Below are positions 1-64,000 of a DNA stretch of 64,000 nucleotides, in pieces (position 1 is the first letter of the stretch; the number at the start of each line of letters is the position of its first letter). Under the pieces are notes generated by a model. The model was not told the origin of the DNA, did no database searches, and was given only the letters and a program-made list of their open reading frames with translations. The stretch lies in the NCBI GenBank assembly GCA_021442155.1, contig CM038217.1, positions 151,845,834 to 151,909,833 on the forward strand, read 5' to 3'. The DNA is from Cymbidium sinense. Its lineage: Eukaryota > Streptophyta > Magnoliopsida > Asparagales > Orchidaceae. The position numbers and the translations under genes are program-made.

Positions 1-486
1 GATCTTTGAGAGCTGTAAGTTTCTGAGGTCTTTTGACATCAAGAGAGTCGTACACTGTTTATGCGAGATCTTTCTCAGATGTGATAGAATATTATAATCT
101 ATCTTCTCACTTGATTTAGGCTTCACTCTAGGATTTATAGGAATGATATCTTCATTGACTTCAATTTGGTTGCCTTTGTCTTTTTTTGCATTTCCATTCT
201 TTGATGAAGGTGGTAAGACTTTACCACTTCTCAACTGAACTTGAATAACTTTGTCTAGTTCAAATTCTTCTGAAGAGGTAGTTTCTTCAAGTTCTCTTCT
301 TATTCTGGAAGATTGGCCAAAAGGGTTAGACTCACTTTTCAACATCATACATTTCATATGTGATGATATCGATGAGTCTGACTCTTCTCTATCGAGAAAA
401 GATAGATCTTCATCTGAACTGTTATTGTATTGTTGAGTCATTAAACATAATTCAAACATTAGCTCCTCAGGATCTTCTTGCTATCT
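1..486 (-). pseudogene. Tat-like gypsy pol remnant, region between gag and protease
   Basis: Read on the minus strand, one frame stays open from a TAG at about 486 to the window edge, roughly 160 residues. It contains an acidic serine-rich stretch, then LRSGKVLPPSS, then DYNILSHLRKIS. The same order occurs in the two large elements on the right of this window (LRSSKVLPP and DYNVLAHLRKLS near 45.2-45.4 kb), where it precedes the aspartic protease. I therefore read this as the gag-protease linker of a related but older Tat-lineage element running leftwards out of the window. The protease itself would lie beyond position 1. The TAG at 486 looks like a CAG to TAG change, since the frame seems to continue behind it. 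Confidence 0.7.
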
Positions 487-769
487 TGATAAAAATTTTG
501 ATGAGTTAGTCGAGTTTGTTTGATTATCATTGTCACCTCGGAGTAACTGATGTTGAAGAATATCGACATCATAGATGATTCGACATATCTCTACGACAAA
601 ACTCACCATTATCTTCTTCATCACGATTGAATCAGTTTAGGCATGAAGTGCAAGCCTAAATGGCTTTCTTTCTATGGTGATACTCCTCTAGATTGTTAAT
701 GATCTTTTGAGTGTAGTTCTCTTCTTGATCTTCTTTTTTTAGCAACTTCTTTGATTTATTAGGCACGCG

Positions 770-1000
770 TTTGGTAGCTTCTCATGTTGTGGAAGTAGCC
801 TTATCAGAATGCCGATGAGAAGCCCAAATACTTGGTTTAGGCATCTCTCTTAAGTCCAATATAGGTTCAAGTGGTGATTTCCACTTGACACTAGGAATGT
901 CTTTTAGCTGCTTTAGCATCTTCACACTCTTTTTGGAAACTTGTTTGCCATTCTGTGATTTCTCCTTTGTGTTTATCTTTTTGGATGATAAGAGGACGTA
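770..1000 (-). pseudogene. Linker remnant between gag and pol of the leftmost retroelement
   Basis: On the minus strand a frame without stops reads lysine-rich sequence including KKSVKMLKQLKDIPS and ILDLREMPKPS. It lies between the knuckle-bearing end of gag (1,063-1,365) and the pol linker (1-486), in the same orientation, so it belongs to the same decayed polyprotein. I recognise no domain in it. The gap 487-769 holds no readable frame. Confidence 0.45.
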
Positions 1001-1062
1001 ATCATCCTAGTAGACTCTCTTTTTGGGTTGATTAGAACACTATCAAATAGTGTAAATTCACA

Positions 1063-1365
1063 TTATCGATACTTTCTTTCTTGCCAATCTTTGAAGACAT
1101 AACAATCTTCGATAGGGTGACTGATCATTCGATGATAAGAATAGTAGTTTGGAGTATTGACTTGATCAACTTCTTGAGCCTTTTGATTTAGTAAGAGGCC
1201 GCTTTGCCAAAAAAATTTGGTCACACTGTCCCTTCTAAATGAATATTCATTGTTCATCATTTCTTTAAGAGATGGTCGCATTCGCTCATCATCTCTTCTC
1301 GCCTTTTTTGGACGCTCCCCACCACTTGGAAAAGTCTGAGGTTTGTCATTACCTTCTAATACCAA
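1063..1365 (-). pseudogene. Tat-like Gag C-terminal part with degenerate zinc knuckle
   Basis: About 100 residues on the minus strand. The part EYSFRRDSVTKFFWQ followed by NYYSYHRMISHPIEDCYVFKDW matches in order the Gag end of element 1 (YSFKREVVRKILKN, then NFCPNHRMLGHALKDCFNFKDW at 44.2-44.5 kb). In that family the knuckle is Cys-x2-His-x4-His-x4-Cys. Here the first Cys is Tyr, so metal binding would be impaired. Gag normally forms the retrotransposon particle and binds its RNA. The fragment lies between the Gag core (1,560-2,221) and pol remnants (1-1,000), all leftward. Confidence 0.75.
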
Positions 1366-1559
1366 TTTTGGCTATGGATTAGAGTAAACAGGCTTTTTAC
1401 CCTTATCATCATTATGCATTGGCTACTTTCTTTTATTTACATTATATATCACCCGCTTTTCTCCATTTAAGCTATATAGAGGGTTGAATTTCATTTCTTC
1501 TTGAGTCTAAGGTTTATTTCTCTTTGCTTTATCTGCATAGATTTGGACTTAGGGCATTC

Positions 1560-2221
1560 AACTTTTGAATTTAGTTCTATCAAGCAAGTCGAAATGTTGC
1601 AATGTGCCATGCATAAAATGGTATTTTATCATCCATATTGCCATTAGCAATTGGATCGCATGTTCTTCTTCAACTTGCTTCATACATAGTTTGTGACTTA
1701 TGAATTTTGTCGACTCATCTTTCCTTCTTTAGCAAAGCAGGTCGATTATGATTTTCTCGATTGGTGAACCTCTTCATAAATATAGTTTCCAATTCACAAA
1801 TGTTTTTGAATCATTTGGTTCTCATTATATTCAGCGGTGAAACATGCAAAAAAGTGCATCATTTCCTCTTGTTATCTAGCCTTAAATTGGGCCATATGTT
1901 GCTTTGGATTACCAAGCTCGAAAGTATTGAATTTTTGGTGAGTAACCTTCGGTACAACACTTGGTCATATTCAGCTGGGTAAAGGAGACCCTTACTCATA
2001 AGCTTTTCAGCCTGCTCTGAGGCTATGACTTCCTTTATCTTTTCATTGATTATTATTTCTAGTTGAGCCGTTGTTACAGTTCCCGCTGTGCTAGCCCTAT
2101 TTTGAATTATCGGATGGAGAGGTGTTTGGTTAACTTCATCCTTCGCTTGCATGACATGTTGTAGGAGCTTGAGGTACCACGTGGTGGTATAAGTTGCATT
2201 GTATTTATTGGTTAGCGACAA
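1560..2221 (-). pseudogene. Tat-like Gag N-terminal and core region, broken
   Basis: The minus strand from 2,221 to 1,859 is open for 120 residues and contains TTAQLEIIINEKIKEVIASEQ and YPAEYDQV. It is followed in another frame by LGNPKQHMAQFKAR, a stop, then ELETIFMKRF and DDKIPFY. These correspond to the Gag core signatures GNP-x-HMAQF and ELE-x-x-F-x-x-RF seen in plant gypsy elements. Several stops and at least one frameshift interrupt it. It is the upstream part of the same polyprotein as 1-1,365. Confidence 0.7.
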
Positions 2222-2373
2222 AATGTGATATGATATTCTTGTAACATCTCCATCATGATGTTCATTTGTACCATCATATTATTCATTTTGGTACCAAGGC
2301 TGCAATCTCCTTGTCTTTAGCCTCCATTTGACATTTCTTTTTGCTCTAGCTAGCCATGGTGTCAATTAGTCAG

Positions 2374-2428
2374 CTCTTCTTCTTCTTCTTCTTCTCTTCT
2401 TCTTCTTCTTCTTCTTCTTCTTCTTCTT
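2374..2428. repeat. (TTC)n microsatellite
   Basis: Slightly interrupted TTC repeat of about 55 bp. On the minus strand it is GAA, just upstream of the Gag remnant. A second, nearly perfect (CTT)n tract lies at 2,584-2,629. Confidence 0.97.
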
Positions 2429-2583
2429 TCTTGTTGTTCTCCTTGCTCATTTTGGAAAGGAACTTGATTTCCCTTCTCCTTGTGCATTTTGAGACAACAT
2501 TTGTTAAGGTTAATGACGGCGATTATAAAAGCGTGTACCAGTCATCATTTCTGGTTCGACCATATAGATAGAATGACTCATGC

Positions 2584-2629
2584 TCTTCTTCTTCTTCTTC
2601 TTCTTCTTCTTCTTCTTCTTCTTCTTCTT
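2584..2629. repeat. (CTT)n microsatellite
   Basis: About 15 perfect CTT units. With 2,374-2,428 it brackets about 155 bp of unremarkable sequence; slippage of one GAA-rich coding stretch could have produced both. Confidence 0.97.
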
Positions 2630-3905
2630 TAACGAAGATCGAAGATCCATTCTTTACTTGCTTTTGTGAAAATTTTCTTCATCAAATTAAGTGATTCCAG
2701 TTCGTGATTGCATTCTTTGATGGTCTTGAGTGAGTTCATCATCTCGACCATATAGATGACTTCTATTTCCATTGAATCTTCTTCATTATTTTCTTCCTGC
2801 ACATGAATTTCTGATCGATGTTTCCAGTGGATCTCTGGTTCAGTGTGCAGAATAAGTACCTCTTCTACTAAAGGACCACAATTAACATCAACCTTCTCTT
2901 GTAGGGGTGAAACTGATCGATGATGGGATCCCCTAGAGGATTCTCAGGGGTCGACCATCATATCTTTCATCTATGATATCCCTTCTTTTGGGCATCCACT
3001 TCTGATGAGTTGATTTTGAGGCGGATTTTTGAATATATGTGTTAGATGTCATACATCTTCTATTACTCAAAATTTCATTATGGGGCCTTGGCCTCCATAT
3101 CTGTTACCTTTTCTTGGGACCTTTCGGCAGATTCTTGACAGGTCCAAGTGTCGCTCGATGCACCATGGTGTCTGGGCTCATTGGCCGATTACAGAGATTG
3201 CAATTTTCTTGGTGGAGCCTCGGTATTTTCCATCACCACAGGCCTCTGAAATCTTCTTTTCATTAGGCCTCTATCCTTGGCTACTTTTAGAACTTTATGT
3301 ATCCTGGCAGATAGTGTTTAAGGCTATTTTCTTTGTGGTGGTGGAGCTTGATGTGGTTGGTTCTTCCAGAAGGGCTGCTTTATTTCGCCAGTAGAGCTAT
3401 TTCTCTTTACCCACTTCGGATTGTCAAAGTTATTGTGGGTAAGAATACTCGCTTCCGGCGGCAGCATTGTTTGTTCGCTATGTCATTCAAAAAAGATTTG
3501 TTGAGCTCTCAGCTCATCGTTTCTCCTTCTTCTCTGTCTTCTGGTTAATTTACTTCCTGATGAGGAAGCTTCATGATCATGCCAGAGGTTTAGTAGGCTG
3601 TCCAAGAATTAAAGAACACGGTTGTTCCTTGATGATTCTTTCATCATGAACTTCATTGACCCCTCTTGAAAATAAAGTTCTCTATTGAACGAGAACTCTT
3701 TGGCCGGCGGTTGTTGAGCGGTTGGCTTAGTAGGATTGATCTTGAGGCCTTCAAGCCTGACTCCGAATGTACCATGGTGGGTACTTCAAAAGTTATAGCC
3801 ACAATGGCCGAGAAATTTAAACTACCAAATTGGATGGTAGCCCTGACATCTCCTATGTTGATGACGGCGTTGGCTAGCAAATGTTACCCACCTATTAGAG
3901 CGTGA
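2630..3905 (-). pseudogene. Decayed minus-strand coding stretch, probably retroelement-derived
   Basis: On the minus strand one reading frame can be followed with few stops. From about 3,800 it gives KLTRRQRRRRNDELRAQQ, then PKWVKRNSSTGEIKQPFWK, then RIHKVLKVAKDRGLMKRRF; nearer 2,930-2,636 another frame is open for about 100 residues (EEVLILHTEPEIHWK, MEIEVIYMVEMMNSLK). The arginine-rich LTRRQRRRR resembles linkers between gag and protease in plant gypsy elements, so this may be a second retroelement fragment, distinct from 1-2,221 because the order is not collinear. I cannot assign a domain. Plus-strand open frames here (3,029-3,905) look like chance. Confidence 0.4.
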
Positions 3906-4380
3906 AATGAGTGCTTTGTAGATCCATTTTCTATGGAATGATTCATTCTACATAGAGCCTCATATTGAATTTATTACACTTAAATCACCATTTTGTTATT
4001 TTGAATTTCAAATTTATTATTCTTATGTACATATATAACTAGCCAAAGATGGAAAGAGAATCACTGAGTGAGTCGAGAAATCAGGCTCAAAAATTCTACC
4101 ACCACCTCTTGATGAAAGAGATTAAAGTGTGTAATTTTCGGAAGGTAGATGAGATAGTAGATAAGACACTACCGATTTCATCCTCATTTGAGGACTTTAG
4201 ATCTGGTTCCAGTTTCCTATGCACAAACTTATAATAATTACCCTCTCAATAAGTGAGAGAGAACTTTCGATTAAAGTTAGTCGTTAGATCACTTAATGCG
4301 TAGCGTATAGTAGCAACATATTGAGTTTTAGAATTTAGATCATAAAATTTATCATTTCAGCTTAAGTTGGATGGTTGGGG
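3906..4380. other. No gene seen
   Basis: AT-rich sequence with one short plus-strand open frame (4,049-4,234) that resembles nothing I know. Confidence 0.6.
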
Positions 4381-4383
4381 GAA

Positions 4384-5615
4384 TGATGATGTGCCCGATC
4401 TAGATCCCATGATTAGTCATCCCGGTCCACGTCTAGTACTTATTAGAGGAGGTAGTGACCCGAAGGATCCTCATCATCAACACATGGGTTACGTGTCCAA
4501 GAAATCCTGGGGTGGTGTTTGTCTAAAGACATCTTAAGTCTACCTTAAGAGGGTTGTTTGCCCATCAAGTATACCCATGATTCACAACTCAAAGGCGAGC
4601 CATTGGGGAACATACTCTGATTGATTGTAATATAATGAAGTTGGCCAAACCACACGTCGGAGGACTACGGTGCTACTTCATCTTAGCTGGCCAAACCACA
4701 TCGAGGATAATGCCACGTCCTTGGCATGAGATTGATTGAGAGTGAATATAGCAGAACACTTGATTTGACATTGGCTCCTTTGTGAGCTAGAGTTTTCTTA
4801 ATTTGTCAATCTCGACAAACAGTTGCAGAAGGTGGATAGATTAATTTTGGTTTACATTTTTAGAGATAGAGTTTCATTTAAATAGTTTTAGATTGATATT
4901 TGAAACTTGCTTTGATTTGAGAAATTGATTTATTTGGATATATTTAAGAGCTTTAGATCCTGTCAACTCTGTTTAGATGCTAATAGAGGATTAGATCTAC
5001 TGTCTCCCGATAGAATCAATTTTTTCAAATATTTTATTGATTTGAAGCTCTTATTATATGTTTTAGGTTTTGTTAACGGACCCAAAAGGAGGAAACAACT
5101 CTTGACATTCTTTGAATTTAAGCATTTAGCATAGTGTGGGCATGCGGTGTTGATAACAGCTAATTTCATCTAATCAATAAACTCATTGATTTTGAAAATT
5201 ATAATTGGAATAAAATTCCTTAATTTTTGATTTAAGGAAGCCCTATGATTTCTGTAGATTTTGAATTAGTATGTTCTGCTTATACGAAGAATTACAGATC
5301 TGGTGGCGAATAAAGCATTTTGGAGCTATATGTTCAACGGATAATTTAATTTATTATTTTAAGGAGGAGATTTCCTCCTAGAAGTAGTTCTCCTTTGATT
5401 TTTTCCTCTCTTTTCTTTAACTTTGATTTTTTCCCCTCTTTTATTTGATTTGATTCCCCCTCTTTTATTTGATTTTCCCTATTTTTGCATCTCCCGCTTT
5501 ATAAATAAAAAAGGTGTTATTCTATCCCATTTATTTGAAAGGTTAGAGTTAAGACATTTGAAAGGAAGTGATTAGGAACTTCAGTGAGTCTTCAATCCTG
5601 CTTCGATAAATTTTG
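4384..5615 (+). mobile_element. LTR-like sequence with TATA box, possible solo LTR
   Basis: The stretch opens with TGATGATGTGCCCGATC and contains an internal imperfect repeat GGCCAAACCACA (about 4,633 and 4,689). It ends in a pyrimidine-rich region followed by TATAAATA at 5,500-5,507, which overlaps an AATAAA, then a 100-bp stretch rich in short motifs. This U3-TATA-polyA-R layout is typical of plant LTRs. I could not fix the ends or find a partner LTR or target duplication, so the extent is an estimate. Confidence 0.4.
5500..5507 (+). promoter_or_regulatory. TATA box of the LTR-like sequence
   Basis: TATAAATA after a long CT-rich tract, with AATAAA overlapping. It fits an LTR promoter/polyadenylation region; no functional evidence. 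Confidence 0.45.
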
Positions 5616-5817
5616 TAAGTGATTTTTACCCTTCTTTTATTTTATTTTATTTTATTTTTATATATGTAGTATATCATTTTAATTTCCATCCCTTTTTCTT
5701 ATTTAACGTTTTTTTTAGTTTAAAAAATTAGCAGCAAGTTCTTCTATTTAGCGCCCCTTAAGTTAGCTCATTTTATTTTCCCATTTTTTCTAAGTCAAAA
5801 GATTTGATGAATTTCTG

Positions 5818-6130
5818 ACCTTCCGATCATCTCCATATCGTAGCCGATCGTGTATTTTGGCTTGCTTTACACCCGTTGAGTGTCTCATGACACCACGATC
5901 TTTTCATCTCGTCATGCCTGCTGAGCACAACGAGGCCTTCAAAGAATACATACAATGCAATATATAATCACCCCCCTTTTTTATGTCTATAAATTAAACA
6001 AAATTTGATTTCTTGGGAGCGACATCTAACAACGGGTGGCTTACTCAGACGCCTCGGCTGTGAAGGAAGCGGTTCTGACACCACCTGCCATCTCGACCCT
6101 ACAGAGCACAACGAGGTCTTCAAACCGAAA
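5818..6130. repeat. Two imperfect direct repeats with GAGCACAACGAGG
   Basis: GAGCACAACGAGG(C/T)CTTCAAA occurs at about 5,923 and 6,103, about 180 bp apart, each preceded by related sequence with 'tgacacca'. It looks like internal duplication in an old LTR or leader. No coding frame. Confidence 0.6.
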
Positions 6131-6239
6131 AGAAACACAAGCTGTATATATTCACATTCATAAATCCCATGTCGACATATTTTGACGCGGATAAAGGAAT
6201 GAGGTTGGATATGTGATTGAGAATGCAAGGTAAGGGGTG

Positions 6240-6540
6240 CGATGAAAAAAATCAAAGGAAGAATTCACGATGATTTTCTTCTCGATTTGTGCAATGGACG
6301 AGGGACGAGAGGGGAGTGTGGCAAAAATCAAAGGAAGAATTTCACGTGACGATTTTCTTCCATGATTTGCGGTGCAGCAAAAAAGGGACGGCTAGAGAGA
6401 GAGAGTGCGACGCAGAAAATCGAAGGAAGAATTTTTCGCGATAATTTTCTTCCGATTCGGCAGAAAAGGACGGCTAAAAGCGAGGCGACGTCAAAAATTG
6501 AAAAGAATTATTGACGATTTCTTCCGACGCAACGAAAATG
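6240..6540. repeat. Four imperfect ~80-bp tandem repeats with GAAGAA..TTCTTC arms
   Basis: Units start near 6,248, 6,328, 6,416 and 6,492. Each reads roughly AAAATC(A/G)AAGGAAGAAT, then (A/G)ACGATTTTCTTCC, then a G-rich spacer. GGAAGAA and TTCTTCC form a short inverted repeat in each unit. They lead directly into the GC-rich island. Confidence 0.75.
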
Positions 6541-6559
6541 ATATGAAAGAAAAAAAGGT

Positions 6560-7560
6560 TGCGGGATGAGACAGCGGGCTGGATTGCGCAGAACGGGCCG
6601 GTTCGGGTCAGTTTGAAGGCTGGATGGGTTATGGGCTGATAGGCTAGTGGGCTGACGGGCTGTAGTTGCAGTTTCGAGTTGAGGCGGGTCGGCGGGTACA
6701 GCAGTTCAACGGGTCGCAGGCTCATGTCACGTGGTCCGGCGAGCTTCACGTGGGCGAAACTCGCGTGTTCGGGACAGTGACCACGGATTTGCGGGTCGCA
6801 TGGTTGTGGGAGCGCAGGTCGGCGGAGCGGTGCGTGAGCGGGTCGCGGAGCGCTGGCAGGCTCATGTCACGCGGGTCGACGGGTCAATTCAGCGGGTTAG
6901 GGCCGAAGCGCGGGTGCGAGACGCAAGTTGTAGATCGAGTCTGGCAGGTCATGCGGCTACAGAGCGAGCCGCGTGGTTCTGCGGAACTGCTAAAATGGGC
7001 CGGCGGGTTCGGCAGGCGGGTTGCGCGGCGGGAGTGGCGACTGGCTTGGGCCGCGAGAGACACGCCAGCGACGAGTCAGGACGCACGGAACGTGCGTGCG
7101 ACGGTGGCGGTTTGCGGGAACGCAGGAAAGGGAGCGGGCCGATTCGGCGGGTTAGGGCCGAAGCGCGGGTGCGAGGCACGAGCTGCGGATCGAGTAGCGG
7201 GTCACGCGACTGCGGAGCGGGCCGTTGGTTCGGGTATGGCGGGTCACGGGCTGTGGGAGTGCAGGTCAGCGGAGCGATGCGCGGGAGCGGGTCGTAGAGC
7301 GCGGGCAGGCCACGTGGTTCTTCGGAACTGCCGAAATGGGCCAACGGGTTCTGCCGCCGGGCTGCGGGTTCGGGTCAGCGGGCTGGGTCGTTGCGGTGGA
7401 GCGGGCCGATGGCGACCGGCGTGGAACGGTTTATGACGGAGGACCTGCGACAGATTGGCCAGAGGCGGTGAGCGTGGTAGCGGGAGACGCGCCGGCGGAT
7501 GAATCAGTAGCGAAGGCGGGCCGACGACCCGATTTTGCCCAGAACGGTGCGAGATCGCGG
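6560..7560. repeat. GC-rich island built of degenerate internal duplications
   Basis: This kilobase is strikingly G+C-rich in an AT-rich window. GTTAGGGCCGAAGCGCGGG occurs at about 6,896 and 7,159; GAGCGCAGGTCGGCGGAGCG near 6,810 is repeated with changes near 7,258. The plus strand is rich in CGGGT and GCGGG words. Several long open frames overlap in both strands (for example 6,666-7,436 plus, 6,949-7,344 minus), as expected when stop codons are rare for compositional reasons, and none shows a known domain. It may be the 5' untranslated or LTR part of an old retroelement whose methylated CpGs have not decayed. It is not a typical CpG-island promoter as far as I can tell, since no gene follows. 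Confidence 0.6.
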
Positions 7561-8656
7561 CAGAATAGTGGAAATCCGGGGAAATTTGCAAAGGGTGAGG
7601 GAAATATTACCTATGTCCAGAGAGGGTGCAGGAGAGAGAAATGTGGGAGACAAGAAATGAGGAGGGAGTAGTTGAGGGAAATGGGGAGTGGTTCTTTTCA
7701 GTTTTTTTTTTAAATTTCTTTTTAAGAAAACTGAAAATAGGGGGAAATAGGGTAATTTGGGTATCTTTAAATAAATTTTGAATTTATTAAATATTTTAAT
7801 GTGGATTTCACGTCGATAAATGCGCATAGTTAATAGATATATCAATTTAGGGTAATTCCATCATTCGAGCAGAAATCGCTGCGATCGAAGACCGTTTAGT
7901 TCGAAGCCAGAAATTCCATTTCAAACTCAAAATGAACATCGTCGCCTATGATCGCTCGAATTTCATGCAAATTTATCCGAATTGAGTGCGAATAGTCTTA
8001 TTTGAAAGATTTCGGCATTTCAAAGCCAATGGCGTGATCAATTTTGCAAACAAAGATCATTTGATCTCGTGACCTCCCGACCGATATGTATCGCGGCGAC
8101 GACCGACCGCTGACTGCTCATCGTCATGCAATATTTATATCCTGACTAATTTTGACATTCTGAACGCGATGGCAAATTCCGTTTGTTGATCAGAGGTCAT
8201 TTGAGTTAATTTTGGTGACGCCAAGTGCGCTTTAGCCTCGATTTGCGCACTACCACTTCCAAAGTTTGTCGAATTTGACTTGCGAGCTTGACTTGACTTG
8301 TGACACACATATGGAGGTCAACAAAGACCCAACTCAGCGAGAGGCTTTTCTAACAATGGTGCCTTAATGAAGAATTTATTACCTTCGCTATTTTATGAAC
8401 AATAATGATGTCTAAATATTTATAACTAGCTTTGACTGTCTGTTTTTTATTTATATATCAATGCTCGTGAAACATTATATGTTTGTACTGTAATTCCAAT
8501 TTTCTGGTTTGATTGTTTCTGCATTGCTAGTCATCATATTTGATTATATATCAATGCTTGTGAAATATTAATAGCTTTGTAGTTTATGTTTCTTCATTGT
8601 TAGTCATCATATTATTTATTTATGGTGTCTTCCAATGTAGAAGATTACGAATTGAT
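7561..8656. other. No gene; contains a short tandem duplication
   Basis: After the GC-rich island the sequence returns to AT-rich. Around 8,449-8,613 there is a duplicated segment of about 80-90 bp: TATATATCAATGCT(C/T)GTGAAA and CATTGCTAGTCATCATATT (second copy TTGTTAG) each occur twice. Nothing else recognised. Confidence 0.6.
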
Positions 8657-9830
8657 AGAGACAATAGGATTGATGAGCTACTAGAAAGGGCTTAACAAAT
8701 ATCTATTATTGTAATGACGACATACTTCATAAATGAATTTTACGAAACATATATATGAAAGAATCCATGTATGACCTCATCTCACGTTGAAGGCAAATGG
8801 ATTGGGGAACTATTTAGGTTTCACAATGTATTTCGGATGTCAAAAATAATTTTTATTGATATTTTGCATGAACTTGAAGCTTCTCATTTTCGTGGTTCAT
8901 CCAAGACAAGTACAAGAGAAGTGTTGGCTATAACTTAATATATTTTATCACACAATGAATTAATATGAGTAATATGTGAATATTTTTAGCATTCGTCAGA
9001 GACTATTAGTAAATACTTCTCTGTGGGTTTAGATGAATTAGTTAGCTTGACCAAAAATATTGTGAAGCTAATCGACCCAATTTTTGGAAGTACTCCATCA
9101 GAAATATTTAACGATGTTAGATATATGCCATTTTTTAAGGTACACATGTTATATTTTTTTTCTTGTTGCGCCGTTTCTCTTAATAATATTTTCTAAATAG
9201 AATAAAGCATATGATAGGATTGTATTGAAGCACTCGATGGAATACATATTGATGCTCGTGATTCTAACAGTGAGAAAGTCACTTATATCGGACGTTGTGG
9301 ATCACCGAGGCAAAATAATTTGGTGGTATGCAAATTTCAACATGTGTTTTACTTTCATCATGGCTAGATAGGAGAGTACTGCACATGATAGTTGTATATT
9401 TAAATATGCAACACAAAGATAAGAGTGTAATTTTCCAATGTCGCTCTAGGTTGGTACTTGTGCAAGAAAGTATTGTTTAAAGAATTAATTTGAATTAATC
9501 ATATTTTTACCATCCCAAAAAAATATTACCTTGTTAATGCAACGAGGATTTCTTAAGCTATTTCCATAAACAAAATATCATATCCTTGATTTTGAAAGGA
9601 GCAGCCATGTAGTACGAGGGTGAAGAGAAATGTTTAACAAGTGACACTCTTCATTAATGGTGTAATCGAGAGGAAATTTAGAGTTTGAAAGAAGAAGTGG
9701 GCTATTCTACATGACATGTCGACATATTCCTTCAAAAAATAGTAAAGATAGTAGTGCCAACAACGACTTTATATAATTATATACAACGACATCCATCTCG
9801 AAAAGATATTGATTTCAATGTCGTATAATG
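8657..9830 (+). pseudogene. PIF/Harbinger-type transposase remnant (DDE nuclease family)
   Basis: Several plus-strand blocks in order match plant PIF/Harbinger transposases. 8,657-8,938: IDELLERA, a stop, KNPCMTSSHVEG, then FHNVFRMSKIIFIDIL. 8,992-9,139: HSSETISKYF and DVRYMPFFK, ending at a GT donor (GTACAC). 9,218 onward, after a TAG acceptor: DCIEALDGIHIDAR, which includes the first catalytic Asp region, then YIGRCGSPRQNN. 9,517: KYYLVNA. 9,662: VIERKFRV, a stop, KKKWAILHDM, then RHPSRKDIDF. The 9,140-9,217 intron joins FK to DC in frame, as in relatives. Stops (for example after VLAIT, HHG and KFRV) and missing blocks make it dead. I saw no terminal inverted repeats. Confidence 0.85.
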
Positions 9831-10630
9831 ATCTAACATTTGTATCTCCTGAAGCATATGAATATCGTATGGGCCAATCATTTGTTGAGAGTAATCTAAT
9901 TGTGAATAATAGTGAGATACAATATGGGGAAGGGGTTTAGTAGATGAAGTAGCTGAGAGAACATATTACTAATGCCCTGATGAGCTAGTTCACCTAAAGT
10001 CATTAATCTGGGTAATTGTACTCCTATGTAAGAGTAACATTTTCTTCCATAGTATTATTTCATTGAATTGCATTTTAATTAAATCTTTCTTCTATTAAAC
10101 ATTCATCATGCAAAAGTTATTCCATTAATTTATCTTTGTTTTTAATAAATTTTTTATATTTCATTCATAGTGCATACAATGCCACACTGTTTTAGAGTTT
10201 CCATAAAATATTATGATCTTTTTTAGTTAATGTTTATGATTTTCAAATGCATTATCATTACATTATGTATCCCAATCCATTATATAGTTTATAACCTTAT
10301 TTCTAAATGCCTTATAAACCGAATTTTGGTAAAAGGTTCTTATAAATAAAAAGTTCTTATTAATAAACCTGATTGTGATGTAGGACGAGAGTGCCTTTTA
10401 TGATATGATGTTTATTATACCGATAATTCTTAAATCATCATAAAAGAGTAATGATGAATACACACTACTATTGAGCACATTCACAATATTATGAATTTAG
10501 TGAAGTTGAAAAGATTTCGATTAAAGTTATATTAATCATACTAGAGATTTGAATCTTATAAGTGCAAAGAAATAACTGAAAAGTTATGAATGATTTAGCC
10601 TGTAGCAGATTTAAAATAACCAACAGTGAA
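9831..10630. other. No gene seen
   Basis: AT-rich, many stops in all frames. It could include the 3' part of the Harbinger element and its second ORF, but I recognise nothing. Confidence 0.55.
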
Positions 10631-10639
10631 GTGTGGATA

Positions 10640-11140
10640 AGTTGAAGTCGACCTCTACAAACAGTCCGTCATTGTGGAGATCATGTTCCTTTCTTAGAAG
10701 TTCTTCTCTAAGTGTTGTGAGCTCACACACTCAAGTAGTCCATCACTCAGGAAGAAAGCACACAGAAGAATAGTAAAAAAAATTAAGAAGATAACTTTTA
10801 TTCCAAATCTAAGTGTCACGTATTACAAGAGCCTCCTTATTTATAGGATTGAAAGAGAAAGTTAAGAATATTCAAACCTAACTCCGAACTCAAACCTAAC
10901 ACCATTATAACTACACCTACCACCACCTACTCAAATCTACCACTCATTCCATACCTACTCAAAATATCATACCTACTATAATGAATTATGGGCCATGACA
11001 TAAGAATAGCCCAATACATATAAGCTTAAGATATATACAAAATATAAAAGCCCAATAATACATAAGATAAATTATAACAAAAGGCCCAATACATAGATTT
11101 AAGCTTTATAATGATGACGTCGACGATGGTAATAATGATG
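10640..11140 (-). mobile_element. LTR-like sequence, minus strand
   Basis: On the minus strand CCTATAAATAAGG (about 10,833-10,845) is followed about 40-50 bp later by GGAATAAAAG and then a region with GTGTGAGCTCACA. Upstream of the TATA lies a series of GTAGGT/GAGTAGG words and GGGC-TTTTATATT repeats. TATA followed closely by a polyadenylation signal is the usual layout of Copia-type LTRs. No partner, primer site or target duplication was found; it could be a solo LTR or a terminal-repeat fragment. Confidence 0.4.
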
Positions 11141-12560
11141 CCCTGCATCAGCTTGTTAATGAGAATGACAAACATATGAGATGCATTCTGCTTGTGTTAG
11201 TGGGGAATTTATAGGTCATTGGTGTGTTAGGTACCTTTCATCACTTGAGAATAGAAGTTATTTAAACTATGTCATTGTGCTAGTGGGAAATATATTGGGT
11301 GATCAACATGGTTTTAGGCAAGACAATTGTCCCTAATGCTTCTAACATGGAGTTTATATTATTTACTTTATAACTTGAAAGTTATGCCATTCGACGATTA
11401 TGATGCAAGATGAGGATGATATTCTAATGCTATAATCTTTCATATGATATCAAATTTTATAACTTGTCTAAGAGTTAACTCTATACTCAAGGCCATAAAA
11501 ATAGTTATAACAAGTATATTGTTTATGAATTGATCCTCACAGTGCTCAGTAATTCCCATGCATATTTTTTGTAGTTTCTATTATGTTTACTAATATTTAG
11601 AATTACAATATAGATATTTTATGTGTATTAAAAAGGCTGCTTATATGTACTGTTATGCTTACCCATTTGAATATTAGCTTATGTTAAACTCGAATTTGAT
11701 ACAAGTTCATGGCTTAGTGGCTCCTTAATGAAATTTGAAAGAGAAAAGAATTAAAATGATCTCTCAGTTTACTCCCAAAGTAGTTTTATCATTCAAATTA
11801 ATGTAAATTGATGTCCAAGGTATTAAAGTTATAAATATTTTGTGTGTGTGCATATATTATAATTTTTTGATAAATATAATTTTTTACTAACCCTATTTTT
11901 TCATGTACATCAACTAACTTTAAAAAAATTGAATGGTATAAGAAATTACCAATAGATATATGTAAGAGGTGGTTGCTAGAAGTAGTGGAATGAAAGTTCT
12001 ATAAATGTAATTTTCAAGCTATGAATGATCAACATATATTCTTATTTTTGAGGTGGAATGAAAGTTCTATAAAATGAATCATCATGGCAATTCTAGATTC
12101 CCATCAACTAATCTACATGTTCTAATTAAAGCAATTGTATGATGATTGTCCACCTCAGTGATATGCCAATTCTCACCTTTTTTTTTTCATTGATTTTGTT
12201 TATTTTTATTTAATTTTAGGGCTAGTACTTGGTAGTGTTCAATGCCTATTAAAATGCATCATGCAACATAACATCCTAAGTATCTAGATTGTATCTAATT
12301 AGTCTATAAAAAGATTTCAAAATTATAATAAACTACTTTCATGATAAATTTGGTAGAGTAGCTTTATATAATTAATGGTGTGTTTATATATAAAAGTTGT
12401 TGAGAAAGTACCACATTTGAATTTAATGTAATGGCATAAGACAAAAAGTACTCATATTTAGATGTATTAAATTTTTATATAAATAAATGTTTTAATCTAT
12501 ATATGCTAATCTTTGTTTTTTTTTTTTTTTGCTTATATCAACATGGTTCAACAAATATGA
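11141..12560. other. No gene seen
   Basis: AT-rich sequence with poly-T runs and no readable frame of note. Confidence 0.55.
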
Positions 12561-12800
12561 ACACAAGGATTGCCAGTGCCTCTAGAATTGTGAACTACAA
12601 CTGTAGTTTATAATGTTGTATTCACTTTATGTCGAGAAGGCAATTATGGACAGAGATTTTACAGGTGTCCTCAAAATCGAACACTAGATGGCTGTAATTT
12701 TTTTAAATGGGCTGACAATTATGAAGAAATAACTGCAGATAGTGATCATGTTTGGAGAAGAGCTTTGAAAAATAAAATTTCTAAAAGACTTGTTCATTTT
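12560..12800 (+). pseudogene. GRF-type zinc-finger remnant
   Basis: The plus strand encodes SREGNYGQRFYRCPQN followed by LDGCNFFKWADNYEE. This is the second half of a GRF zinc finger (N-x-G-R/Q-R-F-Y/F-x-C-P, then C-x-F-F-x-W-A-D). The first Cys pair lies upstream, where CSL is followed by a stop. It continues as SDHVWRRALKNKISKRL before decaying. Plant GRF fingers occur in single-copy genes and as many short repeat-like proteins; none of the context tells which. Probably dead: there is a stop inside the domain. Confidence 0.65.
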
Positions 12801-14552
12801 AATATAAAGTTTAATATTATGTTGGCATTACTAGTCACAAATATTATCCTAATTTTTATGCTATTTAGTGTAATGTAATGTGTTAAATTCAAATGTCAAA
12901 TACTAGACTTATGAGTATGTATGAACTTCCAAAAATTTAATTTTCTTATTCTATTGATGTTATCTTATGAGTATACATGATCATAAGGGTAGTTTTGTAT
13001 TTTTTTTCTAGAAACAGTTGCAACATAGCACCTGCACAACTCAATTTTCCAAACAACTAAATTGTTTCATCAAAAACCATCTTTCTGAAAGCACTTTTCT
13101 CTACAACAACTTCACAATGAGGTTGTGCCAAACATACCTTAGTCTTAACTTTGCACAAAGGTCCATACATACACAAATAAGAGAAGTTAGTAAGAGATGC
13201 ATGACTTCTTAAGTGTAAAATCTGTAGACAAAAAATTACAAGATCTAATCAAGTTGAAATAATCTGTCATATAATTGAAGAGTATATAAATCCACCTTTT
13301 TTTTTTTATTAGAAAAGGTAAGATTATAATGTATTGATTCTTGAATTTACCATTTGTGAGTAATAAAAGGTAAAAAAAGAATTAGAGATGGTAGGCACCA
13401 TTATTCACTGAGATCCTGCTATGGCAGTTAGGCTAAGATGGTTGCTAACATCAATTGTCAATTGATGTTAGTATCAATTGGAAAAAAGTGGCACCATTAG
13501 GAGATGACAATCAAGTGATGCTCTTCATTATCAATTATTAGGCAAATCTCTAGGAATTTCAAATTTGTGCTCTCTAACTTATAACCTTTTATGTGTATGA
13601 TGAGGGTTTCTTTAATAATTTTAAGAGTAATATTTTTGTTATTTTAGTTAAATCATCAAACATTTCATTGAACAATCTATATTAATCTCAGATTTATATA
13701 ATATTTGTTACGCATTTTTGTACCTTAATGGCATCATAATATAGAAATATACTGATCATTGTATTTTTCACAATGAGGTATTTGTTTTGACATTAAGTAT
13801 GCTAAAATAAAAATTTGAATGATCCCAAAATTTATTCTTAAAGTTTTTAATCACATGCTTGTATCAAACCTTATATTTGATGTTATGCATTTTTTTGGTG
13901 AATTCACTATTCCTATTCATAGATCAATCAAGGCTTTCAAATTTGACAGTAAATTGGTTCTTGAAGTTATGCAATATGGAGTCACGATTTCAAAAGATTT
14001 AAGAAGGACCATTCCTTAGATATCAGTATGGATCTCCAATTAAAATGCTGAACTACATCAATGATAATTTAACACTTCAGGTAGCATAATTGTTATCATA
14101 TTGATAGTTTTATTAATGACTTGCATGTTAAAATATTTGGGTTATGAAATGATAATTTTTTTAAAAAAAATTACAAAGAAGTGACCACTTCTTGACTCTC
14201 AAAGTAGGTGCCCCCTTGAGGTTGTTAACTAAATAATTTTCACCACTACCAAAAATTGGCAAGTTGATCTATACCTAATTAACATGTTAGATGATCCGCC
14301 AAAAAACTTAGGATCTAGCTTATAAAAAGTTTGTATTCTTAGCTCATGAAAAGTTTATGTGCGATTAATGGTTAGGATTACATTGAGTATATGGGAGAAA
14401 AAAATGCTGCATTATACTTTTATGTGCAGGCCAAACGGGCACGACTCTAAGAAGCACATACACGTGTTCAATATACAACCACAAAAACATGGCCACAACC
14501 AGCAAGTACTACGGATAAACTCAGCTTCCCTTATTACTCCATCGATACACAG
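12801..14552. other. No gene; small perfect palindrome
   Basis: AT-rich. 13,445-13,457 and 13,459-13,471 form a 13-bp perfect inverted repeat (CTAACATCAATTG / CAATTGATGTTAG) with a one-base centre. The part next to 14,553 is probably the 3' untranslated region of the WRKY gene. Confidence 0.6.
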
Positions 14553-16333
14553 CTAGCTCATCGGTTCCTCCCAGTCGAAATCAAAAGCAGCCATAGGCGA
14601 CAACATGCTGAAGGCCTCGACCCAATTCGGCTCACCATGAGGCTCGGTAGAAAGAAGCATGGATTCCATTAGACTCACCTGCTCGATGTCTTCTGCTTGT
14701 GGAGGCAGTGCTGGTGACAGATCAGGTGATGCTGCTCGGCTACTGGAAGTAGAATTGCCATTAACAATGGCTGATGAATCCATGACGAAGGGGATTACTT
14801 GAGTCTCTTTGGCTTTGCAAGTGTGGTTCATGCTGTAGCTGACCACGTAATTTGGAGGATTGGAGATTTTATCTTCCTTCTGTTGAATGGTCTTCGTTGC
14901 TTGGCAGCCTTGGTCTTTGCTGTGAGTGCACTTGTAGTAGCTTCTATATAAGTGAAAAATTTTTAGTCAGTGTGTTGTAAAGCGGTGTTTAAAGGATAAG
15001 GGAAGGGAAAAAGTTTGTGTACGATATTTTAGCATCCCTGATGTGATAGAGACGTGTCCTATTTAATGTCTGTTCTCTGTATCACAATGGAAGCATTGAG
15101 GAATTCTGAAGGAGTTCTTGGAGTTTAAAATTAACTTAGATTTCCAGTTATGTGCATCAAAATGATGGAGGTCTTGTATATTATTCTTCAAAACACCAAA
15201 CTGGGATCAGTGATTGCAGAAATAATCCAAGTGGGAAAAAAAATCTTTAAACTGACACAAGAACGAGTTTACACTACCGAGATCCTTACATCTCTTAACA
15301 TTATTTCATATACATTTAGAATAAATTTGATTTCGTCCTGACTTTCAACTTATGAGCATCAAGAGCATACAATCGTCATGGCCGAATTAAAAAGTAACAG
15401 ACTTGATAATGAAAATCAGATGAAACAACCCAAATCATTGCATCATTTAGGCACCTAAATTTATCGATCTTCGTCACTATCATATTGATCGAAATAAATT
15501 CAGCTCCTTTTCAAATGATTCATGAAAATAGATAGATCTCAAAATTAAAAATTGTTGTACAATTTATCTGTATATTAATGAACTCTAAAGTCACAATATG
15601 TAATTCCTTATACCAATTCCTAATGTAAATTTTTAATACACAAAAGCCTGAGCCGATCTAAAATCCAAATTAGCAAAAGAAACATATTATACAAAGGTTG
15701 AATTGCACTTTGTTTAGCAAACTGCATTTTATGTTGTATGAATGAAATAATCATATTTTTCACAAAAAATGATAATTTATCGAACACATTTCTATTGAAA
15801 AATTAATTTATTTTAAAACAATATTAGATCTAGGCAAAGTATTAACTACTTACCTAGGAAACTCAGAACAGTGAATGCGCTTCTGCCCGTACTTGCGCCA
15901 CTGATGACCATCAAAATGGGGAACCGAAGTGACTATCGTCCATGACTGTATCTTTCTCTTACTCCTTCATTTCATAATGAAATGAGTTAATTATATTTCT
16001 ATTTACGTAAATTAAGTTAATTATATTCTTTTTTATTAACAACTATACTTGTTCTCAAAGAGAGCTCATCTACCTTTTCCGAGGATCACTAACGTTCCTA
16101 TTGTCATCAGCTGCGGTGGGAGAATCTATGCTGTAGCGAGAGCTGGTCTGCAACGCAGAGAGGGCGGCGGCGATGCAGTTCATAGCCTTATCCACGAGCA
16201 AGATGGCCTGCGCGGTGGTGCTTGGCTTGGCGGGAGAAGAGGAGAGGAGGGCGAGGAGCTGAGTCAGACGCTCATAACCTCGACTTAGGTTGTCGATGGT
16301 AGCCGAAGACTGACTGCAAGGCAATTCTGCCAT
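14553..16333 (-). CDS. Group III WRKY transcription factor, three exons
   Basis: Exon 1 is 16,333-16,074, exon 2 15,964-15,854, exon 3 14,943-14,553, giving 253 residues. Splice sites: GTAGAT donor with AAG acceptor, then GTAAGT donor with TATATAG acceptor. The second intron splits the Arg codon before SYYKC, the conserved WRKY intron position. Residues 1-60 hold a Leu-rich helix (LSRGYERLTQLLALL), a basic RKRSKRK lies near 85-91, and WRKYGQK is at 109-115. The zinc ligands are Cys129, Cys137, His164 and Cys166 (C-x7-C-x26-H-x-C), the HxC type of group III; members usually have x23. The C-terminus is acidic. The family binds W-boxes (TTGACC/T), often in defence and senescence. No stop interrupts the model, so it is probably functional. 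The start is the only Met in frame ahead of the family N-terminus. Confidence 0.92.
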
Positions 16334-16416
16334 TAATCTGCAATCAAATTGTTTTAGCTTAAGCTGGGAAGAAGGAGAAGACTTTCCAGGATGCGTGGAT
16401 TAATGCTTTACCTTGG

Positions 16417-16424
16417 TTTATATA
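16417..16424 (-). promoter_or_regulatory. TATA box of the WRKY gene
   Basis: TATATAAA on the minus strand, 84-91 bp upstream of the start codon, which would give a 5' untranslated region of about 50-60 bases. No other TATA candidate is as well placed, although the adjacent (TA)n tract could also serve. Confidence 0.65.
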
Positions 16425-16442
16425 GAGTAAATGTTAGCTGTG

Positions 16443-16452
16443 TTGACTTGTT

Positions 16453-16456
<4 letters not shown>
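16443..16456. promoter_or_regulatory. Two W-box cores next to the WRKY promoter
   Basis: TTGACT occurs at 16,443-16,448 and again at 16,451-16,456, two bases apart, about 20-40 bp upstream of the TATA box. W-boxes in WRKY promoters commonly mediate auto- or cross-regulation; here this is inferred from sequence only. Confidence 0.6.

Positions 16457-16507
<51 letters not shown>
16456..16507. repeat. (TA)n microsatellite in the WRKY promoter
   Basis: About 25 TA units directly upstream of the W-boxes. Length is likely to vary between individuals. Confidence 0.97.
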
Positions 16508-16514
<7 letters not shown>

Positions 16515-19411
16515 TAAGCAAATTGATTGTAATATCATTGCTTTTATATATATTTTACAATAAAATATCTTCATTATATAACAATTAATAGGAAATTATA
16601 TTTATAATATTTTGAATTATTTATATTTATAAAATTAATGCTTTAATTCTTTTTTTTATAATATCATCTTTTAATTTTTATTCTCAATGATTTATTTATG
16701 TCCTTATTAATCATTACTTTGCTCATTTAAAAATCAAATATTTAAATTTGATAGCTCATTCTACATGCTCAATTTTTAATTTTGTCGACCAAAAAATATA
16801 CCAAAAAAATATATTTTATTGGTACAAATTAATATAAATTATACTAATAACTAAACACGACAATGGATCGCATCATAAAGACCATTTCTCATATTATGGA
16901 AGTTGCGTTTGTGTAGAATTCTAGCAAAATTTTTAAAAAATAAATATACAAATAAGAAACATATTAAAATTATATCACATAAATAAATATGTTTTAAATA
17001 TAGAAATTTTACTGCATTTGAAATACTGATTTGTCATATATATAAATAATAATAATAAGGTGTACCATCAATATCACACCTTCTAAATCAAGAAATTAAT
17101 GTGAGAATAAATTGATTTATGTAAGTCATTTTAAATTATTAGTTGAAAATTTAGGTTTTAAAATAAGATGTTTTATATTTAAAATTTTGTATAAATAATG
17201 TATGCAAATTTGAGATTAAATTCGTTTAATTATAAAATTAAATAAATTGGCTTTATAAGTAATACAAAATTATATAATATATAAACATAATACATCTTAT
17301 TAGTAAATTACAATGCTTTTCCCGAAAATAGATGATTTCGATCGCTCTTTTTAATATTTTAGTTTACCCTTTACTTAATTTAATGATTTTTTTTTTTTCG
17401 GTGCAAAATATCATGAGCTATGTTTTGAGCCGACAAAGCAGTTGTGCTATAATTAAGGTTGGAATCACGTATTGGGCCATCTGCGCGTATTGGGCCATCT
17501 GTAAATAATCACGTGGGAGGGAGAAAACATAAGGTAAGTACAGACTTATTTTTTAAAATATTATGTAAGTAAGAGATTTTATCCATGAGGCCTATAGTAG
17601 GTAGATTTTGACATCCTTCAATGATTCTAGCATAATATGGGCATCAAACCATTACAACACACAAGATCTTAATTATTCAATTAAAGGTGAAACAATTCAA
17701 TATCATGCTAGTAATTTACTTCAATATGTACTTAAAATGATAATTACCTTAACATTTAGAAGGTAATTCAAAATAGTAAAATAAACTAATTAAAGATTGT
17801 TATAATTTTGCATCTCACTTAAGAGTGCAATCTATTGAAATATTCAATTGAATTTAGTTTGGAAGAAGAGACAATAATGCCCAAATAGATATGGGCTTAC
17901 AACATATATTTAAAATATCACCAATGGGATGGGAAAATAATAGATCAATAATGTTTGGTAAATAAAAAATAATTTTATTGTGATTGACATCGAAGCCCTA
18001 TAACTTGAACTAGACATTAAAGAAAAGTGTTAACATAAGTAATAAAAGAATTATTAGGTTTTCAAAAGTTAGAATGTCATTAACATATATAAAGTATGAC
18101 ACTTCAATATTATTATGAGAAATAGTCTTAAATATTTTATGGCATATAAAATAAAGTACCTATGACCATAATGAATAAAAATGTTGATATTGAGAAGCCT
18201 TAGTTACAAAAAAAACCAACATAAGTAACAAAGTAATAAAACACTTATTTTTATGAATAAATAATCATCAAATAAATTAAATATAATAATTTATAATTAT
18301 AGTTAGGTTTTATAATGTATCTTTATAAATAGAAAATGTTAGGTAAGTGGGCTTTATATATGTACATCCTAGTTTTAAATAAAAACATGAATATCATAAC
18401 TTATAAATGAAGGTAAGGTATAAATCATAAGTCTTATTTTACTTAGAAGATGCACTTATAAACTCATGCTTATACCTTGATTCATTAATAGATCTTTAAC
18501 ACTTAAAAATGCTTACAAATAAATAAATGTGTAATAGATCACTACTAAATGGATTTCCCTTTATAGCTTATTTTTTAAGTAGCATTCATTACCATTAATA
18601 GTAGTAAATATTGTTGGCCTCATAAAAATATTTATTCCCAATTTAGTGCAAAAAATTCAAAGCATTATGCTGAGCGTATCAATAGCTCATTATAGTATGC
18701 ACTATCACATACCAAACTAGTAATATTTATTATAGTGCTTATTATAAAACATAGTATGGGTGGTTAATGAAGTCATAAAGGTCATCTCATGTTACCAAGA
18801 TAAGACCTTCAAGATTGATGTTATCTTAAAGATTTGATTAAACTAAGATTTTTTTATTAACTAAATTTTAAAAATATAAGATTTTTTAAGTATGAAAAAT
18901 ATGTTTTTAAATATATGCTTATGGTGTGTGTGTGTGTGTATTAAAATATATTTACTTAAATAAATTAGCATTTTGAGAAGAATATTTATATATATGATCT
19001 AAATATTTAGGCTATTTAGATGTTTAAGTGATCATATTGGATCTAATTATATACATTAATTATTATTATTTAGAGAATGATTCATACTAATAATTATTAA
19101 ATTATAATCATAAATTAATTATAAGTTTAAATTTCTCCATATGATAGATTGAGTTAGCCATGCTTGGTACCCACCTTTGTTAGTACCCTTGTTTAATCTT
19201 CTAATTTTTTCTAGAGATAATATGTCATGATCCAACTTGATATAACCTATATCTATCATTAAGTCATATGAAGTCAACAATGTAATAGAGGGTTGCTCAA
19301 GATATATTTGAAGGAATTTTGCAGAGCTGTTAAATCATTAATAATAATATGACAAATAAAATTTATTATCCTAATTTATTTATACACATCAAAACATTCA
19401 TATATAATGTT
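16508..19411. other. AT-rich intergenic DNA, no gene
   Basis: Very AT-rich. Contains a tandem copy of CGTATTGGGCCATCTG at about 17,468 and 17,486 and a (GT)8 tract at 18,924-18,939. No frame or RNA gene recognised. It separates the WRKY gene from the retroelement cluster. Confidence 0.65.
18924..18939. repeat. (GT)n microsatellite
   Basis: Eight GT units in AT-rich DNA. Confidence 0.9.
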
Positions 19412-21374
19412 TATGGTGTCCAATTATATACACAGATCTTAGGGTATACTTATTTAAATGATCGAGTACAATATTAGGGATGATGTACTATCTCAAAAGA
19501 TAGAAACATCATCCTACAATACTCAATCACCTAATAAAGACTCCTATGGCTCACAGGTCTACATATATAATAGAGATCATTCCCTTAGTTTACATGGATA
19601 AGTAAAGTATGATTATTTTATATCAGGTTCTTTAGTTCCATATGGAAGGAAGCTTCCATAGTTAATTACATCCTAGAAATGAAAATTTCCTAAGAACACT
19701 CTTGATTAAAGTAATCAACTAATGTCTCCAAAGATTTCAAAGGTAGATAATAAAATTTTTTATTTTTTTGGAAAGCAATCAGAAAAAGCTCAATAAGGTG
19801 AGTTATTAATAGATTCCAAAGAAGAATAAATTGGAAGCACAAATAATATTAGGGAGCCTAGTGAGTGCTTCAATCTATCCTATAGTATGACTTTATATTT
19901 TGGAAAGCGAGAAAATTATTTATTTGAGTTAAAATTTTATCAGAATGCTAAGACTTAGAATCTAACAACATAAGATTGTGAGAATGCTTAAGAGGTGAGG
20001 ACTTATACTTGTAGCAAAAGAGAAATAAGAATCCTCTGAACCTATATCTAGAGTGCTCTAGAATAAACTAAGAGCTCGATCTAATTTTACTCGAGAAAAT
20101 GGGATAAATTAGTTCACTTCCACTAGGGAGAGTAGACTAATCTTGACTCTTCTGGACTTACAATCGCTTTGAGTGGCCGCTAGCTAACACCTCTTATAAT
20201 TTTAAAATCATGTGGGCTAGTCATATGTAAATGCAAGATAGGTAGGTTGTTATTAATTAGGAATAAATCTAAATTCTTAAATTAACTCCCTAAGAGACTA
20301 AATCATGATTGGTGTGCGAGTAATGACTTAAACTCATGCAGTAAAATTTACAAATTTTTATTTCATTATCGACTCATCATTTTGGACTCAAGCTTGGGAG
20401 GATTTATGTCTAAATGCTAAATGAAAGTAGATTATGGGATAAATTAGATAGAAAGGTGTTCTCTACTACAAGAGACTATCCTCATAGGTCAAGCATGCCC
20501 ACTACCATGCAAAAGAGGAGATCCCCTATTTGCAAGAATGAAATAATATGTATGCATGATATTATAATATACAACCATACAACTTAGGGGTTGCTAAATA
20601 TTTTATTTTTTATTAACATCTTAGACTTTATGGATTATGGTGTGGTTATGAGTTAATTAACTTTTAATTGAAGTTGTTAAATTGGAGTAAAAAAATTATT
20701 TTTTCCTAAAGAGCCTATCACATCTAGGTCACACATCGAACAATCAAACTTAAAGAAACTTATAAAAGTATGTCATTTATATTGTGCAATCAAAGTTAAC
20801 ACAATAATCAAATAATTAATTTCATAAAAGAATAAAAGGCTGGTGCAGTCGGGTACCGCCATACACCCCAGAGAAGAAAAATAATGGGTGGTTGAGCTTT
20901 ACCATTATACAATCCAAATTATAATTAAATTATGATAAAAAGAAAAAGCTGTTGGGGCCTTCAACTCTTCTTCATCTTCACTTCTTGGATTTGAATATTC
21001 TAGGCTTCATGGAGCCTCACAAGTCTATACCTTCTAATTACTGCTCATCCTAAATTCTATAGCATTAATCTTATTCCTATTATAAAATATATTTTATATA
21101 AATAAAAATCTAACTACACCTGCAAAATAATAGTCAACTTAACAAATATACAAATTAAGTAGTTATATTTCATACATTTAAGCTTAGCACCCTACCCTTA
21201 GGTAACCAAGTCCACCAATCTTAATGGATCATGCTTAGAGATTGAACAGCACTAAATAAAATTATTTATATTTATATTATTATAGTGGTCCCTTAAGAAC
21301 AATCCCTCACAGAAAACATCATTAATTTAATATAGTCCTAACATCCTGACTATGCACAAATAATCTTAACATAT
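19412..21374 (-). mobile_element. Outer LTR of the giant family, 3' portion
   Basis: This matches, in reverse, the last 2 kb of the LTR at 30,380-39,608. Its left end TATGGTGTC is the complement of the family's LTR terminus (ACACCATA in element 1). Marker blocks in the same order include the complement of GTAGTACTCGA near 19,465, TACTTT-rich sequence near 19,600 and GTACCGCCATAC near 20,855. No primer binding site follows left of 19,412, so this is a solo or truncated LTR. It breaks at 21,374, where the solo LTR is inserted, and resumes at 29,438. Confidence 0.75.
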
Positions 21375-24060
21375 TGTGGTGTTTATTTTTTGTATTTGGG
21401 TGTATTTATGTGAGAACACCACGTAGATCCATAGATGTACTCATTAGGATGATCGGGCATGACATTAAGGAATAGTGTACTATCTCAAGAAATAGGAGTC
21501 ATTATCTTATAATGGACCTAATCACCTAATGAGGACTCCTAAGGCATGATGGATCTTCAGAGATTTTTTCTTACTTTATATGAAAAAGTAAAGTAGGGTT
21601 TATTTAAATTGAGTTTGTTAAGTTCCCTATGATGGCAAGCCTCCATAGTTAATTACATCTTAAGGAAAATGAATACCTTTAAAATACTCTCGATTAAAGT
21701 AGGCAATTGTTGTCTCCAAAGAATTCAAAGATAGGACTATCAAAGGATTAGTTGTATTTTTGAAAATCAAGCGGGAGAGATCAAAGGGAAGAGTTCTTAT
21801 CAAAACTAAGGGAGATGAGTATGGAGTGCTCATGATGCTAGGAAGTCTAGTGAGCACACCAATCTATCCTATGGTTGGGTTTTATACATTTGAATTTGAG
21901 AAGATTTATTCATTTGAGTTGAATTTTTATTAGAAATCTAGGACTTATAATTCCACAATACAAGATTATATAAATGCATAAGAGGTGGGGATTTATGCTT
22001 GTAGTCCTAAAGGAAACAATGACCTCAGATCTTAAATCTAGAGAGTTTTGGCGAGGACCAAAGCACAACCTAAATCTAAGGCAAAAATGGGTATATGGTT
22101 TACCTCCATAAGAGAGGATAAACCACCCGACTGCTGAGCTTATTACCACTTGGAGTTGCAAGTCATATGCTTTGCAAGATGGTTAGGCTATTATTTACTT
22201 AGAAAAGAAATTAAGTCCTTAAACTCACTCCCTAAGAGACTAGATCATGAAGGGCATGAGTCATGACTTAAATTTAATGCAAAATTTATCAAGTTTTATT
22301 TTATTTTTGGACTTTTTATTTTGACACAGGCAATAGGATTTTGTATGCCTAAATGCATGAGAAATTAGTTGTGGGCTAAATCAGGAGAGAAAGAGGTGTC
22401 TTTCCATCAAAGGCTCTTACAAGTTAAGCCTTTATTCCCTGACATAGATGGAAGCCCTCTCTTAGCAAGAGTAGAAGAATATGATATGCATGATATTATA
22501 CATTCATTCATCCACCTAAGGGGTTGCTAAAAATTTTATTATCTTGATTTAATTCTTAGGTTTTTAAGTGAGGTTATGAATTATTTTAAAATTTTAGTTA
22601 TGAGTTATTAATGGGATAGAAAATTTATTTTTATCCTAAGAGCCTAATCACATCCAGGCCACACAACAATCACCAATCATATAAAAATTATGAAAAGGCA
22701 TGCTATTTCTAATGCATAAGCTAAACAATTTATCAAATAATTTTATAAAGCTATCACAAAAGAATAAAAGACTAGTGGGGTCAGGTACTGCCGTACAACT
22801 CGAAAAGAAATGTAGGTAGCCGAGCTCTACCTTTATACATCCCAGTATAATGAAAGAATAATTGCAATTATGAAATGATAAGTGTTATGGGGGTCTTCAT
22901 TCTTCATGCTCCATTCTTTACTCTTCACTTGCATTTCATCATTTTTTGATTTACTTCATTTCTTTTTTTTCTAGCTTGAGTGGGATGTAGCTTCCTCCAA
23001 AGGCATCACATGATATATAAGATATGGTCTTCTAACCAATGCTTATTCATAATCCCCATAATACTTATCCTAATACTAATGCAAAAAGTACATTAAAAAG
23101 GAAGAAAAGTAAATATAGCTACACCTACAAAATAAATGTTAGCTAAACACACAATACAACCCAAGCAGATATAGAAATGATTTAGAATTAGCACCCCACA
23201 TATGGGTAACCAAGTCTACCTATCCTAAATTGGGCTATGCTTAGGGGTTAAGCAACGTACATAACAAAAAGTATTTATATTTTATTATTATAGTGGCCCC
23301 TTAAGCATGGCCCCCTGCATAAAATATGATTAGGCTAATATAGGCCTAACATTCAGGCTACACATATACACCCTAACATCAATCTAAAATAATACATCAC
23401 AAAACTAAACATTCATCAAACTATGTACCACCATAACATAAAGCTAGAAATGGTGACTTAGCATAATGTGCATGTGTTAGAACTTGTGTGGTATATCCTA
23501 ACTAGGCTTTAGAGTTATGATTTGCTAAATATGAGAGATTTAATTTATGAAGGGTTAGTTTCTCTTTAAGTGGTGTTGATTTGGGGATTTTACTTAATAA
23601 GTTTTTTCTTTTGTTTCATATAGCCTACACTTAGCAATTAAGTGTTATACAAAGAAGAAAGAGAGGGAGAATCTCTCTTTTATCCCTACCTTAAGTAATT
23701 TCTAAGGTAAGTTGATTAATGAGTTTCCTTTAATGAATGGTTTATTATGTGTTTTAATTAACTCTAAGTTTAGGTTCATTCTAAATAGCCCTATTCAATA
23801 AGAAAGACATATTAGGATTAATTATGGTGGATTACTATCACATAACACACACTCATCTATTTCTTTCCATCATGTATACCATACACATGAATAATCCTAA
23901 TCATACCTATACATGCAATGCAAATCTTAACATACTTTGATGATGAATGCAAAGAAGTGTTTTGAAGTTTAAATATTTCATTTGCTAATTGAATTATGAA
24001 TGCATGTCTTTATTATGTAGGAAAGAGAGATTTTTCATCCATTAGCTAAATACACATTCA

Positions 24061-24430
24061 CATGTATAAAAGTTATAAGTGAGTACGACGCCATTATTTT
24101 CTACACTAGGGGCATAAGGCACAAGACCTACTTAGGGCTACTTAAAGCCTCATAGCCCCGGGATGTCTAGACTAATATACCACTTTTCTTAGAAACATGT
24201 AAATATATGAATAACTATAAGGATAGAAGAATCCATGCAAAAGTTATATTTTATTTATTTGATTTTTGATTCTTTAGTCATTGGCCACATCACACATGCA
24301 TATGTATAAGAGTTTTAAGTGAGTATGACGCCATTGTTTTCTACACCAGGGGCATAAGGTACATGACATACTTAAGGCTACTTAAAGCCTCGTAACCCCG
24401 GGATGTCCAGATTAATATACCACTTTTCTC
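24061..24430 (-). repeat. Duplicated GC-containing box of the LTR
   Basis: Two copies about 240 bp apart of a 120-bp block with GACGCCATT, GGGGCATAAGG, GGGCTACTTAAAGCCTC and CCCCGGGATGTC. Element 1 has two (about 36,600-36,700 and 36,840-36,950), element 2 one (52,195-52,300), and a trace is in the outer LTR at 30,205-30,260. It is among the best conserved LTR parts. Confidence 0.75.
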
Positions 24431-27180
24431 AAATACATATGAATGTACAAAAAGAACCAAATGGATAAGAAATCTGGCAAGAAATTGTGTTTAATTTGGT
24501 TATATGATTTACATGTGTAATATAAAAACCCTTCCTAAGTCTTAACATGGAGATGCATATGAATAGATTTAGGAAAGTGTTGTGTTCTTTTCAAGTGAAC
24601 TATATACTTGCAAATTCTATGTGAATTCATGTTAAGAGAAGGAAAGCGAGCTTCATAGTACATATTATATAATCATCACATGCAAGCTTATAAATGTTTG
24701 TAATAGGCATTACTTCATTTGTAATAATTGATTTATAGGTTTTAAAAATAGTTTTTGATTTAATAGTGATAATAGCCACTCATATTCTTAATTTTAACCA
24801 ACACATGTAATTTGACATAAAAGGAAATATTTTATTTAATTAATTTTCAAAAGAAATGAATGCATGATTTCATATGGCAAATAAAATTTAGCATGATCGG
24901 AAAGAAATAAAGGAATGTAAACACATGATTTCATTCACCCTAATTAATTTCTATGGACAATCATATCAAATAAGGTTATTTAAAATGAATCAAAATCTTT
25001 GAATTTGATTTGATTTAAGAAATATGAGAAGGGTTTGCTAATCCTAACCATTTCCCCATGTGTGAATTAGTTTGGTTTAATGAGGAATATTTAAGTTGAT
25101 TTTATATTTCGATTAGGTTAAGATATGAATTAAATGAATTAATTATCCCTTACCTATATCACCTAAAGTTAATTAACTAATTAATGATAAGATAATATGA
25201 TATGCAACCACATGAAAAGTAAATTTGCAATGCTCCTAAGAAATGAAAGGGGCTAATGCAATTGGCTTATGATTAATAGTTAATTAAGCTTAAGGGATCT
25301 CACTTAATCACTCTTATGATTTTCTCATACATGTGAGCCAATCATAATTTCATTATCTCTCACCTTGGGTTATTGAACACCTAAGGAGCTACCCAAGATC
25401 AATTAAAGGTTGCTTAGGTTAGGATGAATTGATTTTTAATTTTAATTTCATTAGGCTTTTAATGAATTGATTAAATGTTTTGGTTATGTCTTAATTTGAA
25501 TGATGAAATTAACTTAGGAGAAAGGATCAAGGGCAAAGCCTCAATCCTAATCCCTAAATCATTTAAACATTCAATTAGATTTTGATTTTCTTATTTTGAA
25601 TATTTAATCACTTAATTAATCAATTAATCATTCCATTAACCCATTAATTAATTTGATTTTTTTAAGGTAAAGAAGACTTAGAAAAGAATTAGAAAAAAAT
25701 ATCCCCAATCACATTTCTTAAGTGATCTTATTGTTTAATAGGGATAATTATGTTCAAATGATTAATCAAGTTACTCTTCATCCCTAAATTATATCTAACT
25801 AGATTAAGAGAGTGATTAGGGATTTCTCAAATGATTTCTCTAATTAAGCAATCAATAAAATCCTAAAAAAATAGAGGAGGTAGAGGTCATCTCTCTAAAC
25901 ATGCACAAAAAATTTGAGATTAATTAAGTGCTTAATTAAGGTATAATTAAGCTAATAAAATTTTTGATAAAACCTTAATTAAGCTAAAGTCATTGTTCAA
26001 AATTAATTAATTATAATTTTCTTAGATTCCTCTTTAAAATATCTTCAAAATGAGCTTAAGTTTATATTTTTTGGATTTTTCTACAATTAGTTTTGATTTT
26101 TGGAATTTTTAGAATTAAAAAAACCAATTAATTAACCCTAATTAAACCTTTAATCTCATCGGGCCACGTGGCAGCTGATGCAACGCACTGACATGACGTG
26201 CTTTCCATATGGCTCGATGAGATAGGTTATCTAAGTAGTCACATCTGCGTGCTAACTTAGCGGCAGCGGACGCGCTTTCTCTTAAGGGGGAAATCAAAGG
26301 AGCTACTATGAGATTTGATCAGATCCATTCATCTAAATCATGCGAGATGGATGTCTCATGATCTATCCAGTTCACGACCAACCAAAGATGAGCACCATCC
26401 ATCTTTCTCCATTCGATCCGAGCTCACCCGAGCTCATTGAGATCAAATGGATCCTACACCATCTAAGGGAGCATGCAATCACATCCAATAGCTAAAATCC
26501 ATCGACTTGGAGATTCCTTTCATAAAAGACCAACATACAGATTAGAGCCATTTTGAAGAATTACCTCACCAGTGCTAATGTCCGGTAGTGCAACACTAGA
26601 GGTAGCTTCTCCTTATTGAGGCAAGGCTTTGTTGAAGAAGTCCAAGATCAATTTTTCCTAGGGTTCTTGGTTGACCAATCCAAGCACGCACACACCTCAG
26701 CTTTGATCGAACTCACACCTCCCGTGCTTTGGAAGGATTGAAAATGGTTTGATTGGCTTCATTTGGGTATGAGGATTGGGTGGGTGCAAGAAATTTGGAT
26801 TTGGTTTAGTGGAGAGGGAGTATTGCTTGAGGGAAGGGTGTCCTATTTTGACTTGCACACAAGAATGGCAATGGCCGAATGGAGAGGGCTTGGGGATCTT
26901 TGGATTTGCTTTGAGGGAGTTTGGAATGTGCTTAGGGACTCACATGAGCTGATTGTGTGTGAAATTGGCTTTGAATTGAAGGGGTATACCCCTCAATTTA
27001 CCATCATTGATAGATGAGAGTGTGCGCATTCTTTTCCCTGGCTCACCAACATCCAGCCATCAGAGTTGTCTCCATCAAAGCAGGCCGCACGCCAGTGATG
27101 GGGGAAGTCATAGGAGGAGCCTCAAGGGTTGGTGTACAAAACTTCTTCTTCCTTTGTCCATGGGGTACTCAGTTTGGCTT

Positions 27181-27202
27181 GGAGGTGAGTCAACTCACCT
27201 CC
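27181..27202. promoter_or_regulatory. Palindrome with GCN4-like and W-box motifs in the solo LTR
   Basis: 10-bp arms GGAGGTGAGT and ACTCACCTCC are separated by CA. The centre holds TGAGTCA (GCN4/bZIP type) overlapping TTGACT (W-box) on the other strand. It is also present in element 1 at 32,650-32,670 and 33,812-33,833. Function is inferred. Confidence 0.5.
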
Positions 27203-27469
27203 TAGAGGTTTTTAGCTGATCTAGAGTGGGTTAGGAACATTATGTGGGTCAGGGGAAGGTTCCATGTAGTGTAAAGAAGCTGTTATGGGGATGGAAAAAT
27301 TGACTTTTGCCTTGATACAATGGTTTTAAGGTTCAAATCCTATGGTTTGATGGCTGATTCCCTTGGTGGGGTCCACTTGGCTTTTAGGCTGATTTTGGAG
27401 TGGACCAGGGCTTTCTTAGGTTGGATTTGACTAAGCCATAGGGTCCCATAAATTGGTTTGGATGGATTT

Positions 27470-28500
27470 GTCTTCATTTGGTCAAATGGGTTCATTTGGG
27501 TTAGGTTGGGTTGGGTTGAGTAATTGGTCAAATTGGGTCAAACCATGGCTTGTGTTAGGTTCATATGATGATTTGGGATGTTTCAGTTCAGTTAATTTGG
27601 ATTGGTTTGGCCTAGGTTTGAATTTGACTTATTTGGATTCAAAATGGTCAAATTGGTCAAGTTGACCAATTTGACCAATTTGACCAAATTCAGTTGGGTT
27701 AAGTGTTGAGTCAAGTTCAATTGGTTAATTAAAAATGATTGTAGGCATTGGTTTAGTTTAATTTAAAATTAATTTGAATTTTGGTCAATTTGACCTTTTA
27801 GGTCAATTTGGGCTTGGTTGGGTCAAGTTGACCAATTGGTCAACTTGGGCTCAATCATGACTTTGGTCAAGTTCAATAAGTGATTTGCAAAAAACGTGAG
27901 CCATTGGTTTCAATCAATTTGGTTAAATCATGATTTGAATCATTTTAGCTTTTTAGGCTAATTTGGGTCAACTTAGGTTAAGTGGTCAATTAAGCTTGGT
28001 TTGGCTCAATTGATGACTTGGTCATTTCAATCTTTGAATATGAATGGGTTTGGGTCAATGGTTTTAATTAATTTGGCATACGATGAATTTTGGCTAGTTT
28101 GGGTTTCATTTGGGCTAAGTGTTGACTTGGTCAAAGGCTAGGTTTGACTTGGTTTGACCCAATTCAAGGTGGTTGATCACACCATGATGATTGTTGATCA
28201 TGATTGAAGTTTAGATGGGCTTAGTTCAATCCAATTTGGGTTGGATTATAACTTAGCTCAAAAAGGGTCCTGTAGGTCACTTTGGGTCAAGTGAGCCTAA
28301 ATGGGTCAATTGATTTGATCAAGGCTTGGTTCAAGTTTGGTTGAACTCACATATGAGCTTAGGATTGGAATATAAGTCCAATTGTAATTGGTTTGGAGCC
28401 AAATAGGTTTTGGTTCATATGAAAATTTCAGTCAAAAGGGTTAACTTGGGCTTGAATTGGGTTGACTTATTTTTGGTTTGATAATGGTGGTTTATGTTTA
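27470..28500 (-). repeat. TTGACC/GGTCAA-rich degenerate array in the solo LTR
   Basis: The words GGTCAA, TTGACC, TTTGGG and AATTGG recur at 8-30 bp spacing, often as inverted pairs such as TTGACCAATTGGTCAA (near 27,827). I count about 14 GGTCAA/TTGACC in 27,524-27,868 alone. Equivalent arrays: element 1 31,400-32,420, element 2 48,440-49,330. Confidence 0.8.
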
Positions 28501-28900
28501 TATTTGCATCACTGATTGAAGGAATTATTGACTCATGAAGAAATCCATGAGTTTTGAGTTGATTTGGGTTTCATTTAGCCAAGTTCAAAGTTTGGCTAAA
28601 GGACTAAAAAATTTGATTTGAGTTTGGTTTTGGTCATTTGAATTTGTATTTAATTTATATTTGTGAATATAAATAAATATATAAATGGGTCATGTGAAAA
28701 TCACTTGAGTTTGGAGTGATTTGGAAGAAAATTTGATTAAGCTTAAGGATGTAGGTTGAAAGGGCTAATTTGGGTTTTAATTTGGTTTGATTTATTTTTA
28801 GTCATTGGAGGGTGTGTTTCATTTATATTTGTGAACATAAATGAAGGAATGATTGATTTATAAAGAAATCAACTATGTTTGAGTTGATTTGGATCAAGAT
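28490..28900 (-). repeat. ~165-bp tandem repeats with ATTTATATTTGTGAA core
   Basis: Cores near 28,493, 28,650 and 28,820, each followed by a short inverted repeat of TTTATATT-GTGAATATAAAT type. Counterparts lie at about 30,930-31,390 in element 1 and 47,528-48,090 in element 2. Confidence 0.7.
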
Positions 28901-29437
28901 TTGATTAGGTTTAAGGAGGTAGGACTATGGCATAATAAGGGTCTTGATTTAGAATTTGGAGTTGCTCATGGGTTTCAATCAATTTGAAATATTGGAATTG
29001 ATTTATGATTTGGAATTTGATTTGAGATTTAATTTGATAATTGAGAAAAATCAATTGGACTAGGGTTGATTTGAATTTGGTTAAGGCTAAGTCCATAAGA
29101 TAAAATCAAAGGTCCTAGGAAGGATTTGGAGTTTCAATTTGGTGATGGATTTCAATCATTGGATAGTTGGATTTGATTTTGGGGTTTGAATTTGAATTTG
29201 AGGTTTGGTTTGAAAGAAGGAAGCAAGGATTGGGTTTAGGCTATAGGGTAGGCAAGCCTCTCTTAAATATCTAAGGCACAACCAATCCCTATGACTAACT
29301 CTTCTAAGTCTCTAGGGTTAGGTTAAGTGTTCACCTAATCACTAGAAGTGTCTTAAAACTAAAGAATTCTTAGTGTCTATAAGAGTCCTAGACCTATGAT
29401 GAGGAAGTTGAGAACTCACTCCAAAATGAGGTCAACA

Positions 29438-30007
29438 CATCTAGTTTAAAATTTTGCATCACAAAATAAAACACACCACTACAATCATCGACCTAACCTA
29501 GTATTAAGATTATTAGCTTAGTATTCTAATGTGTGTGCTAAGGCTAGGTGTGTGGTATGTGTTAATTAGACTTTAGAGTTAAAATTTTTCTAATGATTGA
29601 ATGTTTAAATTCCTTATTAAGGATGGTTATTCTTTAGGTTATTTAAAGTTTGGATAATGTTTCAAAATAAATGTTTTTTGGTTGTTTATTTTCTTATTGT
29701 AATTTACCATTATAAAGAGAAGAAATAGGCTTGATTATCTTTAATCCATACCTTAGATTGATTCGAAAGAATGAATTTTTATAACTTTTAAGCCTTTTAA
29801 TGAAACCTTATTATATTTTAATTAGACCTGTGTTTGGATTTGGCTTAATGAATTTTATTTAAACATGAAAGGTATCTTAAGATTAATGAAGTCAAATCAT
29901 AATCAAATGAGAAATATTTTTATTATTTTAGCATCATTATCAATATACATCACTAATTTATTTTGCTTCATTTTTTATTTCATACATGAACATACATCTT
30001 ATATAAT

Positions 30008-30041
<34 letters not shown>

Positions 30042-30047
30042 ATATAT

Positions 30048-30094
<47 letters not shown>

Positions 30095-30379
30095 TAGAAT
30101 TTTATAATAAAAGGAGTTTTAGTTCATATTTATAGACATGTATGAATGTTTAAGAAGATATATAAGTATGTGCCTTTATTGAACTAGGAAAATGTGTTAT
30201 CTAGGATCTCTATGGGGCTACTTAAAAGCTCGTGTTCCTGTGACATCTAGACTATATACTTATTAGCCCAAATACAAACATATACATATATAAATACAAA
30301 GATAAAATCATGAAAACTCACAAGTTATTATCCTTTTAAGCATGAAAGACAAGTAAACCTCAATTTATTTTTATCATTG
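29438..30379 (-). mobile_element. Outer LTR, middle portion beyond the solo insertion
   Basis: Matches 23,400-24,540 of the solo LTR in the same orientation, for example GGTATGTGTTAATTAGACTTTAGAGTT against GGTATATCCTAACTAGGCTTTAGAGTT, and a decayed GGGGCTACTTAAAAGCTC. It continues the outer LTR broken at 21,374 and is itself cut at 30,379 by element 1, which is inserted in the opposite orientation. The rest of the outer LTR should lie beyond the window. Confidence 0.7.
30001..30091. repeat. (TA)n microsatellite in the outer LTR
   Basis: Long interrupted TA tract with ATACACATA and ATCAATA interruptions. Confidence 0.97.
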
Positions 30380-31399
30380 TGTTGACCTTACTTTTGGAGT
30401 GAGCTCTCAACTTTCTCATCATAGGTCTAGGACTCTTATAGACACTAGGAGTTCCTTAGTCTTAAGGCACTTCTAGTGATTAGGTGAACACTTAAGCTAA
30501 CCCTAGAGACTTATAAGAGTTAGCCATAAGAATAGGTTATGCCTTAGGGATTTAGGAAAACTTTACCTATAGCAAACCCAACAAACCAAACCTCAAATTG
30601 AAATTCAAACTCTAAAATCAAACCCAACTATCCAATGATTAAAATCCATCACTAAATTCAAACTCTGGATTCCTTCTTAAGCCCTTTGATTTTATCTTAA
30701 GGACTTATCCTTAACTAAATCCAAATCAACCCCAATCCAATTAATTTTATCAAATAAAATTCTAAATCATGAATCAATTCTAAACTCCAAATGTTTGAAA
30801 CCCATGATTAAATTCAAATTCCAAAATCTTTCCCCAAGCCATATGAACCACCTTCATATGCTTAGCCAGAACTCCTTCAAACCAACTCAAGATTGGTTAA
30901 TTTCTTTATAAATCAATTATTCCTTCATTTATACTCACAAATATAAATGAAAGTTAAATTTAAACCATATGGACCCACCTCTATAAACCTAATCAAATCT
31001 TGATCCAAATCAACCCAGACATGATTGATTTCTCTATAAGACAATCATTCCATTATTTATATTCATAAATATGAATGAAACTCACCCTCCAATGACCAAA
31101 AATAAATCACACTAAATCAAAACCCAAGTTAGCCCTTTTGATCTACATCCCGACACTTAATCAAATTTGCTTCCAAATCACTCCAAACTTAAGTGAATTT
31201 CTCATAACCTATTTATATCTTCATTTATGTTCATAAATATAAATGAAATATAAATACAAATTACCAAAACCAAACTCAAATCAAACCAAATTCCCAAATT
31301 TAGCTCTTTTAGCCAAACTTTTGAACTTAGATAAATGACATCTAAATCAACTCGAAACTTATGGATTTCTTCATGATTCAATCATCCTTTCAATCATTG

Positions 31400-32420
31400 A
31401 TCCAAATATAAACATAAACCACCTTTATCAAACCAAATCCAAGTCAACCCAAATCAAGCCCAAGTTAACCCTTTTGACTTAAAATTGTCATATGAACCAA
31501 AACCCATTTGGCTCTAAACCAATTGCAATCAGATTTATATTTCAATCCTAAGGCTTATATATGGGTTCAACTAAACTTGAATCAAATCTTGATCAAGCCA
31601 ATTGACTCATTTAGGCTAGACCTAAAGTGACCTAAAAGACCATTTTTGAGCCAAGCTCTAATCCAACTCAAATTGTATTGAACTAAGCCATATTAACCCA
31701 AATCATGATCAACAATCATCATGGGGTGATCAACCACCTTGAATTGGGTCAAACCAAGTCAAACCTAGCTTTTGAACAAGTCGATGTTTAGCCCAAATGA
31801 AACCCAAACTAGCCAAAATTCATCATATGCCAAATTGGTTGAAACCTTTGACTCAAACCCATTCATAAATAATGATTGAACATAATCAAACCATCAATTG
31901 AGCCAAACCAAGCCTAATTGTCATGTTGACCTAAGTTGACCCAAATTGGCCTAAAAAGTCAAAATAGATCAAATCATGATTTAACCCAAAGTGATTACAA
32001 CCAATGGTTCAAGTTCATTACAAATCACTTATTGAACTTGACCAAAGCCATGACTGAGTCCAAGTTGACCAATTGGTCAACCGGACCCAATCTAGCCTAA
32101 TTGACCAAAATTCAAATTAATTCCAAATTAAATCAAACCAAAGCCTACAATCATTTTAAATCAACCAATTGAACTTGGCTCAACACCTAACCCAACCTAA
32201 TTTGGTCAAATTGGTAACTTGACCAATTTGACCCTTTTGAATCCAAATGAGTCAAAACCAAATCTAGGCCAAACCAATCCCAATTAATTGAACCAAAACA
32301 TCCCAAATCATCATATGAACCTAATCAAGACTTATTTTGACCCAATTTGACCAATTGGTCAACCCAACCTAACCTAGCCCAAATGAACCCATTTTGACCA
32401 AATAAAGCCAAATTACTCCA
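31400..32420 (+). repeat. TTGACC/GGTCAA-rich array in the element 1 LTR
   Basis: Complement of the array in the solo LTR; examples are TTGACCAATTGGTCAACC near 32,060 and 32,350. Degenerate spacing, no coding frame. Confidence 0.8.
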
Positions 32421-32649
32421 AACCAACTTATGGGACCCTAGGACTTAGTCAAACCTGACCTAAGCATGTCCCATTTCATTTCCAAATCAGTAGTGTTCTC
32501 CACCAAGGATTAGCCATCAAACCATAGGATTTGAAACTTAAACCCAATGGATCAAGGCAAAAGTCAACTTGCCCACCCTCATAGCAGCTCCTTTACACTA
32601 CATGGAACCTTCCCCTAACCCACCTGCTCCACTCTAGATCTCCCTTTGT

Positions 32650-32670
32650 GAGGTGAGTTGACTCACCTCC
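32650..32670. promoter_or_regulatory. Conserved LTR palindrome, duplication copy A
   Basis: GAGGTGAGT, TG, ACTCACCTC. The second copy is at 33,812-33,833 with full 10-bp arms. Same motif as in the solo LTR; it was not found in the more diverged element 2 LTR. Confidence 0.5.
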
Positions 32671-33472
32671 AAGCCAAACCGAGCACCCCATGGACAAAGG
32701 AAGAATAAGCTTTGCACACGAGCCCTTGAGGCTCCTCCCATGACTCCCCCATCCCTAGCGTGCATCATGACTTTGATGGAGAAAACTTTGACTGCCAGAC
32801 ATTGGTGAGCTAGGGAAAAGTGTCATCTATCAACGATGGCAAATTGAGGGGTATACCCCCTCAATTCGAAGCAAATTTCACACACAATCAGTTCATGTGA
32901 GTCCTTAAGCACATTCAGAACTTTCTCAGAGCAAATTCAAGGATCCCCAAGCCCTCTCTATTTGGCCATTACCATTCTCGTGCACAAGCCAAAATATGAC
33001 ACCCTTCTCTCAAGCAATACTCTCTCTCCACTAAACCAAATCCAAACTCCTTGCACCCACACCATCCTCATACCCAATTGAAGCCAACCAAACCATTTCC
33101 AAGCCTTCCAAAGCACAGGAGGTGTGAGTTTGATTGAAGCTGAGGAGTGCGCGTGCTTGGATTAGTCAACTGAGCACCCTAGGATAAATTGAGCTTATCT
33201 TCAGTATTCTTTAAAATCAAAAGCTCCATGTGAGGAATTTTGAATTTATTGATGTGATTTAAATTGCCCCACATGGTCTAGGATCCATTTGATATCAATC
33301 TGAGCTCGGGTGAGCTCGGATCGAATGGAGAAAGATGGATGGTACTCATATTTTGTTGCTCTCGAATTGGATAAATCACGAGCCATCCATCTCCCATGAT
33401 TGAGATGAATGGATCTGATCAAATCCTGCAGTAGCTCCTTTGATTTCTCCCTTAACCAGCAGATTAAACTGT

Positions 33473-33499
33473 GGTCATCCGATCTTAGATCGGATGACC
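33473..33499. repeat. Perfect 12-bp inverted repeat with TTA loop
   Basis: GGTCATCCGATC, TTA, GATCGGATGACC. The copy B counterpart near 34,724-34,748 is decayed but still largely paired (GGCCGTCTGATC / GATAGGACGGTCC). Confidence 0.8.
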
Positions 33500-36400
33500 C
33501 ATAGAGAAAGCGTCCACCGTTGTTGAGTTAGCACACAGATGTGACTACTTAAATAACCTATCTAGTCATGCCATGTGGAAAGCCATCATGTTAGTGCGCT
33601 GCATCAGTAGCCATGTTACTTGACAGGATTAAGGGTTTAATTAAGATTAATTAATTAGTTTTTTATTAATTCTAAAACTTCCTAAAATCATAACTAATTA
33701 TAAAAAAATTCAAAAAATACAAACCCCATGGAAGCTCATTGGCACTTCATGTAACCTTCTCCTGACCCACCTAGCTAACCTAACTCACTTTAGGTCGGCC
33801 AAGGACCTTTGGGAGGTGAGTTGACTCACCTCCAACCCAAATCGAGCACCCATTGGACCAAGACCATGTCATCCTTGCACATTGGGTCCATGGAAACTTC
33901 CCATCATTCCCACCATCCTTGGCGTGCCTCCCTAACTTGATGGAGACAAGTTCGGCGGGACCGAAACAGTACAAAATGTGCACCGCATCCGTCGATGATG
34001 GGAATTGATACCCCTCAATTAGAACATAATTTCGCATGCAGTTACATCATGAGCTCTCTTAGGTGAATTTTGAATCCCCTCAGAGTGTTTCCAAGGATCC
34101 CCAAGCCCTCTCCATTCGACATTACCCATTCCAGAGCAACGCCAAAATAGGGCATCCTATTCCGAGCAATACTCCTCAATTTTGAAATCAAACTTTAATT
34201 CCTCTTAGCCACACCATCACCATACCCCATCGAAGCCAACCAAACCAATTCCCAAGCTCCCAAGTGGTCAGAGGTGTGAGTTTGATCAGATCCTAAGCCT
34301 TTACATGCATGGATTGGTCAACCGAGCCTCCCACACCAAATCAAGCTTAAAGCTCCTCAACAAGGCATTGCCTCAACTAGGAAAAGTTACCTCCGGCATT
34401 GCACCACTAGACATTAGCTTCGGTTAGGTAATTCCTCAAAATCGTAGCTATAAGGAAATCATGCTTGGTCTTTTTCAAAGAAAATTTGAATCTCATGCAA
34501 AATTGACTGTTGGATGTGTGTCTCCCTTCCCAGAAGGTGTGCGAAGAGTTTAGAAACAATCCAAGCTTGAACTGAGCGACGAAAGATGGACAACATCCGT
34601 CTTTCATCGATCTTGAATGGGATAGATCATGAGCCGTCCATCCCATGTGATTGAGATGAACGACTTTGATCAAATCCTGCAGTAGAGCCTTGATTCCTTT
34701 TCTAAACTGTGGATTGAATCATGGCCGTCTGATCTTAGATAGGACGGTCCACAGAGAAAGTGCATCCGCCGTCGGCTGAATCAGGTGGATGTGACTACTT
34801 AAATAGCTAATCCTATTGCACCATATACAAAACCACGTCAGCCACCACGTGCCCCGACATGATTAAGGCTTTAATTAAGGCTAATTAATTAGTTTTTAAT
34901 TCTAAAACTTCCTAAAATCATAACTAATTATAGCAAAATAAAAAAAATACAAACTTAGGCTCATTTTGAAGATATTTTAGAGTAGAATCTAGAAAAATTA
35001 TAATCAATTGATTTTGAATAGTGATTTTATCTTAATTAATATTTATCAAAAATTTAATTACTTAATTACACCTTAATTAAGCATTCAACTCAAATTTTTG
35101 TGGATATTTAGGGTGAATGACCTTTGCCTCTCCTATTTTTGTAGGATTTTATTGATTTCTTAATTAGAGAAATCACTTGATTAAGCCCTAATCACTTGCT
35201 TAATCTAATTAATCATAATTAATGAATGAACAACTTGATTAATCATTTAAACATAATTACCCCTCATGAACAGTAAAATAACTTAGGGAATGTGATTGGG
35301 GATACTTTTCCTATTTCATTTCCTAAGTCTTCTGTATCTTTAAAATTCAAATTAATTAATGGTTAATGGAATGATTAATTGATTAATTAAGTGATCAATC
35401 TTCAAAGTAAGAAATTAAAATCTAATTGGATGTTGAAATGATTTAGGGATTAGGATTGGAGCCTTGTCTTTGATCCTTTCCCCTAAGTCAATTTCATCAT
35501 TCAAATTAAAACATAACCAAAGTGTTTAACCAATTAATTAAAGGCTTAATGAAATTAAAATTAAAAAATCAATTCATCCACACCTAAGCAACCCCTTAAT
35601 TCATCTTAGGTAGCTCCTTGGGTGTTCAATAACCTAAGGTGAGAGATAATGAAATTATGGTTGGCTCACATGTGTGAGAAAATCATAAAAATAATTAAGT
35701 GAGATCAGTTAAGCATAATTAACTATTAATCATAAGACAATTGCATTAAGCCCCTTTCATTTCTTAGGAGCATTGCAAATTTACTTTTCATATGGTTGCA
35801 TATCTTGTTGGCTTATTATTAATTGGTTAATTAACTTAAGGTGATATAGGTAAGGGTTAATTAATTCATTTAATTCATACCTTAACCTAACTAAAATATA
35901 AAATCAACTTAAATATTCTTCATTAAACCAAATCAATTCACACATAAGGAATTGGGCTAAGATTTGCAAACCTCTCTCATATTTCCTAAATCAAATCAAA
36001 CTAAAAGCTAAAAATGTCTTTAAAAATTTTTTGGTTTAATTTAAATAGCCTTATTTAATTTGGTTGTCCTTAGGAATGAATTAGGGGTGAATGTAATCGT
36101 GCTTCCATTAATTTATTTCTTTCCGATCATGCTAAATATTGCTTTCTATATGAAATCATGCATTCATTTCTTTTAAAATTAATTAAATGAAATGTTTCCT
36201 TTTATGTCAAAATTGCATGTGTTGACTTAAATTAAATATGGGTGGCTATTATTACTATTAAATCAAAAGCTATTTTCAAAACCTATAAATCTATTATTAT
36301 AAATGAAGTAATGTTAATTACAATATCTATAAGCTTGCATGTGATAATAGTATAAGATGTGTATATGAGGTTCTCTTTTCCTATGTTAGCATGGATTCAC

Positions 36401-36589
36401 ATAGGATTTGCAAGTGTATAATTCATTTGAAAAGAACATAACATTTGCCCAAATCTATTCTTATCTCTATGTTAGGACTTAAGAAAAATTTCATATCACA
36501 TATGTAAATAACATAACCAAACCAAACATAATTTCTTGCATGATTCCCTATTCATATGGTTCTTCTTGTACATTCATATGTATTTGAGA

Positions 36590-36960
36590 AAATTGGTATA
36601 TTAGTCTGGACATTCTGGGGCTACGAGACTTTAAGTAGCCCTAAGTAGGTCTTGTATCTTATGCCCCTGGTGTACTAAATAATGGCGTCGTACTTACTTA
36701 AAACTCTTATACATATGCATGTATGATGTGGCCAATGAATAAGAATCAAAAATCAAATAAATAAATATAGCTTTTGCATTGATTTTTCTATCCTTATAGT
36801 GATTCATATATTTACATGTATTTAAGAAAAGTGGTATATTAGTCTGGACATCCGGGGCTCCGAGGCTTTAAGTAGCCCTAAGTAGGTTTTGTGCCTTATG
36901 CCCCTAGTGTAGAAAATAATGGCGCCATACTCACTTAAAACTTTTATACATGTGGATGTG
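36590..36960 (+). repeat. Duplicated GC-containing box, element 1 LTR
   Basis: Two copies about 240 bp apart with GGACAT(T/C)C-GGGGCT, ACTTTAAGTAGCCCTAAG (second copy GCTTTAAG), GCCCCT and AATGGCG(T/C)C. Complement of 24,061-24,430. Confidence 0.75.
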
Positions 36961-39615
36961 TATTTAACTAATGGATGAAAAATTCTCTTTTCTACAAAAT
37001 AAAGAGATGCATTTATAATTCAATCAACAAATGAAACATTTAAATTCAAAATATATTTCTTTACATTCATCATCAAAGTATGCTAAGATTCACATTGCAT
37101 GTATAGGTATGCTTAGGATTATTCATATGCATGATATATATAGTGAAAAGAAATGAATGAATGTGTGTTATGTAATAGTAATCCATTCTAATTAATCTTA
37201 AGATGCCTTTCTTATTCAATAAGGTTATTTAGAGTGAACCTAAACTTAGGTTAATTAAAATACATAACAAGCCATTCATTAAATTAAATTAAGCTAATTA
37301 ACTTACCTTAAAATTGACTTAAAGAAAGGTAGGAATAAAAAAGAGATTCCCTCTCTTTCTTCTCTTTATAACACTTAGTTGCTAAGTGTAGCTATATGAA
37401 ACAAAAGAAAACACCATATAAAATCTTCAAATCAACTAAATCACTTAAAGAGAAATTAGCTCTCTATAAATTAAATCCCTCAAACTTAGCAAATCATAAC
37501 TCTAAAGCCTAGCTAGGACATAACACACAAACTTTAACACATGCACATTAGACTAAGTCACCATTTGTAGCTTTATGTTAGGGCAGTGCATGGTTTGATA
37601 AATGTTTAGTTTTGTAAGGTACCATTTTAGAATGGATGTTAGGGTGTATGTGTGTAGTCTGGATGTTAGGCCGATATTAGCCTAATCATATTTTATGTAG
37701 GGGGTTGTGCTTAAGGGGCCGCTGTAGTAAAAATATAATTGGTTTTTGCTGTGCAAGTTGCTTAGTCCCTAAGCATAGCCTAAGTTAGAACAGGTGGACT
37801 TGGTTACTCATATGTGAAGGTGCTAAGTCCAGACTAATCATATAACTACTTGGGTTGTATGGTGTGTTTAGCTAACACTTATTTTGCATGTGAAGCTAGA
37901 TTTACTTTCCTTCTCTTTTAATGTAATTATTGCATTAGGATTAGAATAAGTATTATGGATGATTAAGATGAACATTAGTTATAAGCAAGTCTTATACACC
38001 ATGTAAGGCTTCTGGAGTAAACAACATCCCAATCAAACCAAGAGAAATAAATAAATGGTGTAAATCAAAATGAAGAGATGAAAGATGAAGAGTAAAGATT
38101 GGAGGATGAAAAATAAAGACCCCCCCATAACACTTATCATTTTATAATTATAATTATTATTTTATTATACCTGGATGTATATAAGTAAACTCTATTCTTA
38201 TTTTTTTGATCACACCAACTCTTATTCTTTTGCAATAGCTTTTTAAAATTATTTGATATTTTGTTTAGCTTGTGCATTAGAAATAGCAAGTTTTTTCATA
38301 GTTTCTTTATGATTGGTGGTTGTGTGGCCTGGATGATTAGGCTCTTAGGATGGAAAAATAAAGTTTCTATCCCACTAACAACTCATAACTAAAATTTTAA
38401 AATAACTCATAACCTCACATAAAAGCCTAAAAATTAAATCAAGATAATAAAAATGTTTAGCAACCCCCTAAGTTGGATGATTGTATGTATAATATCATGC
38501 ATGCTATATTCTTCCACTCTTTTTAAGAGAGGGCTTCCATCTGTGCTAGAGAATAAAGGCTTAACCTATAAGATCCTTTGATGGAAAGACACCTCTTTCT
38601 CTTTTGATTTGGCCTATAACAAATTTCTCATGCATTTAGGCATGCAAAATCCTACGGCCTATGTCAAAATAAAAAGTCCAAAAGTCAAATAAAACTTAAC
38701 AAAATTTGCATTAGATTTAAGTCATTATTCATTCCCTTCATGATCTAGTCTCTTAGGGAGAGAGTTTAAGGACTTAGTTTCTCTTCTAAGTTAATAACAT
38801 CTTAACCATCTTGCAAAGCATATGACTTGCCTACATGGAATTAAAGCATAGAAGGAGTTAGGCACTTACTCAGTAATAAATTGTGGTTTACTCTCTCTTG
38901 TGGGGGTAAAGCATATACCCATTTTTGCCTTAGATTTATGTCATGTTTTGACCCTCACCAAAGCTCCCTAAATTTAGGATCTGAGGTTGCTGTTTCCTCA
39001 TGGAATTATAAGTCCTAGATTTCTAATAATAATTCAACTCAAATAAGTAAATCTCATCAAAATTCAAATACATAAAGCCCAACCATAGGATAGATTGGGG
39101 TGCTCACTAGGCTTCCTAGTATCATGAGCACTCCCTACTCATCTCTTTTGGTTTCAATAATATCTCTCCCCTTTTGATCTTTTCCATTTGATTTTCTAAA
39201 ATACAACCAATCCTTTGATAGTCCTATCTTTGAATTCTTTAGAGACAATAATCTCCTACTTTAATCAAGATTATTCTTAAGGGATTCACTTCGCCTAGGA
39301 TGTAATTAACTAGGGAGGCTTGCCTCCATAAAGAACTTAATGGACTAATTTAAATAAACCCTAATTTACTTTTCCATGTAAAGTAGGGAAAAAAATCTTT
39401 GGTATATTCGAAGACCAATCATTCCTTAGGGTTTTATTAGGTGATTAGGTCCATTATAGGGTAGTGACTACTATCTCTCGAGATAGTACACTATTCTTAA
39501 TGTAGTACTCGACTATCCTAATAAGTTTATCCTCAAATCTATGTGATGTCCCCTCAAAAAAAATGCACACAAACACCAATAATAATAATAATAATAATAA
39601 ACACCATAGATTTTT

Positions 39616-39633
39616 TAGCGACTCCATTAGGGA
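39616..39633 (+). promoter_or_regulatory. Primer binding site of element 1
   Basis: TAGCGACTCCATTAGGGA, 7 bp after the LTR end. It resembles the TGGCGACTC..GGGGA site I associate with Tat/Ogre elements, reported there as complementary to tRNA-Arg. Two G to A differences from that form recur in element 2. Confidence 0.6.
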
Positions 39634-40016
39634 TGGTTCCTCTTTCCATCTCTAGTAGATGATTATTGTCTCTAAGCATCGATAGTGGACTTGCATTTCA
39701 TGTGAGCCCGAGACTATCTTTCCTTCCATTTGCACTTATAATATTTCATTCTTAAGCGAAGTTAGCCAACATCCTTTAGGTTTTAGGACCTTACTCTGTG
39801 TAGGTCTTGAAACCCCTATTGGGTTCCCCAATAGGTGAGAATAGAATTTATCAATAAAAATGGAGATAATAAAAATTTAGAGCCTCCTCACCACTAACTT
39901 GGTGAGGCAAGGTTCATCATGAAATTTAAATAGAATAATTCCTTTCACAAAAAAGACACTTTCCAAAAGCATCTTTCAAGAAACTCACAAAATCACAAAA
40001 TCACAAAATCAAAACA
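39634..40016 (+). other. Leader between primer site and hairpin array, element 1
   Basis: No coding frame. It is conserved with 55,067-55,440 in element 2 (GATGGTTCCTCTCTCCATCT, TAGCATCGATAGTGGA-type words, GTTTTAGGACC). It contains a GT-rich CTTGGTGAGGCAAGG that could be a splice donor, a guess. Confidence 0.6.
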
Positions 40017-41500
40017 CCTCCATGATTGCTACATGGAGGCTCTTTTCAAAAGCAAATCATGCCATGTTTGATTCCCACTTAACATATCCAAATTTGTTAA
40101 GTGAGGATCTCTATTTGAATCAAACATAAAATTTGAATCTTGCTTAACAATTTCAATTTGTTAAGTGGGAGTCTTATTTTCAAAACATAAAAATTTGACT
40201 TTCACTTAACAATTTCAATTTGTTAAGTGGGGGTCTCATTTTCAAAACATAAAAATTTGACTTTCACTTAACAATTTTAATTTGTTAAGTGGGGGTCTCA
40301 TTTTTAAAACATAAAATTTGACTTTCACTTAATAATTTCAATTTGTTAAGTGAGGGTCTCATTTTCAAAATATAAATTTGACTTTCATTAAAATTTTAAT
40401 TTATTAAGTGGGGGTCTCATTTCCAAAACATAAATTTGACTTTCACTTAATAATTTTAATTTGTTAAGTGAGGGTCTCATTTTCAAAACATACACATGGG
40501 CCTTCACTTAGCATATCCAATATTACTAAGTAAGAGTCACATTTTCAAGGCATATTTTTGGCTCTACTTAACACATCAAATTTGCCAAGTAAGAATCACA
40601 TAATCATGCCATATTGGATTCTCACTTAACATACCAAATTTGTTAAGTGAAGATCCCATTCTCAAGTCATATCATGCTTTGATTTTCACTTAACACTCCA
40701 AATTGTTAAGTGGGAGTCTCATTTCAAAAATAAATAAATAATAATATCAAACACATTTAGTCTTCCACTTAACATACCAAATTTGAGAAGTGAGGGTCTC
40801 TTTTCTACACACATTTGATCCTTATTTTAACATACCAAATTTGTTAAATAAGGATCCAATTTTTCATATCAATCACACTTGAGCTTTCACTTGAGCTTTC
40901 ACTTAACATACCAAATTTGTTAAGTGAGAGTCTCATTTTCAAAGGAAAACATACATATCTCAAACACATTTGGGACTTTCACTTAACATACCAAATTTGT
41001 TAAATGGGGCTCCTATATCCAAAGAAAAGCAAATCTATCCCACAATCACATTTGGCTTTCACTTGACATATCAAATTTGTTAAGTGAAAGTCTCACCTTC
41101 AAGCACAAATCAAACACATGTGGCCTCTACTTAACATACCAAATTTGTTAAGTAAGAAGTTCCATTTTTCAAATCAAAATGTCACACATCCAAATCATTA
41201 CTTGCAAAAATATTTCAAACACATAATCACATCCTCTTCTTAGCATACCCAAATTTGCTAAGTAGAGGTTCTTTCAAACTATCCATATTTTCAAACAAGA
41301 AACATAAAATGCAAACAATCTCCAAAAAGAAAGAAATCTCCCCTCAAATTTTTGAGCCCTCCCAACCTACCTAAATTAGTTGAGTATGAGTTCTAATATA
41401 AAAAATCAAATGAAAAAAAAAACTCTCCTCCAAAACATCCAAATCTCTCCAATTAACCCCACTTAACATAATTGAATTGTTGAGTGTGGGTTCAAAACTC
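40017..41500 (+). repeat. Hairpin array in the leader of element 1, about 20 units
   Basis: Units of 58-85 bp, each with an inverted repeat of the form CACTTAACA-loop-TGTTAAGTG and often longer arms (GACT-TTCAC / GTGAGAGTC). Loops are mostly TACCAAAT or ATTTCAA. Starts of left arms lie near 40,017, 40,073, 40,139, 40,202, 40,266, 40,327, 40,385, 40,443, 40,505, 40,563, 40,623, 40,687, 40,766, 40,817, 40,898, 40,980, 41,056, 41,129, 41,235, 41,363 and 41,460. Pairing survives sequence change: CTTAGCA/TGCTAAG at 41,235; GATCCTTATTT..AAATAAGGATC at 40,817-40,856; TACTTAACA/TGTTAAGTA at 41,129. No coding sense. It ends 100 bp before the gag start. Confidence 0.9.
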
Positions 41501-41601
41501 CAAACATCTATTACTTTCATGAAATAAATATCAATGAAGAATCAGATACAAGTTATATTTCAACAAATGCGCATATTGATCAGTGATCTTTTGGTCTTTA
41601 C

Positions 41602-43150
41602 ATGGTCTCTCAGAAGTTTGTTTTCACCTTTCTGTTCGGGATGGATTTGACCCTGGATTAGGCCAGCCTCCCTTAGACTTACTCCACCCATATAGTATTC
41701 TTTTGGCCGAGGATTTGAGGGAGCCTGCATCACTTATGAGGGGGCAACCCTCAACACTGTTAGCCGGGATGAGGTGGCTGGGCAGAAGCCAGTCATTCAC
41801 ATCGACCTACCTTCTGACACTGAGTATCCTTCACTGAAGAGGATGGTGTTCGAGGTTCCGCCAGTCAATCTAGTACATACTAAGTCAATTGTTCCCACTG
41901 CCGCTCGGGTGCATGCTAGCACCTCCTCGTTGGTCCCCTCAGGGCAGGCTAGATAGCTCTCTAGCTTGAGGAGGATCAACCTCTTACCTTTCAGTGATAC
42001 ACCTCACAGTGGCACAAGACCCAAGATTAAGCGGCACCACGAGCATGCCGCCTAGGAGATGGATGTCACATCCCACATTGTAAAGGAGGTTTCTCCTCGT
42101 GAGGTTTCCACATTGCTGACTAGCAACCAGTTCCACCCCCTCTCAACATCAGACGAAGAGGAGGACTACCAGAGGATAGTTGCATTGCCTCCACCTCCTA
42201 CATACCATGAGGTTTCGGCTAGGGATAGGAGGAAGTCCTATGCCTGTCTATGGATGGTATTACGCAAGGTGGGTAGTGTACACGGATGTTCAGAGTTTGA
42301 TACATTATTTGGGAGTCATCATCCCAGAGTGTTACGGCACATTCATGTGAGCATCAAAGGCTTGAGTAGCGTCGATTGGTAGGGAGTGATAGAGGTTTTC
42401 CTCTGACCTCTCTCTAGTTGATTTCCCGATCATCGGGCCAAGGTGACAACATAGTGTTGATAGTACCACCGTGGGGAATGCGATGAGGTAGAGCCAATGT
42501 TGTCTCCACCACACCGATCCACTCTTCGTCCACCGTCACTAGTTCAGGTCCTGCCATCCACCATTCCTACGAAGGCATAAAAGATAATATCTAGGGAGAA
42601 GAAAGCCCCCTTGGTTATCCAGCTATGGCCAAAGGATCCCACTCTGACTGAGGTGATGATGAGTTCCCCTACTAGACCTCCTACTTCAATCTTGGTGAAG
42701 GAGTGGCAACCCCACAATGTCATGGTCGCACCACCACAACCACCACCACCACCACCACCATCAGAGATAGTGACAACAATAGCTGTAGAAGGTGAAGGGA
42801 TTATCACAGACCCCATGGTAGTGGATCTCCCCATGGGCTTCTCCACAAGCATGTCTCTTCCAGTCATGACCCTCCCGTGAGCCAAGCAGATAGTGAAATT
42901 AGTACATCTTGTCGAGCACAACCCCTTTATCGACAACACATATTTATACCAAAGACGACAGACCCTGATGAATATCTTAGCAAAGTACTTAGTAGAAAAG
43001 AGAGAACTTCTAGGAGTAATCAGTCAGATTGTGAGGAGGGAAAGGTCAACTTTGATCCAGATGAGGATGATCTTCTTGAGGATTCGATCAAAGTTCATAT
43101 GGTTGATACTAGGAGTTCTCTTCAGAGAGATCAATAGTGAAAGGTATTGA
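41602..43150 (+). pseudogene. Gag N-terminal region, element 1
   Basis: The start codon at 41,602 gives MVSQKFVFTF-x4-MDLTLD and then a TAG; element 2 has MVGSQKFVFTF at 57,355, so both share this start. Further blocks are AGQKPVIHIDLPSD (about 41,775), a Pro-rich segment with a run of prolines from CCACCA repeats (42,735-42,765), and VKEWQPHNVMV. The equivalents in element 2 are AGQKPIIRVDLPLD and MRKEWRPRSIMVI. The region is unusually long for a Gag head, about 600 codons before the core. Frames shift several times. Confidence 0.75.
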
Positions 43151-43469
43151 AGGAAGAGGATGACACCATCCATTCAACTCAAAGACCTCCACCAAGATAG
43201 GGATGATATTAACCAAATGGAGAAGAAGAAAGAGTTGATGGTGGTGTCGGATTGCACTCCTCCATACAATCTTCTCATAATAGCAGAAAGTTGCCACACA
43301 CTTTAGATCAGCCTAGATGCATTCCTGCAGAGGGAGATAATGGTAGTCTGCATAGGAAGGTGGTGGATAATATCTTCATGCATGAAAAAGATATTAAACA
43401 CATGGTGAAGCAACAGGTGAGGGTTGCATTGGCGCAAACCTAAGGTGGCTCATCTGTTCCAAAGGGTAG

Positions 43470-43995
43470 ACTCTAACTAAATGAATTTGATGGTGTCCAA
43501 TACCGTAAGGGCTTTGTGCCTCCATTCTTCAAAATTTTTGATGGCAGTGGGAATCTCTACGACATAGCACATTTCAGGGCAGGATGTTGCAATGCTGGTG
43601 GCAATGATGCACTCTTATTTGTCTTCTTCGTTAGTAGCTTGATAGGCATCACATTTGATTGGTATGTTGAACTACCCAGTAGTTAAGTGAAGACATTTGT
43701 TGAGTTGGAGCAGCTCTTTAATAAGAGATTTGTTGGAGCTCAGCAAAGGGTCACTGTGGGCGATCTCGTTGTAACTCAACCACACCCTGGTGAGTCCCTT
43801 ATTGATTACATTCTTAGATGGCATAATTTGAGTAAAATGTGAACCATAGCTATTTGAACAGCATGCCATTAAAATTCTACTCAAGAATATTCATGGCCAG
43901 GTTGCTTTCATGCTTAAAGGGTTCACCATTAAGATATTTGAGAAATTAATCAACAAGGCGGCTAGTCTGCCAAGAGAGGTCAAATAGTTACCTTT
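43470..43995 (+). pseudogene. Gag core (retrotransposon gag domain), element 1
   Basis: Readable as YRKGFVPPFFKIFDGSGN, IAHFRAGCCNAGGNDALL, GITFDWYVELPSS, a stop, VKTFVELEQLFNKRFVGAQ, then GESLIDYILRWHNLS and, after a frameshift, the complement of the HA-x-x-LLKNIHG and MLKGFTIKTFE blocks. These are the retrotransposon Gag signatures (FDG-x-GNP, FDWY, ELE-x-x-F-x-x-RF). The domain forms the capsid. It is dead: an internal TAG replaces the expected Asn-Gly/Gly before VKTF. Confidence 0.88.
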
Positions 43996-44182
43996 CTAAG
44001 ATTAATTAGCCAAGCCCAGAATATAGAAGGCATTTGAGAAAAAGCCAGGGGCAGTCACAGTAGTTGATAAGGGGAAGCAACCAGCCAGGGTTCAGTCAGA
44101 CAGACCTCGAAGCTTAACAGCCTCCTCTACCACCTCCTTTGCCACCACCTCGACCATCATATCAGCCACCTCAGTTATCACA

Positions 44183-44491
44183 ATGGCCTCCACCACTGCC
44201 TACTCAGTAATATCCCCATCCATAGCATTAGTAGCAATTCTCTATCTACCACTAAGTAACTATCACTTACCTATTTTTGCTGACAAATTGAATAAGCCTT
44301 ATTCATTCAAAAGGGAGGTAGTCAGGAAGATCTTGAAGAACCTATTAAAGAAGCCGATTTTTAGTTACCAAAGCCTAGAGGTGGAGGATGTGGGCAAGAG
44401 TCATGATCCAAACTTTTGCCCCAACCACCGTATGCTAGGACATGCCTTGAAAGATTGCTTTAACTTTAAGGATTGGCTTGAGCATAGCTAG
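44183..44491 (+). pseudogene. Gag C-terminus with CHHC knuckle, element 1
   Basis: ADKLNKPYSFKREVVRKILKN, then GKSHDPNFCPNHRMLGH, then ALKDCFNFKDWLE. The knuckle is Cys-x2-His-x4-His-x4-Cys, a His in place of the second Cys of the classical retroviral type, typical of this lineage. Element 1 keeps all four ligands. The stretch upstream (44,110-44,180) is Pro-rich. Confidence 0.85.
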
Positions 44492-44499
44492 AACTCAGG

Positions 44500-45560
44500 T
44501 GCCATTATCATCCCTAAGAAATACCTATTAGAATAACCCTCTAATTCTGTTAGGGTAATCCTTGGGGATACATGTGATCTTCTCAAGATAGAGAAAGGTT
44601 GGGATATCTCCTTATTTTGAACCTCCAAGAAAATCATCTCTAAGATCAGAAAGTTACCATTATAGGTGTCTGAAGCAGCTCAAACCTCAACTCTAAGGAA
44701 GGTTTGCAAGTTGCTAAGGATAACTTATGGGAGGTAGAAGCCCAGCAGTAGCAGCGATAGCTTCCACTTGCCCAGGATAGCACATTAGCGTAACCATCAA
44801 CCGAGTCTAGCACTCTACCACACATGCATACTGCTTTCAACCAACTCTTCTTAGTTGTATCGAGGGGGGCCAAATTCCTCACTTCGCTCACTTTACTTGA
44901 TTTCTACTCTGTACTTTCATCCAAATCTAAGAAATCAATGAAGAAGAAGACTGATTCTATTTACATTCTCTCTACTTTTGATGATCTTGATGATTTCATT
45001 CCTATAGAGAGCTCTCCAAGCACTAATAATTATTATAATTTTGATCCATTCCTTTCTGATTTTGAAATGGATTACCCATTCCTAAATCACTTGGGTTCAC
45101 CCATTGAGATAAACTTAGAGTCATCTGACTGATGATCCTATAGGAGAAGCTATAAGTAAACTCAATGAACATGTAGAACTTTCCATTAAATCATCTCATG
45201 AAGTCACTAAAAGTCAACCTTCGTAGTAGCAAAGTTCTACCTCCTAGGGTAGCACCTCAGGATAAGGGTAAACAAGTCATTGGTTCCAATGATCAAGAGG
45301 TCCCTCCACAGGATGCTCCGCCTATGGATATGCTTGTGGAGGACCAACACAGGGTTGACTATAATGTCCTCGCTCACCTAAGAAAGTTGTCTGCTAAACT
45401 AAGCATATATGACGCCCTTGTCTTATCCAAAGAGAGGAGGGAATCATTAATCAAAGCCCTTCTTGATCTAGAAATATGCTTAGTTCAATTGACCGCTACT
45501 AGAGAAGAGGCATGTTTTTCAAGAGAAGCCCATGGAGTTACATTCATCGATGAAGACCTT
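44500..45560 (+). pseudogene. Gag-protease linker, element 1
   Basis: Blocks: SVRVILGDT and GWDIS (44,545-44,620); LTLLDFYSVLSSKSKKSMKKK (44,885-); LRSSKVLPPRVA, DKGKQVIGSND, DYNVLAHLRKLSAKLSIYDAL (45,200-45,420); TFIDEDLLW (45,540). All occur in the same order in element 2, and partly in the leftmost element. The linker has no enzymatic function that I know of. Confidence 0.75.
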
Positions 45561-45579
45561 CTTTGGGACAATAGAGCAT

Positions 45580-45965
45580 AACCGTCCCCTTTACATCACA
45601 GTTGACATGGGTAGATTCAGACTCTCCAGGATGTTAGTTGATCCAGGTGCATCAGTGAACATTATGAGTCTAAAAATCCTTAACTACTTGAGGATCAACA
45701 TCTCTGAACTCTGAGGAGATTGTATTATGTTGAGAGGATTCAATGAACAAGGCGAGAGGGCTTTAGGCTCTATAGTGTTACCACTAGAGATAGATGATTA
45801 GAAGACAGAAGCCAAGTTCTACATAATTGATTCAGATATGTCCTTCACTACCTTTCTCGGTAGGCCTTGGATACATGGCCTACCGAGGTTTCATCATCTT
45901 TGCACCAGTGCATCAAATTCAGAAGAGGTGGAATTGAGTATTATGTCAAAGGAGACTTGAAGCTA
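45580..45965 (+). pseudogene. Aspartic protease, element 1, active site altered
   Basis: RPLYITVDMGRFRLSRML, then VDPGASVNIM, a stop after RINISEL, then MLRGFNEQGERALGSIVLPL and TTFLGRPWIHG. The family active site is D-S/T-G-A; here the Ser is Pro, while element 2 keeps VDSGAS. Along with stops this copy cannot process Gag-Pol. Confidence 0.85.
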
Positions 45966-47083
45966 TTCTCAATTAGAGAGTTTGAGATTTATGAAGATGC
46001 AACTTACTATCTTTCTCCAAATCAAAAAGTCGATTCTAGTGAACTTGGTGATCAAAAGTAAAAGAAACAAAAAATGAAAAGGAAATTGAAAAATAAAAAG
46101 AAAAGAAAAAAAAGAAAAGAGAAAAAAAGTACAAGTGAGCGAGAATTAGACGAGGAAGAGGTAGAGCCAGATGTTAGATTCCACCCACAGTTCATTCCTC
46201 CATATGAACACATGGGTAGGATGACTTGACTTTCACCAGGTAGAGGAAGAGGCAAGTTCAGAGGTAGTTCTATAGGTGGAAGACCTCCTGATGGTGGCCA
46301 ATTGGTAGGAGTTATGTTCCAGCTCATAGGAGTACCCCACTATCCACAGAGACTTAGAGTCCAATTCAGAGGATGAGTCTCATGTGATTAGCATGCCAAC
46401 CAACCCCTCTCAACATGTCCCTTTGGAGGTGACATTCGAGCCAAATAGTGGTGAAGACTAGGCCTCTAAGCAAAGTAAGAATGTATCCAAATCATCATTA
46501 TGTAGAGCAGTCAGATAGTAGTTGAGAACTTTAGCTCTAACCTCACTTTCTTCTCAAAAAGTTGAAGGTTTGGATGTTAAGGAGGCCCCCAAGTCATCCA
46601 CAAATGATCGTCAAAGAGGTTTTTATTGGGAGCATCATCCTCAAGTCAAGAAGCTGATATAGAACTTGAGGATGATTCATATAAAGATTTATTACAGCTA
46701 CCTTTTGATTAGTATTCGCCTTATGTTATTAACTTAGCAAAGAAGGGATTAGTCCCACATACTTGATCTAAACACAAGTCAGACTACTTTGAAAATATGG
46801 GAAAACCAAAGCAGACACTCTTAATCAAGATCAAGACTAAGATTCGACATAGTGGGTCCAATCGCGATGACGACCACTGCTTAGTCATCACCACTCATTT
46901 GGGGTCTGATAGATTCTTCTCAAATCATGTTAACTCTTACAAGGAGGCATGTTTAGAAACTTCAGATGACCCAAATGAGTCTAAAGTCAAAGATACACCA
47001 CCAGAGTTTAAAGAAGAAATCAAATCAACCAGTAATGAACTCAAAGAAATCAACTTGGGAACGAAAGAAGATCCACGCCCGAC
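45966..47083 (+). pseudogene. Protease-RT linker of element 1, cut by element 2
   Basis: Recognisable against element 2: EIYEDATYYLSPNQ (about 45,990), a Lys-rich run (46,060-46,130), then a frame open from 46,797 with KTKIRHSGSN, HLGSDRFFSNHVNSYKEA and LKEINLGTKEDPRPT. In Tat elements NLG-T-x-E-x-P-R-P lies shortly before the reverse transcriptase. The frame is cut at 47,083 by TGTTGACC. The five bases before are CCGAC, which would be the target duplication of element 2. Confidence 0.8.
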
Positions 47084-47527
47084 TGTTGACCTCATTTTTA
47101 GAATGAGCTCTCAACACCTCCTTCTTAGACATATGATTCTCTTAGACTTTAAGAGTTCCTTAGTCTTAAGACACATCTAGCGATTAGGTGAACACTCTCT
47201 CCTAGCCCTAGAAGACTTAGAAGAGTTAGCCATAGGAATAGGTCATGCCCTAGGGGTGTTAGGAAAATCTCCTACCCTTTAGCTTAAACCATTCCTCACT
47301 TTCCTTCTTTCAAGTCGAACCCCAAATCAATTCTATTTGATTTTATCAAACTCCAAATCAACTCCATGATTCAATTCCTTAATTCAATTCCATGATTGAA
47401 AGCCATGATCCAAATCCATCAAAAATCCCTAAGTCAAAATTTCCTAAGTCCTTAACCCTTTCTTAAGGACTTAGTCACAATCATGAGCTAAATCTATTCA
47501 AATCTTTGAAATTTTCTCATGATCCAT

Positions 47528-48090
47528 TTATATTCTCATTTATATTCACATATATAAATGAAATATAAATTAAAATCCATCCAATCAAATTCAAAATTCC
47601 AAAATAATTCATGAAAACTTTCTAAATTCCTTTAAATTTCCATTAAAGGACTTAGCCAAAATCAACTCCATATCTTGATCAAACCTACTCAAACTTGGGA
47701 TTTTCTCAAAATCAATTTATATCCTTGTTTATATTATCATATATAAATGAAATATAAATATAACTCAATTCAATCCAACTCAAAAATTAAATTCCAAATT
47801 TAAAATGCTTGAAATTCCCTTAAATCCTTTAATTTTTCATTAATGGATTTAACCTAAACCTTGATCAAACCACTTCAGACAAATGGAATTTTCTCAAATC
47901 AATTTATATTCTCATATTTAAATGAAATATAAATATACATCAATCAAATCTAAGTCAAAAATTAAATTTCAAATAAAAAATTCAATTAAATCCTTTAAAT
48001 CCCCTTTAATGGATTTGACTTCAATTCATGATTAAACTCTTTCAAACCTTTGAAATTTTCTCATGAGCAATTTATATTCTCATTTATATT
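47528..48090 (+). repeat. ~180-bp tandem repeats near the LTR start, element 2
   Basis: Cores TTTATATTC-ACATATATAAATGAAATATAAA near 47,528, 47,716, 47,895 and 48,075 (spacing about 180-188 bp). Each core can fold on itself (TTTATATT / AATATAAA). Confidence 0.75.
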
Positions 48091-48439
48091 CACATATATA
48101 AATAAAATATAAATTCAAACAATAAAAACCATCTTCAAATATCAAACTCAAATCAAATCAAAATCAAATCTAAGCCTTTCAAGTCAAAACCTTGAACTTA
48201 GTCAAATCCTTTAAAATCAAGCCAAATCTTTGATTTTATCTCATGGTTCAATCAAACCTACAATCATGAGTCCATATATAAATCCAAACCTTAATCACTC
48301 AATCAAAGCCTAAATCAAAAATCAAATCCAAAACTCCATCAAACTCTTCCTTTGAATATGAAATTTTCAAATGGATCAAAATCCATTTGACTTCAAACCA
48401 CTTGTAAATGGATTTATATTTTGATCATAAGTCAATATA

Positions 48440-49330
48440 CAAGATCAGTCAACTTCAAATCAAGTTTTGACCAAGCCATTTGACCCACTTAGGCTCACTT
48501 GACCCAAAGTGACCTAAAGTACCCTTATGAGCCAACTTTTGATCCTAATCAAATTGGATTGAACCAAACTTATATATCCCTGTCATCATGAGCAACAATC
48601 ATCATGGGATGATCAATCAATCAAATTGGGTCAAACCAAGTCAAACCTAAGGGTTGACCAAGTCAACACTTAACATAAAATGAAACGTAACATAGCCAAA
48701 TTCCACCATAGGCCAAATTGATTGAAACCATTGATCCAAGTTCACTCATGACCTATGTTTGAACTTGACCAAGTTAACCTTTGAGCCTAACATAGCCCAT
48801 TTGGCCCACTTGACCCATTTAGACCTAAAGGGTTAAAATGTGTTAAAACTTGATTTAAGCCAAATTAATTGAAACCAATGGGTCAAGTCCATCCCAAATC
48901 ACTTGTGGAACTTGACCAAAGCCTCCAACCAACTAGATCCAACCCATTCGACCTTAGACCCAGCATGACCTAAAGGGGTCATGTTGAGCCAAAATTGAAC
49001 TTAACCCAAATTGATTGGAAATAAAGATACCAATCCACTTCATATGACCAACCAAACTTAAACCTACTGACCTAACCCAAATAGGTCAAGTTCAAATAGG
49101 TCAACTTGACCCATTTGACCTAAATGAGTCATATGAGCCAAAACCAATATATACCAAATTGAACCAAACCAAAGGCACCAAAATATTTCAAATGGTCATA
49201 TGAACTTGACCCAACCCTTGGTTTGACCCAATTTGTCCAATTGGTCAACTTGACCCAAGTTGACCCATTTTGACCTAAATGAGTCAGCATGAGCCAAACT
49301 CTATCAAATGGATTCCAAATCCATTGAAAC
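48440..49330 (+). repeat. TTGACC/GGTCAA-rich array, element 2 LTR
   Basis: For example GGTCAACTTGACCCATTTGACC near 49,100 and GGTCAACTTGACCCAAGTTGACCC near 49,250 (shown in pieces of GGTCAA and TTGACC). Same LTR position as in the other copies. Confidence 0.8.
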
Positions 49331-52300
49331 TTGGCCCAACCTATTTTCTCAACATACCAAACATACCCAAATTGAAAAAATAATAAAATGACCATTATAC
49401 CCCTAGGCCATAGAACAAATTTTGGCCAGCCCATAAGTATTATAGTCATGCACTCATCATAAATATTTGGGGTTCTCCTCAAATCTTAAGGGGACCTAGT
49501 GATGAGTGGTGTACCCAACCCAATGGGTTTGGGTCAACCCATTTGTCCCATGGACCAAACCCGACCCATAGGCATGAAATTGAAAATTCAAACTCCCCCC
49601 AAACCTCAATTGGATGCACATGGGAGGTTGGCAATCCACTCCTTGGGTCAAACTGACCATGTGCACACTCCTAATTGATCAAAAAGTCCTCAACCTATGA
49701 TCAATTAGATCAAAATGGCATGTCCATTGTCGGCCGTCCGATCCTTCAAGGGGGAGATATACTCCCCCTAATTTACTAAAATTTTCACTCACTCATGCTC
49801 GATTGAGGTCTTGGAAGATTTAGCAAACATCACAGAGCTTTCCCAAGGCTCCTAGGAGAGATTTGGAATTCATCTTTCATGGTTTTTAAATAGTAAAAAT
49901 AGGGGAGCTCACCTTGATTTTCAACTTCTTCCACACTTCATTTTCTTCCAATTCCTTTTGCATACTTAGGTGACCAGGTCGAGCTCACCTAAGTTGATTC
50001 CTAAGTTCTAAAGGCAAGGGAGGATTGAATTATATCAAAGCTGAACTCAAGCTAAGGAGGAGGAGACCCATAAGAAGATCTGTTCCATCTCCTGTGCTCC
50101 AAACTTTAGCAAGGCTTTGTCTCAACCAGACAAAGCTTCTGCATGGGAATCAAGGGCTGGTGCTGATCTCTGATGAGGTTAGTGAATTTCTAATCACTTA
50201 GGCTAAAAGGTGTTGGTCTTTTTATGAAGTGGATTTTCATCTCATAGGATCTTAGCCGTTGGATGGGCCGCTTTGGTCCTTTAGATGGTGTAGGTTGAGT
50301 CTTGATTGAATTCATGAAGGATCGGGCTTGGATCTTCTCTTGGATTGTGAGCGGCTCACATTCCTCCTCAGGGAAGAACTCAGCCCATCTCAGCATTCCA
50401 TCCGCACATTTTTAGATGGATGCTTGAGATTTTTGCACATTTTAATCTTTATCGATTTAAAAGCTGGTGTATCCCCATCGTCGATCAAAATGGCTGGGTA
50501 AATATATGCGCGCCGCCAGCTTCCCCAATGTGATAACTTAAGTAATGGTTCTCGATGCGCGTAAGACCATCATACATCGTGCCGTGCGTGATATTAAATG
50601 CGGATTAGTTATTTAACTAATTAATTCCTAATTAAACCCTATAGCTTCTGAAAATCATAACTATTTCAAGAAAAATTAGAAAAATAAAAGGAAAAATTCT
50701 TTGGATAGATAATTTCTCCTAAAATATTTTTAAATTATTTTCAATGAATTTTGATCTCCCTTTCTATGAATTTGGGTTTCTTTTAAAATGGTAATTAGCT
50801 AATTAATTTCTAATTAAGTCACCAATGGATCTCAAATTTCTAGGGTTCATTTTAGGGGATGACCTCTGCCTCCCCTAATTTTCTTAAGATTTATTGAGGC
50901 TTTAATTTGGGAGAATTGCTAACTCATACCCTAATTACCCCTTCATGTAATTAAGGGTAATTAAGATGCAATTAGTGGATTTTCCCTATGTTTAAGTTGG
51001 ATTAAGTTTAGATCCAGTGAATAAGGGTTTTTGGAATACTTTTGGGGTATTTCTCCCAAGCTATTCCCTAAACCCCCTTTTCTTTCCTTAATCCCTTTCT
51101 TAATTAAGAGTTAATCCATTAATTATCCTTTTAAATAATTTTCAAAATTTTTAAAAAATCTCTAATTAATCTACCTTGGGTAGATACTTTGGTGTTCAAT
51201 AGCCTAAGCCTAATTAGGGAAAATAAAATCCCTTTCATAAGTGTGAAAGGGGGTTTTAAAAGTACTTAAGCAAAACCCCTTAGCTTAATTAACTTTAATT
51301 GTGAGCCAAATTTCATTGGGCCTTTTCATTACTAGGTGCATTACAAATTTACATACCTTGTGGGTTTTATGTCATCTCATTGGCTCATACTTAGTTAATT
51401 TTTCTAAGGTGGTGTACGTAAGGGTTAATTAAATCACTTTATGCATACCTTAACCTAATCAACACTTAAAAATGGATTTAATTATCTGAAAGTTAAACCA
51501 AAATATAAAACACATGTGGGAATGATTTAGGAATAGTAAACTCATCTCACCCTTTTAAAATTAAATCAAACTTTAAACAAACAAAAATCATTTTGAAATT
51601 CACTTTGATTTATTCTAAGTTTTCTTATTCTTTAAGAATGTCTTTAGAATTAAGTAAAGTGAGTTTGTTCATGTGATTACATTGCTTTTGATCTTTCCCA
51701 ACATGTTAAATTGTATGCAATATGACTTATGCAACCATGATTTCATGTTTTCAAAGTTTTAAAATGAAATTGTTTACTTTATGTAAAATGTGCATGTGTT
51801 GGCTAAAGTAAAATATGAGTGGCTATTATCACTACTAAATCTAAAGTATTTTCAAAATCTATAAATGAAGCATAAAATCTGAAAGTGTCTTATTCATATA
51901 TTAATTATTAGTTTGCATGTTATGAGTTATAAAGTCATGTGTAATGTAGCCTTTCCTTCCTCTCTTATGTTAGCATAGTTTTGAATATCAGTTAATAAGA
52001 TGTAGGGTTCATTTGAAAAGAACCCAACACTTTCTTAATTCTAAACCCTATTCATCCCTATACTCTGACTTAAGATGGATTTCCTATACTTGCATGAATA
52101 AATTGCCTAAACCAAAATAAAATCATTAAGTAAACTTTTGCATATTCTTTTTCCACTTTATTTTTTTTTATATGCATGTCAGTACTTAAGGAAAATGGTA
52201 TATTAGTCTGGACAACCCCGAGATTGCAAGGGTTTAAGTAACCCTAAGTAGGTCTTGTACCTTACACCTCTAGTTAACAATGACACCGTACTCACTTATG

Positions 52301-55048
52301 CTTTTCCTACTTTCATGCATGTATGTGAAATTTTGGAGAAAGAAAACCCTTTTCTACTTAAGAAAATTCATGCATCTAAATCTTCCAAATTTTCTTAAAT
52401 GGATTATTTAGCATGCATCATAAAGGGTGTTAACTACTTCATTTGCATGTATAGATATACTTAGGGTCCATCCATATGCATGTTATATATGTTGGGAAAG
52501 AATTAAAATAATGTGTGTTATGTGAATTTTGATTCATTTTGCTTAATCTTAAAATGCCTTTCTTTTTGGATAAGTTTGATTAGAGTTAATATAAACTTAG
52601 GATTAATTAAAATATCTAATTAAAACATTCACCTAAATGAAACTAAAATGTGAACTTACCTTAAATATTACTTAAGGATTAGGGAAGGAAAGAGAAGTCC
52701 TCTTCTCTTTCCCTCTCTTCATAACTTAGTAATTAATTATAGGTTTCACTTAAACCAAACTAAGACATGAAATAAAAATAACCCAAAGTGACTAAACAAC
52801 TTAAATGAAACCCTCTTCTAAGTTGAACATGCCTTTCATAATTAGAAAATTCATTCATAACCTAAGCATGCCACACAAACCTCCAAAACACACATATTAA
52901 CCTAAGTCACCACTTCTAGCTTTAGGTTAGGTCGGTGCATGGCTTGATGTTATGTTTTTTTTTTTGATGAATGTTTTAGACTGGATGTTAGAGTGTATGC
53001 TCATAGAATAAATGGTAGGAAGTTCTTAGTCTAACTATTCTTTTTTGTAGGGGATTGTGCCAAAGGGGCGCTACCATAAATAAAAATATAAATGCTTCTT
53101 GCTTGTAGGTGCTTATACCCCTTTACATAATCCATAGGCTAGGTGAACTTAGTCACCCATGTGTGGGGTGATAAGTCCAATATACATTTGGGATTTGTGT
53201 GATTTGACTAACCTTTATCTTGCAGGTGTTAGTTAGATTTATGCTTTTCCCTTTTCATGTAAAAATTTGTATATTTAGGTTTTGGAATGATTTGTTATTG
53301 TGGGTTTAAATGAACATTGGTCATAAAATTCCATCCTATGTACCATGTGAATCCTCAGAGCATCAACCATTCAACCATCCAAAGGAGGAAAGAAAGAAGA
53401 AAAGAAAGAAAGATGAAAGAAGAAAGAAGAATAAAGCTTGAAGACCCCATAGCAACAAATTCCTTTGCTTAATTTATAATTCAATTCATTTGTAATCTGG
53501 GTTGTATAAGGGTAGAGCTCGGCTACCCACATTTGATATTTTAGGTTTGTGCGGTGGTGCCCGACCACAAATGGCCATTTATTCATTTTGTGCTAGCTTT
53601 ATAAATTGATTGATGTTTGTTTAAGTTATGCATTAAGTGACATGCTTTTCTTAGTTTCTTCCTTGCTTTATTTATGGCCTGGATGTGCTTAGACTCTTTA
53701 GGGAAAAATAAATCTTTTACCCAACTTAAAAATTCAAATTAAAACTAAACAACTCATAACCTTATCTAAAGCTTAGGATTAAAATCAAGATAAAATAATT
53801 AGAAATCCCTTAGCTGGATGAGTTCTTCTCTTTATAATATCATGCACAACAACATCTTATTTCACTATTGATTGAGGCTTCCATCTTTGCCAAAGATCCC
53901 AGCTTGACCTATGAGGTCCTTGGTGGAAACTCACCTCCTAAACTTCATACTGATTTTGGCCAATAATCTATTTTCTCATGCATTGGTCATAAAAGTCCTA
54001 TTATCCCGAGTCAAATTGATTATCCAAAAATAAAATAAATTAAAATTTGAAATGCATTAGATTTAGGTCATTGAAGCATGTCCCTTTACATGATCTAGTC
54101 TCTTTAGGGAGTGAGTCTAAGGACTTAGTCTCTTTCTAAATAAAAATAGTCTAACTATCTTGCATAAGTATAAAGACTTGCCTACATATATTTAAAATTG
54201 TAGGAGGAGTTAGTTGGAATCCCCCCAGGCTGTTGTAAGTCCAAGTTATCAGGTGGTTTGTCCTCTCTTGTGAGGGCAAACTAATTACCCATTTTCACCT
54301 TAGATTTAGGTTGTGCTTTTGGCCCCTCAAGCTCCCTAGATTTAAGTTCTGAGGTTGCTTTTCCCCTTTGTGGGCCATAAGCATAATTCCTCACCTCTTA
54401 GGTATTTCCTTAATCTTGTGTTAAGGAATCGTAAGTCCTAAACTTGTAATGAAAAATACAACTCAAACAAACTAAATCAATTTCTAAAATGTAAAGCCCA
54501 ATTTTTGAATAGTTTGAGATGCTCGCTAGGTTTCTTAGCATCGTGAGCATCTCCTACTTATTCCCATTTTTGCTTTGATAACTCTCTCTTTTGATCAATC
54601 CCATTTGATCTTCAAAAATACAAACCAATCGATTGATAGTCCTTCCTATTGAAATCTTCAGAGACAATGATCATTTACCTTAATCGAGAGTTTTCCTAAA
54701 GGATCCTGTCCTTTTGGGATGTAATTAACTATGGGGTGCCGTAGAACTTAACAGGATTTAAAATAAATCTACTTTACTTTTCATGTAAAGTAGGGAAGAA
54801 TCTCTACATATGGACCCATCATCCTTAGGAGTCCTTATTGAGGTGATTAGTTCCATTAAAGGGTAGTGACTTATGTCTTTCGAGATAGTACATTATACCT
54901 TGATATGATCTGATCACTTGAATAAGTACATCTGTGGATCTGCGTGACATCTTACCAAGACAAATTTTTGTAAGGGTATCCTCTTTCTTTTCTCCCAACA
55001 GATTTGAAAGGCGACTCCCTTATAAGAATTTTTCACCACAGATTTTTC

Positions 55049-55066
55049 TAGCGACTCTACTAGGGA
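55049..55066 (+). promoter_or_regulatory. Primer binding site of element 2
   Basis: TAGCGACTCTACTAGGGA. It differs from element 1's site at two internal positions but shares its TAG start and TAGGGA end. Confidence 0.6.
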
Positions 55067-55439
55067 TGGTTCCTCTCTCCATCTTTGGTAAATGATCATT
55101 GTCTTTGAATTTCAATAGTGGATTTATACTTTGGTATGAATCCAAGACTATCCTTCTTTCCGTTGGCACTTAGCTCATTTCATTCTTGAGTTGAGTTAGC
55201 TAACATCTTTAGGTTTTAGGATCGCATTCCTTATTGGTCTTAAAACCCTGTTGGTTCCTCCAATGGGTAAAATGAAAAGATCTAAAATAAAAGAAATCCT
55301 TTTAAGACTTTCTCCTTATCATCCTCATGATAAGGAAAGGTTCATCCTAAAATAATAAATCTTTTATAAAGAACTTTGCTTTTCAAAAGCTCCTCTTCCA
55401 AAAATTCACTTAATAAAATATTTTGCACAAAAAGTTTTC

Positions 55440-57240
55440 ACCCTCATTTAACAACTCATAATTGTTACATGAAGGGATTTTCAAAATAAAACTAATAAAT
55501 TTTTAAAAGCATAAATGAATATCTTCTTTCAATTCAATTTGATGAAGGTTTCATTTTCAAAATAAAATAAACAATCATGTCTTTCTAAAATCACAATCAT
55601 AATCATCAAACATTTCAAAGCACATATGGATCTTTCTATTCAATACATTCATACTTATTGAATGGGAAGTTCATTTGTAAACAAAATCAAAATTTTCAAA
55701 AAAAAAAGCACATGTGAACATCTTCATTTAACATACTTAGGTTATTTAAATGAGGATTTCACCCCCAACTAAAAAAATAAAAATATCATTTAAGAAATCT
55801 CACTCAAGCATATCCCAAATATGTTTTAAGTTAGGATTCCTCTCTTTCAAAAAGCAACAATCACACACAAAAATTAAAATATCTTATTTCAAAAATAAAA
55901 TGGATCTCCATTCTACATACTTAAATTTGCTGAATGTAGGTCCTCTTTTCAAAACATCAAAATCAAACAATCATATTTGCAGAAAATTTCAAAATCCATT
56001 TGGAACTTCATTTAACAAACCCAAATTTGTTAAGTAAAGTTTCTAAATTCAAAAAATTTTGAAACACATTTGGAATTTCATTTAGCATAATCAAATTTGT
56101 TAAATGAAGTTTCCAAATCAAAACATCAAAATCAACAATCACTTTTGGAACTTCATTTAACATACACAAATTTGTTAAGTGAAGTCTTCAAATTTAAAAT
56201 CCAACAAAAATTTTCAAACATACATTTTGGAACTTCATTTAACATACACAACTTTGTTAAGTAAGGTTTCCAAAATCAAAATCGAAATTTTTTTTCAAAA
56301 ATCCTAAACACATGTTGGAACTTCATGTAACATACACAAATTTGTTAAGGTTTCCAAAATAAAAATCCAAAATTTTCAAAATTTTCAAAACATATTTTGG
56401 AACTTCACCTAGCATACTCAAATTTTCTAAGTTTCCAAACTCAAAACAAAAATTTCCCACACACCTTTGGAACTTCTTCCCTTAGCATACCAAATTTGCT
56501 ATGGAAAAGTTTCCATTTTCAAAATCAAAATGAAATCAAAACTTTAAACACACCATTTGGAATTTCATTTATCATACTTATATTTGCTAAGTGAAATTTC
56601 CATTTCACAAAACCAAGTTGAATTTCATCTTTAGCATACCAAATTTGCCAAAGTTGAAACTCCACTTTCAAAAAATTTTCAAAAAAAACAAAACACTTAG
56701 AATCCCTTTAGCATACCAAATTTGCTAAAGGATCCTACCCCAAAATCAAAATTTTCCAAACAAATGAAACACTTAGGATTTTCTTAGCATACCTAAATTT
56801 TCTAAGAATCCTATTTTTCAAAATCAAACAAAATACACTTGGATTCTTCACTAAGCATACCTAAATTTGCTAAGGAAGAATTCCAATTTTTTTTTCCAAA
56901 ATCAAAACAAAACAAAAATTTTCCAAAAGAAACAATCACTTTCACTTTACTTAACATACTGAAATTTGCTAAGTAAAAATTACAAAACATTCAAAGAACA
57001 CAAAATCATTTTGACCCTTACTTTAACATACCCAAATTTGTTAAAGGAAAGGGTCCTCAAATAAAAAAAATTCAAAATCAAAAAAAAATGAACCTATGGA
57101 AGCATCTTATCAAAATCTTGAATCCATATTTCATACTCAAATTTGTTGAAGTTTGGATTCATACCTCTTTCAATCAATCTTTCAAAATTCATTTGAACCC
57201 CACTTAACACTTCCAAGTTGTTGGATGTGGGTTCAAATTC
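55440..57240 (+). repeat. Hairpin array in the leader of element 2, about 20 units
   Basis: Left arms near 55,446, 55,645, 55,726, 55,800, 55,908, 56,005, 56,072, 56,147, 56,231, 56,318, 56,400, 56,474, 56,560, 56,626, 56,704, 56,780, 56,847, 56,948, 57,013, 57,117 and 57,197. Most have arms of the type GGAACTTCATTTAACA / TGTTAAGTGAAGTTTCC, not the GACTTTCAC type of element 1. Variants keep pairing: CCTTTAGCA/TGCTAAAGG (56,705-56,731), GACCCTT..CTTTAACA / TGTTAAAG..AAGGGTC (57,013-), TTCAATA/TATTGAA (55,645-). One short open frame (55,750-56,037) is low-complexity and meaningless. Confidence 0.9.
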
Positions 57241-57354
57241 TCAAAATTCAAAAATTCAAAATCTATAGAGATAAAAAATTGATGCAAGTTCATTTCTCAT
57301 TTGCAAATTTCTTTCAGTCAGTGCAGTTTTCAATTGTTAGTTTCAATTAATGCA

Positions 57355-59060
57355 ATGGTAGGATCACAAAAATTTGTGTTCACCTTCCCTAGCGGCATGG
57401 ACCTAGCCTTGGACCAGGCTAACTTTTCATTTGGATCATACCCATTTGATCCACTTTGTCCATGGCTTTGAGGGAGCCAAGATCACTTATGAGGGCATTC
57501 CCCTCACAATAGTCAGCAGGAAGAGGGTGGCTGGGCAGAAGCCGATCATCAGGGTAGACTTACCCTTGGACTCAGAGATTTCCTCACTGAAGAGGAAAGT
57601 TGTGGCAGTACCACAACCTTTAATAGTTTTAGTACCTGGTTATATCAGTGGCGGTCATCCTGAGTTGCCCACATTGCCAGTGCCTAGCACCTCATCACCC
57701 CTAAGGTAGCTCCCCTAATTTTTGGATTGCCTCCCCACATTTGATGGGTCTAGCACTCCTCTCATCCTACTTTTCAATAAGAATTGTATGGTCAAATGGT
57801 TTCCGGATAGCTAGAAGTTAGAGGTAGGTGTCAACCATGGTCTCTATGATCACATCACCACTGGTTATGGAGAACCAGTTCCATCCTCTCTCAGGATCAG
57901 ATAGAGAGGATGTCAAGATTCAATCATCACCTCCTCCAGTGGTGCACGTGCTTTGAGTAGGAGGTGTCATCGACCTTGCTCATTCTTGCCGGTGAGCATA
58001 CGACTCTTGAGTCTGCAGTTTGATTTAATTTGTTATCTCCGGTAGGGAGGATCGTGAGAGGGCCGTGAGGCCCATACATCATACATCACCAGCAGGGAGT
58101 GATAGAGGTTCATCCATCAGTCAACTTCTTTGGTCGACATTCCTGGCACACTACTATCGATCCATCGATAGTATCCTTACGAGAACCAACCATCACAGGA
58201 GGGCAGCTTCTATACATAGAGAGTCGGCGGTGTTTCCACCCCACCACTCACATCCGTCATCGCCAGTGTAGAGTCCAGCATCACCTATTCCAGCCAAGGC
58301 CATGAAGGCCGCATCTAGGGAGAAATGTACCCCGTTGGTGATCCAGCTACGACCAAGAGATCCCTCTCATCCTACACCACCCATTATGGTAGGGCCGAGC
58401 TCTCCTACTCGACCTTCTGCCCTAGTGGTGATGCGAAAAGAGTGGCGACCCCGGAGCATCATGGTCATTCCTTCACCAACTCCACCCATTCAGCCGGATG
58501 CGAAGATGGTGACTACTATTATGGATATTCCGGATGATGATAGTAGTAGCGGTGAGAGGATCATCCGATTGTTACCCTTACTAGCATTAGTCGAGATTAT
58601 CATTCTATAGTCACGATTGACTCTCCGGTGGGTGTCGGTGCCTCTCGATGGTGATCACACCTCAACTTTTTTGTACCATAGTTAGATCAATCCTTAGATG
58701 AGATAGTTGCACACTATTTTATGGAGATAATTAAATCTTAGGGTATGCATGGTCCAATGAAGAAAGAGTCAGCTTGATCCCAATGAAGATGACTTGATGG
58801 GGGGATTCAGCTGGCATACGCATGGTTGAGACTAGAGGTTCTCTTATTAGAGACCAATAGGCTATGGAAGGAGATGAGGTTGATCAAGACACACAAATCA
58901 ATCACCTCGATTAAGCGAGAAAGATGAAGATTGATAGGATGGCAGACTTTGTTGGTGAGTGTCGTCTTGAGAAGCAAGCCCTTCCAGTTCATCCTAGCAT
59001 AGTGATGTGTCGAAAACTAGTGCATGTCTTAGATCCAGTTAAGACTCCCATTGAGCAAGG
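57355..59060 (+). pseudogene. Gag N-terminal region, element 2
   Basis: Starts MVGSQKFVFTF, then MDLALDQA. Further blocks: GAKITYEGIPLTIVSRKRVAGQKPIIRVDLPLD (57,490-57,570, in parts), a Ser/Thr/Pro-rich stretch, then MRKEWRPRSIMVIPSPTPP (58,430-58,490) and VTTIMDIPDDDSSS. Frames shift several times. The role of this long head is unknown. Confidence 0.75.
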
Positions 59061-59190
59061 TAGCACTAGTAGTATAGAAGGTAGTGGATAGTACCTCCAT
59101 ATGAAAAGATCTAAATCCATGGTTGAGCAGTAGAGAAGGAAGCTTTGGGCTCGGAGGATCATCATTGGTTCCGGTAGACCCTAAAGAAAT

Positions 59191-59665
59191 TTGATGTCAT
59201 CCGGTATCCCAAGGGTTTCTGCCTCCTTCTTCAAGAGCATGGTAGTGGGAATGAGGCGACATATAGCTCACTTGGGCTATTGTAACACAGGTGGCAGTGA
59301 TGCTTTACTCTTTGGACTCTTTGTCAGTAGCCTAGTGGGTATTGCCTTTGATTGGTATGATGAACTGCCCAATGGTTCAGTTAAGATATTTGCTGAGTTG
59401 GAGCAACTCTTTATCAAGAGATTTGTTGGAGCTCAGTAAAGTGTTATAGTATGTGATCTCGTAGCCAACATGAGTCACTTGTTGATTATATATTATCGAT
59501 GGTGCAACGAGTATGAAGTGTGAACCACGTTATCGAACATCATGCCATTGAGATTCTCTTGAAGAATATCCATGGCCCGTCACCATCATGCTTAAGGGCT
59601 TCACCATAAAGACATTTGAGAAGCTAATCAATAAGGCACCTAGTCTACAAGTAGAGGCCAAACAG
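59191..59665 (+). pseudogene. Gag core, element 2
   Basis: HIAHLGYCNTGGSDALLFG, GIAFDWYDELPNGSVK, FAELEQLFIKRFVGAQ, then a TAA. After it, in shifted frames, come HAIEILLKNIHG, MLKGFTIKTFEKL and ASLQVEAKQLPF. It is cleaner than element 1's core but still broken. Confidence 0.88.
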
Positions 59666-59884
59666 TTACCTTTTTTAGATCATTTGCCAAAGAAAAAATC
59701 CCAAAAGGTTTATGAGAAACACAGGCGGTAGCATGGTTGATAAGGCGGTCTAGAGATCAATCAAGCGACCACAACCTCGGCGACCTCCACCTCCTTTTCC
59801 ACCGGGAAGCCATACCGCCTCCACCTCGACCTCCACGGTACAGCACAACCATACCATACAACTGCTAGAGCTATGGTTCACCAC

Positions 59885-60330
59885 TCTATTAGATAAGTTA
59901 AACAAACATTTTTCTCTTAAGAGGGAGGTAATTAGAAAAATCTTTAAGAATCTCTTAAAGAAACCTGATTTTCAGCTACCCAAGCCTATGAGATCGGAGG
60001 AAGTTGGTAAAAGTCATGATCCAAACATTTTCCCTTACCACCGTATGCTAGGCCACATTTTGGAGGATTGCTTCACTTTTAAGGATTGGCTTGAAACAGT
60101 TTCAAGACTGGTGTTGTCATTATCCTAAAGGAATACCTTGTGCAACAACCTTCCAGTTCCATTAGGGTAATCCTTAGGGATACTAATGATCCTACCAAAA
60201 TCGAAGAAGGTTGGGACATCTCTTTGTCTAAAACCTCTAAGAAAATAATCCAAGATCAAGAAGCTTTCTTGCGGGTGCAGGAGCTCAAACCTCCAACACC
60301 AAGGTTTGCAAGTTTCAGTGAACTCTAGGA
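59885..60330 (+). pseudogene. Gag C-terminus, element 2, knuckle Cys lost
   Basis: Open frame LDKLNKHFSLKREVIRKIFKN, KKPDFQLPKPM, GKSHDPNIFPYHRMLGH, ILEDCFTFKDWLE. The first knuckle Cys is Phe (TGC to TTC). It is followed by SSSIRVILRDTNDPTKIEEGWDISLSKTSKK (60,145-60,240, in another frame). Confidence 0.8.
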
Positions 60331-61160
60331 AATTGGGAGCTCAAGTGTGATAGCGAGCGTATGTGTCGATAGCTTTATAGCCACCGATCATGTCCATACT
60401 TTAGCTTTCTATTGTAGCTTCCACATCGGTGACTTCTGCCATTTCAACTAGTTCTTCTATTTTTTTCTAGTAGAACTCTTGTATCAGTGGATAAGGGCAT
60501 CAAATCCATTACTCCACTTACTCTACTTGACTTTTACTTTGTAGCACCAAATACTTCCAAGAATTTGAAGAATAAAGCTAATTTGAATTACATTCGTGTC
60601 TCTTCTGATGAGTTGTCTTCTTCTATTCCTAGTGATAACTCTTCAAGTCTAATGAACTATAACAATTCTGATCTTCCTCTTTCTCATTCAAAGTTGGATT
60701 TCCAACTATGAATACTACAGGTTCAGCTCTTGAGATAGACTTGGAATCATCTAATTCTGAGAGTCCCATGGAGAAGCTGTAGGTGAGCCTAAAGTGCAGG
60801 TAGAACTTGCCACCACCTTGCCTCCAGAGATTACCAAAGTCAACCTCCATAGTGGCAAGGTTCTACCTCTAGAGCACCTCTAGATGGGGAAACAAGTCAT
60901 TGGTATGATCAGAAGCCCTTCCATGATGCTCCACCCTTGATATGCTTGTGAGACCAGAAGGTGGACTACAACATCCTTTCTCACCTTAGAAAGTTACCAT
61001 CTAAGCTAAGCATATATGATGCCCTTGTCTTATCCAAAGAGATGAGGGAATCACTAATCAAGGCCCTCCTTGATCTAAAATATGCTTAGCTCAGGCCGCT
61101 ATAGGTGAGGAAGCACACTATGCAAAAGAAGCCCAAGGGATTACCTTCATGAAGACCTCT
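60331..61160 (+). pseudogene. Gag-protease linker, element 2
   Basis: ITPLTLLDFYFVAPNTSKN (60,505-), KVNLHSGKVLPL (about 60,835), NILSHLRKLPSKLSIYDALVLSKEMRESLIKALL (60,970-61,070 in pieces), GITFMKTSL. Same order as in element 1 and in the leftmost remnant. Confidence 0.75.
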
Positions 61161-61168
61161 CTGGGGAC

Positions 61169-61470
61169 TTGGAACCATCCCTATACATTACAGTCGACAT
61201 GGGCAGATCTAGACTCGCCAGGGTTCTCGTGGATTCAGGTGCATCAGTGAACATTATGAGTCTAAAGAACCTTGCCAATTTGAAGATCGACATCTCTACT
61301 CTCCGAGGAGATAGAATGATGTTGAGAGGATTCAATGATCAAGGCGAGCGGGCTTTAGGTTCCATAGTGTTACCGTTGGAGATCGGTGACTAGAAGACTG
61401 AAGCCAAGTTCTACATCATTGATTCGAATACTTCATTCCTTTGCTTTGCTTGGTAGACCTTGGATACATC
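61169..61470 (+). pseudogene. Aspartic protease, element 2
   Basis: SLYITVDMGRSRLARVL, then VDSGASVNIM, MLRGFNDQGERALGSIVLPL, then a TAG, then KTEAKFYIID and, frameshifted, LLGRPWIH. The catalytic D-S-G is intact, the downstream part broken. The enzyme would cleave the Gag-Pol precursor. Confidence 0.88.
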
Positions 61471-62753
61471 GAGAATAAGATCATTCCATCCTCCTTTCAT
61501 TGTGCATCAAGTTCAAAAGATGGAAATTGAGTACCATTAAGGATGAAAAGCCATTCTCAGTGAGAGAGGTTGAGATTTATGAAGATGTGACCTATTATCT
61601 TCCTCAAAACCCTTTCTGAACTTGGACAAAATTTCAAAACAAATGAAAAGAAAATGAAACAAAAGAAATGATAAAAGAAAAAGAAAAGAAAAAGAAAAGT
61701 CCAAGTGAGCAAGAAAGGGGAATTGAAGAAGAAGTGGATCTGCATATCACATTCCACACACAGTTCATTCCATCATATAGAAATATTGGTAGGATGGATC
61801 AACCTCCACCGTAGAGGCGAGAAATAGAAAGTCTGTGGAAGACCCCTAGTTGGCCTTGGAATAAATGTTGTGTTAGTTCATAGGAGTACCCCACTATTCA
61901 CATGGACTTGGAATCCCTCGAGGATGAGTCTAATGTGATTAGTATACCCGACCAACCTCTCTGGGTTCCATTAGTGGTGACTTTTGATCCAGCCAAAGAC
62001 GAAGACCAGGCCTCCAAGAAAAGTAAAGTATTCAAATCTAGTTTATGTGAAACTATGAGGCAGTTGGGAACCTTAGCTCTTACCTCACTTACATCTCAGA
62101 AAGTTGAAGGTTTGATAGTTAAGGGGGTCTCTAAGTCTTCTAGTGATACAAAATAGAATAGATTCTTTTTAGGTTCATCATCCTCAAGTTCAGAGCAAGA
62201 TGTAGGACTTGAGGAAGATACTTTTAAAGAATTAATGAAATTACCTTTTGACTTTTATTCGCCTTGTGTTCAAAATCTTGTGTAGAAAGGTTTAGTTCCT
62301 CACACTTGGTCTAAGTACAGGTCAGAATATTTTTAAAAATTATGAAATAATACAGATAGGGAAGCATAATCAAGAGTAGGACTAGGATTCAGCACAGTGG
62401 ATCCAGTCGATGATGAAGATTTTTTCCTAGTTATTACCAACCATTTGGAATCTGATAGGTTCTTCTCACACATCCCCAACTCTCATAAGAATGTGTGTTT
62501 AGAAACTTCAAATGATCCGATGATCTCCAAGTCAAAGAGGCACTACCAGAATTTGAAGAGAAGATTCATTCAATAATTGACAAGCTAAAAAAAATCAACC
62601 TCGGGAAGAAAATCTTACATTTATCGGTTCATTGAATGAAGGAGAAACTTAGTTAGGCTATTGTGAGTTTAAAGATTGCTTCGCATGGAGTTATGAAGAA
62701 ATGTTATCTCAGCATGCATTATTGAACAACAGGTCATTTCTAAAGTCAAGAAA
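61471..62753 (+). pseudogene. Protease-RT linker, element 2
   Basis: Blocks: EDVTYYLPQNP, a Lys-rich run (61,630-61,710), FHTQFIP, MDLESLEDESNVISIPDQPLW (61,902-), AKDEDQASKKSKVFKSSLCETMRQL, then TLALTSLTSQKVEGL. Near 62,590 INLGEEN, then in pieces FIGSLNEGE, CFAWSYEEM. The last is the usual start of the RT domain (F-A-W-S/T-Y-E-x-M). Confidence 0.7.
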
Positions 62754-63230
62754 TTGATCAATGCTAGTTTCATCAAGGAAGAAAAATATCCTACCCGGTT
62801 CGCTAGTGTAATCCCAATTAAAAAGAAGAATGGCCAAATTCACATTTACGTCAATTTTAGAGACTTAAATAAGGCATGCCCTAAGGATGAGTTTCCTCTT
62901 CCTATACCAGAATTAATGGCAGACATTGCCTCATCTCATGTTGTATTCTTTTTCATGGATGGATCATCTAGCTATAACCAAATCAAGATGTCTTCTGAAG
63001 ATGAAAGAAACACTGCTTTCCAAACTCTGATAGGAATCTTCTATTATAGGGTCACGCCTTTCGACCTTAAAAATGCTAGTGCTACATACCAATGGGCCAT
63101 GACTCAGATCTTCAATGAACTCATCCATCATAAGGTTGAGTGCTACGTTGATGATCTAGTAGTCAAAATCAGAGAAAAGGAAGACCATCTCTTTGACTTG
63201 AGAGTAGTTTTTGAACGGTTAAGACAATAA
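62754..63230 (+). pseudogene. Reverse transcriptase, element 2
   Basis: 158 residues open: KLINASFIKEEKYP (start), IPIKKKNGQIHIYVNFRDLNKACPKDEFPLP, FMDGSSSYNQIKMS, TAFQTLIGIFYYRVTPFDLKNASATYQ, ECYVDDLVVKIREKEDH. (Listed in parts.) The catalytic YVDD is intact. FMDG-SSSYNQ differs from the usual FMDG-YSGYNQ, and FDLKNA from FGLKNA. RT copies the RNA into DNA within the particle. Clear Ty3/gypsy type. Confidence 0.95.
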
Positions 63231-64000
63231 TAATAACAAAATGAATCCCCTAAAAGTGCATTTGTCGAGAAATTTCTTGGGTTTATTATTTGACACCAGG
63301 GAATAGAAATAGATCTTGAAAAGATTAAATCTATCTTAAAAATGCCACCTCCTAAGAGTTTAACTCAACTCAGATCCTTTCAAGGATGGTTGGTGTATCT
63401 AAGATGTTTTATCTCAAACTACTAGGGAGATGCAAGCCCTTCTCAACACTTGTTGAACTTCAAGACCTATTGGGAAGGCCATTGATCCTTACCTACTTAC
63501 ACACATTAGATGACTCTCTCGATGCTCTTTAGCCCAAGCCAATGAAGGGAAGGAAAAGCACTCTCTACCTCGGTCATCGATCCCCGCAAACTATCCACCT
63601 ATTGAGAAACATTTAAGCGATCTTTTCATCTCGAAGCTATGACACTTTCTCATAAGGTGAACTTAATCTCTAGAACAATCCACTACGGTACCTCATGACA
63701 CATGCTTTTGAATGTTTGGCTTATTGGTCCATGATACTCATGTTTGATATCACATTTGTACCCTCCATGCGATAAAAGGATAGCAATTTCTTAGCACACC
63801 ACCGATTCTCCACTTAGTGATGATCTCCCTGATGAACAAATCATGAACTTAGGGGAGGCCGACAATCGTCGATGGGAGATGTATTTTGATGGTGTTGCTT
63901 CTTTTCTTAAAGGTGAAGCACCATGATCTATTCTCCCAAGAAAGGCAGGGGTAGGAATAGTTCTCTTAACTCCAGAATATGATGTGATGAGATTCTCATA
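63231..64000 (+). pseudogene. RT thumb, decayed RNase H and start of a second RNase H, element 2
   Basis: 63,250-63,420: LKCTFVEKFLGF, DLEKIKSILKMPPPKS, TQLRSFQGWLVYLRCF. 63,460-63,790 holds the ordinary RNase H region in scrambled frames (traces of ISRTIHYG and a DDLPDEQI at about 63,820). 63,860 onwards: NRRWEMYFDGVASF, then AGVGIVLLTPEYDV up to the edge. MYFDG..GAGVGIVL is the start of the extra archaeal-type RNase H characteristic of Tat elements. Integrase should follow outside the window. Confidence 0.75.

Follow-up and report, generated by a model that had tools for sequence, protein, structure and literature searches.

A tandem array of covarying hairpins in the leader of LTR retrotransposons of Cymbidium sinense

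The leader of an LTR retrotransposon (element 1) in the 64,000-nucleotide stretch of DNA analysed here, which we call the window and which is part of contig C4 of the 3.5-Gb genome, is filled from 40,017 to 41,492 by an array of hairpins that lies between a primer-site-like sequence and a gag-like open reading frame. A second element in the window (element 2) carries an array with the same type of loop, and the leaders of both elements are structured, non-coding and fixed in orientation between the primer-site-like sequence and gag. Covariation in the stems of these arrays survives phylogenetic control, and the best reading is that secondary structure has been under selection during replication. 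The features on which the analysis rests are as follows.

39,617-39,637, + strand: degenerate primer-binding-site-like sequence 3' of the 5' LTR (from the sequence, and from a repeat common to element 2 at 55,044)
40,017-40,039, + strand: first hairpin, CCTCCATG/CATGGAGG, with strong variation among copies (finder, marking by eye and copy alignment)
40,070-40,109, + strand: hairpin 2 (marking by eye and score)
40,128-40,482, + strand: five strong tandem hairpins with a period of ~61 nt, and a decayed unit near 40,392
40,502-40,792, + strand: hairpins at 40,502, 40,565, 40,613, 40,687 and 40,766 (marking by eye and score)
40,813-40,860, + strand: hairpin with a long stem of wholly different sequence, GATCCTTATTT/AAATAAGGATC (marking and 40-row alignment)
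40,892-41,268, + strand: hairpins at 40,892, 40,980, 41,056, 41,128 and 41,233 (marking and 40-row alignment)
41,363-41,382, + strand: weak hairpin (marking by eye and score)
41,455-41,492, + strand: final hairpin 5' of the first gene, with a stem like that of element 2 and a loop unlike it
41,602-41,658, + strand: start of the gag-like open reading frame, MVSQKFVFTF..., first ATG at 41,602 (gag-start matching)
44,027-44,491, + strand: gag-like open piece of element 1 with a C-x2-H-x4-H-x4-C motif
55,441-57,238, + strand: hairpin array of element 2, with the same loop type and mostly different stems
57,355-57,468, + strand: start of the gag-like open reading frame of element 2, MVGSQKFVFTF... 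(gag-start matching)

A sequence-only reading of the window had described an array of about 20 hairpins in the element 1 leader, and our analysis confirmed it. All 20 places marked by eye between 40,017 and 41,492 were inverted repeats, with scores from 4 to 15, and the units near 40,392 and 41,363 were weak. A strand-neutral hairpin finder, which counted Watson-Crick matches only and was run without prior marking, returned 17 hairpins with scores of at least 8 in this leader, some of which join arms of adjacent units; 60 dinucleotide shuffles averaged 6.7 such hairpins and reached 11 at most. The element 2 array gave 22 finder hairpins, compared to a shuffle mean of 11.1 and maximum of 15. 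Both arrays are built from long stems, loops mostly of 7-10 nt and G-poor linkers (8.8% and 1.9% G), and the hairpin centres lie 57-122 nt apart rather than 58-85 as first claimed; one 118-nt spacing spans a skipped decayed unit. Part of the element 1 array is a tandem repeat with a period of ~61 nt, and each of the five tandem hairpins has three U-G pairs in the window copy.

The individual stems that the reading had singled out for joint changes in their arms were found in place at 41,233-41,268, 41,128-41,154 and 40,817-40,856. In the long stem at 40,817, positions 40,822/40,851 are C-A in 29 of 40 rows and T-A in the window copy. Two G-U wobbles had also been proposed near 41,056: that at 41,055/41,091 is family-wide (33 of 40 rows), and that at 41,065/41,081 is confined to the window copy (1 of 40 rows has GT and 36 have AT).

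Elements 1 and 2 have coding pieces in common at ~70-84% identity, and blastn at 1e-10 found no match between the last 900 nt of their two arrays. A TAGCGACTCCATTAGGGATGG-type primer-site-like sequence is present in both elements; that at 39,617-39,637 may resemble a tRNA-Arg site. The gag-like open piece at 44,027-44,491 had no match in Pfam, and an open piece of element 2 (62,697-63,230) contains an RVT_1 reverse transcriptase domain. The stem of the gag-adjacent hairpin is largely kept across families (41,455-41,492, 57,191-57,238, and, in oriented coordinates, 2,097-2,144 of locus L080 and 1,755-1,802 of locus L090), and its loop differs from those of other units, being CTTYCAAGN in three of the four instances.

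Arrays of this kind are abundant in the genome. The core pattern CTTARCATACCNAAATTTGYTAAG occurred at 21,687 exact places genome-wide, and its reversed control at none. One hundred listed core places, taken from one end of one contig, fell into 67 arrays, which by rough extrapolation corresponds to ~14,500 arrays. We examined 40 loci of the element 1 family, 20 of the element 2 family and 30 from the pattern search (20 arrays); L001 and L041, which are the window itself, were dropped before alignment, and the window row was used in their stead. These three sets yielded a gag start in 36 of 40, 20 of 20 and 22 of 30 loci, and the array lay 5' of it on the same strand in 74 of the 78 matches (36/36, 16/20 and 22/22). 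The remaining four, all from the element 2 family, had a loose core match, on the same strand, that coincided with the gag start or lay past it. Of the 90 loci, 27 (15, 11 and 1) had a primer-site-like sequence, most loci stopping short of that region, and it lay upstream of the first core in 14, 11 and 1 of them. These loci were found through the array, so how many elements are without one cannot be read from them. In some copies (G000:C4:98320260, C8:156588918 and C13:85776903), parts of the leader were matched twice, which suggests that arrays have grown or shrunk through duplication of units.

The loop is the most uniform part of the unit. With the finder blind to loop sequence, 307 hairpins with scores of at least 10 were found in 20 arrays, compared to 66 in one shuffle of each, and loops of 9-10 nt accounted for 196 of the 307 and 11 of the 66. 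The 160 loops of 10 nt had the consensus UACYYAAAUU, with at least 96% of one base at 7 of the 10 positions; position 3 was C in 133 and A in 25, position 4 was C or T in 154, and position 5 was C in 113 and T in 43. This uniformity is partly a matter of selection, because the loci were picked for one exact core each. In most units, the AAAUU of the loop and the closing U form a self-complementary hexamer, a possible kissing site that would be present many times per RNA.

Several results support the proposal of the sequence-only reading that the stems have been under selection. First, only the loop and the closing pairs served to anchor the units, which leaves pairs from the third outward free of selection for pairing, and pair 3 was nonetheless paired in 91%, 92% and 88% of units in the three sets, compared to 74%, 50% and 50% when arms were dealt randomly. 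Second, between 5 and 9 of 13 pairs, according to the criterion used, covaried beyond a tree-aware null. For this comparison, 661 units were reduced to 286 at 88% identity, the tree was built from the same 50 flanking columns as were tested, and 150 simulations of independent columns were run. The Watson-Crick excess reached z values of 7.4, 7.7 and 5.6 at pairs 3, 8 and 13, z was at least 2.9 in 9 of 13 pairs, and five pairs (3, 7, 8, 9 and 13) were above all 150 simulations; among 49 slid-pair controls, two reached z 2.9 and two were above all simulations. Pairs 10, 11, 14 and 15 neither reached z 2.9 nor exceeded all simulations, and at these pairs the ungapped register is doubtful because of bulges. 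Third, 50 mutually divergent units had 77 cells with both sides changed, compared to 39.8 expected, a number that none of 500 shuffles equalled, and cells were paired in 74.7%, compared to 68.2% when shuffled and 35-48% when slid. RNAalifold called no consensus pairs on the gapped alignment of these 50 units, in which two rows were badly placed, and the named structure was counted on the alignment after that null result. Finally, stems of other families often pair perfectly and have entirely different sequences.

These results weigh against the view that the leader is a neutral tandem repeat whose pairing is the relic of one ancestral palindromic unit. The ~61-nt period in part of the array is what such an origin would give, as is the lack of visible extra conservation of stems over linkers within a family (0.954 vs 0.943). 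A relic of this kind would not account for cross-family covariation above the tree null, for stems of entirely different sequence that still pair, or for the conserved loop, and we disfavour it as very improbable.

Within the element 1 family, copies differ mainly by changes that look like decay after insertion. In 40 copies, linker transitions found in at least 4 copies amounted to 0.33 per C and 0.35 per G, and to 0.06-0.07 per A or T. Stem changes common to at least 4 copies comprised 22 G-U and 19 A-C mismatches, and private changes comprised 68 and 62. In the distinct-unit half of the leader, conservation was 0.954 in stems, 0.961 in loops and 0.943 in linkers, and the 40 copies had 458 single changes, 16 paired doubles and 11 broken doubles, with ~9 doubles expected. 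Over the whole leader the copies had 1,102 single changes, and the doubles comprised 83 paired, 83 broken and 9 wobble, with ~31 expected; the excess is partly due to the alignment of tandem units and to sub-lineages. Within-family covariation was set aside as a test, because copies differ mainly by these decay-like C-to-T and G-to-A changes.

The family copies thus lose pairing after insertion, with no preference for wobbles, which argues that the stems are not kept by palindrome repair in the chromosome. Gene conversion of that kind had been offered as the alternative to selection, and 458 unrepaired singles against 16 paired doubles disfavour it. As pairing is little restored in the chromosome, it must be kept in the replicating lineage. 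A copying process could act there by quasi-palindrome correction, in which a nascent cDNA would fold back on itself so that one arm is copied from the other, with no selection on stems. Such a process predicts mirrored changes without wobble bias, as observed, and would fit both the perfect long stems and the excess of doubles over independence in the whole leader, although the tandem part is hard to align. It is harder to reconcile with mismatches that recur at fixed places, U-G at pair 7 and C-A at pair 9, in many units and families or with so few paired doubles against so many singles in the well-aligned half, and it leaves the conserved loop unexplained; we give it little credence.

The sense strand folded far better relative to its shuffles than the antisense strand (local-fold z of -13.8 and -16.5 vs -6.8 and -6.0 in elements 1 and 2), a difference owed mostly to the poor folding of the shuffled sense sequence; z ranged from -0.8 to -9.8 in six other parts of the window. 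Absolute fold energies were similar between strands, that of the element 2 antisense strand being the lower (-340.7 vs -313.3). Over pairs 3-9 of the anchored units, G-U and A-C mismatches numbered ~251 and ~255 (totals computed from fractions), a frequent U-G at pair 7 being offset by a C-A that is common at pair 9 in element 2 units. Majority-state mismatches were 22 G-U to 2 A-C in the element 1 family, where many are tandem copies, and 12 to 10 in the element 2 family. Stem energies calculated with a neutral loop favoured sense over antisense in 116:126, 110:133 and 107:65 units. Wobble asymmetry as proof of a sense RNA was dropped, given the non-independence of tandem units and the 12:10 ratio in the element 2 family. 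A count by eye at pair 3 among the 100 listed core places gave 7 G-U and 1 A-C and was not used as evidence.

Strand-neutral mismatch classes and good folding of both strands would also be expected if the stems acted as DNA or single-stranded cDNA, for example as a cruciform, in transcription control or at a cDNA step. Sireviruses, which are also plant LTR retrotransposons, have repeated palindromes in their non-coding parts to which a regulatory role at the DNA level is given: most of the motifs have a fixed CGG-CCG signature, and they lie beside env and in the LTR and are interpreted as activator sites on DNA (PMC2829016). Both CGG and CCG are absent from 40,017-41,500 and 55,420-57,250. In the arrays described here, stem sequence is free while pairing is kept, unlike a protein site on duplex DNA, and inserted copies lose pairing that goes largely unrepaired. 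Action as DNA or cDNA is accordingly a small probability in our estimate, and RNA is the more plausible acting form.

One high-copy family keeps the array and lacks a detectable gag start. Three loci found through the array (L061, L078 and L081) have both the array and the next stretch in common, and none had a gag-start match. A purine tract follows the array after ~0.7-1.1 kb in this family, compared to ~4.5 kb in elements 1 and 2, weak reverse transcriptase remnants lie further on (L091, a single copy read), and a 525-nt stretch downstream of L061 matches 47,084-47,597 of the window at 69%. A 791-base query from the stretch that follows the array in this family matched all 40 of the candidates scored, out of 1,465, these being the query itself and others at 88-92% identity. 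In five copies picked from the 40 blind to the array, all five had kept it, with 8 or 9 cores each on the right strand just 5' of the matched stretch. A/G-rich tracts occupy a homologous place in elements 1 and 2 (46,054-46,129 and 61,635-61,699), and tracts like them come after the array in the family with no gag start.

Retention of the array by this family bears on translation control, in which the hairpins and G-poor, A/C-rich linkers would give internal initiation or shunting past upstream ATGs, or would form an intron removed from the gag mRNA. Plain scanning is unlikely, because 19 upstream ATGs (39,640-41,560) and 26 (55,070-57,350) precede the gag starts of elements 1 and 2, and gag may be translated from a spliced mRNA or by internal initiation. 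ATGs were not clearly depleted in these stretches (19 vs ~27 expected and 26 vs ~27 expected). The low G content of the linkers is in keeping with such control, whereas a family that keeps the array with no gag start to serve speaks against it, and we regard translation control as unlikely.

As judged from sequence, the leader may be a cis-acting structural domain of a replication intermediate, most likely the packaged genomic RNA, a reading that we prefer with slightly less than even confidence. Counted against it are the parity of G-U and A-C mismatches, the mixed stem energies, the lower antisense fold energy in element 2, the lack of consensus pairs from RNAalifold, the many upstream ATGs and the within-family conservation of stems, which is barely above that of linkers. 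Such a domain is probably a multivalent packaging or dimerisation domain of the genomic RNA, a role that we favour because of the position of the array, the conservation of the loop, the zinc-knuckle-like motif in the gag-like piece and the retention of the array without a gag start. A string of ~15-20 similar stem-loops on G-poor linkers, in which stem sequence would be free to change provided that pairing was kept, would offer one ligand of 9-10 nt, UACYYAAAUU, in most loops. Many loops could act jointly, either as docking sites for a zinc-knuckle-like Gag or through weak kissing between two genomes, and this joint action would serve to select the RNA, to pair it or to condense it. The partner would be Gag or a second RNA, and the outcome packaging or dimerisation. 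It is possible, though somewhat doubtful, that the ~20-copy string of loops selects genomes by avidity, for Gag or through kissing, rather than as one packaging site, that this is how a gypsy-type element packs or condenses its RNA, and that the gag-less derivative rides along.

The packaging and dimerisation leaders of retroviruses and retrotransposons (psi and DIS; BARE1/BARE2) occupy a like position and have a few distinct stem-loops; the arrays have 15-20 copies of one module. The HIV-1 DIS has a 9-nt loop with a 6-nt palindrome and is comparable to the array loops. The retention of the array by a family with no gag start parallels BARE2, a parasite that makes no Gag and yet retains its signals for packaging and dimerisation (PMC3735527). 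Satellite tobacco necrosis virus 1 also has several short stem-loops with a common loop motif: PMC6475782 describes five near the 5' end with an AxxA motif and a proposed role in coat-protein binding, which overlap the start of the coat-protein gene and for which in vivo tests were unsupportive of sequence-specific packaging. Among non-chromoviruses, tandem repeats have been reported in long non-coding parts of very large elements, with tRNA-Arg among the primers (PMC6317226). Tandem repeats in non-coding parts and the RVT_1 domain of element 2 give the present elements a likeness to the Tat/Ogre-like Ty3/gypsy elements of plants, to which they may belong. Retand has family-specific arrays that sit after pol and before the 3' LTR (PMC11963269); the present arrays differ in lying between the primer site and gag and in consisting of covarying hairpins. 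In 39,000-58,000 a search of Rfam gave six weak matches, each far below its gathering score, and in the open-licence literature we found no account of such a covarying hairpin array between primer site and gag.

The repeated, covarying stem-loop is present in one genome in thousands of naturally varying versions, all at one defined place, and these variants, together with the family that keeps the array with no gag start, make its role testable by probing, binding and packaging assays. If the preferred reading is true, some leader tandem repeats would be working RNA modules and not debris.

Elsewhere in the window, an AT-rich block after the open reading frames of element 1 (47,350-49,500) has repeats ~180 nt apart and palindromic motifs, and its 48,000-49,483 part folds far better than shuffles, with both strands alike (z -9.8 and -9.3).
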